Positions 1 through 64,000 of a stretch of DNA of 64,000 nucleotides are shown one piece after another. The notes beneath the pieces were generated by a model. The model saw only the letters and a program-made list of their open reading frames with translations, was not told where the DNA came from and did not search any database. The stretch is from Sorangiineae bacterium NIC37A_2 (GTDB taxonomy: Bacteria > Myxococcota_A > Polyangia > Polyangiales > Polyangiaceae), in assembly GCA_002085155.1 (NCBI GenBank), contig NASX01000008.1, positions 62,001 to 126,000 on the forward strand. Reading direction: 5' to 3'. The stretch's first letter is position 1, and the number at the start of each line of letters is the position of its first letter. The position numbers were made by a program, and so were the translations under genes.

Positions 1-1
1 C

Positions 2-856
2 TTCGGGCTCGCTCAGGAGTTCGGCGGCAGCGCGCGCGCTGTCGACTTCGGACTCTCGGGAGCGAAGTACAAAAAGCTCCTCGAGAACGTCGCGCAGCTG
101 ATCACAGCGGTCGAGCCCGATCGCTCGCGGTTCCGGGAGCCTGCCGCGAGTCATCACGTGAGGGCGGCCGCAGAGTCGCTCGAGTTCATCAAAGCAGGCG
201 GCGCGCCGCGCGGCGCGACATTCCTCTCCTCGTTCTTGGTGTTCGGAACTGCCCACGGAACCGTTGGCGAAGGCGATTTCAACGTAGGCCAGGGCTTCGG
301 CTCGCTCTTCGAAGAATCGCTGGCCCTCGCCGAGCAAATCATCCGTCGAGCCCGAGCCCACACGTCCGCTCTCGGCATCTTGCGCATCGCGCCGCTCGTC
401 GGCACCGAGGAGCGTAAGGTCCTCGACCAGGGCTCGCTCCTCGCCGAGATCGTGAGCGCCGTTCGAGCCGGAACTCTGCACGCGGAGACTGTCTGGTCCG
501 ACAAGCCGTTCCTCTTCGAGACCGTGGACCGGGCGAGCCGCGCCCTCGCGCGCATGAGCGAAATTCGTTTCGACGGAGTCAAACACCTCTTGCGCTCGGC
601 CCCGCCGACGGACCGTGAGGTCTTTGAGTGGATCGAAGCGACGCTCGATCCAGAGCGTCCGAAGGCGCCGCGGCTCCTCGGACTGCTCCGGCGCGCGATC
701 CAGAGCACTCTGACGAGCCCAGAGCGCAGGGCGTTCGGGTGGCACCTGCGCTTCGCCGGGACGAGCGAACCGCTGATCAGCGAGGCGGTCGAGCCCGCTT
801 GGACCGATGTGCTCTCGGCTCTCGTACAGGCCCCTGAGGTCGCCCCGTCCCCATGA
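2..856 (+). CDS. Unrecognised protein, 5' end outside window
   Basis: The reading frame is open from base 2 to the TGA at 854-856, so this is the last 284 codons of a gene that begins upstream of the window. A GTG at 158 is inside the frame but nothing supports it as the start. I do not recognise the family: the visible part is soluble-looking, rich in Leu, Arg and Glu helices, and has no clear signal or membrane segment. Its stop overlaps the ATG of the next gene (ATGA at 853-856), so it is probably translated together with the SGNH lipoprotein and may belong to the same process. Function unknown. Confidence 0.6.
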   Translation, partial: FGLAQEFGGSARAVDFGLSGAKYKKLLENVAQLITAVEPDRSRFREPAASHHVRAAAESLEFIKAGGAPRGATFLSSFLVFGTAHGTVGEGDFNVGQGFGSLFEESLALAEQIIRRARAHTSALGILRIAPLVGTEERKVLDQGSLLAEIVSAVRAGTLHAETVWSDKPFLFETVDRASRALARMSEIRFDGVKHLLRSAPPTDREVFEWIEATLDPERPKAPRLLGLLRRAIQSTLTSPERRAFGWHLRFAGTSEPLISEAVEPAWTDVLSALVQAPEVAPSP

Positions 857-2178
857 GAGCGTTCTCTGGCTGGCTTCCTCTCTCGCTCGCTCTGGTGCTG
901 GGATGTTCCCCTCCTCCGCCGAGTTCTCCCGCGCCCGCGAAATATCCGGGCGAGATGGGGAGCACTCCGGACACGTCTGCCGGGGAAAAGGAGGCTCACG
1001 ACGGGACCTCGGCCCACGCGGAGTCAGCTGAAGGCGCGCGGAGCGAGGCTATCGACGCCGCCGAAGATGATCGTCGCCTGCCTCACTTGTCACGCTTCTT
1101 CGCGGCTCTCCATGAGCTCGCCCGCGGACAGCGAAGCTCGCATGTGAGAATTTTGTGGCTCGGCGACTCCCACACCGCCGGTGACTTCTTGACCGATCAA
1201 GTGCGCCGCGACCTAACGCGCATCGTACCGAGCGGCGGTCCCGGCTTCGTAACTCTCGGCCAGAAAGGCCAGAGACACGGCGCCCTCACTTTCGAGCGCT
1301 CCGGCTCCTGGAAACGTCAGCCCCGTGATCCCGCGACGCAAATCCCGCTCTCCGATGACACGCTCGGCTACGGCGGGGTCCGCACCTTGCCTCAGAGTGG
1401 CGCTGGAGCCCGCGTCACGCCCAAGAGCGCGCGAGTGAAGCAAGCAGAGCTCGCTTATCGGCTGCGGCCTGGTGACTCCCTGGAGGTGCGTTTTGGGGAC
1501 AGCTATCGCCGCCTGACCGCAAGTGGCCAGTTTCCTCGCATCGAACGGACCAGTTTTTCGCTCCCCCCCTCGGACGAACGCTCGCCTTTTGTCGTGCGCC
1601 ATTTGGGCGGCAGCCCTGAGCTCTTCGGTCTCGACCTGACAACTCGTGAGCCCGGTCTCATCTTGGACACCGTCGGCATCAACGGGGCCCGCATGAGGAC
1701 CCCTCTTGCCTGGAGCCAGGAGACCTTCGTGAACGAGGTGCGGCTCAGACAGCCGGACCTCGTCGTTGTCATGTACGGGACGAACGAGGTCTTCGATCGC
1801 CGCGACCCGAAGGTCTATGAAGAAGATGCTCTCGAGCTGCTCACTCGCGTGCGCGCGGGGGCGCCCGAAGTCGACTGCTGGATCATTGGTCCCCCCGACG
1901 CTAGGACCGCCGCGGGCGAGAGCCAGCCGCGCGTAGTCCTCATCACCGAGGCTCAGGCGCGCGCCGCCGAGCGAGCGGGCTGCGCCTTCACGAGTCTCTT
2001 CGAGCTCATGGGTGGACCTGGGAGCTTTGACGCCTGGGCCAAAGCCTCCCCTCCTCTCGCTCGACCCGATCACATCCACCTGACGGTGCAGGGCTACGAA
2101 GAGCTCGGCCGGCGACTGTCTGAGCTGCTCTTGCGCTCAATTGCCCTGCCCGAGGTCCCTTCAGAAGACCATCCCTAA
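853..2178 (+). CDS. SGNH/GDSL-family hydrolase, lipoprotein
   Basis: A 441-residue protein with a lipoprotein signal (lipobox LVLGC, acylated Cys near residue 18) and a Pro/Ser-rich linker, so it is membrane-tethered in the periplasm. The SGNH hydrolase blocks are visible: LGDSH at about residues 103-107 (nucleophile Ser106), GTNE near 309 and DHIH at 406-409 (Asp-His of the triad). Such enzymes remove or transfer acyl groups on carbohydrates or lipids; the substrate cannot be read here. It overlaps the upstream gene by 4 bases. It is clearly a distant paralogue of the convergent gene at 2224-3678, sharing the block layout and an MGG-G-S segment before block V. An O-acetylesterase or acetyltransferase role in polysaccharide modification is plausible but unproven. 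Confidence 0.8.
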   Translation: MRAFSGWLPLSLALVLGCSPPPPSSPAPAKYPGEMGSTPDTSAGEKEAHDGTSAHAESAEGARSEAIDAAEDDRRLPHLSRFFAALHELARGQRSSHVRILWLGDSHTAGDFLTDQVRRDLTRIVPSGGPGFVTLGQKGQRHGALTFERSGSWKRQPRDPATQIPLSDDTLGYGGVRTLPQSGAGARVTPKSARVKQAELAYRLRPGDSLEVRFGDSYRRLTASGQFPRIERTSFSLPPSDERSPFVVRHLGGSPELFGLDLTTREPGLILDTVGINGARMRTPLAWSQETFVNEVRLRQPDLVVVMYGTNEVFDRRDPKVYEEDALELLTRVRAGAPEVDCWIIGPPDARTAAGESQPRVVLITEAQARAAERAGCAFTSLFELMGGPGSFDAWAKASPPLARPDHIHLTVQGYEELGRRLSELLLRSIALPEVPSEDHP

Positions 2179-2223
2179 CGAAGCATTCGAGACGAACCGC
2201 GAGCTTGCCCAGGCGAAGCCGGT

Positions 2224-3678
2224 CTACTCAGAGTCTTTCGTCGCTGGCCGCTCGTTATAGGCTCGATAGCTCTGCATGAGCGCCTGAAACACCCAGGTAC
2301 CGATGCGATCCGCACCTACACCCGTCGGGTGCATCATGTCCTTTTGCCCCAGGCCTCGCCTCACCCAAGCGGGCATCGAGCCCCACCCGCCCATGGCCTG
2401 ATAGGTGTCAAAGTAAGCGCAACCGACCTCCGCCGCAGCCTTCTCCTGCTCAGCGACGATCAGCTGGATGATCTTCATGCTCGTGACCTGACCGTCCTCA
2501 ACGCGCGCCCGGTCCATCGTCCCAATGATCAGACAATCCGCCGACGGGACCGCAGCGCGCACCCTTCGGAGCACCTCTTGCATGGTCCGTTGATACTCGG
2601 GCATCGGATAGGCGTAGCCGTCCCCGGATTCGTTCGTACCGAATTCAAACACCACGAGCTTCGGATCGCGCCAGCGCAACTCGTCTGCGAAATGTTCCGG
2701 CTCGATCTTATCCAAGAAGCGAATCCGCGCCCCTTGGATACCGAGGGCGTCCCAGACCACCCCCGGCTCGTCCCGCTCCATGACAACACCAAAAGTCCGC
2801 GTCTCGCCGCCGCGGGTTACAATCTCGAAGCGATGGGGACCGTCTGGGACCGAAAACTCGCGACGCATCACACGCGGGCTCGGGCCATTCGTGTCGATGA
2901 TCGCCGCCTGAGCGCCATCGATCCACACCTCGAGGGACCCCGCTCCCGGGAACTCCAGGTATGACACGACGAACCTCGAGACCGAGCGACCAAAGGTCCC
3001 TTTTTCCTCGGTTCCGAACTGGGCCCGAAGCCCAGAGTAGCTCCGAAAAGTTACGCCGCCGAGCCCGTACAGGCCGTCCTTCGTCTCAGGACCGACGATA
3101 CGACTCGCGCGGAAGCCCGCCGTGGCGAAACGGAAGACGTCATTATGAAAGTACGCAGGCCAGGCGTTCGCCATCAGTTGATAGCCGTGTCCGCCGTCGC
3201 CAAAGACACCCTGCATGCGTCGGCGCAACGTTCCAGATACGTAATCGCTCACAATGAGCGAGTCGCCATAATGCAGAACGCGCGTGGTGGCTCCCGCGTC
3301 GCGACGTCGCGTACGGTCAAGGCTCGCGAAGAACTGGTCGAGGGCCCGCCCGCTCGGATCGATCAAAGGACGCGGCGGTTCACCGAAATCGGGCAAGCTC
3401 TCGAGCCGGTCCAAGGCGACCACCGGCGCCGACTCGTCTGCGCTCAGACGAGCCTCCGAAACGATCGCCGATCGCTCGAGCACCGCTTCACCTTCGGTGG
3501 CCTCAGGCGGCGCAGAAGGCGCCGCTTCCGGCTCACTCGGAGCGCGCTTCACCGCAGAGAGGACACGCACGGGCTCAAGAGCGGGAACGAGCTCCGCCAC
3601 GAGCGCAAGAACCAGCGCCAGCGCGACCGCGAGCACCGGTTTGGCCTCAAAAAAGACCCGCTCAGGGACTCTTTGCAT
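2224..3678 (-). CDS. SGNH/GDSL-family hydrolase, membrane-anchored
   Basis: A 484-residue protein using the ATG at 3676-3678. The frame is open further upstream, but that extension is an Arg-rich shadow of the neighbouring FHA gene. Residues about 12-34 form one hydrophobic anchor, followed by an Ala/Pro/Glu linker, placing the enzyme outside the inner membrane. SGNH blocks: GDSL at 138-141 (Ser140), FGTNES in the middle and DMMH at 447-450. The start lies 17 bases inside the end of the upstream FHA gene, which indicates translational coupling. It is paralogous to the convergent lipoprotein at 853-2178. A carbohydrate O-acyl esterase or transferase is likely; the substrate is unknown. Confidence 0.8.
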   Translation of the reverse strand: MQRVPERVFFEAKPVLAVALALVLALVAELVPALEPVRVLSAVKRAPSEPEAAPSAPPEATEGEAVLERSAIVSEARLSADESAPVVALDRLESLPDFGEPPRPLIDPSGRALDQFFASLDRTRRRDAGATTRVLHYGDSLIVSDYVSGTLRRRMQGVFGDGGHGYQLMANAWPAYFHNDVFRFATAGFRASRIVGPETKDGLYGLGGVTFRSYSGLRAQFGTEEKGTFGRSVSRFVVSYLEFPGAGSLEVWIDGAQAAIIDTNGPSPRVMRREFSVPDGPHRFEIVTRGGETRTFGVVMERDEPGVVWDALGIQGARIRFLDKIEPEHFADELRWRDPKLVVFEFGTNESGDGYAYPMPEYQRTMQEVLRRVRAAVPSADCLIIGTMDRARVEDGQVTSMKIIQLIVAEQEKAAAEVGCAYFDTYQAMGGWGSMPAWVRRGLGQKDMMHPTGVGADRIGTWVFQALMQSYRAYNERPATKDSE

Positions 3679-4891
3679 CCGACTCGGCCTCGGTGCGGCC
3701 CTGCTCTTGCTCGAGCTCTTCCAGGGAAATTCCCTTCTCGGCGGTCTTCTGCGACAGGTCACTCGCCTCACGCCGGAGCGCCGTCGGGACCGTCTCGGTC
3801 CGCGCCACCTCATCAAAAAGCGCCCGACGCTCGGCGAGCGAAGGCCTCTTACGCGCTTCTTCCAGCTGAGCTTTGGCCCAGGCGGTCTCAATCGCGATCA
3901 CATCGGGCAGCTTCGTGATCTGTGGTTTGCGCCCGAGCCCCTGAATCTTCCGATGAGCGCCGCTGAGGTCTCCCTTTTCCTTGAGAGCGACCGCTTCATC
4001 GAGCGCTGCGACCACGTTCGCGGCGAGCCCCGCGGTCGCCCGGGCTCGCTCAACGCCCCGTGCCCGCGAGGGTGCCGTGATGAGATATGCTGCAAGAAGA
4101 GCGGCCACCAAAGCACCAAGGCCCGCGGCAAACAGGGTTCGACCGAGACCGATGGAAGCTTTTTCGCCGGGCGGCAAAGAGGAAGCTCCCGCCAAAGCCG
4201 CAATACGCGCCCCTTCTGCCGGCGAAGCGCGGAACACCTGACCCTTCGGGATGTACTTGAGGACAACGTCTCCGATCTCGATCACATCTCGTCCATCGAG
4301 GACAGCTCGGGGCATCTCCCTCGAGTTGATCCGGAGCCCATTGGCACTGCCCTTGTCGATGATCTCGAAATGTTCCGCGTCGATACGACGAACCTCCGCA
4401 TGAACGCGGCTCACGGAGGCGTGGTCCAGCGGAATGTCGCATTCCTCGCCGCGTCCGATGAGGTGCCTGTCCATCTCGAGGGGGTATTCGTGGCCTTGGT
4501 TCGGGCCGATCAGCACGACGAGTCGATCGGAGAGGCGCGTCGACGGCGGAGACACCGAGCCCGCGAGAGGTCGGTGGGCCTGCTCTTGGGTCGAGCGATC
4601 CTCGTCGATGACATCAATCCGGTAGTCGCCGATTTGGACGAGATCACCGTGCTCGAGATCGTGCGGCTCACTCGAGAGCCGAACGCCGTTCACGAATATT
4701 CCGTTGTCACTATCAAGGTCACGGATTCGGATGCCGCGCTTCGTGCGCTCCACGAGCGCGTGCTGGCGGGACACGTTGCGTTCCGTGAGACGAACGCTGT
4801 TCCCTTCCGCGCGACCGATCGTGTACTGGTCGCGGACGAGGGTGACGTTCGTTCGCTGGCCCTGGTCGTCAGCAATCGAGAGCTTCCACAT
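3662..4891 (-). CDS. Tandem FHA-domain membrane protein
   Basis: A 409-residue protein with two forkhead-associated domains in tandem. FHA1 (about 1-95) carries the GR..N..RL and VSRQHA motifs with DNGIFVNG; FHA2 (about 118-210) carries IGRGEECDI, VSRVHAEV and SANGLRIN. FHA domains bind phosphothreonine peptides, so this is probably an adaptor downstream of Ser/Thr kinases. A hydrophobic stretch at about 258-280 predicts one membrane span, with the FHA part in the cytoplasm and a charged, helical tail of about 130 residues outside. Its end overlaps the start of the SGNH hydrolase by 17 bases, so the two are co-expressed and the adaptor may regulate or localise that enzyme. Confidence 0.85.
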   Translation of the reverse strand: MWKLSIADDQGQRTNVTLVRDQYTIGRAEGNSVRLTERNVSRQHALVERTKRGIRIRDLDSDNGIFVNGVRLSSEPHDLEHGDLVQIGDYRIDVIDEDRSTQEQAHRPLAGSVSPPSTRLSDRLVVLIGPNQGHEYPLEMDRHLIGRGEECDIPLDHASVSRVHAEVRRIDAEHFEIIDKGSANGLRINSREMPRAVLDGRDVIEIGDVVLKYIPKGQVFRASPAEGARIAALAGASSLPPGEKASIGLGRTLFAAGLGALVAALLAAYLITAPSRARGVERARATAGLAANVVAALDEAVALKEKGDLSGAHRKIQGLGRKPQITKLPDVIAIETAWAKAQLEEARKRPSLAERRALFDEVARTETVPTALRREASDLSQKTAEKGISLEELEQEQGRTEAESDAKSP

Positions 4892-5009
4892 CAGACCGAC
4901 ATCGGGGCCGAATCCCTCGGACCCATTCGCACAGTCCTAGCGATAGGACATCGCCCCGTCGAGTCCCCTTCCAGACTGCGCTCCTTGAGGCCAGTTCCGT
5001 GCACGCGCC

Positions 5010-6062
5010 TCAGCTCGCTGCCCGGTCCGAAAGCGCCCAAAGCTGGTCGTGGACAGCGCGGCGCGCCGAAGCGATGCCCGGCACCGTCGGTCGAGGATTT
5101 CTCCGCGGGTACACCCGATTCGTCAGCAAAGCCGTGGCGACGCCTCGATCGGGATCACACCACAGACTCGTTCCGGTGAACCCCAGGTGACCGAAGACCC
5201 GCGGGCCCCGCAGCTGTCCCGCCTGACTGTCCGGCCCACTCGCAAACATCAAACCCATGCCGAGCCCTTGGCCGTTTTCCGCCAGGAGATCACGCACGAG
5301 AGGCTCAAAAGGACCGCTGCCCCGAGCGCCCGCGGTGAGCAGCAGTCCAAACCGGACCAGCGCCTCGAGCGTCCCAAAAAGGCCCGCGTGCCCTGAGCAA
5401 CCGAGCCCTGACAGCGCCCATGCGTTGTCGTCATGCACGACCCCCAAGAGGAGTCCGCCCCGAGCAGGCTGGATCTCCGTAGGTACGAACAGTCGCATGC
5501 CCTCGGCACGCAGCCTCCTTGCTGAGCCAATCCAGAGCTTGTGAGGTCGCGCGAGGACCTCTTCAATAAGCAGATCGAGCGGTGTCTTCGCGGCAGCTTC
5601 GAGACAAGCGCCAGCAATGATGTACCCGAGATCGCTGTAGAGAGCGCCCGAGTGCTGTCCGTGCGCTTCGGCAGCGCGCCGAAGGGCGTGATGGCGCGAA
5701 ACAGGGCGCCCGGCCCAAGAATCTCGATAGAGCTGTTCGTGCGCGCGAAGACCACTCCGGTGAGCAAGGAGGAGTCTGAGGGGCGCGCTTCCCCCTCGAG
5801 TCCCCGCGAGTCCAGGCAAATAGTGCTGGGCCGGGCGGTCCAGGCTCAATCCTCCCGACCGAGCGAGCCCCGCTGCCGTCACCGCCACGCAGGTCTTCGT
5901 CACCGAGGCCAGGTCGAAGGCAGAGTCCCGCTCGGCGCCCTCCCCTCCCCAAAAAACCCGTCCATCGCCCACCCGCGCCCAAGCGGCGACGCCGACCGGA
6001 GCAACATGTGCCTCTGTCACACAACCTCTGACGAGGGCATCGATGTCAGCTTCTCTCGGCAT
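5010..6062 (-). CDS. Serine hydrolase, class C beta-lactamase fold
   Basis: A 350-residue protein from the ATG at 6060-6062. The frame continues upstream, but that would run into the divergent pilC gene. Motifs of the beta-lactamase/penicillin-binding superfamily are present: SVTK at residues 53-56 (nucleophile Ser53 and Lys56), YSD at 142-144 (YxN-type) and HLG at 292-294 in the KTG position. Family members include esterases, D-aminopeptidases and peptidoglycan hydrolases; true beta-lactamase activity should not be assumed. No signal peptide is visible from this start, so it looks cytoplasmic. It is divergent from pilC with about 96 bases between the starts, which probably hold both promoters. 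Confidence 0.75.
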   Translation of the reverse strand: MPREADIDALVRGCVTEAHVAPVGVAAWARVGDGRVFWGGEGAERDSAFDLASVTKTCVAVTAAGLARSGGLSLDRPAQHYLPGLAGTRGGSAPLRLLLAHRSGLRAHEQLYRDSWAGRPVSRHHALRRAAEAHGQHSGALYSDLGYIIAGACLEAAAKTPLDLLIEEVLARPHKLWIGSARRLRAEGMRLFVPTEIQPARGGLLLGVVHDDNAWALSGLGCSGHAGLFGTLEALVRFGLLLTAGARGSGPFEPLVRDLLAENGQGLGMGLMFASGPDSQAGQLRGPRVFGHLGFTGTSLWCDPDRGVATALLTNRVYPRRNPRPTVPGIASARRAVHDQLWALSDRAAS

Positions 6063-6158
6063 TCTCTCAGCGTCCCTGTAGTTTTGACCTCGCGTCAAAG
6101 CCCCGGGTATGATCGCCTTATCGTCTGAGGCGCGTCCAGAGTCGGAATCGGAAACAGC

Positions 6159-7376
6159 ATGCCGGAGTTTAGCTGGGAAGCGCGCAACCGCGCGGGCCAA
6201 ATCCAAAAGGGCGTCATGGACGCGCCCGATATCATCACCGTCCAAAACCGGCTCCGCCAGCAGCTCTTGACCCCCGTCAAGGTCCAGCCGCGTTCGCGCC
6301 TGCGCGGCATCAGCTTCGGCGGCGGCGTCGGCGTGAAGGAACTGGTCACTTTCACGCGCCTATTTGCGACGATGATCAACGCGGGCCTGCCGATCGTCCA
6401 GTGTCTCGACATCTTAGCCTCGCAACAATCCAACCGAGCGTTCAAGGCAGCCCTGACCGACATCAAAGGCAACGTCGAGCAAGGCGCCACCTTCAGCGAG
6501 TCGCTCCGGCGCCATCCACTCATCTTCGACGATCTATTCGTCAACCTGATTCAGGCCGGTGAAGTCGGCGGCATCTTGGACAGCATCATGCTCCGTCTCT
6601 CTACGTACATCGAGAAGAGAGCCAAGCTGATCTCCCAGGTCCGAGGAGCCATGACCTATCCGACGATCGTCGTCTTTGTGGCGATCGCGGTGATGGCGAT
6701 CTTGATGGCGTTCGTCATCCCAGCCTTCGAGGAGATGTTCAAAAACTTCGGCGGCGGCAAGGAGAACCTGCCCGGGATCACTCGATTGATGCTGGCCGCC
6801 TCTCACACGTTCGTGAGCTACCTTTGGTTGTTCGTGCTGGTCGGCATCGGGCTCGCCTACGCCTTCATTGCCACCTACCGGAACCCACGCGGCAAGAAGA
6901 TGCTGCACAAGGCGCTCCTCTCCTTACCGGTGATGGGTCCGACCATGCAGAAGATCGCCGTCGCTCGCTTCACGCGCACGCTCGGCACCTTGCTCCAATC
7001 GGGCGTTCCGATCCTCGATGCCCTCGAGATCTGCGCTCGCACCGCCGGCAACGTCATCATCTCGGAAGGCGTCATGGACGTGCGCACAGCCGTCGGCGAA
7101 GGTCAGAACATGGCCGATCCCTTGCTCAAGGCGGGAGTGTTCCCGGAGATGGTGGTGCAGATGATCTCCGTCGGCGAACAGACGGGCGCCCTCGATCAGA
7201 TGCTCAACAAGATCGCTGACTTCTACGAAGAGGAGACGGACGTCGCAGTCGCCGCGCTCACCTCCTCTCTCGAACCGATCATGATGGTCGGCGTCGGCGG
7301 AATGGTCGGCGTCGTGCTCGTCGCTATGTACTTGCCGATCTTCTCGCTCGCTGGTGCCGTGGGTGGCGGAGGGTAG
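6159..7376 (+). CDS. pilC: Type IV pilus inner-membrane platform protein PilC
   Basis: A 405-residue protein of the PilC/GspF family, the polytopic inner-membrane platform that couples the PilB/PilT ATPases to pilin assembly and retraction. The N-terminus (FSWEARNRAGQIQKG) and two repeated T2SSF helical domains (about 65-190 and 270-395) are typical, with hydrophobic segments at about 170-190, 220-240 and 370-395. Length is normal for PilC. The N-terminus matches the family start and a GGAA lies just upstream. The PilS-like kinase follows after 25 bases. pilB and pilT, often next to pilC, are not in the window: the gene upstream is an unrelated divergent hydrolase. Confidence 0.93.
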   Translation: MPEFSWEARNRAGQIQKGVMDAPDIITVQNRLRQQLLTPVKVQPRSRLRGISFGGGVGVKELVTFTRLFATMINAGLPIVQCLDILASQQSNRAFKAALTDIKGNVEQGATFSESLRRHPLIFDDLFVNLIQAGEVGGILDSIMLRLSTYIEKRAKLISQVRGAMTYPTIVVFVAIAVMAILMAFVIPAFEEMFKNFGGGKENLPGITRLMLAASHTFVSYLWLFVLVGIGLAYAFIATYRNPRGKKMLHKALLSLPVMGPTMQKIAVARFTRTLGTLLQSGVPILDALEICARTAGNVIISEGVMDVRTAVGEGQNMADPLLKAGVFPEMVVQMISVGEQTGALDQMLNKIADFYEEETDVAVAALTSSLEPIMMVGVGGMVGVVLVAMYLPIFSLAGAVGGGG

Positions 7377-7401
7377 TCGAAAGGAGACCACTTAGGTCGC
7401 C

Positions 7402-8760
7402 GTGGTACTCCATCTCTCCCCCTCGATGCCCCCTGGGCGCCCCCCCGGCGACGGGCCGCAAGCGGGCCCCACCGTGGCCTCCCCTCCCTTCCGGAGGACC
7501 TTCCGCTGGCTCACGACTTTCCGCTTCGTCCTCTTCGGCGCGGCCCTCTCCGTCGTCGCCTTCGAGCTCGTAAGCCCGCCTTTGCAAGGGACGCTCAGCT
7601 ATTCGACGTCCCTGGCTCTGGGCACATTTCTCGTAGCAGTCCTGACGAGCGCCGTGGCTTACCTGCTGCTGCGTACGGGCACCAAGGCGCGCTCCGTCTT
7701 GCTCGGAACCTTACTCATCGATCAGGCGCTCTGGACTGTGATGGTGTACCTGAGCGGAGGACCGGCGAGCGGAGCCACAGTCCTCTACGGCATCTCCTGC
7801 ATCGTCGGAGGCATCGTCCTCGGCGTCCCAGGGGCCATGGCCTCCGCCCTCAGCGGCGGCGTCTTCTACAGCCTCTTGACTCTCCTCGTGCAGGCCAAGA
7901 CCCTCCCCGCTCCGCCGGATCAGCCCTCCCGCTCCTACGCGCTGCACCCGGACGACATCACCTTCCACGTGGTGATCAACCTGCTCGCGCTCCTCTTCGT
8001 CGCGCTGCTTGTGAGCAATCTCTCCGAGCGCCTGCAACGCACCCGAGGCGCCCTCGTCGACGCCGAAGACCGCGCCCACCGCGCCGAGCGCATGGCTGAG
8101 CTCGGGCGCCTGTCTCTCGGCCTCGCCCACGAAATCCGCAATCCTTTGAGCGCCATCTCCGGCTCGGTGCAAATGCTCCGCACCACCGCCGTCGATGACG
8201 ATGACCGGCAGCTCTGCGATATCGTGCTCCGAGAATCGAAGCGGCTCGAAGAGCTCGTAAGCGACATGCTCGACCTTGCGCGACCGAGACCCCCGGATTT
8301 CGCCCCAGTGGCCGTGCGTCCCCTGCTGCAAGATCTCGTCCAGCTGGCTCGCGTATCCGGACGCGCCACGAGCGATGTGGACGTAGAGCTCCTCGCGCCC
8401 GAGGGCGACGAGTTCACCGTTTGGGCCGATGGCGGACAACTTCGACAGCTCTTTTGGAACCTTGTGCGGAACGCGGTCCAGGCGAGCGAGGCTGGAGGAG
8501 AGGTGCGCGTCCGCCTGAGCGGCACCGGGGACCAGGTGAGTGTCGCAGTGGAGGACGACGGCAGCGGCATCGACTCACAGGCTCGTCTTCATATCTTCGA
8601 CGCCTATTACACGACGAGATCCCATGGCACCGGAATCGGGCTCGCGGTCGTCAAGCGCATCGCCGATGAGCACGGTTTTACCGTCGAAGTGCCCACGGGA
8701 CAGAGCGGCGCGACCTTCGTCCTGCGTATGCCCCGGTATCATAAGGAAAATTCAGGGTAA
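7402..8760 (+). CDS. pilS: PilS-like membrane histidine kinase
   Basis: A 452-residue sensor kinase starting at GTG 7402 (a stop codon three codons upstream forbids an earlier start; AAGGAG at 7381-7386 is rather distant, so ATG 7426 is an alternative). About five or six hydrophobic segments fill residues 35-210, without a large periplasmic sensor domain, as in PilS. HisKA follows with AHEIRNPL (phospho-acceptor His243), then the N box (NLVRNAVQAS) and G boxes (DDGSGI, GTGIGLAV). PilS normally phosphorylates the sigma54 activator PilR to control pilA. Its place directly behind pilC supports that role, but no pilR follows: the next gene is mlaC-like. The partner must lie elsewhere. Confidence 0.8.
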   Translation: MVLHLSPSMPPGRPPGDGPQAGPTVASPPFRRTFRWLTTFRFVLFGAALSVVAFELVSPPLQGTLSYSTSLALGTFLVAVLTSAVAYLLLRTGTKARSVLLGTLLIDQALWTVMVYLSGGPASGATVLYGISCIVGGIVLGVPGAMASALSGGVFYSLLTLLVQAKTLPAPPDQPSRSYALHPDDITFHVVINLLALLFVALLVSNLSERLQRTRGALVDAEDRAHRAERMAELGRLSLGLAHEIRNPLSAISGSVQMLRTTAVDDDDRQLCDIVLRESKRLEELVSDMLDLARPRPPDFAPVAVRPLLQDLVQLARVSGRATSDVDVELLAPEGDEFTVWADGGQLRQLFWNLVRNAVQASEAGGEVRVRLSGTGDQVSVAVEDDGSGIDSQARLHIFDAYYTTRSHGTGIGLAVVKRIADEHGFTVEVPTGQSGATFVLRMPRYHKENSG

Positions 8761-8851
8761 TTTTGGGGCCAACGAACCTTTTCCGAGCGCTTTCGGCGTG
8801 GGAAGGTGAAGAGGGTACGGTCCGTATGACCTTCGACCCCCACTTCTCGCC

Positions 8852-9442
8852 ATGATCAACTCTCGCTTCGCCCGCCGCCTGTTCTTAGCCCTCGCCGTCC
8901 TCTTCGCCGCGTCGCCGGCCCTCGCCGAAAGCGCCGAAGGGTATCTCAAGGTCAAGCACACGGAGCTCACCTCGCTCGTCTCGTCGAATGCCCCCGTCGA
9001 AAAGCTGAATCAGGCTTTCGACCAGCTGCTCGACTACGACAAGCTGGCCTCCGCCTCTCTTGAAGGCAAATGGGAGAGTTTGACCGAAGCCGAGCGCAAA
9101 GAATTCCAGACGCTGCTCGTGACCCTGGTCCGCCGCGCCTACACCAAGAACATCCGCGACACGCTCAACTACGCGATTGAATTCCGCGGAGAAAACGACG
9201 CCAAAGGCGGGCGTTTGGTGAAGACGACCGCCAAGCACAAGACGGACCAGCGCAAAGAGCCCCTCTCGATCGACTACGTCGTTGCCCAGAAAGACGGCAA
9301 ATGGCGCATCCAGGACATCATCACGGAAGGGTCGAGCCTTGTCCTGAACTACCGGAACCAGTTCCGAAAGATCATGGACAAGGACGGGTTCTCCGGACTC
9401 ATCGAGCGGATGAAGAAGAAGGCAAACTCGGAAGAGAGCTGA
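8852..9442 (+). CDS. MlaC/Ttg2D-family phospholipid-binding protein
   Basis: A 196-residue exported protein with a clear signal peptide (LFLALAVLFAASPALA, cleavage near residue 25). The mature part has the MlaC (Tol_Tol_Ttg2) layout: a helical LNQAFDQLLDYDKLASASL segment, then LTEAERKEFQTLLVTLVRRAY and a WRIQDIITEGSSLVLNYR region near the C-terminus. MlaC carries phospholipids between outer- and inner-membrane Mla complexes. No mlaA, B, D, E or F is adjacent, so it is a lone copy here, and whether it works with an Mla ABC transporter or in another lipid/hopanoid pathway is open. The gene ends before a bidirectional hairpin at 9508-9529. Confidence 0.8.
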   Translation: MINSRFARRLFLALAVLFAASPALAESAEGYLKVKHTELTSLVSSNAPVEKLNQAFDQLLDYDKLASASLEGKWESLTEAERKEFQTLLVTLVRRAYTKNIRDTLNYAIEFRGENDAKGGRLVKTTAKHKTDQRKEPLSIDYVVAQKDGKWRIQDIITEGSSLVLNYRNQFRKIMDKDGFSGLIERMKKKANSEES

Positions 9443-9507
9443 TCCGGGGCACTTTGGCCCAAGGAAGGCCAATACCCATCAGGAGCGACCGAGCGCTCAA
9501 AGAAAAG

Positions 9508-9529
9508 CGGGGCACCAGAAGGCGCCCCG
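9508..9529. terminator. Hairpin terminator between mlaC-like gene and dksA-like gene
   Basis: CGGGGC and GCCCCG arms closed by a CC-AGAA-GG apex, with one A-C mismatch inside the stem. It is followed on the plus strand by TTTCTTTT and lies between two convergent genes, so it probably stops both. Confidence 0.75.
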
Positions 9530-9555
9530 TTTCTTTTCCATGGGCGAGGCTCGCC

Positions 9556-9918
9556 TTAACCGAAGTCGCGCTCGACGCGCTCCTGGTCCTCTTTGCAGCG
9601 AATGCAGAGCGTGGTCTCGGGGCGCGCCTCGAGGCGCTTCGGAGTGATCTCCGTCCCACACTCTTCGCAGAGTCCGAAGGTTCCATCCTCGATGCGATCG
9701 AGGGCTTTCTGAATCTTGCTCAGAAAGACCTTTTCACGGCCGCGGAGGCGGAAGGTGAACGACTGCAGATACTCGCTGGACGCCAGGTCCATTTCATCGG
9801 GCAGATCGTCCTGGTCGAGCGTCATATCCTCCGTCAGCGTCTGCTGCGCCTTCTTGAGGATTTCTTCACGCTTCTCTTCGAGAAGTTGCTTGAATTTCTT
9901 GAGCTGCGGCTTGTTCAT
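9556..9918 (-). CDS. dksA: DksA/TraR-family RNA polymerase-binding protein
   Basis: A 120-residue protein starting at the ATG at 9916-9918, with GGAGAG about 6 bases upstream; the frame is open for 26 further codons but these look non-coding. It has a long N-terminal coiled coil, a DEMDLA tip motif matching the DxxDxA needed for DksA activity, and a C4 zinc finger (CEEC...CIRC) inside the conserved FGLCEECGTEI...RLEARPETTLC region. DksA-type proteins enter the RNA polymerase secondary channel and, with ppGpp, alter rRNA and amino-acid promoters. Slightly shorter than E. coli DksA. Myxobacteria often carry several copies, so this need not be the main one. Confidence 0.85.
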   Translation of the reverse strand: MNKPQLKKFKQLLEEKREEILKKAQQTLTEDMTLDQDDLPDEMDLASSEYLQSFTFRLRGREKVFLSKIQKALDRIEDGTFGLCEECGTEITPKRLEARPETTLCIRCKEDQERVERDFG

Positions 9919-10022
9919 GAGTCGCTCTCCGGCGAGCTCGGGAGCGTAGCCCACCGCTTCGGGGGTAGCAACCAAAGGACGCCCTCCCGGTCCCACCTCC
10001 GCCTACCCCCCGGGCCCAAGCC

Positions 10023-11624
10023 TTAATGCCGCCCCTCTTTGTAGGCGCGCACAGCATTGACCAATGCGTCAGCAAGCCGCTGCCGATAGGCCTCGGAGCT
10101 CAGGCGTCTTGATTCCACGGGATTTGAAATGAAGGAGCCTTCGAACAGCACAGCCGGCATGGTCGCGCCCGCCAGCACGTAAAAGCCCGCCCGCTGGACC
10201 CCGTGATCCTCGACGTCTGGGTAGAGCTGTCGGAGCGAGGCCCCGGCCGCGCGCTGCAGGAGCTCCGCGAACAATTGAGAGGCCGCACGCAAAGATGAGC
10301 TCTCGATGCCACTCAGCGAATTAGCAAGTTCAGCCGCGGCGGCAGCCGTCGATGCGTTCTCCCGAGCCGCGACCTGGGCCTCCGACTCGTGGCGAGAAGA
10401 ATCGAGCACAAACGTCATCACGCCGCGCGCCGCACCGTCCGGACTCGAGTTCATGTGAATGGAGATGAAGAGGTCGGCGTTGAACGCATTGGCGCGGGCG
10501 GCCCGTTCATCGAGGGGCACATAGACGTCCACGTCGCGCGTCAGGAGCGTCGAGACGCCCACTTCCCGAGCCAAAAGCGGCGCTGCTCGGTGCGCGATGT
10601 CCAGGGTCACATCCTTCTCACGGAGCCCAGAGGGGCCCACCGCTCCGGGGTCATGTCCGCCATGGCCCGGATCGAGCACGACACGCCGAATCTCGCGGGG
10701 GATCGTGAGACGCTCCGGGGCTGTCACGCTCAGGTCGATGATGAGTCGGAACGGGTGCGGCAAGTAAAAGACGCGGTGATAGGCGGCGCGCCGCAAGTCG
10801 AGCACGAGGCGCGTCCCGCCTGCACGATGGCCGAGGCGCACCCTTGAGACCAGCCCGGTTTCCTCGAAGACACGCTGACCCTGATAGAGAGCGCCATGCA
10901 CGTCGACATAGAGGCGCGGCCCCCCTGCGCTGTCCTCGTCGAGCACGCCGAGCTCAAATCGCGTCGGACGCGTCACTTTCACGACCACCCGCGCGGAGTC
11001 CTGCGCAGAGAGCGTCTCCACGCCCGTGATCTCAGCGGTGGCGTCCACTTCGAGAGCGTCAGGCTGTGCGGCGACCACTCCCCGAGGCGCCTCTCCTTTT
11101 TGCTCCGCCGAGTCCGTCGGCCCTTGGGCTCTCGGCTCCGAGCCGCCGCGCAAGAAGGCGCGGCTGCGATCGAGACGCGCGCGACACTCCGGCTCTGTCA
11201 GCGTCGGACGACTGCCTTCGAGCCCCAGGCTGATCTGCTCGCTCGACCCGCTCAAAAATGCACTGAGACGCAGGCCTCGGAGGGCCGTTTCGCAGGACCC
11301 GGGCGCTGCCGCGCTGGCTCGCTTCCAGAGATCTTCGGCACGCACCGCGTCCACGGTCTTGCCGTCGCGCAGGTAACTTTGCTCGAGGAGATGTGCGGCG
11401 CGGGCGAAGGAGGCCGACCGCTCGGCTCCGTTTGCGCTTCGCTCCCCCTCTGCCTCGAGTTCCGAGACGAAAGAAAGGAGCTGGTCTCGGGTCTCGAGCG
11501 ACAAGGGCTCCACTCCGCCCGTGTCGACTCGGGGAGAACGGCTCCCCGGCTCGTCGCAAGCAATGAGCGTCAATAGCAGGCACCCGAGCCAAATCGGACG
11601 CCAGAAGAACCACCTGAGTGCCAC
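10023..11624 (-). CDS. N-acetylmuramoyl-L-alanine amidase, AmiC type, lipoprotein
   Basis: A 533-residue cell-wall hydrolase. The N-terminus has a lipoprotein signal (lipobox LIAC, Cys near residue 23), then a helical region of about 150 residues, an AMIN domain (about 190-300) that targets such enzymes to peptidoglycan or the septum, and an Amidase_3 domain. The zinc ligands and catalytic Glu are visible in DPGHGGHDPG, LREKD, ISIHMNSS and LFEGSFISNP. It cleaves the amide between N-acetylmuramic acid and L-alanine. It lies 15 bases downstream of the FHA/sigma54 activator on the same strand and so is probably co-transcribed with it. The lipid anchor is less usual than the cleaved signal of E. 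coli AmiC. Confidence 0.9.
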   Translation of the reverse strand: MALRWFFWRPIWLGCLLLTLIACDEPGSRSPRVDTGGVEPLSLETRDQLLSFVSELEAEGERSANGAERSASFARAAHLLEQSYLRDGKTVDAVRAEDLWKRASAAAPGSCETALRGLRLSAFLSGSSEQISLGLEGSRPTLTEPECRARLDRSRAFLRGGSEPRAQGPTDSAEQKGEAPRGVVAAQPDALEVDATAEITGVETLSAQDSARVVVKVTRPTRFELGVLDEDSAGGPRLYVDVHGALYQGQRVFEETGLVSRVRLGHRAGGTRLVLDLRRAAYHRVFYLPHPFRLIIDLSVTAPERLTIPREIRRVVLDPGHGGHDPGAVGPSGLREKDVTLDIAHRAAPLLAREVGVSTLLTRDVDVYVPLDERAARANAFNADLFISIHMNSSPDGAARGVMTFVLDSSRHESEAQVAARENASTAAAAAELANSLSGIESSSLRAASQLFAELLQRAAGASLRQLYPDVEDHGVQRAGFYVLAGATMPAVLFEGSFISNPVESRRLSSEAYRQRLADALVNAVRAYKEGRH

Positions 11625-11639
11625 GCGAGTGGCTTCGTT

Positions 11640-12947
11640 TTAACGCGCGCCGCTCCTCGCCACCAGGGAGCGAAAGGTCGTACGGGGGACCTGCGCGGCG
11701 CGGGCCGCCGCGCTGAGCGAGCCGTGCTCTTCGAGTAGACGCCGCGCGGCGGCTGGATCGAGAGGAGAGCGAGGCGCTTCGGCGCCCTTCAGCTGAAAAT
11801 GCGGCGGGAGCAGGACTTCGTTCGGGGTGCTCGCGCAGGCAGCGTAAATGCTCGCAAATAGCTGGCGCACGTTGCCCGGCCATTTCTGCGCCGAGAGGAA
11901 CTCGAGCGTTTCGGAGGACAAGATGCGCGGGCCGAGCTCGTTCGCCTTTTGGTCCAGATAATGGCGAGCCAAAAGGGGTATGTCAGAGGGACGCCGACGC
12001 AAAGGCGGCAGTTCGATCGTCAGGATCGAGATGCGGTGGAAGAGGTCGTGGCGAAACTCACCGCGTTTCATCTTCCCGTCGAGATCGGCGCAGGTCGCAA
12101 AGACCGTGCGCGCGTTCACCTGGATCTCACGCTCCGAACCGACCGGGCGCACCTTGCCGTCTTCGACCACGCGCAGGAGTTTCGCTTGCCCCCCCGGAGA
12201 CAGCTCAGCGATCTCATCGAGGAACAAAAGGCCCTGATCCGCGAGCTGAAACGCGCCCGCCCGGGCGCTCACGGCTCCAGTGAAAGCCCCGCGCGCATGA
12301 CCGAAGAGCTCAGCGTCGATCAACGTATCGGCCAAGGCCGCAACATTCGTCGCGACGTATGGGCCCTTGAGCTCGGAAGCCCGGTAGATGGCTCGCGCAA
12401 CGACGTCCTTCCCTGTCCCCGACTCTCCGAGAATCAACACGGGCGCCCGCAAACGCCCGAAGTTCCGCACCTTGTCGCGCACCTCTTCCATCGCACGCGA
12501 CGCCCCCACGATTCCGAGGTCCCCTTCCCCCTTCGGCTCACTCCGCGCTCCAATCGAGAGCGTCGAGCGGCCAATCAAGATCTCGCCGCGGCCATCGCGA
12601 AGTAGAGCTTCCTCGATCTTCCCATTGCCGAGGAGGACCCCATTGCGGCTCCCCAGGTCCCGAACCAAGACCCCATCTTGGCGCGCGATGAGCTCGCAAT
12701 GAAGCGCGCTCACCGTCGGATCTGCAATGCGAACGTCTGCCTCCGGACCGCTCCCGAACCGGAGCGTCCCGCCCACAGCCAAGACTCGGCTGACCACTTC
12801 TCCCATCGACCGAACCACGACCCGGAAGGGGCCCTGAGTCCGGCCACACTCGATCTCGTCGGTGTTCTCTCGAATGCGCAGCATGAGCCCGGATTCGTCC
12901 GTTTCAGCGGGCCGTTGTCGGAAAAGTTGTGGTAACCAGCGCCGCAT
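11640..12947 (-). CDS. Sigma54-dependent transcriptional activator with FHA sensor domain
   Basis: About 435 residues from the ATG at 12945-12947 (AGGAG 12 bases upstream); an ATG at 12884 giving 414 residues is an equal candidate. An FHA domain (RFGSGPEADVRI, VSALHCELI, SRNGVLLGN) replaces the usual receiver. The AAA+ domain has Walker A GESGTGKD, the GAFTGA loop that contacts sigma54 and LFLDEIAEL. A short Fis-like helix-turn-helix closes the protein (LSAAARAAQVPRTTF). FHA-type activators are typical of myxobacteria and respond to threonine phosphorylation rather than Asp phosphorylation. The amidase follows after 15 bases and is a plausible partner or target. The start region collides with the divergent barrel gene. 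Confidence 0.85.
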   Translation of the reverse strand: MRRWLPQLFRQRPAETDESGLMLRIRENTDEIECGRTQGPFRVVVRSMGEVVSRVLAVGGTLRFGSGPEADVRIADPTVSALHCELIARQDGVLVRDLGSRNGVLLGNGKIEEALLRDGRGEILIGRSTLSIGARSEPKGEGDLGIVGASRAMEEVRDKVRNFGRLRAPVLILGESGTGKDVVARAIYRASELKGPYVATNVAALADTLIDAELFGHARGAFTGAVSARAGAFQLADQGLLFLDEIAELSPGGQAKLLRVVEDGKVRPVGSEREIQVNARTVFATCADLDGKMKRGEFRHDLFHRISILTIELPPLRRRPSDIPLLARHYLDQKANELGPRILSSETLEFLSAQKWPGNVRQLFASIYAACASTPNEVLLPPHFQLKGAEAPRSPLDPAAARRLLEEHGSLSAAARAAQVPRTTFRSLVARSGAR

Positions 12948-13872
12948 GAAGTGTCGGTACTCCTGGCTGTCCTGCGCTCTGCTCACTCCGGCTCTGGCGC
13001 TCGGGGCAGAGCCCGATTCCACGCCCCCGGCGGCGGAAGCCCCCACGCCGGCGGAATCCAGCCCCGATCAGGAGGCCGCCCCCGCCCCGGACGCGGCAAA
13101 CAACAGTGAAGGCACCGCTGACGCCGCCCCGAACGCGGCAAACAACAGTGAAGGCACCGCTGACGCCGCCCCGAACGCAGTCGACACAGAAGCGCCTGTG
13201 TCGACGAGCGCAGAGCGTCCTTCCGAGCCCGCCCCTCCGGCTCCGGAAACCGCCGCCGTCATCGAAACGACTTCTGAGCCCGAGGAGACCGCCCCTGGGC
13301 CTCAGGACCGTTCGGGCGACCTTTCGGCCCCCGATACTCTCGGAGATCACGTCCGTGTGGCAGTGCTCGCCCAGGTCAGCTTTCCCGCCGGGAACATCGC
13401 GATCGACGTCCCGACCACCTACGGCGTGAGCACGAACTTCCAGGGCGGCCTCGACGTCGCCTACGGCGTGAGCCGCCTTCTGACCGTGGGCGTCGCTGGC
13501 GACTTCCAGGTCGGCGGTTCGACGACCGCCTGTCCCTCCTGCAAGAGCGACGGCATCGGAGGCTCGATCCTCGTGCGTCACCACCTCACCCAGGGCCTTC
13601 GCTTCGACCCCTGGCTCGCCTTCGGAGTCGGTCTGAGAAGTATCAGCGTCCGCACCCCGGCGGAAACCTCCAGCTACCTGAACCTCGAGTGGCTGCGCTT
13701 GCAGGTCGGCGGAGATTTCTTCGCCACGCCCAATCTCGGGTTCGGTCCGCTCTTCGACTTCGCTCTCTCGAGCTCGGTCCAGGCGGATGGTCCAGAAGAG
13801 CCGGGCTCCGTGGGCGTGCGGGTCGGCTTCGGCCTCCGCGCTGTCTTCGACGTGCCCGGACGCGGACGCTAA
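12946..13872 (+). CDS. Outer-membrane beta-barrel protein with Ala/Pro/Glu-rich linker
   Basis: A 308-residue exported protein starting at ATG 12946, chosen because a standard signal peptide (LSCALLTPALALGAE) follows at once. Residues about 22-150 are a low-complexity, Ala/Pro/Glu/Thr-rich linker that includes a perfectly duplicated 14-residue unit. The C-terminal 170 residues alternate in hydrophobicity (VAVLAQVSFPAGNIAI, LTVGVAGDFQVGG, GFGPLFDFALSS, VGVRVGFGLRAVF), as in small OmpA/OmpW-like eight-strand barrels. A CPSC pair may form a disulfide. The ATG overlaps the opposite-strand ATG of the sigma54 activator (CATG at 12945-12948). No specific function can be assigned. Confidence 0.7.
   Translation: MKCRYSWLSCALLTPALALGAEPDSTPPAAEAPTPAESSPDQEAAPAPDAANNSEGTADAAPNAANNSEGTADAAPNAVDTEAPVSTSAERPSEPAPPAPETAAVIETTSEPEETAPGPQDRSGDLSAPDTLGDHVRVAVLAQVSFPAGNIAIDVPTTYGVSTNFQGGLDVAYGVSRLLTVGVAGDFQVGGSTTACPSCKSDGIGGSILVRHHLTQGLRFDPWLAFGVGLRSISVRTPAETSSYLNLEWLRLQVGGDFFATPNLGFGPLFDFALSSSVQADGPEEPGSVGVRVGFGLRAVFDVPGRGR
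13091..13174 (+). repeat. Perfect 42-bp tandem duplication in the linker of the barrel gene
   Basis: Bases 13091-13132 and 13133-13174 are identical. The unit keeps the reading frame and encodes 14 residues (AANNSEGTADAAPN register). Identity at the DNA level points to a recent slippage duplication. Confidence 0.9.
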
Positions 13873-14031
13873 GCACGCGGCTCCCGTTGAGGGCGCCGTC
13901 CGGCACCCACCGAACGATGGCAGAGGTGCGGAGACCTCTTCATGCAGTGCACCGGGCCTGAAGCGCCTGAGCGCGGCCCCAAGGGGCACCCGGAAGCACT
14001 GTTCGAGGAAAGACGTCCGGGAAAAAGAGAA

Positions 14032-14057
14032 GGCGGACGCTTCGGAAAGCGCCCGCC
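14032..14057 (-). terminator. Terminator after the giant TPR gene
   Basis: On the minus strand a GC-rich stem (GGCGGGCGCTT with AAGCGTCCGCC, one mismatch) is followed by CTTCTCTTTTTC. It lies 26 bases downstream of the giant TPR stop and is a good intrinsic terminator for the end of the cluster. Confidence 0.75.
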
Positions 14058-14082
14058 CTCGTCTCGCCTGGCCTTCTGACTC

Positions 14083-17000
14083 TTACGCCTGAACCGCGAC
14101 TCCGAGTGCCTTGCGCAGCGCGAAGTACTCCTCGCTCACGGTGAAGATCAGAAGTTCCTTCATCTTCTCGGCCGACGAAGGCTCGCCGGGCAGCTGCTGC
14201 TCGGCCCCGATGATCTTGCGAGCGATCTCGAGGTCGCCGCAAAGCGCGAGACCAGCGCGGCAAGCCGTGAATTCGACGGCCTGCGACCAGCGACGCACGT
14301 TTGCGCGCGCACCGTCCGCAAGGAACGCCTTAACTACCTGCTTGAGACCTTCGAGCTGCACCGGCTGGAGGAAGTGCACCAAGCTCTGAGCCGTGGCCCG
14401 GATCTGTTGATCCATATCCGGGGGCATCGGCTGGGACGGAGCCGCGAGCAGAACGCCCGCGAACAACATCACAGTGAGCTCATCTTTCGTCGGGAACAGC
14501 ACCTTCATGAAGTGCTCCGGACGATAGAGCGCGAGGTGCTTACCGCAGATGAAGGTCAGCTCTTGGGGCTGGAACCCGGAGAGGACCAACTGACCAGCGA
14601 CGGTGCTCGGAGGCTCCGTCGGCAGCGCCGTGATGTACGCCTGTACGTCGTTTCGGACGTAGAGAGGCGGCGTCGCGATGCCGAGTACCTGCGCGGCCCA
14701 GCCGAACGTCTTGGCAAACGTGACGGTGGAGGTCGCAGGGTCCTGACGGAAACGAGCGTCGATCTGCGGCAGCTTCTTCTGGTTCCTGAGCATCGCGATC
14801 TTCGCTTGAAGGGCCGCGGGCACCAACATCTCGAAGATGCGCGAGAGGTGGACGTTCTCGTTCGGGTGGAACAGGCAGCGAGTCCAGTGCTCGTTGCCGA
14901 GTCGACCTGTGACCGGGAGCATGCCCTGCGGACGGAAGTCCTGGAAGAAGCGCTCGGTCTCCTCGTCCGCCTTTCCGAGGAACGAGATCACCGACGCACA
15001 ACACCAAGCCTCATCGTAGGCCTGCTTGTGCAGCGCGAGGCGATAGAGCGCGAGGTAAGGCTCGATCGCGAGCGGATCCAGGTGGACCAGGCGCCTTTGT
15101 TCGTGAGCCGCCTCCTCCCAGCGCTCGGCCGTCTCGTAGAGCTCGGCGAGGATCTGCCGCTGGACAGGAGCCTCGTGCACGAGGCTCGCCGACATGCGGA
15201 AGGCCTCGATCGCCTCGTTGGTCTGACCGGTACGGTCTCGGTAGATGAGACCCAGCTGGTGCCAGAGGTTGTGCTCGAGCTCCGACTTGCCCTTGCCGGC
15301 GAGACGGTGAAGCATCTTGCGATACGAGCGCTCGAGCTGCTTCCAGTTCCGCTCCGTGGTGAGGATCTTGTTGATGCGCTCGAAGGCCTCGAGCAGCTCC
15401 GGATTCAGATCGAGAGCCGCGTTGAAGAGCTCGACCGCGCGGATCGGATCTTCGAGCTTGTCGCGGTAGATCTGAGCCTGGGTGTAGAAGAGCTTGGCTT
15501 TGACGAGCGGCCTCTGCTCGATCGCCGTGATGGAGTCCAGGACGTCGACCATCTTCTGCCACTCTTCGGCCGCCTGGTAGTTCTGGAGTAGGCGGTGCAG
15601 CAGACTGAGATCGTCGGGCTTGAGATCTCGCGCCTCCTCGTAGGCTTCGAGAGCCTTGACCGGGTTCTTCTCCCGCTCCGCCCACAAGTCACCGATCTCG
15701 AGGAGCATCGCGTAACGCGAGTCCCCATCGAACAGCGAATCGAGGATCTGGCGCTTGTACTCGGCCACCAGTCGATACTCGCCGGCCTTCTCGTGCACCT
15801 GGACCATCGCATCGAGAGTCGGACGATGCTCACCGTTCAGTGAGAGCGCCTTCTCGTAGTTGTTGATGGCTTGGCGATCCTGGCCCTGGGCGCGCTTGAT
15901 CTCACCGAGTCGGAAGTAGACCTCCGTTCGCGTGTCGATGTCGTCGTCGGCGAGTGAGGTCAGGACGCGCTGGTAGTTCGTGAGCGCCGTGGCCCAATCG
16001 CCGAGCGCGAACGAAGAATCAGCGATTCCACGTGTGGTCTCTTGATCGGTTGGGTCAAGGCCGGCGGCCGCCGTGAAGGCCTTCACGGCGCGCTCATGCT
16101 CACCGAGTTTGCTCATCACCTGGCCGAGCAGCTTGTTCAGCATGTGCTGCTGCTCGCGTTCGAGGTTCCGTGAGCGACGCACCAGCATCTCGGCGAGCGG
16201 CGCGGCGTCCGCGTAACGCTCGAGCGAGATGTACTCTCGAACCAGCGCCAAAGCAGCGTCTTCGCACTCGCCGTCGAACTGGATCGCGCTCTCGAACGCT
16301 TGGATGGCTCCGGCGTGGTCGAGCAGCATGTCCTCTCGAATCCGACCGAGCTCGACGAGCAGGCGGGCCCGCTGACGCGGCGATTCCGTACGCTCCTGCT
16401 CGCGGTTCAGGTAGTCCGCGGCCCCTTCCCAATCGGCCTCATCGATCGCGATGGTGCGCAGCGCGGCGAGCGACGGGAGGTGCGACGGATCGAGATCGAG
16501 CGCTTGCTCGAACTTGTCGCGGGCTCCCCTTCGGTCGGAGAGCTTCTCCTCCATGGCGCGACCGATGCGGTAGTACATGTCCACCCGCTGAGCGCCGTCC
16601 GTCGTCAGATCGGCCACTTGGGTCATGTACTCGACGGCTCGGTAAGCGTCCCCCTGGCGCTCGTAGAGCTTGCTGAGCGCCTCGAGGGCCCCCATGTGCG
16701 TCGGCTCTGCGTCGACCACCGACTGATAACTGTCGATGGCGCGGTCGAGATCTTGGATTTCGTCGCGGAACACCGCGCCGAGCGCCAAGTACAGCTCGAG
16801 CTTGGTCTCGCGGTCCGTTGTCTCGTCGAGATGCCTCTCGAGAGCGGAGACGAGCTGCGGCCAGCGCTTGAGTCTGCGGTAGCAGCGCGCCAAGGAGACG
16901 TAAGCGTCCTCTTGGCTGGGATCGATCTGAACGACCTGCTCGAGTCGCTCAGCCGCGAGGTCCGGCTTCAAGAACTGCTGTTCCTGGACATCGGCCAGCT

Positions 17001-20000
17001 TCAAGAGGACCTGGACCCGCTCGCCCTCAGTCGCCACGACGTCGAGCTGGCGCTCGAGGACCTTCACGAGCTCGGGCCATTCCTTCGTCCGTTCGAGAAC
17101 GCGCTCGAGCCCGCGCAGCGCGGCAATCGACTCTGGGTCTACGTGCAGCGCGTCGCGATAGGCCTTGGCCGCACCCGCCGCGTCCTCGAGACGATCCTCG
17201 AGCAGCGAACCGAGACGAAGCTTCTGGCGGACGGTCTCCTCCGGGTTGTCGATGGAACCCGCCTTCTGGGCGAGAATTTCCACAAGGTCGTGGATCTGGC
17301 CGCGGTCTTCGTAGATCCGCTCGAGCGCGTCGAGAGCCGGACGATGTGCGCCGTCGACCTCAAGGGCACGGCGATAGTACGGGATCGCTTGATCGGCCTG
17401 ATCGAGGTTCCGATAGATGATGTCGCCGAGATCGGTCAGGATCAGCTTGCGGTCGTCGTTGCTCACTGCGGCGTCGAGGGCCTTCGTGAGCATCTGGCTC
17501 GCCTTCGGGTAGTGACCCGCGAGGCGCTCGATCGCGGCCATCTGCCGCATCACCCGCACGTTCTGCGGATCGATGAGGAGCACCTGCTGGTAGTAGGGCT
17601 GGGCATAGTTCGACATGCCCAGGTCCTCGCCGTACCACTTGCCGAGACGGAGGCAGAGCTGGATACGCGGACGCCGCTCATTTTCCTCCTGCAGCCAGGC
17701 GTTCGCCGTCGCGAGCAGCTCGTTCCAGCGATTGGTCGCGTGGGCCAAACGCTCAAGGTAGGCTGCGGTCTGGTCGTCGAAGTAATCGTCGGAGAACGCG
17801 GTGACCAAAGCGTCGAACGCCTGGTTCTTGTCGTCGAGGCGCTCCTCGAAGACGCGCGCGATGCGCCGCAACAGATCGCTTCGGGGCGGGACCTCCTCGA
17901 AGTGCTCCAAGCGGTTCAGGTAGAGCTCAATGAGCGATTCCCAGCGCTCCGCCGCGGTGTGCAGCTTCTCGAGCTCCTTGAACGCGAAGTCGTGCAGCGG
18001 TTCGATCTCGAGGATCTTCTCGAAGGCCGTACGCGCAGAGTCGTAGCGACCGATCGTTGTCTTCCAGAGCTCGGCCGCTTGGAGAAGCTCGGTGAGCTTC
18101 GCTTCCTTGTCCTCGAGAGCATCCGCACGGAGCAGCTTGACCCCAACAACCTCTTCCCAGTTCTCGTCGGCGCGATAGTAGGCGTCGAGTTTGTCGAGCG
18201 CCTCGAAGTCGCCCGGCTTGAACTCGAGCACCTTACGCCAAGCGTCGGCGGCGTCATGGGGCAACTCGAGCACCGTCTCGCGCAGAACCGCGAGCTCCCG
18301 ATACGCCTCAGCGCGTTCGCTCGGAGCGAAGCTCTCATCCGCGTAGTCGGTCAGGTTCTCGAGGGCGCGCGCGAGCTCGTGGGGATCCTTCTTGCGGCGA
18401 TAGAGGCTCGCAATGGACTTGAGGGCCAGGACGTTCGAGCTATCGATGTCCAAGATGCGCTGATAGTTCTCGAGCGCTTCATCGTCGCGGTTGAGCTGCT
18501 CGTCGAACAGGCGCGCCCGCATCGTAAGGACATGGATCCGGTCTTCGTCGGTGTCCGCGATGTCATAGTGACGCTCGAGAACGTCGGTGAGCTCGGCCCA
18601 CTGCTGGTCCGCTTCGTAGAGGAGCGCGAGGCCCTTGAGCGCCTCGGGGTCCTCTCCGCGCAGATCCAAGACCCGCTTCCAGCCCTCGATCGCGCCCTTC
18701 CGATCACCCAGCCGCTCGCCCAAGAGATGAGCGAGTTTGGCGCGAGCGTCAGCTTCGGCGACGTCGCCCACAGCGTGCTCAATCTCACGCTTGTAGACCT
18801 CACTGAGGGCAGGCCAGTTCTCGAGAAGCGTGTAAACGCGGGTGAGCCCCGCGATCGCGTCCTCGTTCTCCGGCTCGAGGCTATCGAAAACAACACGGTA
18901 GTAGGTGACCGCAGCTTCGAGATACTTCTTCTCGAGAGCAGGCTTCGCCTGAGCGGCGGGAGCCGCTTCCTCCGCGTCGGTATCGGACGCAGTGGTCGCG
19001 TCCTCGCGCTCTTCGGAGGCCGCGGCTTCTAGCTGAGCGTCGCTCTCCGGTGCCTCGCTCTCCGGAGCCTCGCTCCTCGGCAAGAGCTCATCGAGCGCCG
19101 GCTCGCCCACCTCAGGCTCGTCGTCCGACGCGGGAGCGATCGACGCGATGTCCGCGCTGTCCTCGACGGGCAGCTCGGAGTCTGCCTGACGCAGGAGCTC
19201 TGCAAGCCGTCCGCTCGAAAGCTCTCCGCGCGCCAAGCGCTCTTCGTTCAAGAGACCGTGGCGGAGATAGAGAGCGATCTTGTCGTGGCGGTCCTTCTCG
19301 AGCGGACCACGACGAGCCAGGATGCCGTCGAGCCGCTGCCACTCCTCGAGCTCGGTGTAGATGCGATCGAGGTTCTCGAGCGCGGTCCGATCCGAAGGTG
19401 CAATGTCGAGGACGTAGCCGTACGTCTGCTCCGCGCGAGCGAGATCGTCGAGCTCCTTTTCGAAGACGACCGCCAAACGCAGGCCCGTCGCGACGCGCTT
19501 CTCGAGCTCTGTTTGTTCGTCCTCGAGGACATCGGCGTAAGCCGAGGCGAGCCTCGCCCAGCCTTCGTCGACAACCGGCGCCAAACGATCGAGCTCATCA
19601 ATGACGCGCTCATCGCTCGGGGCGAGCTGCGAGGCGCGGATCAAGATCTCGAAGGCGCGATCGACGTCGATGAGCTGCTGCTCACTTTCCTCCGCCATAC
19701 GGAGCAAGAGTTCGAGGCGCTCAGCGGGATCTTTCAGAGCCGAAAGCTCACCCTCGCGGACGTCGAGCAACTTCTCCCAGCTACCGGACGCCTGGTAGAG
19801 CGGCTCGAGCACCTGGCCGACGCGCAGCACTTCCGTGCCGGACGCGAACAGGTCTTCGAGTGCGCCGAGGGCACTTTCATGCTCCGGCGCGGCCGCGAGG
19901 ATTTCCCCGTAGACTTCGATCGCTCCGAGGACGTCGCCGAGCTTCTTCTGCTTCAGCTCGCCCAGGCGATACTTGAAGCCCAAGATCTCGTCGGGGGTGT

Positions 20001-23000
20001 CGCCGAGGTCCGCTTGCGCAACCAAGACCTTGGCGAGTTCCTCGTACTCGCCCGACTGCTCATAGAGTCGATCGAGAGCCTGAAGCGCCGCGCGGTTCTC
20101 CGGCTCGTAGCTGAGAACCTTCTTGTAGGCTTGGATGGTGCGCGCGACATCGTCGGAAGCGCTCTCGAAGAGGGTCGCAGCGCGCAGCGCGATGGTCGCG
20201 CTGAGGTCGGGCTGATCTTCAATCTTTGAAAGAACCGCGTCGTAAATAGCCGATGCCCGCTCGGGCTGCTCCGCGAGCAGCGCGAGGCGCTCGAAGTTCT
20301 GACGCAAGCTCTCGCTCTCGGGATCCAGCGAGACCGCCTTGCCGAGCGCTTCAAACGCGCGGCGCGGCTCAGCCAGCGAGTCTTCGAGCAGGACCGCCAT
20401 CCGCTCCAAGATCTCGACGGCTCGGTACGGCTCGTCGGCGGCATTGGCCTGAACCGTGAGCGCCTCGACCAGCTTCTCAGCGTCGCCGTTCTGTTCGTAG
20501 ACCGTCTCGAGCACCCGTGCCGCGAGCACGCCGACCTTGCTGTCGGTTTTCAGCTTTTCGAGCGCGGCGAGCGTGTCTTGGTGACCGGGGCTGAGGCTCA
20601 GGATCTCTCGATAGAGTTCAACAGCTCGCTCCTTGTCCCCGAGACGCGTCTCGTAGAGCGCTGCGACGCGGTAGCGATGACCGATCGCCTCGTCGGCGTC
20701 GGAGGTCAAATCAGCCTGGTGCGTGAGGACACCGAGCAGTTCCTGCCAGCTCTCCGTCGCCTGGTAGAGGACATCGAGCCGTCCGAGCGCCGTGAGGTCG
20801 TCCGGATCGAGCTCGAGGATCCTGTTATACGTGTCGATCGCCTGGGAGACGTCCTTGAGCTCGTGCTCATAGACCGCACCCACTTCGTACAGGACCTGCT
20901 TCTTCTCCTCCGGATCGGTGACGATCTCGGCCTTCTGCGAGTAGATCCCGAGCAGGTCCTTCCAGCGCGATTCCGACAGGAAGATCGCGATCAGCTCATC
21001 CAAGCTCCGCAGATCGTCGGGATCGAGCTCGAGAACCTTCTCGTGCACGCGGATCGCCTCGTCCTGACGGCCGAGCTCGTTCGCTTCGAGCTGAGCAGCA
21101 TCGAACAGAGCCGCCTTCTGGGCGTCGATATCCGTGAGGATGCTCGCCTTCTGCTGCAAGATCTTCGAGAGCTCTTCGAACTTCCCACCGTCACGGAACA
21201 GCCGCTCGAGCGCCATGACCGCGTCGAGTGACTCGGGATCGGCGCCGAGCACAGCGCGATAGGTCTTGATCGCGCGCTCTGTGTCGCCCACGCGCTCTTC
21301 GAGCAGCGTCGCCGCAGCCATCAACAGACGGCTCTTCAGGTCGGGCTCCGGAACCTCCTTCGCCTCGCGCTCAAGGAGCGCTGCCAAGTCTTCGAAACGA
21401 CCGGTGCGCGCGGCAAGCCGTTCGAGGCTCTCGAGGCTGGCTTCGCGACCCGGATCGGCGCTCAGCGCTCGTGCCATCGCGTCGAAGGCCTGGCCTGCAT
21501 CGCCTCCGGCATCCTCATGGAGCTCCGCGATTGTCTCGAGGAGCTGGACGCGGCGCGACGGCTCCGTCGCATGCCGGACCTGAACCTCGTGGACGAAGAC
21601 GAGCTTCTTGTAATCGCCTTGTGAGCGGTAGAGCGGCTCCAGGATCTCGGCGATACGCAGCTCGTGAGCGCGCTCACTCGAAAGACGCTCAAGGGCAGCC
21701 AGCGCGGCGGGTTGACCGGGGTTCCGATCCAAGATCTCCGCGTAGCCCTCGACAGCCTCAGAGACATTGCCCATCTGCTCTCGAAGCTCCGCAAGCCTGA
21801 GAGAAAGACGAACGTGCTCCTCTTCGGTCTCAGCGAGGACAAGCTGAGCGTTCAGGTTGTCGGCGAGGTCGTCCCAGCGCTCGAGGCGGCCAAAGAGGCT
21901 CGCCAGAGCGCTGAGCGCACGGCGGCTCTCGGGCTGCTCGACCAAGACAGACTGGTAAGCCTGCACGGCTTCCTCGGGGCGACCCAGCGCAGAGTCGAAC
22001 AGCTCAGCGAGCTCGATGAACAAGTTCTCGCGGAGGTCGGGATCGTGCGCGAGAGCGATCCGCTTCTCGTAGACCGGTGCTAGATCCTTCAGCCTGCCGT
22101 TGCTGCGGAGGAGTCGATCCTGGAACACAAGCGCTTCTTCTCGCGAAGGATCGAGATCGAGCACGCGGTTCAGCGCTGCCACCGCCTGGTCGATGCGACC
22201 AGCTCGCTCTTCGAGCTCTGCGATGCGCGTGAAATAGAGGATCGCTAGCTCTGCGTCGCGCGACCCCTTCGCGATCTCTTCGAAGATCTTCGTCAGCTCG
22301 CCGAGCTTGCCAAACTGCTCCGCGAGCTGCTCGAGCTCGAGGCGCGTGTCTTGGTTTGCGGGATCGGCCTTGAGCGCGCGCGCTTGCGCGTCGATGGCCG
22401 CGTCAGCTGAACCGAGCTGGAACGCGGAGAGCTGCGCGAGCTTGCGCAGGATTTCGACGCGCTCTTCCGTAGCGACGGCGCCCTCGGCGCGCACCTCGAG
22501 CACACGCGCCAGGCTCGCCCAGTCTTCTTGTTGTTCGAAGACGGTTTCAAGCACGGCGGCGGCCTCGCCGCCGAGAGTTCCGGGCAGCATCTTCTCGAGA
22601 GCGGCCCGAGCCGGAGTATATCCGACGTCGATGGCCAGGACCTCGCGATACTGCTCGAGTGCGTCAGCAGGCCTCTTGAGCGGTCCTTCAAAGAGAGTCG
22701 CCAGGCGGAACTTCAGATCCGCGAGCCCCTTGGTGGTGTCCTCGAGGGCGATCTGACGCTCGAGAATGTTCGCTTGGTCCTGGGCGCGCCCGAGACCAGC
22801 GTAGAGCTGTTCGAGGTCGGCGAGCGCCTCTCGATCATCTTCATTCTCGCTGAGGAGCGCCTCCAAGGTATCGACGGCAGCCTCAGCATCGTCGAGGTTG
22901 TCGCGCTGGGTCCGCGCGATAGCGAGATAGGTCGCCCGGCGTTCGCTCGGCTCAACCTCGAGCTCAAGCTTTCGCTGAAACGTCTCGAGCAGCTCAGCGT

Positions 23001-24495
23001 AGCGCTCCGTCTTGCCATACAGGAGCACCAGAGCTTCGAGCGCTTCGGTGCTGTCGGGAGCATCCTCATAAACCAGTCGATACTGCTCAATGGCCTTGTC
23101 GTCTGCCTTCAGCTCCTCACGCAGCACACGGCCGAGGCGCAAGCGGAGGCCATTTCGGACATCCGGGTCCTGAACCTCATCAGCGAGGCTCTGCACCGCA
23201 CTCACAAACTTATCCCATGCACCGGCGCCGCGAGCAGCCTTCTCGGCCAAGTTCAGCACCTCGGGATCGTCAGCAGCCAGCGTCATTGCCTCGAGGACAC
23301 GAGACAGCGCCTTCTCCTTGTCGCGCAGGCGCTCCTCGTAAAGGCTGGCCGCTCGCAGGAGGAGGTCACGACGCTCGGGGCCAGGCTCGAGCGTGAGCAG
23401 GCGGACTTCGATCGCCTGAACGAGACCCTTGAAGTTGTTGGCTTCCGAGTAGATCGGGATCAGGCGCTCGGCGGCGATCAGGTTCTCGGGATCGATCGAC
23501 AAGACCTTCTCGAGCGCGCGGGCCGCGCGATCGGGCTTGCCCTTCTGGGTCAGCCAGAGCTCAGCCACCTTCTGGAGCATCTGGATCCGACGCTCCGGCG
23601 TCTCGGCCTTCGGCTCGTTGGCTTCGAGGAGTCGGATGAACTCGTCCCAATTGCCGCCTTCAACGTAGAGGGCCTCAAGGTCGTCCCAGCGACCTAGCGC
23701 CGTGTAGCGCTTCTTGAGCTGTTCCTGGGCGCGACGATCGCTCGGGTTGAGCTCGACGAGCTGCCGATAGGCCTCGGCTGCGCGCTCATCATCCTTCAAA
23801 CGCTCACCCGCGATCTGGCCGAGCTTCGTGAGGTGCGTAATGCGCGCCTTGTCGTCCGAGGTGACGACGATGAGTCGCTCCAGCATGTCGCACAGCGCTT
23901 CGTAGTCGCGACCACGCTCATAGAGCTGAGCCAGCGCATCGAGCGCCTGGGGGTCGTCCGGCTCTCCGTCCAAGACCGACAGCCAAAGAGGAATACAAAC
24001 TTCCGGCTTCTTTACCTTTTCGGTCGCGAGCTCGGCGATCTGACGGTAGGCCTCGGCTCGCTCGCTCGGCCCGAGGATCGCATCTGCCTCGCGGCGCAGA
24101 AGAGCGATCAAAGCGTCGTAGTTTCGACGCTTCTCATACATCTCTTTCAGATAGATCTTCGCATCGACGTCGTCGGGATCGATCTCGAGCAGCGCCTCAT
24201 AGGCTTTGACTGCCTCGGCATGGTTCCCGAACTTGTTCGCGTAGAGCTCAGCGGCCTTACGGTAATAGTCGACCTTCTCAAAGGGCTCAGTGACCGCCCC
24301 CGCCAGTTCGACGAGGACCTTCACGTACTCGTTCGGTCGCGCCTCAACCTGAGCGAGTCTCGCTTTGAGCGCTTCGATCTTCTCGGGCGACGCCAATGAG
24401 GGCGGTGCGACGCTGGGCGCTTGACTCGGGGAAGAACCCTTGAGCGCGCTCGTCGCATCGTCAGCCTTGTTTGGCTCCTTGGTCGTGTCGTCCAT
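14083..24495 (-). CDS. Giant TPR protein, GltI/AgmK-like
   Basis: About 3,470 residues from the ATG at 24493-24495 (AGGAG 9 bases upstream; an ATG six bases earlier is possible). No signal peptide, so it is cytoplasmic. Nearly the whole chain is tetratricopeptide-like repeats (recurring EEALEAYEKVLELDP and ELVEVLERQ patterns), scaffolds for protein binding. An acidic Ser/Glu/Ala linker at about residues 1765-1855 splits the array into two halves. The last 250 residues are not TPR and end in EEYFALRKALGVAVQA, a domain I cannot name. Size, composition and place beside an FHA/AgmX-PglI gene match GltI (AgmK, a giant TPR protein) of the Myxococcus gliding cluster. Homology is inferred, not tested. 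Confidence 0.8.
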   Translation of the reverse strand: MDDTTKEPNKADDATSALKGSSPSQAPSVAPPSLASPEKIEALKARLAQVEARPNEYVKVLVELAGAVTEPFEKVDYYRKAAELYANKFGNHAEAVKAYEALLEIDPDDVDAKIYLKEMYEKRRNYDALIALLRREADAILGPSERAEAYRQIAELATEKVKKPEVCIPLWLSVLDGEPDDPQALDALAQLYERGRDYEALCDMLERLIVVTSDDKARITHLTKLGQIAGERLKDDERAAEAYRQLVELNPSDRRAQEQLKKRYTALGRWDDLEALYVEGGNWDEFIRLLEANEPKAETPERRIQMLQKVAELWLTQKGKPDRAARALEKVLSIDPENLIAAERLIPIYSEANNFKGLVQAIEVRLLTLEPGPERRDLLLRAASLYEERLRDKEKALSRVLEAMTLAADDPEVLNLAEKAARGAGAWDKFVSAVQSLADEVQDPDVRNGLRLRLGRVLREELKADDKAIEQYRLVYEDAPDSTEALEALVLLYGKTERYAELLETFQRKLELEVEPSERRATYLAIARTQRDNLDDAEAAVDTLEALLSENEDDREALADLEQLYAGLGRAQDQANILERQIALEDTTKGLADLKFRLATLFEGPLKRPADALEQYREVLAIDVGYTPARAALEKMLPGTLGGEAAAVLETVFEQQEDWASLARVLEVRAEGAVATEERVEILRKLAQLSAFQLGSADAAIDAQARALKADPANQDTRLELEQLAEQFGKLGELTKIFEEIAKGSRDAELAILYFTRIAELEERAGRIDQAVAALNRVLDLDPSREEALVFQDRLLRSNGRLKDLAPVYEKRIALAHDPDLRENLFIELAELFDSALGRPEEAVQAYQSVLVEQPESRRALSALASLFGRLERWDDLADNLNAQLVLAETEEEHVRLSLRLAELREQMGNVSEAVEGYAEILDRNPGQPAALAALERLSSERAHELRIAEILEPLYRSQGDYKKLVFVHEVQVRHATEPSRRVQLLETIAELHEDAGGDAGQAFDAMARALSADPGREASLESLERLAARTGRFEDLAALLEREAKEVPEPDLKSRLLMAAATLLEERVGDTERAIKTYRAVLGADPESLDAVMALERLFRDGGKFEELSKILQQKASILTDIDAQKAALFDAAQLEANELGRQDEAIRVHEKVLELDPDDLRSLDELIAIFLSESRWKDLLGIYSQKAEIVTDPEEKKQVLYEVGAVYEHELKDVSQAIDTYNRILELDPDDLTALGRLDVLYQATESWQELLGVLTHQADLTSDADEAIGHRYRVAALYETRLGDKERAVELYREILSLSPGHQDTLAALEKLKTDSKVGVLAARVLETVYEQNGDAEKLVEALTVQANAADEPYRAVEILERMAVLLEDSLAEPRRAFEALGKAVSLDPESESLRQNFERLALLAEQPERASAIYDAVLSKIEDQPDLSATIALRAATLFESASDDVARTIQAYKKVLSYEPENRAALQALDRLYEQSGEYEELAKVLVAQADLGDTPDEILGFKYRLGELKQKKLGDVLGAIEVYGEILAAAPEHESALGALEDLFASGTEVLRVGQVLEPLYQASGSWEKLLDVREGELSALKDPAERLELLLRMAEESEQQLIDVDRAFEILIRASQLAPSDERVIDELDRLAPVVDEGWARLASAYADVLEDEQTELEKRVATGLRLAVVFEKELDDLARAEQTYGYVLDIAPSDRTALENLDRIYTELEEWQRLDGILARRGPLEKDRHDKIALYLRHGLLNEERLARGELSSGRLAELLRQADSELPVEDSADIASIAPASDDEPEVGEPALDELLPRSEAPESEAPESDAQLEAAASEEREDATTASDTDAEEAAPAAQAKPALEKKYLEAAVTYYRVVFDSLEPENEDAIAGLTRVYTLLENWPALSEVYKREIEHAVGDVAEADARAKLAHLLGERLGDRKGAIEGWKRVLDLRGEDPEALKGLALLYEADQQWAELTDVLERHYDIADTDEDRIHVLTMRARLFDEQLNRDDEALENYQRILDIDSSNVLALKSIASLYRRKKDPHELARALENLTDYADESFAPSERAEAYRELAVLRETVLELPHDAADAWRKVLEFKPGDFEALDKLDAYYRADENWEEVVGVKLLRADALEDKEAKLTELLQAAELWKTTIGRYDSARTAFEKILEIEPLHDFAFKELEKLHTAAERWESLIELYLNRLEHFEEVPPRSDLLRRIARVFEERLDDKNQAFDALVTAFSDDYFDDQTAAYLERLAHATNRWNELLATANAWLQEENERRPRIQLCLRLGKWYGEDLGMSNYAQPYYQQVLLIDPQNVRVMRQMAAIERLAGHYPKASQMLTKALDAAVSNDDRKLILTDLGDIIYRNLDQADQAIPYYRRALEVDGAHRPALDALERIYEDRGQIHDLVEILAQKAGSIDNPEETVRQKLRLGSLLEDRLEDAAGAAKAYRDALHVDPESIAALRGLERVLERTKEWPELVKVLERQLDVVATEGERVQVLLKLADVQEQQFLKPDLAAERLEQVVQIDPSQEDAYVSLARCYRRLKRWPQLVSALERHLDETTDRETKLELYLALGAVFRDEIQDLDRAIDSYQSVVDAEPTHMGALEALSKLYERQGDAYRAVEYMTQVADLTTDGAQRVDMYYRIGRAMEEKLSDRRGARDKFEQALDLDPSHLPSLAALRTIAIDEADWEGAADYLNREQERTESPRQRARLLVELGRIREDMLLDHAGAIQAFESAIQFDGECEDAALALVREYISLERYADAAPLAEMLVRRSRNLEREQQHMLNKLLGQVMSKLGEHERAVKAFTAAAGLDPTDQETTRGIADSSFALGDWATALTNYQRVLTSLADDDIDTRTEVYFRLGEIKRAQGQDRQAINNYEKALSLNGEHRPTLDAMVQVHEKAGEYRLVAEYKRQILDSLFDGDSRYAMLLEIGDLWAEREKNPVKALEAYEEARDLKPDDLSLLHRLLQNYQAAEEWQKMVDVLDSITAIEQRPLVKAKLFYTQAQIYRDKLEDPIRAVELFNAALDLNPELLEAFERINKILTTERNWKQLERSYRKMLHRLAGKGKSELEHNLWHQLGLIYRDRTGQTNEAIEAFRMSASLVHEAPVQRQILAELYETAERWEEAAHEQRRLVHLDPLAIEPYLALYRLALHKQAYDEAWCCASVISFLGKADEETERFFQDFRPQGMLPVTGRLGNEHWTRCLFHPNENVHLSRIFEMLVPAALQAKIAMLRNQKKLPQIDARFRQDPATSTVTFAKTFGWAAQVLGIATPPLYVRNDVQAYITALPTEPPSTVAGQLVLSGFQPQELTFICGKHLALYRPEHFMKVLFPTKDELTVMLFAGVLLAAPSQPMPPDMDQQIRATAQSLVHFLQPVQLEGLKQVVKAFLADGARANVRRWSQAVEFTACRAGLALCGDLEIARKIIGAEQQLPGEPSSAEKMKELLIFTVSEEYFALRKALGVAVQA

Positions 24496-25007
24496 CTTCA
24501 TCGGCTCCTGAATACTCTCGTCTACGTTATGGATCTCAGAGGTGCTAGCCCGAAAGCACACTGGTTTTCGAGTTCGGGCGCCTCTCGATGCAGCGATTCA
24601 TTAAGTGGGGTGCGGCAGGGATGGCAGCCCCGGTTCGGGACTGCGCGACATACAAAGCGGCCAAAGTCAGCGAATCTGAACGACAGCCCCCTCGCCTCTC
24701 GCCTTCTCGAGAGAGGAGGCTGTGACCGGGAAACCTCGATCCACGAAAACCCAACCTTGGCCTCCCTGTATACAACCAGTTCAACGTCACCTGAATACCG
24801 GGTTGACGGCAGAAGGACACCCCTTCCCAAGGGGTCCTCTCAAAGATGTGGTCAGTCGCTCTCCCCGCGCTCACTGCAGCGCCCCTGACAGAGCTCAAGA
24901 GCGCCTCGAAACGGTCCCCAGTGCCCTCGCCAGCGAACCTTCCCCCTACCCACACCGGACGCCCTCCGGCCTACGTTGTCGCTTTTTTTCATGCGGCGAA
25001 ATGAAAG
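24496..25007. other. Intergenic region upstream of the giant TPR gene
   Basis: About 510 bases without a credible gene; the open frames here are short and lack ribosome-binding sites. It should hold the promoter and leader of the giant TPR gene. A 7-bp hairpin (ACCCCTT-ccc-AAGGGGT, 24819-24835) and a 6-bp one near 24700 are visible, but I could not pick a convincing promoter. Confidence 0.5.
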
Positions 25008-25037
25008 GCGGGACGCCCGGTTCTCCGAGCGCCCCGC
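25008..25037 (-). terminator. Terminator after the TPR lipoprotein gene
   Basis: On the minus strand GCGGGGCGCTCGG and CCGGGCGTCCCGC form a 13-bp stem (two G-T wobbles) around an AGAA tetraloop, followed by CTTTCATTTC. It lies 30 bases after the stop of the TPR lipoprotein and separates that gene from the giant TPR gene. Confidence 0.75.
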
Positions 25038-25066
25038 AGGCAGAGGAATACCTCCGCGCGTCCCTT

Positions 25067-26002
25067 TCAGGTCCCAAGGTTCTGCAAGAACGCATTCGCC
25101 TGAGAGCACTGCGACTTGAACTTCTTCGCACCTTCGCCGGCACAGGCCGACTTGGTGAAGGATTCAAGAAGACGCTTTGCCTTCTCTTTCTGGGGAGGAT
25201 CCATGGAGGCGTAGGTACTCCCGAGGTGGAACTTCGCCTCCGGATGAGTCTCGCCGCCGATCTCGTACGCGCGCTCGACGGAGGCGAGCATGCGGCTCTT
25301 GTCGCCGCTGAACTGTGCGACGTTAAAGCTGAGCAGATACATGTTGTAGACGTTGTCACGCGTCTCTTCAGTGGGCTGGATGTTCTTGGTGCCCTGCTCA
25401 AGGACCTGTCCTGCTTCGCTGTAGAGGCGCAGGACTTGGTAGAGCTCCGCCAAGTTCACATAGAAGTACGCGACGGTGGGGTCGTGCTCGATGGCCTGCG
25501 ACATGCTCTGGAGCGCGCCCTGAATGTCGTCCGTCCACCACTTTGCTTCACCGAGCAGCTCGTAACACCAAGCGCGGTTCGGGTCGGTCTTGATGCACTG
25601 CTCGAGCGGCTCCTTCGCTTCCTGCCAAGCGTCGGGGTTACCGCCTTCCGCTTGCTTGGTGAGCGCGAGACCGCGCTTCTCCCAGTAGTTCGCGAACTCA
25701 GGAGCGATCTGAACAGCCTTGGCGAGCGTGCTCGCCATCTTGTCCCAGTCTTCCTTCTTCTCGTACGCCCGCGCGAGCTTCCAAAGAATCAGATGATTCT
25801 GCGGGTCGAGCTGAAGAGCTTGCTCGTACTTCTGGACCGCACCATCAGGGTTCACTGACACGGCCCGATCCCCCTCGTTAGCAAGGTTGATCGCTTCGAT
25901 GTGGTTTCGACTGCAGCCGACCGAAGTCCATAGAATGGCCAACGCCGACAATGCACGGACTCGCTTCGTCGCTCTCAGAAACATATCACTGACCTCTCTC
26001 AT
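25067..26002 (-). CDS. TPR-repeat lipoprotein
   Basis: A 311-residue protein from the ATG at 26000-26002 with GAGGAG six bases upstream; an ATG at 25984 would also keep the signal peptide. The lipobox SVGC predicts a lipid-anchored envelope protein. The mature part has TPR units (DGAVQKYEQALQLDPQNH, LILWKLARAYEKKEDWDKM, ALQSMSQAIEHDP) up to about residue 260 and a Lys/Ala/Cys tail. It lies between the FHA/AgmX-PglI gene and the giant TPR gene but has its own terminators on both sides (26107-26136 and 25008-25037), so it is probably transcribed alone. I know no exact Glt counterpart; it may be an accessory lipoprotein of the same machine. Confidence 0.75.
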   Translation of the reverse strand: MREVSDMFLRATKRVRALSALAILWTSVGCSRNHIEAINLANEGDRAVSVNPDGAVQKYEQALQLDPQNHLILWKLARAYEKKEDWDKMASTLAKAVQIAPEFANYWEKRGLALTKQAEGGNPDAWQEAKEPLEQCIKTDPNRAWCYELLGEAKWWTDDIQGALQSMSQAIEHDPTVAYFYVNLAELYQVLRLYSEAGQVLEQGTKNIQPTEETRDNVYNMYLLSFNVAQFSGDKSRMLASVERAYEIGGETHPEAKFHLGSTYASMDPPQKEKAKRLLESFTKSACAGEGAKKFKSQCSQANAFLQNLGT

Positions 26003-26106
26003 CATTCTCTCCTCGGTAGCGCTCGTCGTCTCCAAGGATCAACCTAGGCCGATTTCGGCTCCGAAGAATACTCATCGACCGCTCAAGAAGTAAAGACGAA
26101 CAAACA

Positions 26107-26136
26107 GAAAACGCGCACCAGAAGGTGCGCGTTTTC
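26107..26136. terminator. Perfect bidirectional hairpin terminator
   Basis: GAAAACGCGCACC and GGTGCGCGTTTTC are perfect 13-bp arms around an AGAA loop, giving an A-tract/T-tract terminator on either strand. It lies 21 bases after the FHA/AgmX-PglI stop and ends that transcript before the TPR lipoprotein gene. Confidence 0.9.
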
Positions 26137-26157
26137 AAGCTTCGTCAGGCTCTCAGA

Positions 26158-28263
26158 TCACCCGGGGCTGAACATGATCGGGTAGGTCACCGTCACGATG
26201 CCGCCTTCGGGCTGCGGGAAGCCGAGGCCATAGAAGGCCTGCACCACACAACTCACAACGCCGCTGTCCGGAATGTCCGAACCACCGTTGCCCACGTTCG
26301 AGACCGCCCCGTCACGACCAATCACGAACCGCACCGCAACACGGCCTTCGAGGTTCGGGTTCCTCGTGAGCCCTTGCTCATAACACATGCGGAAGCGACC
26401 GAAGTTCTGACGAACGATACGCTGAATGACCTCTGCCGGGAGACGACCGTTGACGCTCGTCGCGCCCATACGGACCTTGGGAGTCCGAGTCGCGTGCGAC
26501 CCGCCGAGTCGACCGTGACCGGAGCCGAAGCCCTGGCCCGTACCGGTGCCGGCGCCGTGACCCATCGTACCGATGTTTCCGAGGCCGATACCTTCACCGC
26601 GGCCACCGCCGCCTTCACCGATACCCGTCAGACCGAGACCACCAGCACCAAAGGCCTCACCGATCTCATCGCCCCACATGTTTCCTTGGGCGCTCACCTC
26701 GTCAAGACCAGACGAAGTCTCACGGCCGAAGGGCGAGGTCGGAGCGTTCGGATCGCCCGCTGCGCCAGCGTTCAAGAGACCGATCATACCGAAGTCACGG
26801 GCCTCACGAAGCGCCGCTTGCTTCGCCAGGTGCGGATCGGGGTTATCTGCCGGACCCTTCACAGCGTAGCGCTTGTTCTGCGCCTTGCTGGTTTCCTTAC
26901 CCATCGAGCCTTCTTCGCCCTTATGGCGCTCACCGGTGCCGCCTTCTTTGTTGTCGGCGTCCTCGGAGACGACGTCTTCCGTCTTCTCTTCCTGCTCACG
27001 CTCAGCGGCCGCGTTCAGGTACTGCTGAATGAGAAGGAGACGGTTCTTGTCGATTTCGCTCTCGTCGGTCAATCCGAGCGGGGGAACGAAGTACGCCATC
27101 GACGCCAAGAGGCTGCCGAAGGAGAGGAACGTGAGACCGAAGTACATCGCCACGGTCCAGTCGAAGCCTGCTCCCACACCCTTCTTGAAGGGCTTGCCAG
27201 CGTTCACAGCGGCGACCTGGAAGGTGAAGCCGTTGAACTCAATCTTCGCCGAAGCACCCGGACTCAGCGTGAACTGCTGAGCTCCCGGCACCTCACCGCA
27301 GGGCTGCGCGTGGGGGCGAATCTCGTCGACGCTCATCCGCTGCTGGCCGGGGATCTGGATCCAACCGGTGGCGCCTTGCGGCAGCACAACAGCGATATTC
27401 ATCGCGTCGCCCACGACGACGGGCATCTTGCGGATCGGGAGCTTCTCCTCGGGAATGAAGAAGTCCGTCTTGTCCTTCTTGTCCGCGGGGTTCGGCTCAC
27501 CAACATAGAAGCTTCGCGGCGGCGAAAGGTGCGACACGTGGAGCACGTTCGTGTCCCAAGACACGAGCACTTCGACAGCCGGAACGTGGCTCAGCTCAAC
27601 CTCATCCGGAGGCACCGCCGGACCGCTCTTCAACATCTCATAGGTGTAGGTGCCCGGCGCGAGGTCGTCGTGCCCGTGGCCGTGATGCCCCCCACCTGCG
27701 TGGTGGCCACCGAAACCGCCAAAGGCCGGAGGCGCCGGCGGCGGCTGCTGCGCAGGCGCAAACGGGTTCGCAGGAGCCGCGAACGGGTTCGACCCAGCGG
27801 CAAACGGATTCGAACCCGAAGCGAACGGATTCGACGAGACCTGCGGAGCAGGAGCAACGGGAGCCGCAGCGACCGGGGCCGCCGCAGCAACAGGAGCCGG
27901 GACCGCGGCGAACGGGTTCGACGAGATGGCACCCGCCGGCTGAACCTGAGCGCCTGCCGGATCGATCCGCTCCAGGACGATCAGCGTGTTGCCGATGACG
28001 ATCTGGTCACCGACGGCCAGCTTGCACTTGCTGACGGGGGCACCGTTGACCTGCGTCGCGGGCTCATTGCCGAGATCGATCAGAGAGATGTCCTCCGTAT
28101 CGCCCACCTCAATGACCGCATGCATCCGCGAAGCAAGTTCGTCCTCGACCTGAAGATGGCTCTTCGGATCCTTGCCAACCTTGATGATGTCTTGGCTGAT
28201 CGTCTCTCGACGGGACAGCGCATCTCCCTGATAGAGAGCGAACGTGAGAACTGCTTTTGCCAT
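26158..28263 (-). CDS. FHA-TM-AgmX/PglI C-terminal domain protein, GltG-like
   Basis: A 701-residue inner-membrane protein. Domains in order: an FHA domain (about 1-100; IKVGKDPKSHL, SRMHAVIEV); a Pro/Ala linker with five NPF units (about 112-165); a His/Gly-rich stretch; a beta-rich domain to about 355; one transmembrane helix (about 368-392); a charged, Gly-rich periplasmic region; and a C-terminal AgmX/PglI (TonB-C-like) domain at about 605-701 (FRMCYEQGLTRNPNLEGRV, SCVVQAFYGLGFPQPEGG, VTVTYPI). The cytoplasmic-FHA/TM/periplasmic-TonB layout is that of GltG (PglI), which links cytoplasmic signals to the envelope in Myxococcus gliding. Its ATG lacks an obvious Shine-Dalgarno sequence, and a hairpin lies 23 bases upstream. 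Confidence 0.85.
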   Translation of the reverse strand: MAKAVLTFALYQGDALSRRETISQDIIKVGKDPKSHLQVEDELASRMHAVIEVGDTEDISLIDLGNEPATQVNGAPVSKCKLAVGDQIVIGNTLIVLERIDPAGAQVQPAGAISSNPFAAVPAPVAAAAPVAAAPVAPAPQVSSNPFASGSNPFAAGSNPFAAPANPFAPAQQPPPAPPAFGGFGGHHAGGGHHGHGHDDLAPGTYTYEMLKSGPAVPPDEVELSHVPAVEVLVSWDTNVLHVSHLSPPRSFYVGEPNPADKKDKTDFFIPEEKLPIRKMPVVVGDAMNIAVVLPQGATGWIQIPGQQRMSVDEIRPHAQPCGEVPGAQQFTLSPGASAKIEFNGFTFQVAAVNAGKPFKKGVGAGFDWTVAMYFGLTFLSFGSLLASMAYFVPPLGLTDESEIDKNRLLLIQQYLNAAAEREQEEKTEDVVSEDADNKEGGTGERHKGEEGSMGKETSKAQNKRYAVKGPADNPDPHLAKQAALREARDFGMIGLLNAGAAGDPNAPTSPFGRETSSGLDEVSAQGNMWGDEIGEAFGAGGLGLTGIGEGGGGRGEGIGLGNIGTMGHGAGTGTGQGFGSGHGRLGGSHATRTPKVRMGATSVNGRLPAEVIQRIVRQNFGRFRMCYEQGLTRNPNLEGRVAVRFVIGRDGAVSNVGNGGSDIPDSGVVSCVVQAFYGLGFPQPEGGIVTVTYPIMFSPG

Positions 28264-28285
28264 GATGATCTTGAGGAACTGGAGA

Positions 28286-28306
28286 AGCCGACGAGAAGCG
28301 TCGGCT
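28286..28306. terminator. Hairpin in the leader of the FHA/AgmX-PglI gene
   Basis: AGCCGACG-agaag-CGTCGGCT, 8-bp perfect arms, 23 bases before the start codon on the minus strand. A run of T (ATTTTT) follows only on the plus strand, so for the cluster it is a leader hairpin rather than a classical terminator. Confidence 0.6.
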
Positions 28307-28378
28307 ATTTTTCAGAGTAAGTCTTGGGCCCGTCTATCGGGCGAGGCGAAACGATATCGGATCTGACAACAACGACGC

Positions 28379-28663
28379 TCAGAGGTTCTCAACGGACTTG
28401 AGAAGTTCGTTGATGAACTGCGTGCGCGGCTTGATCAGGGTCGACCTCTGAGCCCCTTTACGAACGCGGATGCGGCTGTCGTTCGGTCCAAAGCCCGCAG
28501 CAGCGAGCGGATCGTCATCGAATTCGTAGCCATAACCATCGCCGCCGGACGTTTCCTTCGCCGCCTGAGCGTGGGCGGTGCCCTCGAACGTGCCGAAAAT
28601 CAGGCCTGCAGCGAGGAGGGTAAGGGCGGTCTTCTTAAAAACGGCGTGAAGTTGAGGAGCCAT
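28379..28663 (-). CDS. Small secreted protein, GltF-position
   Basis: A 94-residue protein with a clear signal peptide (LLAAGLIFGTFEGTAHAQA), leaving about 60 mature residues that are rich in acidic and Gly residues first (GYGYEFDDDPLAAAGF) and then basic, ending RTQFINELLKSVENL. The tail motif PRTxFxxELLKSVE resembles, from memory, small proteins next to aglT in myxobacterial gliding clusters. Its place between the TPR lipoprotein (E position) and the FHA/AgmX-PglI protein (G position) is that of GltF. Role unknown: probably a small envelope component of the machine. Too short for a confident family call by eye. Confidence 0.65.
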   Translation of the reverse strand: MAPQLHAVFKKTALTLLAAGLIFGTFEGTAHAQAAKETSGGDGYGYEFDDDPLAAAGFGPNDSRIRVRKGAQRSTLIKPRTQFINELLKSVENL

Positions 28664-28716
28664 ACAGTTTCACCGGAATAATCTTGAGATTACAGCATCA
28701 TTGTACCAACGGGAAC

Positions 28717-28749
28717 GTGGAGTCGTCAATCAGGATCGAACGACTCCAC
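28717..28749. other. Intercistronic hairpin between E- and F-position genes
   Basis: GTGGAGTCGT and ACGACTCCAC, perfect 10-bp arms with a 13-base loop, lie in the 102-base gap between the TPR lipoprotein stop and the small gene. No T-run follows on the minus strand, so it may act in mRNA processing or partial termination. Confidence 0.6.
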
Positions 28750-28765
28750 GGACTGCCCACGTTGA

Positions 28766-30313
28766 TCAGTTGGCCTTGGGAGCAGCGGCAGCGGGCGCCT
28801 TGGCCTCTTCGGCCTTCTTGGCTTCCTCTGCCTTCTTAGCGTCTTCGGCTTTCTTGGCCTCTTCGGCCGCCTTGGCTTCTGCCTCGGCTGCCTTCTTGGC
28901 CGCCTCTTCCTGGGCCTTCATCTCAGCCTGGAAGCGCTTCTCTTCCTCAGCCATGCGCTTGCTCTCCTCCATGAAGATGAGAGTGTCGCGGATGTCCTGG
29001 ATACGCTCCTTGGCGCGCTTGACCGCGTCTTCGAAGCCCTCGCGGCCCTGCGCCTTCGCGACGAAGGACTCATACTGGGCCGAAGCCTTGCTGAACTCGG
29101 CCTTGGTGGCTTCCTCGTTCGGAGCGCGCTTGGCGACGTACTCCTGCGCCAAGATCGCTTCGTTGTAGTAAGCCTCGGGGCGATCGGGCTCGATCTTCTT
29201 GGCCTCGGCCAAGTGCTTCTGGGCCTCGGCGAGGTTCTTCGAGAAGTTCGAGTCGTTGATGCCGCCGCGCAGAGCGAGGGCCAGACCGAGGTGTGCCTCG
29301 TAGGTGTTCGGACGAAGAGCAAGGGCAGCGCGATAGGCCTTCTCAGCTTCCCCGTAACCGCGGAAGGAGAGGTTCACCGCTGCGTAGTTCATCTGCGCCT
29401 CGAAGAACTTCGGGTTCAGCTGAACTGCGCGCTTAAACGCCTTCACCGCACCGTTGTAGTTCTCGAGCTCAACGAGGATCAGACCGCTCGTGTTGTGGAT
29501 CGGAGCGTAGTTCGGGTTCTTCCGCTGCGCCTGCGAAGCAACGAGTGCCGCGAGATCGAGGCGCTGCTTGTTCACCCTCTTCTTCTTGCCGCTCGAAACA
29601 ACGAGGCCCTTCTTCGCACCGACCTCAGCGCGCGCCTGGTTCAGGTAGTAGAGCGCGAGCTGGTTGAACGCCGGCATGAAGCTATCGTCGATCGCGAGAG
29701 CGCGCTGCAGGTTGAGCTGGGCGCACGCCAAATCGTCGGCGCAACCGGAACCGCCCGTCTTGCCATTGCGCTCCATCTGGAGCGCCGCGAGGCTGACGAG
29801 GCCTTCAACGTTCTGGAACTTGCCGTCACGGATGATCTGGTCGAGCTCCGCCACGGCGCTATCGATGTTGCCCGACTCCTTGAAAGAGTAGAGCGCGAGC
29901 TGCGCCTTGGCGCGATGGAACTGGCTGTCGGCATCCGCTGCCTTGCGGAAGCGATCCTTCGCCGCCGCGTCGTTTCCACAGCGCTGATAGGCCAGACCTG
30001 CGTTGTAGTAGGCTTCGGGAAGGTCTTTCCCGGCTGCCGAGCGCTGCTCGGCGCTCGCCGCCTCGAAGGCATCAGCGACAGCTTTGCACTTCGCGTCGTT
30101 CCAGGACCCGGCCTGGTCTTCCTTGACGAAGCTGTCGAGGGCGCCATTGAAGCTCGCCATCGCCCTCTTCGATACGGCGTTACCAGAGCGGTCGGTTTGG
30201 CCGCTGGCATCGCCCGGCTTCAGCTGACTTCCGCCACCGCCTCCACCACCACAAGCCACCGCGCCCATGGTCAGAGCCGCCGCGAGAATCGTCTCAAACT
30301 TCTTCATTGCCAT
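28766..30313 (-). CDS. TPR lipoprotein with Lys/Ala/Glu coiled tail, GltE/AglT-like
   Basis: A 515-residue protein from the ATG at 30311-30313 with GGAGGA eight bases upstream. The signal peptide ends in lipobox GAVAC, followed by a Gly run. TPR units fill the middle (AYYNAGLAYQRCGNDAAAKD, ALAIDDSFMPAFNQLALYYL, AVKAFKRAVQLNPKFFEAQ, AEKAYRAALALRPNTYEAH). From about residue 445 the chain is a highly charged Ala/Glu/Lys helix (repeated AEEAKKAE units), predicted to be a long coiled coil. Size, lipid anchor and TPR content fit GltE (AglT), an outer-membrane lipoprotein of the gliding complex. The order D-E-F-G on this strand also matches Myxococcus. Confidence 0.8.
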   Translation of the reverse strand: MAMKKFETILAAALTMGAVACGGGGGGGSQLKPGDASGQTDRSGNAVSKRAMASFNGALDSFVKEDQAGSWNDAKCKAVADAFEAASAEQRSAAGKDLPEAYYNAGLAYQRCGNDAAAKDRFRKAADADSQFHRAKAQLALYSFKESGNIDSAVAELDQIIRDGKFQNVEGLVSLAALQMERNGKTGGSGCADDLACAQLNLQRALAIDDSFMPAFNQLALYYLNQARAEVGAKKGLVVSSGKKKRVNKQRLDLAALVASQAQRKNPNYAPIHNTSGLILVELENYNGAVKAFKRAVQLNPKFFEAQMNYAAVNLSFRGYGEAEKAYRAALALRPNTYEAHLGLALALRGGINDSNFSKNLAEAQKHLAEAKKIEPDRPEAYYNEAILAQEYVAKRAPNEEATKAEFSKASAQYESFVAKAQGREGFEDAVKRAKERIQDIRDTLIFMEESKRMAEEEKRFQAEMKAQEEAAKKAAEAEAKAAEEAKKAEDAKKAEEAKKAEEAKAPAAAAPKAN

Positions 30314-30337
30314 TTGAATCTTCCTCCGCTTGCTGTG

Positions 30338-30362
30338 GGGAGCGCCCCCTCGGGGCGCTCCC
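30338..30362. other. Perfect hairpin between D- and E-position genes
   Basis: GGGAGCGCCCC-ctc-GGGGCGCTCCC, 11-bp perfect arms, fills half of the 56-base gap between the 1,232-residue TPR gene and the TPR lipoprotein gene and sits just before the latter's Shine-Dalgarno site. No T-run follows. Likely an mRNA-stabilising or attenuating element. Confidence 0.65.
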
Positions 30363-30369
30363 ACTCAGC

Positions 30370-33300
30370 TCATTTTGCCTTCGCTCCGGCCTGGTCCTTG
30401 GTTTCAGGTTCGGCCTTGGGCGCAACGACCAAGGGCTCACCACCGATCTGCAGAGGATTCGGCTGCTCATCGAGCGGGTTGTTCACCTTGTCCGGAGAGC
30501 CGCGGAACTCGTCGACCAAGTGGAACTCGGCCTTGTAGTTGTTCGCGAGCCACTCCTCACAATCGCGGCTGTACTGGTCGAAGTACTGGTACTGAACCGA
30601 GTAACCGAGGCACACGGAGTAGGCACCCTTCGCCTGAACCTTGAAGGGCTCGGAAGCGTCGTCGAGTGCGCCGTAGTAAGCGGTTCGAATTTCGAAATCG
30701 CTCTCCCACTCCTTCGGGATCGGTGCAGAGCGGAAGTCGGAGACGAACGTACCCCACATCTTCCCGACCTGTGAACCGGCCGCGATGACCCAGCGGGGCG
30801 GCGGGACAGGCATCAGGTCGATGATCTTCTTATACTCCTTGGTGACCTCGGCGATCATCTCCTTCTTCTTGGTGTACCAATCCTTCACCTTCGTGGAGAT
30901 GTGCTTGTTGATGCCTTCCTTGTCCTTCACGCCGTTGTACTTCGGGAAGGTGTAGGCATCGACCTTCGCCTTCGACTTCTCAGCGAAATAGAAGAGCGCC
31001 TCGCCGACTGACTCGAGCGCACGACCGAGCTCACGCTGACCACCGCCGGCGTCCTCGATTGCCTTGGCAGCCTTCGCCGGATCGCTCCAGAGGCCGACTA
31101 CGATCTTGTACTCGCGGTCAGCGATCGGGGCGGTCTTCAGGTTCACGCCAGCTTTGCCAAGCAGAGCGTGAGCCTGGAGGCGAACGTCCAGAGACGCGTT
31201 CTTGTCGATCATGCTCATCGCACCACCGAGCGACTTACGTACCTCGTCCCACTTACCAGCGTTGGCGTAGTGATCCGCGATAGCGAAGCCAATCTGAGCG
31301 GCCTGAGCCGGCTTACGAGCGCCGAACTTCGACTGGAAGATCTTCGCTGCGTCGAGTGCCTTCTGCTCTTGACCGAGACCGAGTCGCAGAACGACGGCGT
31401 CGGAGAGAGCCTGGTCGGCGTTCTCTGCGCGGTAACCGGTCTCAGCTGCGTACCGCTCATAGAAGTCCGCGGCGCGATCGTAGACGGCGATGGCCTGGTA
31501 GTTTCCACCGATCTCGTAGAGAGCCTTCTTCGCGAGCTCGGTCCCGTGCATCCCGTACTTCGGGTTGATCAGGATCATGCGCGCTTGGATCGACTTCGCG
31601 AGCAGGCGGCCTGCCTGGTAGGCGCGAGCCATGTTGTAGACGATTTCGTGCGCGGTCTCGCACTGCTTCGGCTTCTCACCAGCAGCGAGCGGGGCCTCAC
31701 AATACTCACGCCAGATGGCGAGGTACTGGTCACCGCCGGTCTTGTAGTTCTCGAGGGCCTCCCGGAAGTTGCCCTTGTCGGCCTGCGAGTCCGCGAGCTC
31801 GACGCGCTTCTGCGCGGCGAGACGCTTCACGTCGAACTCGATGCGGGTGAGGAGCTCACATTGCTCCTTGTTCTCCTCAAAGTCAGCGCCCTTGCAGAAG
31901 TTCTGGATGAACTTAGGCACGTCCGTCGCCATCTCGTCGAAGCAACCCGGACGCGGAGGCTCCGCCTTCGAACCGAGGACGTTGAGAGCTTCGAGGTAGA
32001 GCTGAGCCGCGAAGATACCGGCGTCGTGATCCGCATGGTTGAGCGCGATGTCACGGAAACCGAGAGCAGCCTCTTCCCAGTGCTGAGCCTCGAAGTAGGT
32101 ACGCGCACGGGCGTACTTCACTTCGACGTACTGCTCCTTCGCCTCTTTGTTCCCCTCAGCCGGCTTGATGTAGCAAACGTAACGGTTGAACGCCGTCACC
32201 ATGCCCTTCTGCTGCTCGGTGAACTCCTTCGGCTTGAACTTCTCCCACTCGCCAGCCTTCGCCTTGCGATCCTCCTCGGAAGCGCCCTTCGGGCCGAGGC
32301 CCTTGCCCTTCCGATCCGCCGCACCAGCGTACATCTGGTCGTACATCTTCTGGTAGCAAAGAACCGAAGCGTAGGCGGCCTCAGGGGCGTCGGGACCGGT
32401 CGGGTCTTCAGCGACGACCGAGTCGAACGCCGGACCGCACTCTTCCCACTTCTTGCGGAAGTAGAGGAGGTCGGCCATCGCGTACTTGATCTTGTAGATC
32501 GTCGGCCAGTCTTCCTTGACGATGCGCGGGAACTTGAACTGCTTGAAGTCGTCGACCGTGAAGTTCGTGACAACGAGCTTGTAGACCTCTGCGGCGAGAT
32601 CCATCGTGCGCTCGTCGCCCGTTCCGCGGACGCCGCCCGTACCGACCGCTTCGAGGTGCCAGCTCATCGCCGTCTCAGCGAGGATGCCAGCGGTCTCATT
32701 GGCGCACTCGAGCTTCTTGGCATCGGGGACGCTCATCGACATGAACGTCTTGTGCGCTGCGATCTGAGCGTCGAGCTCCTTACGGATCTTGGTCTTGTCG
32801 CCGGAGTAAGCCGCCTGCACCGCGTGGGTGATCTGGCTCTGGTAGCTGCACCACTGCTCGCCCTTGTCGCGCGACATCAAGCTCTTGTAGAGCTCGATGG
32901 CCTCGGGATAGTGACCAGTGTCGAGGTAGGCGTAACCGAGGTCACGCATCATCGACAGGGTCTGGTCGTCGGAGCCAGCCTTGTCACCAGAGAGCGGCTT
33001 GAAGGTCTGGTACGCGCGATCCGGCTTCTCGCTCGCCGCGTACACAGGGATCAAATCCTTGCGCGCGGATTTCGCGAGCTGAGCGGCGTTCGGAAGATCC
33101 GAGTAGGTCGTGCCGTACTTGATGACTTCCTTGAACTGCTCAAGGGCCTGCTTGTAGAGACCCTGGTTCCAGTAGACGTAAGCGAGCTTATAACGCGCGT
33201 AGCCCCAGAGCTTATTCTTGGGCGGCGGGTGCTTCATCACCTCGAGGTAAGCAGCCTCGGCCAGAGCCCACTTGGACGGGTCAGCGGTTGCTTCCTGGAA

Positions 33301-34068
33301 GAAGAGCTCACCGAACGCCAGGTAAGCGTTCGGGACGTACGTGGACTTCGGTGCCTTCTCGATCAGGTCGAAGTAAGTCTTACGAGCGTTCTGGAGATCG
33401 CCCGCCTGCTCGTACTCGTAAGCGAGATAGTAGAGGACCTCGTCGAGCTTCGAGTAGCTCGAGTAGGACTTCACCATCTGCTGGTAGTACTTGATCGCGC
33501 TCTTGCGCGCGCTCGTCTCGATGGCCTTGGCCTTCGAGATCTCCTGCTTCTCCTTGGAGGTGTCCTGCTTCTTGGCCTTCTTGTCCTGAAGCTTGATGTC
33601 GGCTGCGATCTTGTCGCGAATGGCCGCCTGCTCGAGCTCGGCGTAACCTTCAGCGAGACGAAGCACGAGCTGCGGACGATCCGGTGAGTCCTTCGGCGTC
33701 TGCTTGAAGAGGCGCTCGAGACCCTGGATCTCCGTGATCAGGAGGGCGCGCGCCCTCTGCTGCATCTTGCCTTTACGGCTATCGCGCTCAGCGAGGTTCT
33801 CGAGCATCGAGAGGTCGCCGGGCTTGTAATCGCTCTTCGCCTTAGCGGTGGCCGGAGGCGGCGCGGTCTTGAACGCAGTGCCCGCACGCTTGCGGCCCTC
33901 CGTCTTCATCGCTCCCTTCGGACACTCATTGATGGCCTGCTGGGCCTGAGGCGAGATGCACTGCCCTCCGGCCGCCGGAGCGGTCTTGGCGGTTTCAGCG
34001 GCGAGCGCCGAGCCCCCGACCCAAAGTCCAGCCGCGGCCAGAACTGCTGCAACAAATTGTAAACGCAT
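30370..34068 (-). CDS. Large secreted TPR protein, GltD/AgmU-like
   Basis: A 1,232-residue periplasmic protein with a signal peptide (LQFVAAVLAAAGLWVGGSALAA) and many TPR-like helical repeats (EVLYYLAYEYEQAGDLQNA, EAAYLEVMKHPPP, YARYKLAYVYWNQGLYKQAL and others) interrupted by Lys-rich helices. The start is well placed: GGAAGG nine bases upstream overlaps the stop of the preceding gene, leaving a 6-base gap and suggesting translational coupling. Length and type fit GltD (AgmU, about 1,200 residues, TPR and HEAT-like, periplasmic) of the Myxococcus gliding machinery, and it precedes the E-F-G-like genes in the same order. Homology rests on architecture and synteny. Confidence 0.8.
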   Translation of the reverse strand: MRLQFVAAVLAAAGLWVGGSALAAETAKTAPAAGGQCISPQAQQAINECPKGAMKTEGRKRAGTAFKTAPPPATAKAKSDYKPGDLSMLENLAERDSRKGKMQQRARALLITEIQGLERLFKQTPKDSPDRPQLVLRLAEGYAELEQAAIRDKIAADIKLQDKKAKKQDTSKEKQEISKAKAIETSARKSAIKYYQQMVKSYSSYSKLDEVLYYLAYEYEQAGDLQNARKTYFDLIEKAPKSTYVPNAYLAFGELFFQEATADPSKWALAEAAYLEVMKHPPPKNKLWGYARYKLAYVYWNQGLYKQALEQFKEVIKYGTTYSDLPNAAQLAKSARKDLIPVYAASEKPDRAYQTFKPLSGDKAGSDDQTLSMMRDLGYAYLDTGHYPEAIELYKSLMSRDKGEQWCSYQSQITHAVQAAYSGDKTKIRKELDAQIAAHKTFMSMSVPDAKKLECANETAGILAETAMSWHLEAVGTGGVRGTGDERTMDLAAEVYKLVVTNFTVDDFKQFKFPRIVKEDWPTIYKIKYAMADLLYFRKKWEECGPAFDSVVAEDPTGPDAPEAAYASVLCYQKMYDQMYAGAADRKGKGLGPKGASEEDRKAKAGEWEKFKPKEFTEQQKGMVTAFNRYVCYIKPAEGNKEAKEQYVEVKYARARTYFEAQHWEEAALGFRDIALNHADHDAGIFAAQLYLEALNVLGSKAEPPRPGCFDEMATDVPKFIQNFCKGADFEENKEQCELLTRIEFDVKRLAAQKRVELADSQADKGNFREALENYKTGGDQYLAIWREYCEAPLAAGEKPKQCETAHEIVYNMARAYQAGRLLAKSIQARMILINPKYGMHGTELAKKALYEIGGNYQAIAVYDRAADFYERYAAETGYRAENADQALSDAVVLRLGLGQEQKALDAAKIFQSKFGARKPAQAAQIGFAIADHYANAGKWDEVRKSLGGAMSMIDKNASLDVRLQAHALLGKAGVNLKTAPIADREYKIVVGLWSDPAKAAKAIEDAGGGQRELGRALESVGEALFYFAEKSKAKVDAYTFPKYNGVKDKEGINKHISTKVKDWYTKKKEMIAEVTKEYKKIIDLMPVPPPRWVIAAGSQVGKMWGTFVSDFRSAPIPKEWESDFEIRTAYYGALDDASEPFKVQAKGAYSVCLGYSVQYQYFDQYSRDCEEWLANNYKAEFHLVDEFRGSPDKVNNPLDEQPNPLQIGGEPLVVAPKAEPETKDQAGAKAK

Positions 34069-34074
34069 TATCGA

Positions 34075-35826
34075 TTACCTTCCGCATGCCGACATGACTT
34101 CTTGGCGATAGAAGCCAAGCTCGTCGCGCCAGTACTCCCCGTCAAACGGCCACATAAAGTGCTCATCATCCGGATTCACAACACCAAAGAGCTGCGCGTC
34201 GGTCTTGCTCACCTGGCCCTCCTTCAAGGCCTGATCGAGAAGGTTCCGTTGCGCGGCGGTAATATCAATGAGGATCTTCTCCCCGTTCCTCAAGTGCTCG
34301 CCCATCTCGTCGATGTAGCGGCGGTAGCGCTGCATCGCGAGCTGCCCCGCCTGAGTGACGGCGCGCTCACGAGCGAGCTGAATCTGCTGCTGAACATAGC
34401 TCCCCACCGATGAAGCTTTGAAGTCGGGCGGAGCAGCCTGATAGTGCTTCGCTTCCTTCTCGAGGAACTCCACGTAGCTGATGTTGCGGAGCAGCTGACG
34501 ATCACCGAGCGCAGCAGCGACGAGCGGCTCGACCTCCGGATCGAGGTTCGCGTCTCCATCACGCACCTTCACCAGGAACTTATAAAAGGCCTCCGCCTGG
34601 TTCTCGCCCTCGTACTTCTTCATGATCGCCTCAAGCTTCTCCTTGAGGGGCGTCGTCTTCGTATTGAAGCGAGCAACCACCGTCGTGGCAGACTCGTAGT
34701 CGCAGTTGAAGAAGTAGACGATCGCCTTCAAAATGTCGGCTTCGGGATAGAACGCGCGGGGGAAGTAGGGCGACTTCAGCGTGTGGATGTTGCCGAGGGC
34801 GCGGGTGTACTGACCTGCCATGTAGTAGGCCCAGGCTTCCTCGAAGTGAGCGTCGAGCCAGTACTCGGAGCTCTCGTCGACCTGGTTCCAGTACTTCACG
34901 GCCGCGCTCAAGTGCTCCTCTTTGATGTTCGGCACGTTGGTCTCGGGGTCGAGCTGGATCGACGCGGAGTACATCGTGCGAGCCATCGAGAGGCGAGCCA
35001 GATCACGCATGCGCGCGGCGTCTTCGACCTTCGCGCCGTCATCGACGGCCTTCTCGACGCGCTTGAACGCCTCGACAGCAGCGACCGCCTTCTTCAGCTG
35101 GATGTAGCTGACGCCCGTGAAGAACTGAGCCTTCACATAGTTCTCCGAACGGCTGTCGACACGGTTGAAGAGACGAACCGCCTCCTCGAACTCGTTCTGG
35201 CGGTAGCGGTAGCGACCGAGCAGGTAGTTCAGCGTCCAGTACAGCTCCTTCTGCGCCGCGTTATCGAAGGTCGACAGATGCTGATCGGAGTACTTTCCGA
35301 CGTGGGACACGATGTCCGCCGGCTCGGGCAGGTCGGTCGTGAGCTTAGCGATCCAAAGCAGCGTCTCGTTGAACTTGAGGTGCTTCGGGTTCGCCGCGAT
35401 CTTGGCGAAGCCGTCGAAGCTCGCCTGGTAGAACTTCAAATAATAGAGAGCCTGCGCGAGGTAGAACTCCGCAAGCTGCTTGTTTCCAGCATCATCAGAG
35501 GTCGCACCGGAGACCACGTCGTACATGCCCGACGCAGCTTTCGGCCAGTTCTTCTGGTCGAAAGCCTGCTTAGCGGAGGCCATCTCGGCGCTCGGCTGAC
35601 CTGCTACGGCCGCCACGCCGCCGCCGTCGTCCTCATCCATATCGATGACGCCGCTCTTCTTCGCGCCGCCAGTGCTCTTCTTCACGGTCTTAACGGGTTT
35701 CGCGGGCGCGTCGTCTTCGTCGTCGAGATCGATCACCTCGGCCGCTGCGGTCGCGGGACCCAACCCGGTGAACGCGATGGCGGCTGCAAGAAGGGCCCGG
35801 GTGGCTACAAGGCGCGGTCGAATCAT
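34075..35826 (-). CDS. Secreted TPR-like protein, possible GltC counterpart
   Basis: A 583-residue protein from the ATG at 35824-35826 (GAGGA close upstream; the longer open frame lacks coding character). The signal peptide (ALLAAAIAFTGLGPATAAAE) is followed by an acidic region with two VIDxDxxD repeats and a Lys/Gly linker, then helical repeats typical of TPR proteins (AEFYLAQALYYLKFYQASFDGF, EAVRLFNRVDSRSENYVKAQ, EEAWAYYMAGQYTRALGNI). The C-terminus (MWPFDGEYWRDELGFY) is distinctive. It is the first gene of the 22-kb minus-strand block and ends 6 bases before the GltD-like gene. GltC/NfsC are periplasmic TPR proteins of similar size, so a C-type role is plausible. Confidence 0.75.
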   Translation of the reverse strand: MIRPRLVATRALLAAAIAFTGLGPATAAAEVIDLDDEDDAPAKPVKTVKKSTGGAKKSGVIDMDEDDGGGVAAVAGQPSAEMASAKQAFDQKNWPKAASGMYDVVSGATSDDAGNKQLAEFYLAQALYYLKFYQASFDGFAKIAANPKHLKFNETLLWIAKLTTDLPEPADIVSHVGKYSDQHLSTFDNAAQKELYWTLNYLLGRYRYRQNEFEEAVRLFNRVDSRSENYVKAQFFTGVSYIQLKKAVAAVEAFKRVEKAVDDGAKVEDAARMRDLARLSMARTMYSASIQLDPETNVPNIKEEHLSAAVKYWNQVDESSEYWLDAHFEEAWAYYMAGQYTRALGNIHTLKSPYFPRAFYPEADILKAIVYFFNCDYESATTVVARFNTKTTPLKEKLEAIMKKYEGENQAEAFYKFLVKVRDGDANLDPEVEPLVAAALGDRQLLRNISYVEFLEKEAKHYQAAPPDFKASSVGSYVQQQIQLARERAVTQAGQLAMQRYRRYIDEMGEHLRNGEKILIDITAAQRNLLDQALKEGQVSKTDAQLFGVVNPDDEHFMWPFDGEYWRDELGFYRQEVMSACGR

Positions 35827-35931
35827 GTTTCCTCGTGTGCTTTCGTGGGATGAGAGATAGCGGGGTTCCCGAAAACCGATGTGCGACGGGTTTGCAGTCT
35901 TACTGAAAGTATCCAATCGCAAAAAACTTAA

Positions 35932-35947
35932 TATCTACGTGTAGATA
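35932..35947. promoter_or_regulatory. 16-bp palindrome, possible operator
   Basis: TATCTAC-GT-GTAGATA: perfect 7-base arms about 106 bases upstream of the first Glt-like start codon, in a local AT-rich patch. It looks like a dimeric regulator site; the regulator is unknown. Confidence 0.55.
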
Positions 35948-35988
35948 GGCTGAGTACAGCGGGACCGGATGTTAGGGGCCCGTCCAAA

Positions 35989-36009
35989 GGAATGTCAAGA
36001 CGACATTCC
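35989..36009. promoter_or_regulatory. Inverted repeat GGAATGTC/GACATTCC, possible operator
   Basis: Perfect 8-base arms with a 5-base spacer. A further half-site-like CACATTCC lies at 36019-36026, 17 bases on. This could be a cooperative binding site in the cluster's control region. Confidence 0.5.
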
Positions 36010-36187
36010 AGTCTGAGTCACATTCCGCCGAGCAAAACAGGAAGCCCCCCTCCTTGCAAATCGGCCGCAAATTTCTAGGAATTACCGGCAAATCCAGCTG
36101 GGCCCCCTGCGAGCATCCATTGACGCAATTCCAGCCTGAGAGTATAGGACCGGAAAAGCCGAGAGACGCTTGGCCCAAGGATCACGA

Positions 36188-36865
36188 ATGCGACTGTATC
36201 TATTCTTTGCAATGGCCATCGGTGCTTCCTTCATTGGAGGAAGTTGCGGTCCGGCTGGAGTGGGCGACCCCTGTGTTCCCGAAGAAGAGTATCTGACGGA
36301 CTTCCCCGGCTTCAATGAGAGCGAAGTCAACGTCGAGAGCCGCTCCTTCCAGTGTGTGACTCGCGTGTGTCTCGTGAATCACTTCCGCGGCCGTGTCTCC
36401 TGTCCTTATGGACAGTCTGAAGAGACCGCTCAAAAGTGCAGCACGGACGCGAACGCCTGTAGGCCGGGTTCGCCGGAGCACGAAATCAGCTGCCGCGTGC
36501 CGGACCGTGACGGTTCCGAGCTGACCGATCGCGTTAAGATCGGAATCCAGCCTCAGTACGATAACCGCAAGGCGCGCGACACCGTTTACTGCTCGTGCCG
36601 TTGCGCCGGTCCGGACCCGAACGCCCGGTACTGCGAGTGCCCGAGCGGCTTCACGTGTGAAGATCTCATGGCCGACCTCGATATCGGCCGCGGACAGCTC
36701 GCAGGAAGCTACTGCGTCATCGACGGGACCAGCTACGACAGCACGAGCTCCCAGGGTGACGATTGCTCCCCCACCAAGGGCAACTGCGGCTACACGGTCG
36801 GATCCGGAAGTGAGAAGCGCGGCGTGAACCCGCCGAACCCGGCTATCGCCGCAGACTCCATCTAA
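36188..36865 (+). CDS. Cys-rich lipoprotein, function unknown
   Basis: A 225-residue protein starting at ATG 36188 with AAGGA six bases upstream. The signal peptide ends in lipobox GGSC followed by GPAGVGDPC, a style common among myxobacterial surface lipoproteins. The mature protein has more than a dozen Cys, many in close pairs (CSCRCAGPDPNARYCEC), suggesting a disulfide-rich extracytoplasmic fold. No enzymatic motif is recognised. It is divergent from the Glt-like cluster and shares its control region, so it could be expressed with it and act at the cell surface, but this is only positional. A strong terminator (36904-36928) follows. Confidence 0.75.
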   Translation: MRLYLFFAMAIGASFIGGSCGPAGVGDPCVPEEEYLTDFPGFNESEVNVESRSFQCVTRVCLVNHFRGRVSCPYGQSEETAQKCSTDANACRPGSPEHEISCRVPDRDGSELTDRVKIGIQPQYDNRKARDTVYCSCRCAGPDPNARYCECPSGFTCEDLMADLDIGRGQLAGSYCVIDGTSYDSTSSQGDDCSPTKGNCGYTVGSGSEKRGVNPPNPAIAADSI

Positions 36866-36903
36866 TTCGTGCTAGTGCGCCCCTGGGCGCGCTCAACTCC
36901 GAT

Positions 36904-36928
36904 CGCGGCCGCCCAAAGGGCGGCCGCG
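36904..36928 (+). terminator. Terminator after the Cys-rich lipoprotein gene
   Basis: CGCGGCCGCCC-aaa-GGGCGGCCGCG, perfect 11-bp arms, followed by CTGCATTTTGG on the plus strand. It lies 38 bases after the stop. Confidence 0.75.
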
Positions 36929-37002
36929 CTGCATTTTGGAGTTCTGCTCTTCGAACAGCGAGAGGACGACAACGGGCTCCCCGAGCGGCCGAGCTCTGTC
37001 TC

Positions 37003-37380
37003 ATGCGCAGAATCGGGGATGTCGCCGAGGAGCTCGTCGCCCAATACCTCCTCGAGCACGGTCTCATGATCTGGGGCAGGAACGTCCGGCTCGGTGCGCT
37101 CGAGCTCGATATCGTGGCCATCGACGGAGTTGTGGTCGTCGTGGTCGAAGTCCGCGCCCGAGGAAAAGGAGCCTATCAGTCTCCGTTTGAGACACTCTCG
37201 AGAGCGAAGCGCAAGCGCGTCCTACAGGCAGGGGAGCGACTTTGGCGCCGCTACTTCGCGCGAGACCCGCGGGTCCAGCGCCTGCGCTTTGACGTCGCCG
37301 CAGTCTACCGCGACGTCCTGCCGCCGCGCATCGAGTACGTCCGGGCCGCCCTCTGGTCCAGCCCTCCCCGCTTGAGATAG
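37003..37380 (+). CDS. yraN: YraN/UPF0102-family nuclease-like protein
   Basis: A 125-residue protein of the YraN family, which has a Holliday-junction-resolvase/restriction-endonuclease-like fold. The typical N-terminus (GDVAEELVAQYLLEHG...ILGRNVR-like) and the core GALELDIVAIDG...VVVVVEVRARG are present. Glu and Asp of the ELD step fit the nuclease core, but the usual VEVK is VEVR here, so the catalytic Lys is replaced by Arg. Members often sit near rnhB, rplS or trmD in other bacteria; here it precedes a membrane protein and ftsY. The cellular role of the family is not settled. Confidence 0.85.
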   Translation: MRRIGDVAEELVAQYLLEHGLMIWGRNVRLGALELDIVAIDGVVVVVVEVRARGKGAYQSPFETLSRAKRKRVLQAGERLWRRYFARDPRVQRLRFDVAAVYRDVLPPRIEYVRAALWSSPPRLR

Positions 37381-37426
37381 CCCCGGGAATCAGAAGCCGC
37401 CATGACGCCCATTTCCGGGTAAGCTC

Positions 37427-39001
37427 ATGCTGATGCGGCGAGCCCAGACCCGAACCTGTACTTGGGCCATCGGGGCCTTTGGAGCGCTCATATTGAGCAC
37501 GGGAATCAGCTCGGCCGAGACCTTCGAGGCACCTCTTTCGATCGAAGGAGAGCTCGCCCTGCGGGTGACGCAGGCCTCGGGGCTTGTGATGGTTCGCGTA
37601 GAAGATGAATCCGGCGCCCCCGTGTCAGGTGCGAGGGTTCAAGTCGACGCCGGTTCACTTCAGAGCTGTGACGGTGGACCGCCCTCCCAGGTATCGGGAG
37701 GTGACGGAAGCGTTTGTTTTCGAAGCGACGGCTCACTCGACGGTATTCGACTTCGCGCGGAGAAGGAGCATTTCGCGGGGACCTCCCTGAGCGTCACACT
37801 CGGCGAAGACGATGGCGCGCCAGAGCTTGTGATCTGGCCGCGCGTCATTCACCTTGAGCGAGATGAACTCCACCCCATCGAAGTGGCCCGAGTGCGCCCT
37901 GGTCCTTTGAGCCTGTCGCTTGTCTGTGGAGAGAAAGAGCGCGAACTCACGCGCGCTGAGGTCAACGAGGCAACCTCGATCAGGCTGGAGGTTCCGACCA
38001 GCGCGTTCCAACAATACCCAGGCATCTGTGAGTTGTTTGCTTCACAGTTCGCTCTCAAGAGCCCGGCTACCCGAGTCCTCTTGCGCGGCACCGTCGGCCT
38101 GAAGCTCGGTGGTATTTCCGAACAGGACTCCACGCTCGCGATTGAGATCGACGTCCAAGGAGATTTCGGCCCCGTTCAGGGCGGTGCGGTCGAGCTCATA
38201 CAAACAGGCTCTATCGTTGCGGCCGCGGCCGTACAGAACGGTCGCGCGCGCTTTGAACTTCCGGCTGAACGGTCGGGCCAGCGTAGCACCGTCCGGTTTG
38301 TGAGCGCCGACCCGGCGCTGGTCAGCGGAGCGCCCCTCGAGCTCGAGCTTCCACGCGTCACGCCACGTTCATCTTCCCGCGCCTGGCTGGCCTTGCCTCT
38401 CGTTCTTTTCCTCATCTGGCTCGTGCAGCGCCTGACGGGAGCCAGCCCTCGCGTGCGACCGAGCGTCCCAACGCTCAAGACAAAGCCGCGCGAAGTATCC
38501 CCCCCGGTCCCTGTGCACGGCGTCGTGTTTGACATCGACACCCACGAGCGCCTCGCCGGTGCGACGGTCGAGCTGTTCCGCTTTGAAGCAACTCGCCGCG
38601 AGCTCCTCGAGGCGACCGTCTCCGCTCCCGACGGCTCCTTCTCGTTCTCCCGAATCGGTAGCGACCAGACGGATTGGGAGGTCGAGTGTTCGGCTCCGGG
38701 CTACCCGCCTCTCCGGCTTCGACCGGCCCAAACGGCGCTGCGCGTGGGCCTCGTGGCCAAGAGACGGGTGCTGCTCCGGGCCTTTCTGAATTGGCTCGAG
38801 CGCGCAAATGATTGGTCGCCGAAGCGGCGCCCTGTGCCGACTCCGCTCGAGGCTGCCGCGCGAGCAAGACAAGAGGGACGAGAAGACGTCGTGCGCTGGG
38901 CCGAAGCCCTGAGCGCCCACCTCTACGGCCCGCGCTCGGAGGGCGAAGACCCGGATACTGACCTTCCACCGGAGCCACCGCCCCTCGGTGCTTTGCGTTG
39001 A
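37427..39001 (+). CDS. Exported membrane protein with carboxypeptidase-regulatory-like domains
   Basis: A 524-residue protein with an N-terminal signal peptide (AIGAFGALILSTGISSAE), beta-rich extracytoplasmic domains and one strong membrane helix at about 320-340 (WLALPLVLFLIWLVQRL). At least two segments resemble the carboxypeptidase-regulatory or SdrD-B-like beta-sandwich: VRVEDESGAPVSGARVQVDA near residue 55 and VHGVVFDIDTHERLAGATVEL near 365. The tail is charged and proline-rich. No catalytic motif is visible. The membrane topology would put the second domain on the other side from the first. It is followed by ftsY after 35 bases and may be co-transcribed. Function unknown. Confidence 0.7.
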   Translation: MLMRRAQTRTCTWAIGAFGALILSTGISSAETFEAPLSIEGELALRVTQASGLVMVRVEDESGAPVSGARVQVDAGSLQSCDGGPPSQVSGGDGSVCFRSDGSLDGIRLRAEKEHFAGTSLSVTLGEDDGAPELVIWPRVIHLERDELHPIEVARVRPGPLSLSLVCGEKERELTRAEVNEATSIRLEVPTSAFQQYPGICELFASQFALKSPATRVLLRGTVGLKLGGISEQDSTLAIEIDVQGDFGPVQGGAVELIQTGSIVAAAAVQNGRARFELPAERSGQRSTVRFVSADPALVSGAPLELELPRVTPRSSSRAWLALPLVLFLIWLVQRLTGASPRVRPSVPTLKTKPREVSPPVPVHGVVFDIDTHERLAGATVELFRFEATRRELLEATVSAPDGSFSFSRIGSDQTDWEVECSAPGYPPLRLRPAQTALRVGLVAKRRVLLRAFLNWLERANDWSPKRRPVPTPLEAAARARQEGREDVVRWAEALSAHLYGPRSEGEDPDTDLPPEPPPLGALR

Positions 39002-39036
39002 CGACGGAATCCATAGGTCCCTATAGTGGCGCACCC

Positions 39037-40344
39037 ATGGAACTCGTCGTCGTGTTGGTCGCCCTGCTTTTGGCAGGGGCCTTCTTTTACTTCCGGAGCC
39101 AAAAGCGTAAGGCCGAAGAAAGCGCGCATCCGATTGACGAGCCGGCCCGCGACGCTCCCGCCCCCCGACCCCTCGAGCCTCGTCCCGCCTCCCCTCCTCC
39201 CGCTCAAACACCCGCGGTAGAGCAAGAGGTCGTGCTGCGTGAGAAAGAGGAACAGGCAGCGCCCGAGCCGGACGTCCTGTCGATCCCGACGACAGAGACC
39301 GAAGCGGATCCTGCAGCGCTCCTCCCCTCCATCCCTCCCGACGCTGTTTCGCCGCCTGCGCCTGTACGCAGCGAAACGCCGCGCAGCACGCGCCGGAGTC
39401 AGGTCGATTTCAAGAGCCTGCGCCGCGGTCTCGCTAAGACACGCGAGGAGACAGGCTTCTTTGGCAAGTTGAAGAACCTGCTCTCGGGCAAAAAGGAGAT
39501 CGCTCCTTCCATCGCGACCGAGATCGAGGAGCTCCTTCTGACCTCTGACGTTGGGGTGAAGACCACGGCGCGTATCTTGGGCGGGCTCACCGCGCGCCTG
39601 GGGCGCGGCGAGCTCTCTGACGAAGAGGCAGTGTGGGGCGCGCTGCGCGAGGAGGCGTGCCGCATCGTCGACGTCGAGGGGCGTACGGGGCCGCTCGAGC
39701 AAACGGCGACGCCGACCGTGATCCTCTTCGTAGGCGTCAATGGTGCCGGAAAAACGACAACCATCGGGAAGCTTGCGCGTCAGCTCAAGTCACAGGGACA
39801 TTCGGTCATGTTAGCTGCCGGTGATACCTTCCGCGCCGCCGCGGTCGAGCAGTTGCGCGCGTGGGGCGAACGAACGGAGTGCGAGGTCATCGCAGGCAAG
39901 GAAGGCGCCGATCCGAGTAGCGTTTTGTTTGACGCCGTCGAGCGCGCCAAGCAAAGTGGCGTCGACTTCCTCTTGGCGGACACGGCCGGACGCCTCCACA
40001 CCAAAGCGAACCTGATGCAGGAGATGACCAAGATCGAGCGCACATTGGGCAAGGCCCTGCCCGGCGCGCCCCATGAAATCTTCCTCGTCATCGACGCCAC
40101 CAATGGCCAAAACGCGATGGCTCAGGCGCGAGAGTTCAAAGAAGCGCTCTCTGTCAGCGGGCTCATCCTGACGAAGCTCGACGGAACGGCGCGCGGCGGC
40201 GTGGTGCTCGGCATTTGCGACACGCTCAGCGTGCCCGTTCGCTATGTGGGAGTCGGCGAGAAGCCGGAAGATCTCCAAGAGTTCGGGGCTGCCGAATTCG
40301 TGGAAGCACTGCTCGGAAAGGACGACGGCGGAATTGCCGCCTGA
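39037..40344 (+). CDS. ftsY: Signal recognition particle receptor FtsY
   Basis: A 435-residue protein from ATG 39037, right before an N-terminal membrane helix (VVVLVALLLAGAFFYF); the longer frame overlaps the previous gene. A Pro/Ala/Glu-rich acidic A domain (about 25-135) precedes the N and G domains. The SRP-GTPase motifs are all present: GVNGAGKTTTIGKLA (P-loop), AAGDTFRAAAVEQL, ADTAGRLH and TKLDGTARGG. FtsY receives ribosome-SRP complexes at the inner membrane for co-translational insertion. The true membrane helix is a feature of some Gram-negative lineages, unlike the amphipathic anchor of E. coli FtsY. Confidence 0.96.
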   Translation: MELVVVLVALLLAGAFFYFRSQKRKAEESAHPIDEPARDAPAPRPLEPRPASPPPAQTPAVEQEVVLREKEEQAAPEPDVLSIPTTETEADPAALLPSIPPDAVSPPAPVRSETPRSTRRSQVDFKSLRRGLAKTREETGFFGKLKNLLSGKKEIAPSIATEIEELLLTSDVGVKTTARILGGLTARLGRGELSDEEAVWGALREEACRIVDVEGRTGPLEQTATPTVILFVGVNGAGKTTTIGKLARQLKSQGHSVMLAAGDTFRAAAVEQLRAWGERTECEVIAGKEGADPSSVLFDAVERAKQSGVDFLLADTAGRLHTKANLMQEMTKIERTLGKALPGAPHEIFLVIDATNGQNAMAQAREFKEALSVSGLILTKLDGTARGGVVLGICDTLSVPVRYVGVGEKPEDLQEFGAAEFVEALLGKDDGGIAA

Positions 40345-40361
40345 GCTGAAATTTATTGTCG

Positions 40362-40391
40362 TTGATCGGGCGATTTTGACCGTGGTATATT
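40362..40391 (+). promoter_or_regulatory. Candidate sigma70-type promoter for the barrel pair
   Basis: TTGATC (40362-40367) and TATATT (40386-40391) are separated by 18 bases, a near-consensus -35/-10 pair. It lies about 145 bases upstream of the first barrel gene, in an AT-rich gap after ftsY. Confidence 0.55.
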
Positions 40392-40534
40392 CCGCCAGCG
40401 TTTTTGGGTCGCCTATTTTTATGAGTGTTTTTAACAAGTTGCGTGAATCGATCATTCCCGGTCGCCCGCGCCACCCAATTTCCCCCACCAAGAACCATCT
40501 CGCTCAGCGATCAAGAACGGAAAATGAGGCATCG

Positions 40535-41464
40535 ATGAAGTACACTCCCATCGGGCTCCTGGTAGCCGCCGCGCTGTGGGCCTTTCCCGGTACGGCCCTG
40601 GCCCAGGAGGTAGAGGACACGGAAGAAACTGAGGCCGTCGAAGACGAGGGCGACACCGAAGGCGTGGAGGCTGGCGACGAAGAAGATGTCGGTCTCGGTG
40701 ACATCTGCGAGGTCGACCCAGAAGCCTGTCCGACCCTCGACATGAAGAAGGAGGCTGCCAAGCCGCTCGACGAGACGATCTTCGCGGTCCAGCAGCGCTT
40801 CATCATCAAGAAGCGGCGCTTCGAGCTGCAGCCGTTCTGGGGGTTCACGCTGAACGATCAGTTCGTCTCCCACCACGCGCCGGGTCTGGCACTGAACTAC
40901 TACATCACCGAAGTCTTGGCGGTGGGCATCAACGGTCAGTTCTTCCAGCCCTTCAACAATGACTCCGCCTTCAATGCTCAGGTTCGCCGCGCCGCTCGTG
41001 TGGTCGTACCCCTGACTGAGTATCAGTGGAGCGCGGCCCTGAACTTCACGTACGTGCCCGCGAACGGCAAGTTCGCTGGTTTCCAGAACTTCATCTTCCA
41101 CTACGACGCCTACGTCGTCGGCGGCATCGGCGCCCTCAGCACCCGGCCGATCCCGGTGGTCGATCCGGACAACCGAAACTTCGATTGGCAGCCGAACATC
41201 GCCTTCAATGCAGGCGTCGGTCTGAAGATCTTCTTCAATCGCTGGTTCGCAGCGGTCCTCGAGGTGCGCGACTACATCTTCCTGGACAAGATCGAGAACA
41301 CGGTCGTCCGCGAGGACAATCCGGCTGACACCAACGGGTGGTACGGTCCCGACGCCCTCACCAACAACGTCCAAGCTCAGCTTGGTGTATCTGTGTTCAT
41401 TCCCTTCTCCTTTGAGTATCGCTTGCCGAAAGCGGGAGCTGACACGTCGGGAGGCGCGAAGTGA
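40535..41464 (+). CDS. Outer-membrane beta-barrel protein, first of tandem pair
   Basis: A 309-residue exported protein from ATG 40535, chosen because a signal peptide (GLLVAAALWAFPGTALAQE) follows at once. Next comes a strongly acidic segment (about 25-60, Glu/Asp/Val), a small CEVDPEACP motif, then alternating beta-strand patterns from FIIKKRRFELQPFWGFTLND to a C-terminal VSVFIPFSFEYRL. This is the layout of the myxobacterial outer-membrane barrel family that includes, as far as I recall, the GltA/GltB and NfsA/NfsB type. Its stop overlaps the frame of the second barrel, so the pair is an operon. It is 4.7 kb from the Glt-like cluster and divergent from it. Confidence 0.75.
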   Translation: MKYTPIGLLVAAALWAFPGTALAQEVEDTEETEAVEDEGDTEGVEAGDEEDVGLGDICEVDPEACPTLDMKKEAAKPLDETIFAVQQRFIIKKRRFELQPFWGFTLNDQFVSHHAPGLALNYYITEVLAVGINGQFFQPFNNDSAFNAQVRRAARVVVPLTEYQWSAALNFTYVPANGKFAGFQNFIFHYDAYVVGGIGALSTRPIPVVDPDNRNFDWQPNIAFNAGVGLKIFFNRWFAAVLEVRDYIFLDKIENTVVREDNPADTNGWYGPDALTNNVQAQLGVSVFIPFSFEYRLPKAGADTSGGAK

Positions 41465-41490
41465 GCCGCCGCATGCAAGGTCATAGGACA

Positions 41491-42402
41491 ATGAGAACGA
41501 ACATGTTCAAGACATTATCGGCCCGGTTGTTTGCCCCGGGGATCCTCGCGCTCGGAGTCCTCTTCGGCGCCCCCGAAACCGCCCAGGCGGAGGAGATCAA
41601 GCTCACCGGTCCCCTGGCTGGCGCGCCCGCCGTACGTAACATGCGCCTCTATCGGCAAGGCCGCGTCGAGCTGTCCCCGAACGTCAGCTTCACGCTCCTC
41701 GACGAGTACCGAAGGCAGATCATCTTCGGGCTTCGCGCCAACTACGGCGTCTTCGACTGGCTGTCGGTGGGCGTCTGGGGCGGAGTCAGCACCTCGCTCC
41801 TTGGCGCGCACATCGATACGGACCTCACGAGTGACATCCAGGGGGTGAACGCTGGCCGTCAGTGCCGCGGAGACTCTGCTCCGGTCCAGGGCGATCCCGG
41901 CTTCATCGACTGCGAGCTCACGGGCGTGAACCTGGGGAGCGACTTCAGGAACCAGGTCGCGTCTCTCGACTGGATCCTGGCGCCGCAGCTCACCGCAGTA
42001 CCGTTTCGCGGAAAGCTCGGTCTGTTCAACAGCCTGTTCGTAGACTCTGAGCTCTACGTGTTCGCCGGTCCCGCCTTCGTGGGGCTCCGCCAGCGGCCCG
42101 ATTGCTCGGAAGGCTCCTGTACGGCGCTTTCGACGTTCACCACGTCAGCGACGATGGCCATCGCCCCGACCTTCGGTCTCGGATTCTCCTTCTTCTTCAA
42201 CAAGTGGATGGCCATCGGGACCGAGTACCGCGCGCTTCCGTTCGCCTGGAACACGGGCGGGTTCGACGTCGCCGGGCGCGGTCCGAGCGAGCAGTTCCCC
42301 GACGGCGCCATCAGCAGCGCCGACAGCCAGTTCAAGTTCAATCACCTCCTCTCGGTCAGCTTCAACATGTACCTGCCGATGGACTACAAGGTGACGGAAT
42401 AA
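41491..42402 (+). CDS. Outer-membrane beta-barrel protein, second of tandem pair
   Basis: About 303 residues from ATG 41491 (AGGA close upstream). A GTG at 41461, overlapping the previous stop as GTGA, is an alternative. The signal peptide (LFAPGILALGVLFGAPETAQA) is followed by RLYRQGRVELSPNVSFTLLDEYRR and alternating strands, ending LLSVSFNMYLPMDYKVTE. Two Cys pairs (QCRGDSAP...CELTG and CSEGSC) sit in probable surface loops. It resembles its upstream neighbour in plan but only weakly in sequence. Paired barrels of this type (GltA/GltB, NfsA/NfsB) are outer-membrane parts of the gliding and spore-coat machines, so a link to the nearby Glt-like cluster is plausible. Confidence 0.72.
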   Translation: MRTNMFKTLSARLFAPGILALGVLFGAPETAQAEEIKLTGPLAGAPAVRNMRLYRQGRVELSPNVSFTLLDEYRRQIIFGLRANYGVFDWLSVGVWGGVSTSLLGAHIDTDLTSDIQGVNAGRQCRGDSAPVQGDPGFIDCELTGVNLGSDFRNQVASLDWILAPQLTAVPFRGKLGLFNSLFVDSELYVFAGPAFVGLRQRPDCSEGSCTALSTFTTSATMAIAPTFGLGFSFFFNKWMAIGTEYRALPFAWNTGGFDVAGRGPSEQFPDGAISSADSQFKFNHLLSVSFNMYLPMDYKVTE

Positions 42403-42459
42403 GGTCATCCGGCAGAGGTGGAGCAGCTCTCAAGTTGAGGTCAGCTCCCCTATCGCAGG

Positions 42460-42482
42460 GCCCGAGTCCCCTGGACTCGGGC
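42460..42482 (+). terminator. Terminator after the barrel operon
   Basis: GCCCGAGTCC-cct-GGACTCGGGC, perfect 10-bp arms followed by TTCTTCTATTTTC: a classical intrinsic terminator 57 bases after the second barrel's stop. Confidence 0.9.
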
Positions 42483-42622
42483 TTCTTCTATTTTCGGTGA
42501 GATCGCCTCCGCCCCGTACCAAAGGCCTTGTCGCCATCCGCGCGCGGGTGTGAACCCGGGACGCGGCGACTCACCCGCTTTCGGCCGGACCCGAAAGCAG
42601 CTCTCGCCGGCAGTCAGGCCTT

Positions 42623-43360
42623 CTAGCCGTGACTCATCACCAGCCCGCCGGAGAGCGAATATCCCGGAGGGAGCGAGGTGCGAATCTGCTCTTCGAGGCT
42701 CGCAGGGATCGGCCACTTCCGATCGGCAAGCCCCTGGGCAATGCGGTTGCGGATGCGGAGTGATTCTTCGTCACTCAGGGCCGAGACGAGCGCCTCCGTG
42801 GCCTCTGGGAGCCCCACCTCAAACAAACAGGTCACAGCAGCAAAGCGCACCGCCTCGTTCACGTCTCCTACGAAAGGCTCCACCGCAATTCGTGTAGCGT
42901 CGGTGTGGAACTCCTCGAGGGCCTGCAGAACATGAACCTTCGGCTCAGGGTTCCGAACGTAATCCGTATCAAACTCGCGCAGGATCGAGAGCAACTCTCG
43001 CTCAAGATCAGCCCCCGAGACAATTTCGCGCAGCGCCTTGATGGGCCAGGTCAGGCTCTCGGCGCGAGCGCAATATTCTTGGATCGGCTCGAGCGCAGCC
43101 GTCCCCGCTTTAGCGATACCGGCGACGGCGGTCGCCTTCTCTTCCTGGTCCCGAATCGAGGGATCCAAGTTCCAGCGGAACCGACTCAAGAGCACCCGTG
43201 CGGACTCTTTCGTGCCCATCGCCGAGAGTCGCTCGAGAGCGTCGTAGCGATCGAGGTCTTGGGAAAGACGGCTGTTCAAATGTTTGGCCAACTTGGCCAG
43301 ATCCCGCTCTGAGTTCGAGCTGGACTTGTCCGACTTCTTAAAGAGATCGAAGAGACTCAT
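42623..43360 (-). CDS. HEAT-repeat protein
   Basis: A 245-residue soluble protein made of alpha-helical repeats of the HEAT type (ALERLSAMGTKESARVLLSRF, KVHVLQALEEF, AVRFAAVTCLFEVGLPEATEAL). The N-terminus MSLFDLFKKSDKSS is short and basic. HEAT arrays are binding surfaces and no catalytic residues are seen. The gene follows the HAMP-domain membrane sensor by 42 bases on the same strand and is probably co-transcribed, so it might be a cytoplasmic partner of that sensor. Proteins of this length and N-terminus occur singly in myxobacteria; function is unknown. Confidence 0.75.
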   Translation of the reverse strand: MSLFDLFKKSDKSSSNSERDLAKLAKHLNSRLSQDLDRYDALERLSAMGTKESARVLLSRFRWNLDPSIRDQEEKATAVAGIAKAGTAALEPIQEYCARAESLTWPIKALREIVSGADLERELLSILREFDTDYVRNPEPKVHVLQALEEFHTDATRIAVEPFVGDVNEAVRFAAVTCLFEVGLPEATEALVSALSDEESLRIRNRIAQGLADRKWPIPASLEEQIRTSLPPGYSLSGGLVMSHG

Positions 43361-43402
43361 GAGATTGTTGTGGTGAACGATCGGGCGAGGGCGTGCGCTC
43401 TG

Positions 43403-44518
43403 CTACGGCCGCGGCGCGTCGTCCTCCGAGCCCTCATCGACCTCGAGCAGGGCGTTGAGGAGCGCGTTGATGCGAGACGTTAGTCCACCGAGCTCGTCGT
43501 GCTCAAGGTCGAAGCGGAGGTCCCGATGCCCGTTGATGAGGAGGAGCAAGCCCTCCTCGATCTCCGCGACCGGCCGCGAAATATAGTTACCGAGCAGAAT
43601 GCCGCCGATGACCACGAGCACGAGCCCGAGGGCACCCGAAAGGAGCACCGGACCGAGCACCGCGTCGGCGCTGTCAGCGCTCCGCGGCGCCACACTGGCC
43701 ACGACGAGAGCTTTTTGATCCCCGTATCCGAGCAGAGGACGCCCGACATAGACCCTACCGTCGGCGCCTTGGCTTGTTCCCGCGCCGCCCCCTCGAGCCG
43801 CAGCCACCACCGGTTCAAGGGCGGTCGGGCCGAGGATACCCGGGGTCGAGACAGCAATGGCGCCGGGGGCCGGAGCGTCTACCAGGGCAATGCCCAGGGT
43901 CGCACCACTTGTGACGTCACTGATGGCGCGAAGGCGCTCATCATTGAGGGGAGTCCCCACCACAAGGACGCCGACAACCTGCCCGTCCTGGCCACGGACC
44001 GGGCCATAGGCCACGGCGAACTGCTCCTGCCTTGTCTGGCTGATCCAGAGATCGCTCGCCGCTCTTCCGGTAGAAAGTGCTTTGAGAAGGCCAGGATACG
44101 CAGCCCCCATGTTCTCCCCGCGCATCAGCGTCGAACCGTTACGTCCGAGGCCAATCCCGTCAGCGTTGACGAAGAGCACAAGGCTCGCCGGCGCTCCGGA
44201 GAACGCGGGGTCGTGCTGAGCCGCGTCTTTCAAGCGGTTCGCCGTAGTCATAGCCCGCTCCTGCCGAGCGGTCTCGAGACCTGCGGAGTAAATGAGCGAA
44301 ACCTCTTCGCTCGCAGCCTGCTCAGCCACCCACCTTTCAGCCCGACTCGCGTCAAGTGAGAGGCTCACCTGAGCGGCTTGCGCCGCTCGACTCGCCGCTT
44401 TCGCGATCTCTGCTGAATCATTCAACAGCGGTGCGAGCGAAGATCGAACCAAGAAGAACGTGAGAAGTGTCACCGTGGCCATGATGCCTCCGTTGACCCA
44501 AATGATTTTCGCGCGCAT
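43403..44518 (-). CDS. Membrane sensor ending in a HAMP domain, no output domain
   Basis: A 371-residue protein from the ATG at 44516-44518 (GGAG five bases upstream); longer starts exist. One membrane helix (about 10-28), a periplasmic region of about 250 residues resembling a cache-type sensor (SLVLFVNADGIGLGRNG, AVAYGPVRGQDGQVVGVLVV), a second helix (GLVLVVIGGILLGNYI, about 300-322) and a HAMP segment (ISRPVAEIEEGLLLLINGHR, HDELGGL). The chain stops about 15 residues after HAMP with an acidic tail, so there is no methyl-accepting, kinase or cyclase domain. Signal would have to pass to a separate protein, perhaps the HEAT-repeat protein encoded next. Confidence 0.75.
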   Translation of the reverse strand: MRAKIIWVNGGIMATVTLLTFFLVRSSLAPLLNDSAEIAKAASRAAQAAQVSLSLDASRAERWVAEQAASEEVSLIYSAGLETARQERAMTTANRLKDAAQHDPAFSGAPASLVLFVNADGIGLGRNGSTLMRGENMGAAYPGLLKALSTGRAASDLWISQTRQEQFAVAYGPVRGQDGQVVGVLVVGTPLNDERLRAISDVTSGATLGIALVDAPAPGAIAVSTPGILGPTALEPVVAAARGGGAGTSQGADGRVYVGRPLLGYGDQKALVVASVAPRSADSADAVLGPVLLSGALGLVLVVIGGILLGNYISRPVAEIEEGLLLLINGHRDLRFDLEHDELGGLTSRINALLNALLEVDEGSEDDAPRP

Positions 44519-44781
44519 TGCCTCTCCGAGGTGGGACCGGGGCCACCCGCGTGCTCCCATGCGCGAGGCTAACATCACTCGCACCATCAAAGAACCCTCC
44601 TGATACGGGGAGATGACGACGAAATCACGACCGCCGCAGGAGATGCCCGCTCACGTGCCTTCTCGGGCACCTTCAGTATGCGCTGAAAGTGAAATCCGCT
44701 GGAATGGCCCCGAGCATCCCCCATTGTCGGGCGTTCAGCCGAGGGCCGGCGATGTAACGCCTGGGGAGGATTCTCTGGTCC

Positions 44782-44800
44782 CGCGAGCCGTTGGCTCACG
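44782..44800 (-). terminator. Hairpin downstream of tRNA-His
   Basis: On the minus strand CGTGAGCC-aac-GGCTCGCG forms an 8-bp stem (one G-T wobble) 22 bases after the tRNA 3' end. No strong T-run follows, so it may end transcription only partly or guide 3' processing. Confidence 0.45.
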
Positions 44801-44822
44801 GCTACTTGTTCTGCGGACGATT

Positions 44823-44898
44823 GGGGTGAATGACGGGGATTGAACCCGCGACACCTGGAGCCACAATCCAGTGCTCTACCACTGAGCTACATCCACCA
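44823..44898 (-). tRNA. tRNA-His (anticodon GTG)
   Basis: Reading the minus strand from 44898, the extra G at position -1 characteristic of histidine tRNAs faces C73. The acceptor arm GTGGATG/CATTCAC, D arm GCTC...GAGC, anticodon arm CTGGA-TTGTGGC-TCCAG (anticodon GTG) and T arm with GGTTCAATCC are all present. The 3' CCA is encoded (44823-44825). It stands alone between two protein genes. Confidence 0.95.
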
Positions 44899-45169
44899 CA
44901 CACGGAGAAACCCGTGCCCGAAAGTGACGCTCACGAGGAGCGCCCCTTGGGGGCGAGGCATGTAGCGCACCCCACTCGGCCTGCGCAAGGGTCGACGCCA
45001 TGGAAATGGCATCGATCTGCCGAGTCCGAGCCTTGTCCGCCATCTGCCGGACCCTATTGCTGCCCGGAAGAAACTTTTGAAGGCAGGCGTCGCCGGACGC
45101 GCAATTGTTCAGGCAAAAGGATTCTCATATTTCGTCCTCTCAGCGCTTTCCGCTATAGTCGTAAGGGTC

Positions 45170-45868
45170 ATGCGCGGAGAGATCCAAGCCATCCTGACCC
45201 TGACTGGGGGTGCTCTATTGCTGTTCGGCGTCGCCTGCGGAAGCGACCCGGGACCGGCCCAAGGCCAGGCGCACTACCGCGCCTACAAGCCTCCCCAGGT
45301 CGACATTCCTCTCGCCGAAAGAGAAAAGAGCTGTCGCGCGGGTGCGGGCGGCATCGGAGCCTCTACCCCGCTGTTTGAGGGAGGACGGACCGGGGTTCCC
45401 GAATTACCGCCTGTTGCAGGGACACCGAAAGATCCAGGCGGGCCAGTCCAAGACGGACAGCTCGGGCCGAAGGGCAACGGAACCTACAAGTTGAGTTGTT
45501 CCGTCGCTGGCTCCGAAAACGGCAGCTACAGAATCAACGCTCGACTCTCGGGACCGGTCAACGACGCTCCCAGTAGCCCCGGTTCCTCCGGCTCGACCAC
45601 CATCGACGTGCTCGGCGCGACCATTGGCCCCGACGGCAAAGGTTCCGGCCGGATCGACTTCTACACGAGCGAGACGCTGAAGGTGACCCCGGTGACCGGC
45701 ACGACCTGCGTCATCGAAGTCGTGCCCGATCCCCAAACGGGAAGGTTGAGCATCGCGCCGGGCTCAGCCTGGATCACCTTCCGCTGCGAAGGAACTCGCA
45801 CAGGCGACCAGCAGACCTATTGTTGGTCGGACGGCGCCCTCGTGCTGAACAACTGCGGGACGGAATAA
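45170..45868 (+). CDS. Lipoprotein, function unknown
   Basis: A 232-residue protein from ATG 45170 with AAGGG just upstream; the longer frame upstream has no coding support. Lipobox FGVAC gives a lipid anchor at about residue 23. The first part is a Gly/Pro-rich, low-complexity linker (residues about 50-115). The second is a beta-rich domain with four Cys (KLSCSVAGSENGSYRINARLSG, TCVIEVVPDPQTG, ITFRCEGTR, YCWSDGALVLNNCG), probably disulfide-bonded. No enzyme motif is seen. It stands as a single gene between tRNA-His and the bidirectional terminator at 45904-45930. Confidence 0.72.
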   Translation: MRGEIQAILTLTGGALLLFGVACGSDPGPAQGQAHYRAYKPPQVDIPLAEREKSCRAGAGGIGASTPLFEGGRTGVPELPPVAGTPKDPGGPVQDGQLGPKGNGTYKLSCSVAGSENGSYRINARLSGPVNDAPSSPGSSGSTTIDVLGATIGPDGKGSGRIDFYTSETLKVTPVTGTTCVIEVVPDPQTGRLSIAPGSAWITFRCEGTRTGDQQTYCWSDGALVLNNCGTE

Positions 45869-45903
45869 CCGAAGGTTATTCACTCAGCAGAGCCGATAGG
45901 AAC

Positions 45904-45930
45904 GTGCGAGGCGACCTGGTCGCCTCGCAC
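45904..45930. terminator. Bidirectional hairpin between lipoprotein and PP2C genes
   Basis: GTGCGAGGCGAC-ctg-GTCGCCTCGCAC, perfect 12-bp arms between convergent genes. It is followed by GCATTTG on the plus strand. Confidence 0.8.
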
Positions 45931-45982
45931 GCATTTGTGCGCCCGAGCTCTCACGGCGAGCACTCGGGGTCTCGCTCCCGCC

Positions 45983-46801
45983 TTAGTCGTCCAAGTCGGG
46001 AACCGTGGCGCGCACTTCATCCGGCGTCACCGGATCTGCCCGAAGCAAGACCGCGGTGACATTGTCTTCTCCGCCGTGTTCGTTGGCGACGTTGATGAGC
46101 AGGCGACAGGCGCCGGACAGGTTCGAAGCGGAGCGATCGATGAGCTCAGCCAGCTCATCATCTTCTACCATTCCGCTCAGGCCGTCCGAGCAAAGCAAGT
46201 AGACGTCGCCCACCTGGACATCGTGACCAGCTACGTCGACCGGGACGTTGTCCTGCATCCCAAGCGCCCGAGTGATCACGTTCGTCGGCAGGTCGCCGCG
46301 CTGTTCTTCGCTCATCTCCGGCATCGCATCCGCGTAGTCATTCACGAGGGAATGATCGCGAGTGAGCTGCTGGATTTTGCCTCGGCGAACACGGTAGGCG
46401 CGGCTATCGCCCACGTGGGCGATGTAGAGACGGCCAGTTTTCGGCGCGAACAGGGCCGCGACGATGGTCGTGCCCATGCCGTGCAACTCGGGACGACGCG
46501 AACCGAGTTCGACAATGCGCCGGTTGGCCAGCTTGACGCCCGAGATCAGTCGATTTTCTTCTTCGCTGCGTTTCGGATCGAACTCGAAGGGCCAGGTTAG
46601 GTCTTCGAGCCCGGTCGAACGGAAAAAGTCGACGGTTGCTTCGACAGCAATTTTGCTTGCGACGTCGCCCGCCTGGTGGCCCCCCATGCCGTCGGCCACG
46701 ATGAACAAATTGAGCGAAGGCTCAACCGCAAAAGCGTCTTCATTGTGGTCTCTCTGGAGACCAACGTCCGTCAGCCCAGCGGCGTCTATCCGCATTGGCA
46801 T
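45983..46801 (-). CDS. PP2C-family serine/threonine protein phosphatase
   Basis: A 272-residue cytoplasmic phosphatase with all PP2C metal-binding motifs in order: QRDHNEDAF, VADGMGGH, GMGTTIVAA, HVGDSRAYR, LCSDGLSGM and GGEDNVTAV. It would remove phosphate from Ser/Thr residues using Mn/Mg and is of the Stp/PrpC type that opposes Hanks-type kinases. This gives a possible counterpart to the several FHA proteins of the window, which read phosphothreonine; no kinase gene is adjacent. ATG 46801 or the in-frame ATG two codons later could both start it. Confidence 0.93.
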   Translation of the reverse strand: MPMRIDAAGLTDVGLQRDHNEDAFAVEPSLNLFIVADGMGGHQAGDVASKIAVEATVDFFRSTGLEDLTWPFEFDPKRSEEENRLISGVKLANRRIVELGSRRPELHGMGTTIVAALFAPKTGRLYIAHVGDSRAYRVRRGKIQQLTRDHSLVNDYADAMPEMSEEQRGDLPTNVITRALGMQDNVPVDVAGHDVQVGDVYLLCSDGLSGMVEDDELAELIDRSASNLSGACRLLINVANEHGGEDNVTAVLLRADPVTPDEVRATVPDLDD

Positions 46802-46936
46802 ACGGATTTAGCGCCCTCCTTGAGCTTTGACGTCGCAATGCATAGAGGTACCTCTTAAAATCTACGCTCTTCGGGCTTCTGTCAAGGCGAGGCGAGACGC
46901 CCCCCCTTCCATCTCACCTCGCGGAGGAGAGCTCGC

Positions 46937-47494
46937 TCAGACCGTGAGGATCTCTTTCTCTTTGCTCGAAACCAGGGCGTCGACAGCTTGTCCGGCCTGG
47001 ACGATGACCTCCTCGACCTTCTTTTTGGCTCGCTCGACAGCATCTTCGCTCAAGTCACCCGACGACTTGAGTTCATTCAACATGTCGATGGCGTCGTGAC
47101 GGCCCTTACGGATTGCAATCTTGCAATCCTCACCGGCTTTTTTCGCAATCTTTCCCAGATCCTTGCGGCGCTCCTCGCTGAGCGGGGGCACAGGCACGCG
47201 GATCAAGTCCCCGTCGACCTGCGGATTCAGGCCGAGGTTGCTCTCCCGGATCGCACGGTCAATCGCCTGAACAGCGCTTTTTTCCCAGGCCTTGATGGTC
47301 AAGAGGCGCGGCTCAGGCACGTTCACCGCCGCCATTTGCGAAATGGGAGTGGGGGTTCCGTAATAGTCGACTCGAATCGACTCCAGCATGCCCGGATGAG
47401 CCCGCCCGGTCCGCAACTTCGAGAGCTCGCGCTTCAAGGCGTCCTGAGCCTTCTCGATCGCGTTCCCCAAATCCTTCATGACATCTTCGATCAT
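46937..47494 (-). CDS. frr: Ribosome recycling factor
   Basis: A 185-residue protein of normal length with the RRF signatures: KLRTGRAHPGMLESIRVDYYG near the N-terminus, VPEPRLLTIKAWEK, IRVPVPPLSEERRKDLGKIAK and a C-terminal helix ending SKEKEILTV. It splits post-termination ribosomes together with EF-G. In most bacteria frr follows pyrH; here the upstream neighbour is a divergent EEP-family gene, so the usual pyrH-frr pair is broken. Confidence 0.96.
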   Translation of the reverse strand: MIEDVMKDLGNAIEKAQDALKRELSKLRTGRAHPGMLESIRVDYYGTPTPISQMAAVNVPEPRLLTIKAWEKSAVQAIDRAIRESNLGLNPQVDGDLIRVPVPPLSEERRKDLGKIAKKAGEDCKIAIRKGRHDAIDMLNELKSSGDLSEDAVERAKKKVEEVIVQAGQAVDALVSSKEKEILTV

Positions 47495-47637
47495 CTTTTC
47501 GCTCCGAAAGCCCGGCCATACGAGGGCCGACGGACCGGCCTATACCACCCGAGTGGGGAGTCGAGCTACCCTTGTCCATCCCCCTCGGGACGGTTCCCCC
47601 GGAGCCGACCGTACATTTGGCCCCCACGACTTCCAAA

Positions 47638-48384
47638 ATGCAGATCCGCGTCCTTTCTTGGAACATCCACAAAGGTGTAGGCGGGCTCGACCGCCGCTAC
47701 CGCCTCGAGCGCGTCGTCGAGCTGCTCCGGGAACGACAGCCCGACATCGTCATGCTCCAAGAGGTGGCGCAATTTTGGCCCGGCGCAAAAATGGCGGACC
47801 AGGTCGCTGAACTCTGTGAAGAGCTCGACCTGAACCACCACGCCTTCGGGCACGAACACAGATACCGTCGCGGCGGATACGGCAACCTAACGCTGAGCCG
47901 ATTTCCGATCCGCGATACCCGCCACTTCGACCTCACGATCAGCTGGCGGAAGAAACGAGGAGCCCTCGTGACTCGTGTTCTCACCCGAGATACCGAGGAT
48001 GGAGAGGAGCACCAACACAGCGTCTGGGTCGCCAATCTCCACCTCGGCCTCTCGGGATCAGAACGGGCCGAGCAGCTGCGGCGGTTCTTGTCTCTCGAGC
48101 CCTTTGGTGAGGTGCAGCGAAGGACGCCCGCGATCGTCGCCGGCGATCTCAACGACCTCTACGGGAACCTCGGACCGCTCTACCTTGAGCCTGCGGGTTT
48201 CCGGCGGGCCGGCGCACTCACCCGGACGTTCCCCGCTTTTGCCCCGCTGCGTCCCCTGGACGGAATCTTTTTCCGGGGTTCAGCGGAGCTCCAAGCCGCG
48301 GGCATCGCCCGCGGACCCAAGCACCGGGAAGCCTCGGACCACTTGCCTCTCGAAGCGGTGTTCGAGATCCCCAAACACTCATGA
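47638..48384 (+). CDS. Endonuclease/exonuclease/phosphatase (EEP) family hydrolase
   Basis: A 248-residue protein from ATG 47638, where similarity to the family begins (MQIRVLSWNIHKG); a TTG at 47572 is less likely. EEP motifs in order: NIHKG, MLQEV (metal Glu), NLHLG, VAGDLNDLY (catalytic Asp/Asn) and SDHLPLEA (Asp-His pair). Such metal-dependent phosphodiesterases act on nucleic acids, phosphoinositides or phospholipids (cardiolipin-synthase-linked members are similar); the substrate cannot be read here. No signal peptide. Its stop overlaps that of the convergent nucleotidyltransferase-like gene by 6 bases. Confidence 0.88.
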   Translation: MQIRVLSWNIHKGVGGLDRRYRLERVVELLRERQPDIVMLQEVAQFWPGAKMADQVAELCEELDLNHHAFGHEHRYRRGGYGNLTLSRFPIRDTRHFDLTISWRKKRGALVTRVLTRDTEDGEEHQHSVWVANLHLGLSGSERAEQLRRFLSLEPFGEVQRRTPAIVAGDLNDLYGNLGPLYLEPAGFRRAGALTRTFPAFAPLRPLDGIFFRGSAELQAAGIARGPKHREASDHLPLEAVFEIPKHS

Positions 48385-49293
48385 GTGGTGGCCGTGGTCG
48401 CGCTGCCCAAGCCTGGCTGTGAAATGCTGGGCAAGAAGGGACGGCAAGCTGCGATCGCCGTAACGGGCCAAGAGTTCGTCTCGCCCCGGGTACACCGCGT
48501 CCGACAGAAGGCGCATGACCTGCGGACCACCTTTGATGCCCGCGATGAAAAGCAGCCGAAAGCCGATCGAACGGTCCTGCCATGACAATCGCTGAGCCCA
48601 GCGACAGGCGGAGCGAGCTCTTTCGCTCGCCTTCCATGGGAGCTCTGTCTCTGCGCGCGCGGGCCCGAGGAGCAAGATCGAAAAATCAAACACATCCTGG
48701 CCGATGGTCTTGTCGATCGCAGAGCGGAGCGCGACCTCATCCACTGAGTGCGCCCAAACAGAGAAAGCCCGAGACAACACCCGAAGATGCGCCTGGTCCG
48801 CTCCGTGGGAGAGAGCGTGCCCCGCCACGTGGGCCAGGGTCAGCGCTTCGTTCATCATGCGCACGGTTCGGCCGTGGAACTCCGCGGGCACGAGAGCCGA
48901 CCAGATCCACTCTTCGTCCTCGTCGAAGAGACGAGGATCGAACGCCCTTGTGTGTAAATCCAAGGTCACAGCCGACTCTCCTCCCGTTGAGAGCTCAACC
49001 CTCCCCCCACGCGCAAGCGCGCGCAGCGGCTCGATCCCGGGAGCTGTCGCGAAACCCGCGCGCCCCAGCCGCTCCAGCGCTTCCCGAGCGTCTCCGCCAC
49101 GGATCAACAGGTCGTTGTCGCTCGAAACGCGCTGGGACAAGTCTCTATAGAGACGGCGCGTCAGAAGCCCCCCCTTGAGGACCACCACATCGAGCTCCCC
49201 GAGCGCATCAAGCGCCGGCAACAAGGCACCTTCCACCCGCAGGTTCTCGGCGATCGCTGCGAGCTTCTCGAGACTCGGGCTACTCGGCCCCAT
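48379..49293 (-). CDS. Nucleotidyltransferase-fold protein (NTP_transf_5 type)
   Basis: About 304 residues from ATG 49291-49293; GTG codons a few positions earlier are possible and none has a good Shine-Dalgarno site. The segment VVLKGGLLTRRLYRDLSQR followed by SSDNDLLI is the signature of the uncharacterised nucleotidyltransferase family PF14907, with DxD as the metal site; downstream are LDLHTRAF and a helical HVAGHALSHG segment. Members are found near polysaccharide and peptide-modification genes, but their reaction is not well known. It follows the small exported protein gene (49340-49777) on the same strand and may be co-transcribed. Confidence 0.75.
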   Translation of the reverse strand: MGPSSPSLEKLAAIAENLRVEGALLPALDALGELDVVVLKGGLLTRRLYRDLSQRVSSDNDLLIRGGDAREALERLGRAGFATAPGIEPLRALARGGRVELSTGGESAVTLDLHTRAFDPRLFDEDEEWIWSALVPAEFHGRTVRMMNEALTLAHVAGHALSHGADQAHLRVLSRAFSVWAHSVDEVALRSAIDKTIGQDVFDFSILLLGPARAETELPWKASERARSACRWAQRLSWQDRSIGFRLLFIAGIKGGPQVMRLLSDAVYPGRDELLARYGDRSLPSLLAQHFTARLGQRDHGHHS

Positions 49294-49339
49294 CGCAATC
49301 ACTGACACGCGCGCGAAAAGGACGCGCTCGTCGCCCCCC

Positions 49340-49777
49340 TCACTTGCACCCAGCGCCCGAGCCTTCGCGGGCAGGCACCGAGAACTCAATCACCGCGCCA
49401 CTGCCCACCGGGGTCAGGCGATGCGAAACCGGGACCGCCTCACGGAGCTCGAGAGAGACATAGACGCCTTCTTTTTTCTTATCGAGCTTGGCCCGAAGGA
49501 GCGTCGAGCAGAAGAAGGAGGCGTCGAGCGGATTCAAATTGTTCCGGCGCTTCACCGTCGCGCCATCGATCAGAAACTGGGTGACCTTACCCTCCTGTTT
49601 CAAGACGACAGGAGCGGAAGACGAGAGCTCCACGCGCAAGGACGCGGCCCCGTTACTCCCGAACTTCAGTCCCGAGTAGGTCACCACCGGGGCATCCTTC
49701 GCCAACGATGACGCGCTCGGCAGCGCGACGGTCAGGATACCGGCCAACCAAAGAGCTCGAGCCACAGTCCACCTCAT
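49340..49777 (-). CDS. Small exported AMIN-like protein
   Basis: A 145-residue protein with a signal peptide (ALWLAGILTVALPSASSLA). The mature part is beta-rich, with alternating strands (SLRVELSSSAPVVLKQEG, TQFLIDGATV, GVYVSLELREAVPVSHRL, AVIEFSVPA), which recalls the AMIN domain of amidases and secretins that binds peptidoglycan. Two Cys (in SFFCST and the C-terminal GCK) may pair. No catalytic residues are seen. The AMIN assignment is a fold guess by pattern. It sits between the nucleotidyltransferase-like gene and the RNase Z-like gene, all on the minus strand with short gaps. Confidence 0.65.
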   Translation of the reverse strand: MRWTVARALWLAGILTVALPSASSLAKDAPVVTYSGLKFGSNGAASLRVELSSSAPVVLKQEGKVTQFLIDGATVKRRNNLNPLDASFFCSTLLRAKLDKKKEGVYVSLELREAVPVSHRLTPVGSGAVIEFSVPAREGSGAGCK

Positions 49778-49796
49778 GACACCCGTAACGGCCAGT

Positions 49797-50750
49797 TTAG
49801 CCTGGAAGAGGACCCCTGTCTGGAGAAAAGACGACCAGCTTCCGGGCGAGCGGCGCCGGTAGTCTCCGCTTCAATATCTCGTGGACCTCCGCGGGCCGAT
49901 AGATCTGGCTGAAATGCATGAGGACGAGGAACTCGTTTTCGAACTGGTCCGCTCTCTCGATGATCTCGTCCAGGTGGATGTGGCACTTCTCACGACACTC
50001 CCATCGGCCCTTGCGGTCGTCGAGAAAGGTACATTCGAGGACGAGCACTCGCGCCTTGCACAGCTCTGGTTCCCGGTCGAGGACGTCGATGAGCGTATCG
50101 GTGGCATAGGCGAACTCCCGGCGAATGACCGGCTCGAAGAGGTCCTCCCCTGCGAGGCGCCGCGCGCGAATCTCGGGTCCCGGCAGCCCCAAAAACTCCG
50201 TCCGAAGCTTCTGGACCCGCCGCCTGAACTCGTAGCCGAGCGAAGGTACGCTGTGGAGCGTTCGAAACGCGCGCACCTCCCAGTCGGCATGAAGCGGAAC
50301 GACCTGTCCGGGCTCGAGCGGCACATAGTCGAGGGTCCGTCCCCTGCCCTGCACCAGCGTGAAGGCCCTCACCCCCTCACGCACCGGCTCTTCGATCTCG
50401 GCAGGGAGAAAGACGCGCGGCGGGTCGACGCCCGCGAGCCCACGGTGTCCGAGCAGCGTGACGAGCGAGCCGACATGGTCAGCATGTCCGTGACTCAGGA
50501 AGAGGTGCGGCGCACCGACAAACGAGCGTGGAGCGATCCCGATGTCCAAGATCGCTCCCAGCTCAGGCACACACAGGCTCGTGTAGACCCCGCCGACGGA
50601 CACCCCGACGATGGAGTAGGGACCAGCCTGAACTTCTGTGAGCATGTCGGAAAAGCGGCCCTCACCTATAGGCGCCGCTCGCGCTCTCTCCATAGCACCG
50701 ATCGGCCCGGGCCCGCTTGTACCCCGAGAAGCTTGACGCTCCTGGCTCAT
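49797..50750 (-). CDS. RNase Z-like metallo-beta-lactamase-fold hydrolase
   Basis: A 317-residue protein from the ATG at 50748-50750 (GGGG nine bases upstream); other in-frame ATGs allow longer or shorter forms. The metallo-beta-lactamase metal site is SHGHADH. Further motifs match tRNase [11 protein letters not shown] (motif III His), AYATDT (motif IV Asp) and VLMHFSQIY (like HFSxRY of motif V). tRNase Z removes 3' trailers of pre-tRNAs. This copy lacks the usual short-form length and N-terminus, so it may be a divergent RNase Z or a relative acting on another phosphodiester. It is divergent from the SNF2 helicase with 81 bases between the starts. Confidence 0.8.
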
Positions 50751-50831
50751 TGTCGATAACCCCGCATGCCGGGTGCTCATACCTGGCGGAACGGACCTGA
50801 GGGCGGCCTGGTGGCCTTGGACGCACAAGCA

Positions 50832-53783
50832 ATGAACGAATTCCTCGCGGCGGTGCGAAAGGCATCCCTCCCCGCGGTCTGGGCCAAGGGGGTGCGCTTA
50901 GCCGAAAGCCGCTCTCCGCTCCTAGAGGAGAGGAGCGACGACGAAGCAGTCTTCCGCGTGCGCGTCCCCGAACGCCGCGTCCCCACGCTCACGGTCCTCG
51001 ACTTAGCCGAGACTGATTGGACCTGCGATTGTGATGCGAAGCTGCCCTGTGAGCATGTCGTCGCCGCCGCCATTGCCCTGAAGAGCGCCCCCGAAGACGC
51101 CGAAGCGCCCCAGAGAGGCGACGCTCCTCCCATCCCTCGGCTCGCCTATCGGCTCCTCTCGACTCCCCCCAGCGTCACCATCCAGCGCGTCCTCGTAGCT
51201 CCGAGCGGTGAAGAGACGCCGCTGCCCGAACCGCTCACGCGCCTCTTGGCTCGCCACGCCGACATCCTGACTCGCAAAGAAGATCTCGACGTCGAGCGCA
51301 TCCTGCTCGCCCAAGGTCAAGGGCGCACCCGCGCCTCCGAGAGTCGCGGGCTCGGGCCCGAAGGTTTCTCTCGCTTGATTGCAGCTTGGTCGGTGGGAGG
51401 CGACGTCACCCTCGACGGTAAACCCATCGAGGCGGCCCCGGACGCGCTTTTACCCAGGGCGCGCCTCAGCGCGGCCAGCAAAGAAGGCGGGCGCCTCCGC
51501 CTGGAGGTGGAGGGGCTGAGCGGCCTCAAGGTCCTCGATCGGGGCCTCGCCCTCTACAAAGGTGCGCTGCGACCGCTCGGCGCTGTCAACATCGCGGGCG
51601 CACGGTGGGAACGTCTCCCGCTGGTGCGCGAGATTGGCCCCGAAGAGATCGCCGAGTTCGTGACCGACGTCTTGCCAGGACTCGAGCGAGAGCTCTTCGT
51701 CGACATCCCCGACGGCGTCCTGCCAGGTCGAGACAGCAACGCTCGCCCGCGCATTCACTTCGATCTCACGCCCCAGGGACATACGCTCAGCGTCTTGCCG
51801 ACGCTCGTTTATGGCGATCCGGCGCAGATCAGGATCGATGGAGACAAAGTGGTCCACTTGTCCGGTGCGATCCCGAAGCGCACCGTTGCCGCGGAGAAGG
51901 AGCTCTGTCGACGTCTCAAGGATGAGCTCTCGTTGATCCCCGGACGCGTGAGCCACTTCGACGGCGGTGACGCGGCTCGCTTCGCGAAGCGCCTGCAAGC
52001 ATTCCAGGCGTCGGCGGCGAGCTCCGTATCGCGCGAAGTCGTCACGAAGGCCTCGCTCGTGCCAGAGCTCCGCATGGAGGGGTCCAAGCTCGAGATCCGC
52101 TTCCTCACCGAGGAGGAGCAGCCGCGGGAGGCTCGGGCGGAATTGGTGTTCCAGGCCTTCGAGGATCGCTTGGACATGGTGCCGCTGCTCGACGGCGGCT
52201 GGGCACCGCTTCCCGCCGATTGGCTCTCGCGCTACGGCGACAAGATCCAAGAGATTCTGGCGGCCAGAAATCCGAAGGGCGAGGTTCCTCTCTACGCCAT
52301 GGAGGGGATGACAGATGTTTGTGAAGAGCTCGGTCTTCCCGTTCCCCGCGAAGCCGAGGCGCTGCGCCGCATCGCTCAGGATTTCGACTCGATCCCGGAG
52401 GCGCCCGTCCCCGAGCAGGTCCCGGTCACCCTGCGCTCCTATCAGCGGCAGGGGCTCAGCTGGCTCATGTTCCTCCAGAAGCTCGGCCTGGGTGCGGTCC
52501 TGGCCGACGACATGGGTCTCGGTAAGACCCTCCAGGCGCTCTGCGCGCTCTCGGGCAAAGCGCTCGTCATCTGCCCGAAAACCGTCGTTTTCAACTGGGC
52601 CCAAGAGATCGCGCGCTTCCGTCCCGACCTCTCCGTGAATGTGTACCACGGGCCCCGGCGCACGCTCACCGACGCGGACGTGACACTGACCACCTTCGCG
52701 GTCCTACGCATGGACGAGGAGATCCTGAAGAAGGTGAGCTGGGACCAGGTTGTGTTCGACGAGGCCCAAGCGATCAAAAATCCCGAGAGCCAACTGGCGC
52801 GTTCGGCCTTCGCCCTCTCGGATTCGCTCAGTGAAACGAGCCAAAGAATCGCGCTCAGCGGCACGCCCATCGAAAATCGGCTGGACGAGATGTGGAGCAT
52901 CTTCCGCTTCACCCATCCGGGTCTCCTCGGAGCCCGTCGAGAATTCGCACGACGTTACGCCGAGCCCATCGAGCGGGGCGATCCCGAAGCTCGACAGCGC
53001 CTCAAACGTCTCGTCAAACCCTTCCTCTTGCGCCGTCTCAAGCGCGACGTGCTCTCGGATCTCCCCGCTCGTACGGATATCGTCCTCACGGTCGAGCTCG
53101 AGCAAGAAGAACGCGATCTCTACGACGCAATCTTCGCCATGAAACGCAAGGAGGTCCAAGAGGCCCTGCAAGGAAGCGGCGGCGGCATTATGGCTGCCCT
53201 CGAAGCGCTGCTCCGTTTGCGTCAGGCCGCGTGCCACGTGGGGCTCTTGCCCGGACAGGAACGCTCGCGCTCTTCAAAGGTCGAAGCGCTCATGGCCCGG
53301 CTCGAGGAGGCGGAAGCCGACGGGCACAAGTGCATCGTCTTCAGCCAGTGGACGTCATTTCTCGATCTCGTCGAGCCGGAGCTCAAAGCGCGCAATATCG
53401 GATTCGTGCGTCTGGATGGCTCGACCGAGAACCGAGGTGCTGTCGTCGAGAAGTTCCAGGCCGAGGACGGGCCCCCTGTCTTTTTGTCCTCACTGAAAGC
53501 GGGCGGCACCGGCCTGAACCTCACCGCCGCAGACCACGTCTTCCTCCTCGATCCATGGTGGAACCCTGCAGCGGAAGATCAAGCCGCCGATCGCGCGCAC
53601 CGCATCGGCCAGCTGCGCGCGGTCACTGTCTATCGACTGATCGCTAAAGACACGATCGAGGAAGGCATCCTCGCCCTGCAATCGCGCAAGCGGGAGCTCT
53701 CGGAGGCGATCCTCGACGAGGGCGGCGCCAGCACCGGGATCACCAAGGAAGACCTGCTCGCGCTCTTCGAAGCCGGGGCGTAA
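50832..53783 (+). CDS. SNF2-family helicase with SWIM zinc finger
   Basis: A 983-residue ATPase from ATG 50832; the frame is open further up but that part is not conserved in style. The N-terminus has a SWIM zinc finger ([12 protein letters not shown], about residues 70-90), then a long beta-rich middle region, then the Swi2/Snf2 core: [12 protein letters not shown] (Walker A), FDEAQAIKN (DEAQ box), [37 protein letters not shown] and DRAHRIGQ. These enzymes translocate on double-stranded DNA and remodel protein-DNA or polymerase complexes rather than unwinding. Domain order is standard for bacterial SWIM-SNF2 proteins. The target is unknown. Confidence 0.92.
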
Positions 53784-53983
53784 AATGCCCAAATCGACGT
53801 CCGAGCAGCACGCAGCCACGAAAAAGGCCGCCGAGCGCGACGCACTCCTTCGAGCGAGGCGCCCCCGGAGCGGCCCCCGGCTCACGGTGCGTTTTTCCCG
53901 CAGATGAAGGGACGGCGGCCGCAGAAGTCCTCCTTGGGTCCTTGCCGTCCTGGGCGCCCCTCTGCATGCTCAGGACCAAGCGC

Positions 53984-55705
53984 ATGACGGACCTGCCCGC
54001 TTCCGAAAAACAGCCGCTCGAGTCTTCTCCTTCCGGAGACGAGGGCTTGCACTTCATCGCGGAGATCGTCGAAGACGACCTGCGCACAGGGAAAAATGGC
54101 GCGAGGCTCCAGACGCGTTTCCCTCCCGAGCCGAACGGGTACCTGCACATCGGACACGCCAAAGCGATCTGGATCAACTTCACGATCGCTGCTCGCGCTC
54201 CCTTCGGCGCCTGTAACCTCCGCCTCGACGACACGAACCCAGCGACCGAGGAAGATCGCTTCGTGCGCTCCATCCAGGAGGACATCCGCTGGCTGGGTTA
54301 TGACGTAGGAAAGCGGGTCTTCTTTGCGTCTGACTATTTTGAGCGCCTCTACGAATGCGCCCAGACCCTCGTCAGAAAAGGGCTCGCCTACGTCGACAGC
54401 CAGTCGCCGGAGGAGATCCGCGACAAGCGCGGAAACTTTTACACGCCCGGGCAGGATAGTCCCTATCGAACGCGCAGCGTCGAGGAGAACCTCGACCTGC
54501 TCGCTCGCATGCGAAACGGAGAGTTCGAAGAGGGGCAAGCGGTCTTGCGCGCCAAGATCGACATGACCCATCCGAACATGAACATGCGCGATCCGCTCAT
54601 CTACCGGATCCGCAAGGCGCATCATCATCGGACCGGCGACGCCTGGTGCATCTATCCGATGTACGATTTCGCTCATCCGCTCTCGGACGCTTTCGAAGGC
54701 GTCACCCACTCGCTCTGCTCCCTCGAGTTCGAAAACCATAGGCCGCTTTACGATTGGTTCATCGAAGCGGTCGGAGGTTTCGATCCTGTCCCCCGCCAGA
54801 TCGAGTTCGCGCGACTGAACGTGACCCATACGGTCCTCAGCAAGCGCAAGCTGCAAGAGCTCGTGCAGCTCGAGAAGGTCAGCGGCTGGGACGACCCGCG
54901 GATGCCGACTTTGGCAGGCATGCGCAGGCGCGGCTACCTCCCACAGTCGATCCTCGCCTTCATCGAGCGAACCGGCGTCGCCAAGCGTGACAACATGGTC
55001 GAAATCGAGCTCCTTGAGCACCAGATCCGCGAGGACTTGAACCGCGAGGCCAACCGAACGATGGCCGTGATCGATCCCGTCAAGGTCACGATCACCAACA
55101 TGGCCGAGGGAGAGAAACACACCTTCTCGATCCCGGTGCACCCCGAGTATCCCGAGCGCGGCACGCGTGAGGTCACGCTCGAGCGAGAACTGTACATCGA
55201 GCGCGAAGACTACCTCGAGTCTCCTCCGAAAAAGTGGTTCCGACTCGCGCCGGGCCAAGAGGTGCGGCTCCGCGGCGCTTGTTTCATTCGCGCGGTCGAG
55301 GCGCGCCGGGACGAGAGGGGAAAGCTCGTCGAACTTCTGTGCACCTGGGACCCCGAATCCAAGGGCGGAGGCACCCCCGACGGCCGAAAAGTGCGCGGTA
55401 CCCTGCACTGGATCTCGAAGACAGACGCCATCTCCTGCGAGGTGCACCTCTACGATCGCCTGTTCTCGGAGCCTGAGCCGGAGTCCGAGGACCGCTCATT
55501 CCTCGAATGCCTCAACCCCGATTCGCTCCAGATTCGCGCGGAGGCCCTGTGTGACAGGTCGCTCGCGCAAAGCCCCGAGGGCGCGGTGTTTCAGTTCGAG
55601 AGGCTCGGCTACTTCTGCGTCGACCGTACTTCGACCCCCGGGCGCCCCGTCTTCAACCGCACGATCGGCCTCCGCGACAGCTGGGCGAAGATCGCTCAAT
55701 CCTGA
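53984..55705 (+). CDS. glnS: Glutaminyl-tRNA synthetase
   Basis: A 573-residue class I synthetase from ATG 53984 with AGGA eight bases upstream. The N-terminus FPPEPNGYLHIGHAKAI carries the HIGH motif in its GlnRS form and LRLDDTNP follows; the KMSKS equivalent is LSKRKLQEL. The C-terminal anticodon-binding beta barrels include GTREVTLERELYIEREDY, typical of GlnRS rather than GluRS. It charges tRNA-Gln directly, so the organism need not rely only on the GatCAB route. A 200-base gap separates it from the helicase gene; a long hairpin terminator follows. Confidence 0.95.
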   Translation: MTDLPASEKQPLESSPSGDEGLHFIAEIVEDDLRTGKNGARLQTRFPPEPNGYLHIGHAKAIWINFTIAARAPFGACNLRLDDTNPATEEDRFVRSIQEDIRWLGYDVGKRVFFASDYFERLYECAQTLVRKGLAYVDSQSPEEIRDKRGNFYTPGQDSPYRTRSVEENLDLLARMRNGEFEEGQAVLRAKIDMTHPNMNMRDPLIYRIRKAHHHRTGDAWCIYPMYDFAHPLSDAFEGVTHSLCSLEFENHRPLYDWFIEAVGGFDPVPRQIEFARLNVTHTVLSKRKLQELVQLEKVSGWDDPRMPTLAGMRRRGYLPQSILAFIERTGVAKRDNMVEIELLEHQIREDLNREANRTMAVIDPVKVTITNMAEGEKHTFSIPVHPEYPERGTREVTLERELYIEREDYLESPPKKWFRLAPGQEVRLRGACFIRAVEARRDERGKLVELLCTWDPESKGGGTPDGRKVRGTLHWISKTDAISCEVHLYDRLFSEPEPESEDRSFLECLNPDSLQIRAEALCDRSLAQSPEGAVFQFERLGYFCVDRTSTPGRPVFNRTIGLRDSWAKIAQS

Positions 55706-55716
55706 GTGCGCGTTTT

Positions 55717-55757
55717 GAGGGCCTCTGCCGCGGAGAAACCTCCGAGCAGAAGCCCTC
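55717..55757. terminator. Hairpin between glnS and the Gnd-like gene
   Basis: GAGGGCCTCTGC and GCAGAAGCCCTC pair in 11 of 12 positions around a loop that itself folds (CGGAG-aaac-CTCCG). It lies between convergent genes and probably stops both. No strong T-run is visible. Confidence 0.6.
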
Positions 55758-55772
55758 AGCTATCCACAGCCA

Positions 55773-56798
55773 TCAGCCTTCGGGGGGGCGCTTCTTCTCG
55801 TGATGCCCACCGAAGCCGAGCCGCATCGCGGACAGAATCTTGTTCGCGAACTCCGCACGACCCCGCGACTCGAAGCGGTCGAAGAGCGCAGCCGAGAGCA
55901 CGTGCGCAGGCACCCCCTCGTCCACCGCGGCCAGGATCGTCCAGCGCCCCTCTCCTGAATCACTCACGGTTCCGGAGAACTCAGAGAGCGCCGGCGACGA
56001 ATGGAGAGCGTCGGCCGTGAGGTCAAGAAGCCAGGAAGGGATCACGCTGCCGCGGCGCCAGAGCTCGGCGACATCCGCGATCGGGAAATCGAACTGATAG
56101 TACTTTTGCTCTTTGAGCGGCGCTGTCTCGGCGTCTTTGTCGCGCTGTTTCTTACCGATACCGGCATTTCGCAGCAGGTTGAAGCCTTCGGCGTAAGCGG
56201 CCATCAGCGCGTACTCGATGCCGTTATGAACCATCTTTACGAAATGGCCGGCGCCCGGAGGGCCACAATGGAGAAAGCCCTCTTCGCCAGCGCCCACGGG
56301 TCCCGAGCGAGACGCCGTGCGCGGCGCTGCGTCGAACCCCGGAGCAAGGGCACGGAAGATCGGATCGAGACGATGCACCGCCTGTTCGTCACCTCCGATC
56401 ATGAGACAATAACCGCGGCTGAGTCCGTGAACGCCCCCGCTGGTCCCCACGTCGAGGTGATAAATGCCCTTTTTTGCGAGGGCTTCAGCTCGATCGACGG
56501 CGTCGCGGTAGTGACTGTTGCCGCCATCGATCAGCGTGTCTCCGGCTGAGAGAAGCGGAGCGAGCTGTTCGGCAAGCTCAGAAGTCACCGCCGCCGGAAC
56601 CATCATCCACACCGCACGCGGAGGAGTGAGTGCCTGAACGAGCGCTTCGAGGGTCGGCACCGAGACGATTCCCTCCGCCTCCAGCTGCGCACCCAAGCTC
56701 GGATCTCGGTCCCAGCCGACTACCCGATGACCAGCCCGGACCAATCGCCGTGCCATGTTCGCGCCCATGCGTCCAAGTCCAACAATCGCAAGTTCCAT
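55773..56798 (-). CDS. 6-phosphogluconate dehydrogenase, decarboxylating (short form)
   Basis: A 341-residue protein of the short GndA/YqeC-like class. The N-terminal Rossmann motif is GLGRMGANMARRL; IDGGNSHYRDAV is the Gnd signature, LDVGTSGGVHGLSRGY and GPPGAGHFVKMVHNGIEYA hold the substrate-binding and catalytic Lys-His region. It oxidises 6-phosphogluconate to ribulose 5-phosphate and CO2. WDRDP after the second beta-strand (Asp in place of Arg/Asn) suggests NAD rather than NADP preference. The short length is normal for this class. No zwf or pgl gene is adjacent. It is divergent from the nitrite reductase operon. Confidence 0.93.
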   Translation of the reverse strand: MELAIVGLGRMGANMARRLVRAGHRVVGWDRDPSLGAQLEAEGIVSVPTLEALVQALTPPRAVWMMVPAAVTSELAEQLAPLLSAGDTLIDGGNSHYRDAVDRAEALAKKGIYHLDVGTSGGVHGLSRGYCLMIGGDEQAVHRLDPIFRALAPGFDAAPRTASRSGPVGAGEEGFLHCGPPGAGHFVKMVHNGIEYALMAAYAEGFNLLRNAGIGKKQRDKDAETAPLKEQKYYQFDFPIADVAELWRRGSVIPSWLLDLTADALHSSPALSEFSGTVSDSGEGRWTILAAVDEGVPAHVLSAALFDRFESRGRAEFANKILSAMRLGFGGHHEKKRPPEG

Positions 56799-57002
56799 TT
56801 CAGCGCTGTAGCTTAGGTCCTCGGGCTCACCAAGGGAGGGGGGCTATTGTTTCGGAAAGGTTTAGACATCCAGCTGAAATACTGGATTGAACGTTACTTT
56901 TGCATTTCTGGCTCCGAGATTTTCGGGCACGTGTCAAAGATTCTGTTTTCCGCGTTCGTTCGCGAAACAGCAGGTGGAGCAAGGTCATGGAGGAGGGCAG
57001 CC

Positions 57003-60000
57003 ATGACAGTCACAGCTCAATTCCCAGCCCGCAGCGCGAAGCGCTCCTCGACCATCGCGCTCACCCGAACCCCCCAAGCCGCAGCACTCGCCGCCTGCTT
57101 CGAGAAGCTCGGACTCGAGGTGCTCCCGATCGGCCACGGAGAGAACTCCGGCGAAGCCGTGCCACTCGAGGCTTGGATCGTCCAGCTCATGGAAGGGGAG
57201 TTCGACGACGTCATCTTCACCTCGGCGCAAGGGGTCGCGCTGCTGCTCGAGATGGCGCGCCAAACGGAGCGAGAAGAGGCCTTCTTGAGCTCGCTCCACG
57301 TAGTCCGGAAGTTCGCCCGCGGACCGAAGCCCGCTCGAGCCCTGTCTGAACTCGGCGTCGACGTGGACATCATCTGCCGCGGGCAGACCCCGGAGGCGAT
57401 CCTCGAACAACTCGGCAAGCTCGACTTCGCGGGCCGGGTCGTCGGCATTCAGCCCTTCGATCAAACCACCGAGGCCGCCATCGCAGCGCTCGTGAAATCC
57501 CAAGGAGGCCTCCCGCGGCGCGTGCTCCCCTCCACCACTGTGGATCCCGTGGCGATCAGCTTCTTCGAGAAGATCGAATCGGGAACCGTAAACGCCGTTT
57601 GTTTTCTCACAGAGCGCACAGCTGCCTGGCTCTTTGATGCCTGTCAGGCCGTCGGTCTCGCGCCCAAGCTCGCCCAGTGCCTTCGCCGAATCCCCGTCAT
57701 CGCTTCAGAACCTGCCACGGCCATCCTCCGCAGGAGAGGTGTCCACCCTGATCTCACATTGAGCCACGCCACCATCATGCAGCCCGTTCCCTATGACCTC
57801 GCACTCACGCTCGGCCTCGACGACGAGCCAAGACGAACACCCAAGCCGGGGAACACGGGTCGCCATCGCGTCGTCATCGTCGGCAACGGCATGGTCAGCT
57901 ACAAGCTCTGTGACCGCTTGACGGAAGGGGGGCTCGATCATGGTCTCCGCATCACAGTCCTCGGCGAAGAGACCTGGCCTGCTTACGACCGCGTCCATCT
58001 CTCCGAATACTTCTCCGGCAAGACCGCAGAGGACCTCGTCATTGAACCGCGCACTTGGTACGAGGAGCGCGACATCGAGCTTTGCCTGAAAGAGCGCGTC
58101 GACAAGATCGATCGGGACATCAAGGTCGTGGTGACGAGCGGCGGCCGCGAAGTGCCTTACGATTCGCTGATCTTGGCGACGGGTGCTGAACCGTTCATCC
58201 CGCCGGTACCAGGTCTCGATAAAGCGGGGGTCTTCGTTTACCGCACGATCGAGGATCTTGAGGCCATCACCTCCTACGCCCAAAAGTGTAAAGTCGCCGC
58301 AGTCATCGGCGGCGGCTTGCTCGGGCTCGAAGCCGCCAAAGCTGCTCGCGACCTCGGGCTCGAAACCCATATCGTCGAAATGGCGCCCCGACTCATGCCG
58401 AGGCAGCTCGACGACGCGGGGGCGCGTCTGCTCTGCCGTCAGATTGAATCGATGGGCCTCAAGGTGCACCTCAACGCGCGCACGACAGGCATTCTGGGAG
58501 ACAACGAGGTCTCGGGGATTCGCTTCGCCGACGGCGAGCGACTCTCCGTCGACATCATCATCGTCTCCGCGGGCATTCGGCCGCGCGACAGCCTCGCGCG
58601 CTCGGCGGGTCTCGCCGTGGCGGAGCGAGGAGGCATCATCGTCAACAATCAGCTCCAAACGAGCGACCCGAGCATCTTCGGCGTGGGTGAGTGTGTGGTG
58701 CACGAAGGAACCGTCTACGGCCTCGTCGCTCCCGGCTACGAGATGGCCACGGTGGTCGCGAACACCTTACTCGGCAAGCCGAGCGAGTTCCAGGGCACCG
58801 ACATGTCCACCAAACTCAAACTGCTCGGCGTGGAAGTCGCAAGCGCCGGTGACCCCTTCGCGGACGAAAAGCCGAACACGGCGACGGTCGTCTACCAGGA
58901 CCTCGTGAGCGGGGTCTATAAAAAGCTCATCGTTTGCGATCAGGGCAAGACCCTCTACGGCGCCGTCTTCGTCGGAGACACGACCGAATACGGCCAGATC
59001 CTCCCCTACGCAAAGAGCGGCGATCCGCTGCCCGTGTCGCCGGACGCGCTCCTGCTCGGGCAGAAGGACGGCGCCGCGCTCCCGATGCCCGACACAGCGC
59101 AGATCTGCTCCTGCAATAACGTCCTCAAGCTCGACATCGTAAAGGCCATCGAGACAATTCCCGATTGCTCGATCGACGCGATCAAGAAGTGCACAAAGGC
59201 GGGCACCGGCTGCGGCGGCTGCATGCCGATGGTCACTGACCTTTTTAACGCTGAGATGCTCGCGCGGGGCAAGACGGTCAAGAAGTCCACCTGCGAGCAC
59301 TTCGACTACAGCCGCCAGGAGCTCTACGACATCGTTCGTCTGCGCGGGATCGCGTCCTTCCAGGAGCTCATTCATTCTCACGGTCGCGGCAGCGGCTGCG
59401 AAATCTGTAAACCCGCGGTCGCAGCGATCTTGGCCTCGACCCACGCCGAGCCCATCCTCAATCACGCGACCCTCCAAGACACAAACGATCGCTTCCTCGC
59501 CAACATCCAGCGCCGCGGCCTCTACTCGGTCGTGCCGCGCATTCCGGGCGGCGAGATCACCCCTGAGAAGCTCATCGCCATCGGTCAGGTCGCCAAGAAA
59601 TACGACCTTTACACCAAAATCACGGGCGGACAGCGCATCGACTTGTTTGGGGCCCGCGTGGAGCAGCTCCCCGACATCTGGGAAGAGCTCATTGCGGCTG
59701 GATTCGAGAGCGGACACGCCTACGGCAAAGCGCTCCGCACCGTGAAGAGCTGCGTCGGATCGACCTGGTGCCGCTTCGGAGTCCAGGATTCGGTCGGCTT
59801 CGCGATTCGCGTCGAGAACCGTTACAAGGGCATTCGCTCTCCTCACAAGCTGAAGAGCGCGGTCAGCGGCTGCATCCGCGAGTGCGCCGAAGCGCAATCG
59901 AAGGACTTCGGGCTCATCGCCACTGAAAAAGGCTACAACCTCTACGTCTGCGGCAACGGAGGCTCGAAGCCGCGCCACGCAGATCTCTTGGCGAGTGACG

Positions 60001-60785
60001 TCGATGAGGAAACGGTCATTAAGTACATCGACCGTTTCCTCATGTACTACATCCGCACAGCCGACAAGCTGATGCGGACCTCGGTTTGGATCGACAAACT
60101 CGAGGGTGGCATCGAACACGTGCGGAACGTCGTCGTCCACGATTCTTTGAACATCGCCGCCGAGCTCGAGGCAGACATGCAGAGGCTCGTCGATTCCTAT
60201 CTCTGTGAGTGGAAAGATGTCGTGGAAAATCCGGAGAAGCGCGACCTCTTCCGCCACTTCGCTGGCCCCGAGAAGGGTGACGCTCCCGCTCCCATGATCG
60301 AAGAGCGAGAGCAGGCCTACCCCGCTCCTTGGCCCAAGGTGTCTCTGACTGGCAAACGCAGCCTCCCGGTCTTGCCCCAGACGAGCTGGGTCCGTGTCGC
60401 CGAGGTATCCGAGGTTCCTGACGACGGCGGCATCGCTGTGAAATACGGTAATACGCAGCTCGCCGTCTTCAACTTCAAGTCCCGCGGTGAGTGGTTCGCG
60501 ACCCAGAATATGTGCCCTCACAAGCGAGACATGATCCTCGCCCGAGGCATCGTGGGAGATGCGGCAGGGATCCCGAAGGTCGCCTGTCCGTTCCACAAGA
60601 AGACCTTCTCACTCACCTCAGGCGAATGCCTGAGCGGAGACGACATGAACATCGCGGTCTTCCCGATCAAGGTCGAAGACGGAGCTGTCTACCTTGAGCT
60701 TCCCTCCGAGGCGGAGCTCGATCGAGCCATGGAGGCACGTTGCTCGGAGCCCTGCGCCGAGCACTCGAGCCAAGCCGCCGAATGA
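57003..60785 (+). CDS. nirB: HemD-like/NirB/NirD fusion: assimilatory nitrite reductase
   Basis: A 1,260-residue fusion from ATG 57003, with GGAGGAGGG upstream. Residues about 14-260 look like uroporphyrinogen-III synthase (HemD). From about 287 comes a full NirB: FAD motif VIVGNGMVSYKL, NAD motif AAVIGGGLLGLEAA (near 433), two BFD-like [2Fe-2S] segments (CSCNNV...GTGCGGC; GSGCEICKP), the sulfite/nitrite reductase repeats and siroheme-4Fe4S ligands SCVGSTWC (near 918) and SGCIREC (near 955). The end is a NirD-type Rieske domain with complete CPH and CPFH ligands. The enzyme reduces nitrite to ammonium with NAD(P)H. The HemD part may supply or sense siroheme precursor. Confidence 0.9.
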   Translation: MTVTAQFPARSAKRSSTIALTRTPQAAALAACFEKLGLEVLPIGHGENSGEAVPLEAWIVQLMEGEFDDVIFTSAQGVALLLEMARQTEREEAFLSSLHVVRKFARGPKPARALSELGVDVDIICRGQTPEAILEQLGKLDFAGRVVGIQPFDQTTEAAIAALVKSQGGLPRRVLPSTTVDPVAISFFEKIESGTVNAVCFLTERTAAWLFDACQAVGLAPKLAQCLRRIPVIASEPATAILRRRGVHPDLTLSHATIMQPVPYDLALTLGLDDEPRRTPKPGNTGRHRVVIVGNGMVSYKLCDRLTEGGLDHGLRITVLGEETWPAYDRVHLSEYFSGKTAEDLVIEPRTWYEERDIELCLKERVDKIDRDIKVVVTSGGREVPYDSLILATGAEPFIPPVPGLDKAGVFVYRTIEDLEAITSYAQKCKVAAVIGGGLLGLEAAKAARDLGLETHIVEMAPRLMPRQLDDAGARLLCRQIESMGLKVHLNARTTGILGDNEVSGIRFADGERLSVDIIIVSAGIRPRDSLARSAGLAVAERGGIIVNNQLQTSDPSIFGVGECVVHEGTVYGLVAPGYEMATVVANTLLGKPSEFQGTDMSTKLKLLGVEVASAGDPFADEKPNTATVVYQDLVSGVYKKLIVCDQGKTLYGAVFVGDTTEYGQILPYAKSGDPLPVSPDALLLGQKDGAALPMPDTAQICSCNNVLKLDIVKAIETIPDCSIDAIKKCTKAGTGCGGCMPMVTDLFNAEMLARGKTVKKSTCEHFDYSRQELYDIVRLRGIASFQELIHSHGRGSGCEICKPAVAAILASTHAEPILNHATLQDTNDRFLANIQRRGLYSVVPRIPGGEITPEKLIAIGQVAKKYDLYTKITGGQRIDLFGARVEQLPDIWEELIAAGFESGHAYGKALRTVKSCVGSTWCRFGVQDSVGFAIRVENRYKGIRSPHKLKSAVSGCIRECAEAQSKDFGLIATEKGYNLYVCGNGGSKPRHADLLASDVDEETVIKYIDRFLMYYIRTADKLMRTSVWIDKLEGGIEHVRNVVVHDSLNIAAELEADMQRLVDSYLCEWKDVVENPEKRDLFRHFAGPEKGDAPAPMIEEREQAYPAPWPKVSLTGKRSLPVLPQTSWVRVAEVSEVPDDGGIAVKYGNTQLAVFNFKSRGEWFATQNMCPHKRDMILARGIVGDAAGIPKVACPFHKKTFSLTSGECLSGDDMNIAVFPIKVEDGAVYLELPSEAELDRAMEARCSEPCAEHSSQAAE

Positions 60786-60817
60786 GCGCCTGAGCTCATT
60801 CGAGCCAAAGGATCCTT

Positions 60818-62491
60818 ATGGGAGTACGCCTCAAGGTCATCAACGACATCCTCGCGGAGCAACAAGATCTCCGCAGCGTGCTTCGCTTCGCGAAGAAACA
60901 CGCCGAAGGGGACGTCTCGTTCGAGAAGGGCATTTACGAGGAGCAAATCCCTCTGTCCAAGCCCGGGCCGGGACAGCAGTATGCTTTTTCGGTCGACCTC
61001 GACGCTTGTACGGGCTGTAAAGCCTGCGTCGTCGGCTGCAACAAGATGAACGGTCTCGACGCCGACGAGGCCTGGCGCTCCGTCGGGCTCATCCACGGCG
61101 GAACAGCAGAACATCCTCTGCAGCAGACGGTCACGACCGCCTGTCACCATTGTCTCGACCCCGCGTGCATGAACGGCTGTCCGGTCGGCGCCTACGAAAA
61201 GGACCCCGTCACCGGCATCGTGAAGCACCTCGACGACCAATGCATCGGCTGCAAATACTGCACGCTCACCTGTCCCTACGAAGTTCCGCAGTACAACTCG
61301 CGCCTCGGGATCGTGCGCAAATGCGACATGTGCTCAGACCGTCTCAGCAGCGGCGAGCCGCCCGCCTGCGTTCAAAGCTGCCCCAACGGGGCCATTTCGA
61401 TCCGCCTTGTTGACGTCCAATCGGTGCTCGACGACGCCCAAGGCAACGCATTTCTTCCGGGCGCGCCTTCGCCCGGGATCACGGCTCCGACCACCGTCTA
61501 CCACTCGAAGCGCGCCCTGCCGCGGAACGCGCTCCCTGCGGACTTTTACAGCGTGCGCCCAGCCCAAGACCACATGCCGCTGGTCATCATGCTCGTGCTC
61601 ACACAGCTCGCAGCCGGAGCTTTCGTCGTCGATCAGATCCTCGCCCACACGCCGAGCGGCGCCGACGCCCAGGCCGCCATGGGCAGATACCAAAGCCTGC
61701 TCGCCCTCGGGCTCGGGCTCTTGGCACTCGCCGCCGCAACCTTTCATCTCGGACGCCCCCTCTACGCCTTCCGCGCCTTCATCGGCCTAAGGCGCAGCTG
61801 GATGAGCCGGGAGATCGTGGTCGTGGGAGGCTTCGTCGGCGCGGCGCTCCTCTATTCGCTTTCACTTTGGGGCTCAGAGCTACCGAGCATTCTCACCGAA
61901 CACCTCTCACCGGGCCTCAAGTTTGAACGCCGCGTTCTCGGTCTCACCACGGCCGCCCTCGGCGTGCTCACCGTGATCTGTTCGGCCATGATCTACGTGA
62001 GCACCAGACGGCTATTTTGGAGCGGGACAGCTACGACGCTGAAGTTCTTCGGTACCGGCGCCGTCCTTGGTCTCGCCTCGATCGCGGCCGCCGCAGCCCT
62101 CACAGGACACCTGTTCGATAGCTTGGCCCTACTCGAGCTCAGCAAGGAGCTCGCGTTGCCCCTCGCCCTCATCGCGGGGTGCAAGCTGGCCTACGAAGCG
62201 AGCGTGTTCTTCCACCTCTTCGACAAGCAGCAAGGCGATCTGAAGCGCTCAGCACTCCTCATGTTCCGGGAGCTGAAGAACCTCACGATGACGAGGTTCG
62301 CTCTCGGGATCGTAGGAGGCGTCCTCGCGCCGCTGCTCCTTTTCGCCTTCGAAATTGAGCTGACGAGCCTTTCGTTCTTGGTGCTCGCGCTCTCGGCGCT
62401 CGTGCTGTCGCTCGCGGGAGAGCTCTGTGAACGCACTCTGTTTTTTATGGCCATGAGCGCTCCGCGCATGCCGGGAGGGATCGGGAAGTGA
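60818..62491 (+). CDS. DmsB-DmsC fusion: iron-sulfur electron carrier with membrane anchor
   Basis: A 557-residue protein. The N-terminal 210 residues hold four ferredoxin-type Cys clusters ([39 protein letters not shown]...CVQSC) as in DmsB. From about 245 to 545 there are eight or so hydrophobic helices of the DmsC/NrfD type, which oxidise or reduce membrane quinone. In DMSO-reductase-like enzymes these are two separate subunits; here they are one chain. It follows the nitrite reductase by 32 bases and its stop overlaps the GTG of the molybdopterin reductase (GTGA at 62488-62491), so it very likely feeds quinol electrons to that nitrate reductase. Confidence 0.88.
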
Positions 62492-64000
62492 ACAAGCTAC
62501 TTCGAACCGCTCAAAGTCTTCTGTTCGAGCGCCAAGGGACGCTGACCCGTGAGCTGTTACGGGAACCAGGCGGATTCGGGCTCGGGCAAGTGCCTTCGCG
62601 ACTGAAGCCCGACACCACGACCACGGCCGTGTGTGGGTTTTGTTCAACGGGCTGTGGGCTCGATATTCACCTCAAGGGGGACCAGGTCGTGAACCTGACG
62701 CCCGCCAAAGATTACCCCGTCAATCTGGGGATGGCCTGTCCCAAGGGCTGGGAAGCGCTCACGCCTCTCAAGGCCAAAGACCGGGCGACGACCCCCATGC
62801 TCAAAAATGACAGCGGCCAGCTGCGTCCAGTGGATTGGCCCTTGGCCCTCTCCACGTTCGTGCAGCGCATGAAGGCCATTCAAGGCAAGTACGGAGAAGA
62901 ATCCTGCGCCTTCCTCAGCACCGGGCAAATTCCGAGCGAGGAGATGTTTTTTCTCGGCAGCCTCGCGAAATTTGGCATGGGGATGCAACACGGAGACGGC
63001 AACACGAGGCAGTGCATGGCCACGGCTGTCGTCGCCTACAAGCAGGCGTTCGGCTTCGACGCCCCTCCCTACACGTACGCGGACTTCGAGGAGTCCGACG
63101 TGCTCGTGTTTGTCGGAGCGAATCCCTGCATCGCTCACCCGATCCTCTGGGAGCGAGTCTGCCGAAACCGGCACCAGCCAGAGATCGTCGTGGTCGATCC
63201 TCGGCGCACCGAGACCGCGATGGCGGCCACGCTGCACGTCTCGCTGAAGCCGAAGAGCGACCTCTGCCTGTTCTACGGGGTCGCCCGCGCACTCATCGCC
63301 CGCGGGGCAATTCAGAGCGACTACATCGCCGCCCACACGGAAGGATTCGACGCCTTCCGGGCTCACGTCGAAAACTTCAACGAGGAGCGCGTACTCGCCG
63401 AAACAGGCCTCGAAAGGGCAGTCTTCGAGCGCCTCGTCACTGCGATCGAAAAGGGAAAGCGGGTCTCCTTCTGGTGGACCATGGGGGTCAACCAAAGCTA
63501 CGAAGGGGTCAAGGTTGCCCAGGCGCTCATCAACCTCGCGCTGATGACCGGCAACATCGGTCGCCCCGGCACGGGCGCAAACTCCATCACCGGCCAGTGC
63601 AACGCCATGGGCTCGCGGCTCTTCTCGAACACGACGAACCTGCTCGGCGGCCATTCTTTCGAAGATCCGGTCCATCGCGAAAAGGTCGCTTCGGCGCTCG
63701 GAGTTCCCGAGACGCGTATTCCTCGCTCAGGCAGCCTCGCCTACGACCAAATTCTCGAGCAGATCCACCGCGGGAAGATCAAGGGCCTTTGGATCATCGC
63801 CACGAACACCGCACACAGCTGGATCAATCAAGCCGACGCGCGCGCTCTCCTCGGGCGCCTCGAGTTCTTGGTCGTTCAGGACATGTTCGTAACGACCGAG
63901 ACCGCTGAGCTCGCTCACTTGGTGCTCCCGGCGGCCGGGTGGGGAGAAAAAGACGGCACCTTCATCAACTCCGAGCGGCGGCTCATGTTGCTGAAGAAAG
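62488..64000 (+). CDS. Molybdopterin nitrate reductase, NasA-type, cut by window end
   Basis: The frame runs open from GTG 62488 past the window end (504 codons seen). An N-terminal extension of about 45 residues precedes the [4Fe-4S] site VCGFCSTGC...MACPKGWE. Molybdopterin-binding motifs follow ([62 protein letters not shown]). The Cys in RQCMAT is at the position of the Mo ligand of Nas/Nap/formate-dehydrogenase enzymes. This and the neighbouring nirB-like gene point to assimilatory nitrate reductase. No Tat signal is visible, so it is cytoplasmic. The C-terminal cofactor-binding domain lies outside the window. Confidence 0.88.

Follow-up and report, generated by a model that had tools for sequence, protein, structure and literature searches.

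In Myxococcus xanthus, gliding needs the outer-membrane barrels GltB and GltA, which stabilise each other and also bind and stabilise GltC (PMC4488436). GltH is listed as a further outer-membrane part of the Glt machinery (PMC3169522). The M. xanthus genes gltA, gltB, gltC, gltD, gltE, gltF, gltG and gltI are split over two clusters, and gltG is followed by gltH and gltI (PMC3169522). Moreover, gltA and gltB have been listed in Sorangium and other Myxococcales, the G1 and G2 homologues are described as grouped in Anaeromyxobacter, and it has been speculated that possession of AglRQS and GltDEFGCAB makes any bacterium a potential glider (PMC3169522). GltI, GltJ, GltK/CglC and GltH are outside this proposed minimal set (PMC3169522).

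Here, we analysed 64,000 nucleotides from Sorangiineae bacterium NIC37A_2 (the window), in which an earlier note had pointed to a tandem of outer-membrane barrel genes close to a Glt-like block. In our reading, to which we assign a probability of about 0.82, the two genes are counterparts of gltB and gltA, in this order, and would encode the outer-membrane anchor of an Agl-Glt machine.

Results

Two barrel genes downstream of ftsY

The features of the window are listed in Table 1. The barrel genes had been described as an overlapping pair of the myxobacterial type. Both open reading frames are present, and barrel 1 matched the NCBIfam model TIGR04565 (OMP_myx_plus) with 92.1 bits, above the curated cut-off of 60, whereas barrel 2 stayed below it with 37.3 bits and is therefore a relative of OMP_myx_plus rather than a filed member. 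The overlap depends on the start codon of barrel 2, for which GTG 41461, ATG 41473 and ATG 41491 are candidates. Only the GTG start gives an overlap (4 nt), which would equal the 4-nt overlap of gltB and gltA at the M. xanthus locus L124, and neither ATG gives any. The signal-peptide-like character of both protein starts was judged by eye. A Pfam search of the two barrels returned no match up to E 0.1. Of 58 relatives, the source genome not counted, 56 had a barrel-1 match of 207 bits or more, which is more than chance. Two other places in the source genome matched TIGR04565 weakly (contigs C110 and C23; loci L213 and L214), and the window's Glt genes were unmatched around them.

Table 1 Features of the window, with positions counted from its first nucleotide. 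Bit scores are given with the cut-off of the respective model where there is one.
Feature	Position	Strand	Remarks
gltI-like giant TPR gene	14083..24561	-	3492 aa; 426 bits to M. xanthus GltI
TPR gene after gltG	25067..26035	-	
gltG-like FHA/TonB-like gene	26158..28263	-	NF033760, 301 bits (cut-off 650)
gltF/cglF-like small gene (weak)	28379..28663	-	NF033764, 26.7 bits (cut-off 90)
gltE-like TPR lipoprotein gene	28766..30364	-	NF033758, 64.6 bits (cut-off 225)
gltD-like TPR gene	30370..34068	-	1232 aa; 117 bits to M. xanthus NfsD, taken as reference; relatives adjoin gltC
gltC-like TPR gene	34075..35922	-	NF033756, 247 bits (cut-off 450)
Cys-rich lipoprotein-like gene	36170..36865	+	Weak candidate for a GltK/CglC counterpart; divergent from gltC
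ftsY	38998..40344	+	Immediate upstream neighbour of the barrels; PF00448, 256.7 bits
Promoter-like site	40362..40391	+	Between ftsY and gltB-like gene; consensus match only; 1 found, shuffle mean 0.2
gltB-like gene (barrel 1)	40535..41464	+	ATG 40535, 309 aa; start resembles a signal peptide; N-terminal segment long and acidic; 8-stranded outer-membrane barrel predicted
gltA-like gene (barrel 2)	41461..42402	+	N-terminal segment short; outer-membrane barrel predicted, with 8 strands and a long loop 2
Terminator-like stem-loop	42458..42484	+	After gltA-like gene; consensus match only; 1 found against a shuffle mean of 1.7, a count that is not significant

Relation to the paired barrels of M. 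xanthus

To place the two proteins among the M. xanthus paralogues, we used GltB, GltA and GltC of strain AM003 (locus L124) and NfsA, NfsB and NfsC of locus L207, all recognised by gene order and by the lengths printed in PMC3169522 and PMC2875238. The HMM profiles comprised 20 same-order orthologues plus the window protein. Barrel 1 scored highest with GltB (77.4 bits), followed by GltA (57.2), NfsB (55.8) and NfsA (31.2), and barrel 2 with GltA (65.8 bits), followed by NfsA (39.4), the barrel of a third M. xanthus cluster (29.1), GltB (28.8) and NfsB (17.7). BLAST gave the same best matches (barrel 1: GltB 76.3, GltA 64.7, NfsB 55.8; barrel 2: GltA 47.0, GltB 31.2, NfsA 25.0), as did profile-profile comparison, where the preference of barrel 1 for GltB (3.6e-34) over GltA (3.7e-32) was narrow, with NfsB at 3.7e-12, and barrel 2 reached 3.6e-23 with GltA, 4.6e-14 with GltB and 3.6e-10 with NfsA. 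The homology to the Glt pair suggested by the earlier note is borne out by these comparisons, and the barrels did not group with unrelated porins. The order B then A in the window is also that of L124, while the nfs genes run A then B (L207). In the reverse view, the GltA profile scored 215 with barrel 1 and 157 with barrel 2 in the profile-profile comparison, which makes barrel 1 the closer of the two.

GltH, which had also been named for comparison, did not hold up as a relative: its HMM scores of 0.1 and −1.3 with the two barrels indicate no sequence relation. The GltH query was cut from a longer open reading frame in locus L260, of which the final 209 residues were used in line with the printed length.

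The third M. xanthus cluster (locus L208, 303-11197) contains gltG-, barrel-, gltC-, gltD- and gltE-like genes with a single short barrel. The M. xanthus clusters G4 and G5 are mentioned as being of unknown role in PMC3169522.

In the barrel trees, the barrel-1, barrel-2, NfsA and NfsB sequences each held together, as did GltA and GltB except for two deltaproteobacterial loci. The joining order of the groups was unsettled, and none of the groupings with a completed AU test was rejected. The AU p-values were 0.547 for barrel 1 with GltB and 0.603 for barrel 2 with GltA, compared to 0.287 and 0.101 for the swapped groupings, and one quick tree placed barrel 1 beside NfsB with a support of 83. 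With the deep barrel tree ambiguous and barrel 1 as the closer match of the GltA profile, a one-to-one orthology of barrel 1 with GltB and of barrel 2 with GltA is not proven.

Predicted fold, N-terminal segment and loop 2

AF2 models, calculated with the window proteins and relatives of GltB and GltA as input, showed eight long strands in each barrel, with mean pLDDT values of 76.1 for barrel 1 and 73.4 for barrel 2. The top PDB matches of these models in Foldseek include OmpA, OprF, NspA and OmpW, with OmpA and OprF as the best, and a sequence search of the PDB with the barrel-1 alignment gave no match. Long loops lie on one face of the models and both termini on the opposite face. By the standard OmpA layout, the face with the termini would be periplasmic, and the acidic N-terminal segment of barrel 1 is therefore placed in the periplasm.

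This segment had been called unusual. It is indeed present, with a net charge of −18 over the 77 residues taken, but it is usual on the B side: the 14 barrel-1 sequences of the order had a median segment length of 106.5 residues and a median net charge of −15, and the 16 first barrels of the named loci had medians of 80.5 residues and −4. Judging by these sequences, a long acidic N-terminal segment is a typical B-side feature. For the second barrels, the corresponding median lengths were 35 and 43 residues. All these figures were derived with cleavage sites guessed by a script and include overlong starts in two barrel-2 sequences and one first-barrel sequence. The barrel topology of GltB given in PMC4488436 omits the N-terminal 80 residues.

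Loop 2 comprises 19 residues in 14/14 barrel-1 sequences and in 14 GltB sequences (L181 and L183 are the exceptions), and carries an Arg-rich run in barrel 1 and GltB (RRAAR-like; RxAKR-like; the likeness was judged by eye). Barrel 2 and GltA share a longer loop 2 (medians of 33 and 32 residues) next to their shorter N-terminal segment. A Cys pair in loop 2 of GltA was found in 14 of the 16 second barrels of the named loci compared to only 2 of the 14 barrel-2 sequences, and a loop-2 disulphide was therefore dropped as a mark of GltA.

Gene neighbourhood and co-occurrence

The distance between the start of gltC (35922, minus strand) and that of barrel 1 (40535) is 4.6 kb, close to the 4.7 kb given earlier, and a yraN-like gene and ftsY lie between the gltC block and the barrel block. 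The arrangement ftsY-barrel 1-barrel 2 on a single strand was present in all 22 relatives that were fetched (20/20 chosen loci L085-L104 as well as L253 and L255). Among the paper titles listed by a literature search, none named the ftsY-gltB-gltA arrangement.

For GltC, a match (E up to 1e-20) was present in all but 2 of the 58 relatives. The genomes lacking barrel 1 (G036, G044) or GltC (G003, G019) are all 80-86% complete. Among the 56 genomes with barrel 1, GltC was encoded on the same contig in 37 and on a different contig in 17, and was missing in 2. In each of the 37 same-contig relatives, which represent seven families, barrel 1 and gltC were divergent and 3,485-10,758 bases apart. The linkage is broken in two genomes of family f6 (G041 and G055), which carry ftsY with the barrels and gltC on separate long contigs. 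A further relative, G011 (loci L253, L254 and L261), has kept the lipoprotein gene, yraN, ftsY and the barrel pair, with no gltC block seen alongside; its only relatives of GltC (38% identity) and GltG are encoded on other contigs.

Across the phylum as a whole, members of the barrel family were found at E 1e-5 in 20/20 chosen GltC-positive compared to 3/20 GltC-negative genomes (Fisher p = 3e-8), and above the cut-off in 18/20 compared to 0/20 (p = 3e-9); since the two sets have no family in common, kinship may be part of the cause. The expectation that the barrels occur together with Glt-like genes is supported within the order and beyond it.

The barrels directly adjoin gltC in Myxococcia and in genome G059. 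The latter contains two separate clusters (L065 and L066), each with a barrel, gltC, gltD and gltE, and a single barrel, not a pair, was found ahead of each gltC. In L065 (6094-10220), a VWA-domain gene lies directly ahead of the single barrel and gltC, an arrangement suggestive of a surface adhesin gene that accompanies those of the machine. When tried as CglB, this gene gave weak matches to other models.

Other parts of a Glt-type machine

The proposal that Glt parts are encoded here on opposite strands, within 28 kb, agrees with our annotation: gltC, gltD, gltE, gltG and gltI counterparts, with gltF weakly matched, lie on the minus strand beside the barrel pair on the plus strand, and the gltI-like gene and barrel 2, taken as end points, span 28.3 kb (14083-42402), with aglR, aglQ and aglS counterparts elsewhere in the genome. 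None of the window's Glt genes for which there is an NCBI model reaches the equivalog cut-off, and among 377 genomes of the phylum, just 1 reaches the cut-off for GltC. A quick tree, which came with long-branch warnings, joined the window GltC to those of Myxococcia and others (support 91), away from NfsC and a third type. The gltG-like gene product matched the myxo_SS_tail model with 84.1 bits, above its cut-off of 40. It was closer to NfsG (104 bits) than to GltG (78 bits) by BLAST, and closer to GltG (198.3) than to NfsG (140.7) by phmmer. Relatives of the gltF/cglF-like gene are located between gltE and gltG in L072 and L256.

The gltI-like protein aligns collinearly with the C-terminal portion of M. 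xanthus GltI (4132 aa), with 27% identity over 1605 columns, and the reversed sequence, used as a control, gave no match. The Cys-rich lipoprotein-like gene recurs in the order, and its orientation has a parallel at the M. xanthus locus L124, where cglC and the glt operon diverge; the profile-profile match of the window gene's product to CglC/GltK is weak, with a probability of 63% over only 49 columns. As to the TPR gene after gltG, 10 of the 20 loci L065-L084 had matches of 36-66 bits at roughly this position, where it should be considered that TPR repeats match loosely. The gene may encode a standing, still unnamed part of the machine.

On contig C9 of the source genome, we identified an AglR partner with 49.8% identity over 205 aa, which was a reciprocal best match (among 8 and 8 MotA/ExbB proteins). 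It is followed, in order, by a Q-like (33% over 75 aa) and an S-like gene (33.5% over 185 aa). Full-length GltJ was not found in this genome, where the best of the partial matches scored 43.2 bits (cut-off 450). Overall, the genome contains candidates for all of AglRQS and GltDEFGCAB, with gltF weakly matched.

Discussion

The assignment of the pair to gltB and gltA builds on the observed family, pairing, gene order and co-occurrence of the barrels, on the homologues of other machine parts and on a predicted fold. Outer-membrane location and orientation, binding of GltC and use for gliding are what analogy to M. xanthus would lead us to expect. In such a machine, two small OmpA-like barrels would reside in the outer membrane, with the acidic N-terminal segment of barrel 1 reaching into the periplasm. 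Like their M. xanthus counterparts, the barrels would be mutually stabilising and would hold GltC, a TPR protein of the periplasm, and the pair would serve as the outer-membrane anchor that couples a periplasmic GltC-D-E scaffold to the surface. The other parts of this envelope-spanning machine would be supplied by the divergent stretch with gltC-D-E-(F)-G and gltI, and the drive would come from an AglRQS motor whose genes lie at another place in the genome.

An Nfs-type identity of the pair, as part of a spore-coat machine instead of a gliding machine, would fit the contiguous C-D-E-F-G order, which resembles the nfs operon (L207), the BLAST ranking of GltG and the quick tree with barrel 1 next to NfsB. 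Nevertheless, we judge it improbable: the best barrel matches were GltB or GltA by HMM, profile-profile comparison and BLAST, the pair has the B-A order, and the window GltC falls into the GltC clade. Furthermore, the source genome has an AglR counterpart and the window a relative of GltI, a protein that does not appear in the nfs region as described in PMC3169522. Even more improbable, in our view, is that the barrels are general outer-membrane proteins which travel with ftsY and owe their closeness to gltC to an inherited gene order without function. It is true that ftsY and both barrels have stayed together where gltC is not alongside (G041, G055 and G011), and that the yraN-like gene and ftsY separate the two blocks. 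However, the barrel family follows GltC outside the order as well (20/20 compared to 3/20 genomes, in chosen sets that have no family in common), the barrels adjoin gltC itself in Myxococcia and G059, and they are homologous to GltB and GltA.

A different question is whether a Glt-type machine in this lineage now serves something other than gliding. The source genome has no full-length GltJ and just a weak match to GltK, and the related M. xanthus clusters G3 (which is nfs), G4 and G5 are described as not serving motility (PMC3169522). We consider such a change of function unlikely, though less so than the two alternatives above, as the genome has candidates for all parts proposed for a potential glider in PMC3169522, gltF weakly. 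It may also be speculated that the locus preserves an early, compact machine, with barrels, periplasmic scaffold, GltG and the giant GltI encoded within 28 kb, which runs in the absence of canonical GltJ and perhaps also of GltH and CglC. Such a gliding motor would be smaller or of different build, and the TPR protein encoded at 25067-26035 would stand in the position of gltH in M. xanthus. We regard this idea as rather doubtful.

If the two genes are gltB and gltA counterparts, as we favour, the paired barrels likely belong with the Glt block, and homologues of gltA, gltB, gltC, gltD, gltE, gltG and gltI, with gltF weakly matched, are located in one 28-kb stretch. The recurring layout, with gltI to gltC on one strand and lipoprotein-yraN-ftsY-gltB-gltA on the other, helps to find and name Glt parts in the order. 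Moreover, the locus can serve as an outgroup for separating core Glt parts from Myxococcus-specific additions. Given the earlier listing of gltA and gltB and the grouping reported for Anaeromyxobacter, the surprise is small. The Glt barrel kind itself is known, and what is new here is the assignment of the window pair together with the recurring ftsY-gltB-gltA / gltC layout.

Comparison with known systems

With regard to the fold, the eight-stranded transmembrane domain of OmpA and OprF is common to both window barrels according to Foldseek. The sequence identity is about 8-10%, and the window barrels have no further C-terminal domain. Within the family, TIGR04565 matches Glt and Nfs barrels alike and can therefore not separate them. 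NfsA and NfsB (MXAN_3371, MXAN_3372) are paired barrels of the same family that adjoin a C-D-E-G operon (L207), as is the case here, but they match the window proteins more weakly than the best Glt barrel, are arranged in the order A-B instead of B-A, and have a C protein that belongs to another clade. The M. xanthus pair GltB and GltA (MXAN_2539, MXAN_2540) shares with the window pair the tandem B-A order, the best match, the long N-terminal segment in B alone and the linkage to gltC, at 27% and 26% identity. It differs in that M. xanthus gltBA lies in the same operon as gltC, whereas the window pair follows ftsY and diverges from gltC, and in that barrel 2 and its relatives mostly lack the Cys pair in loop 2 of GltA.
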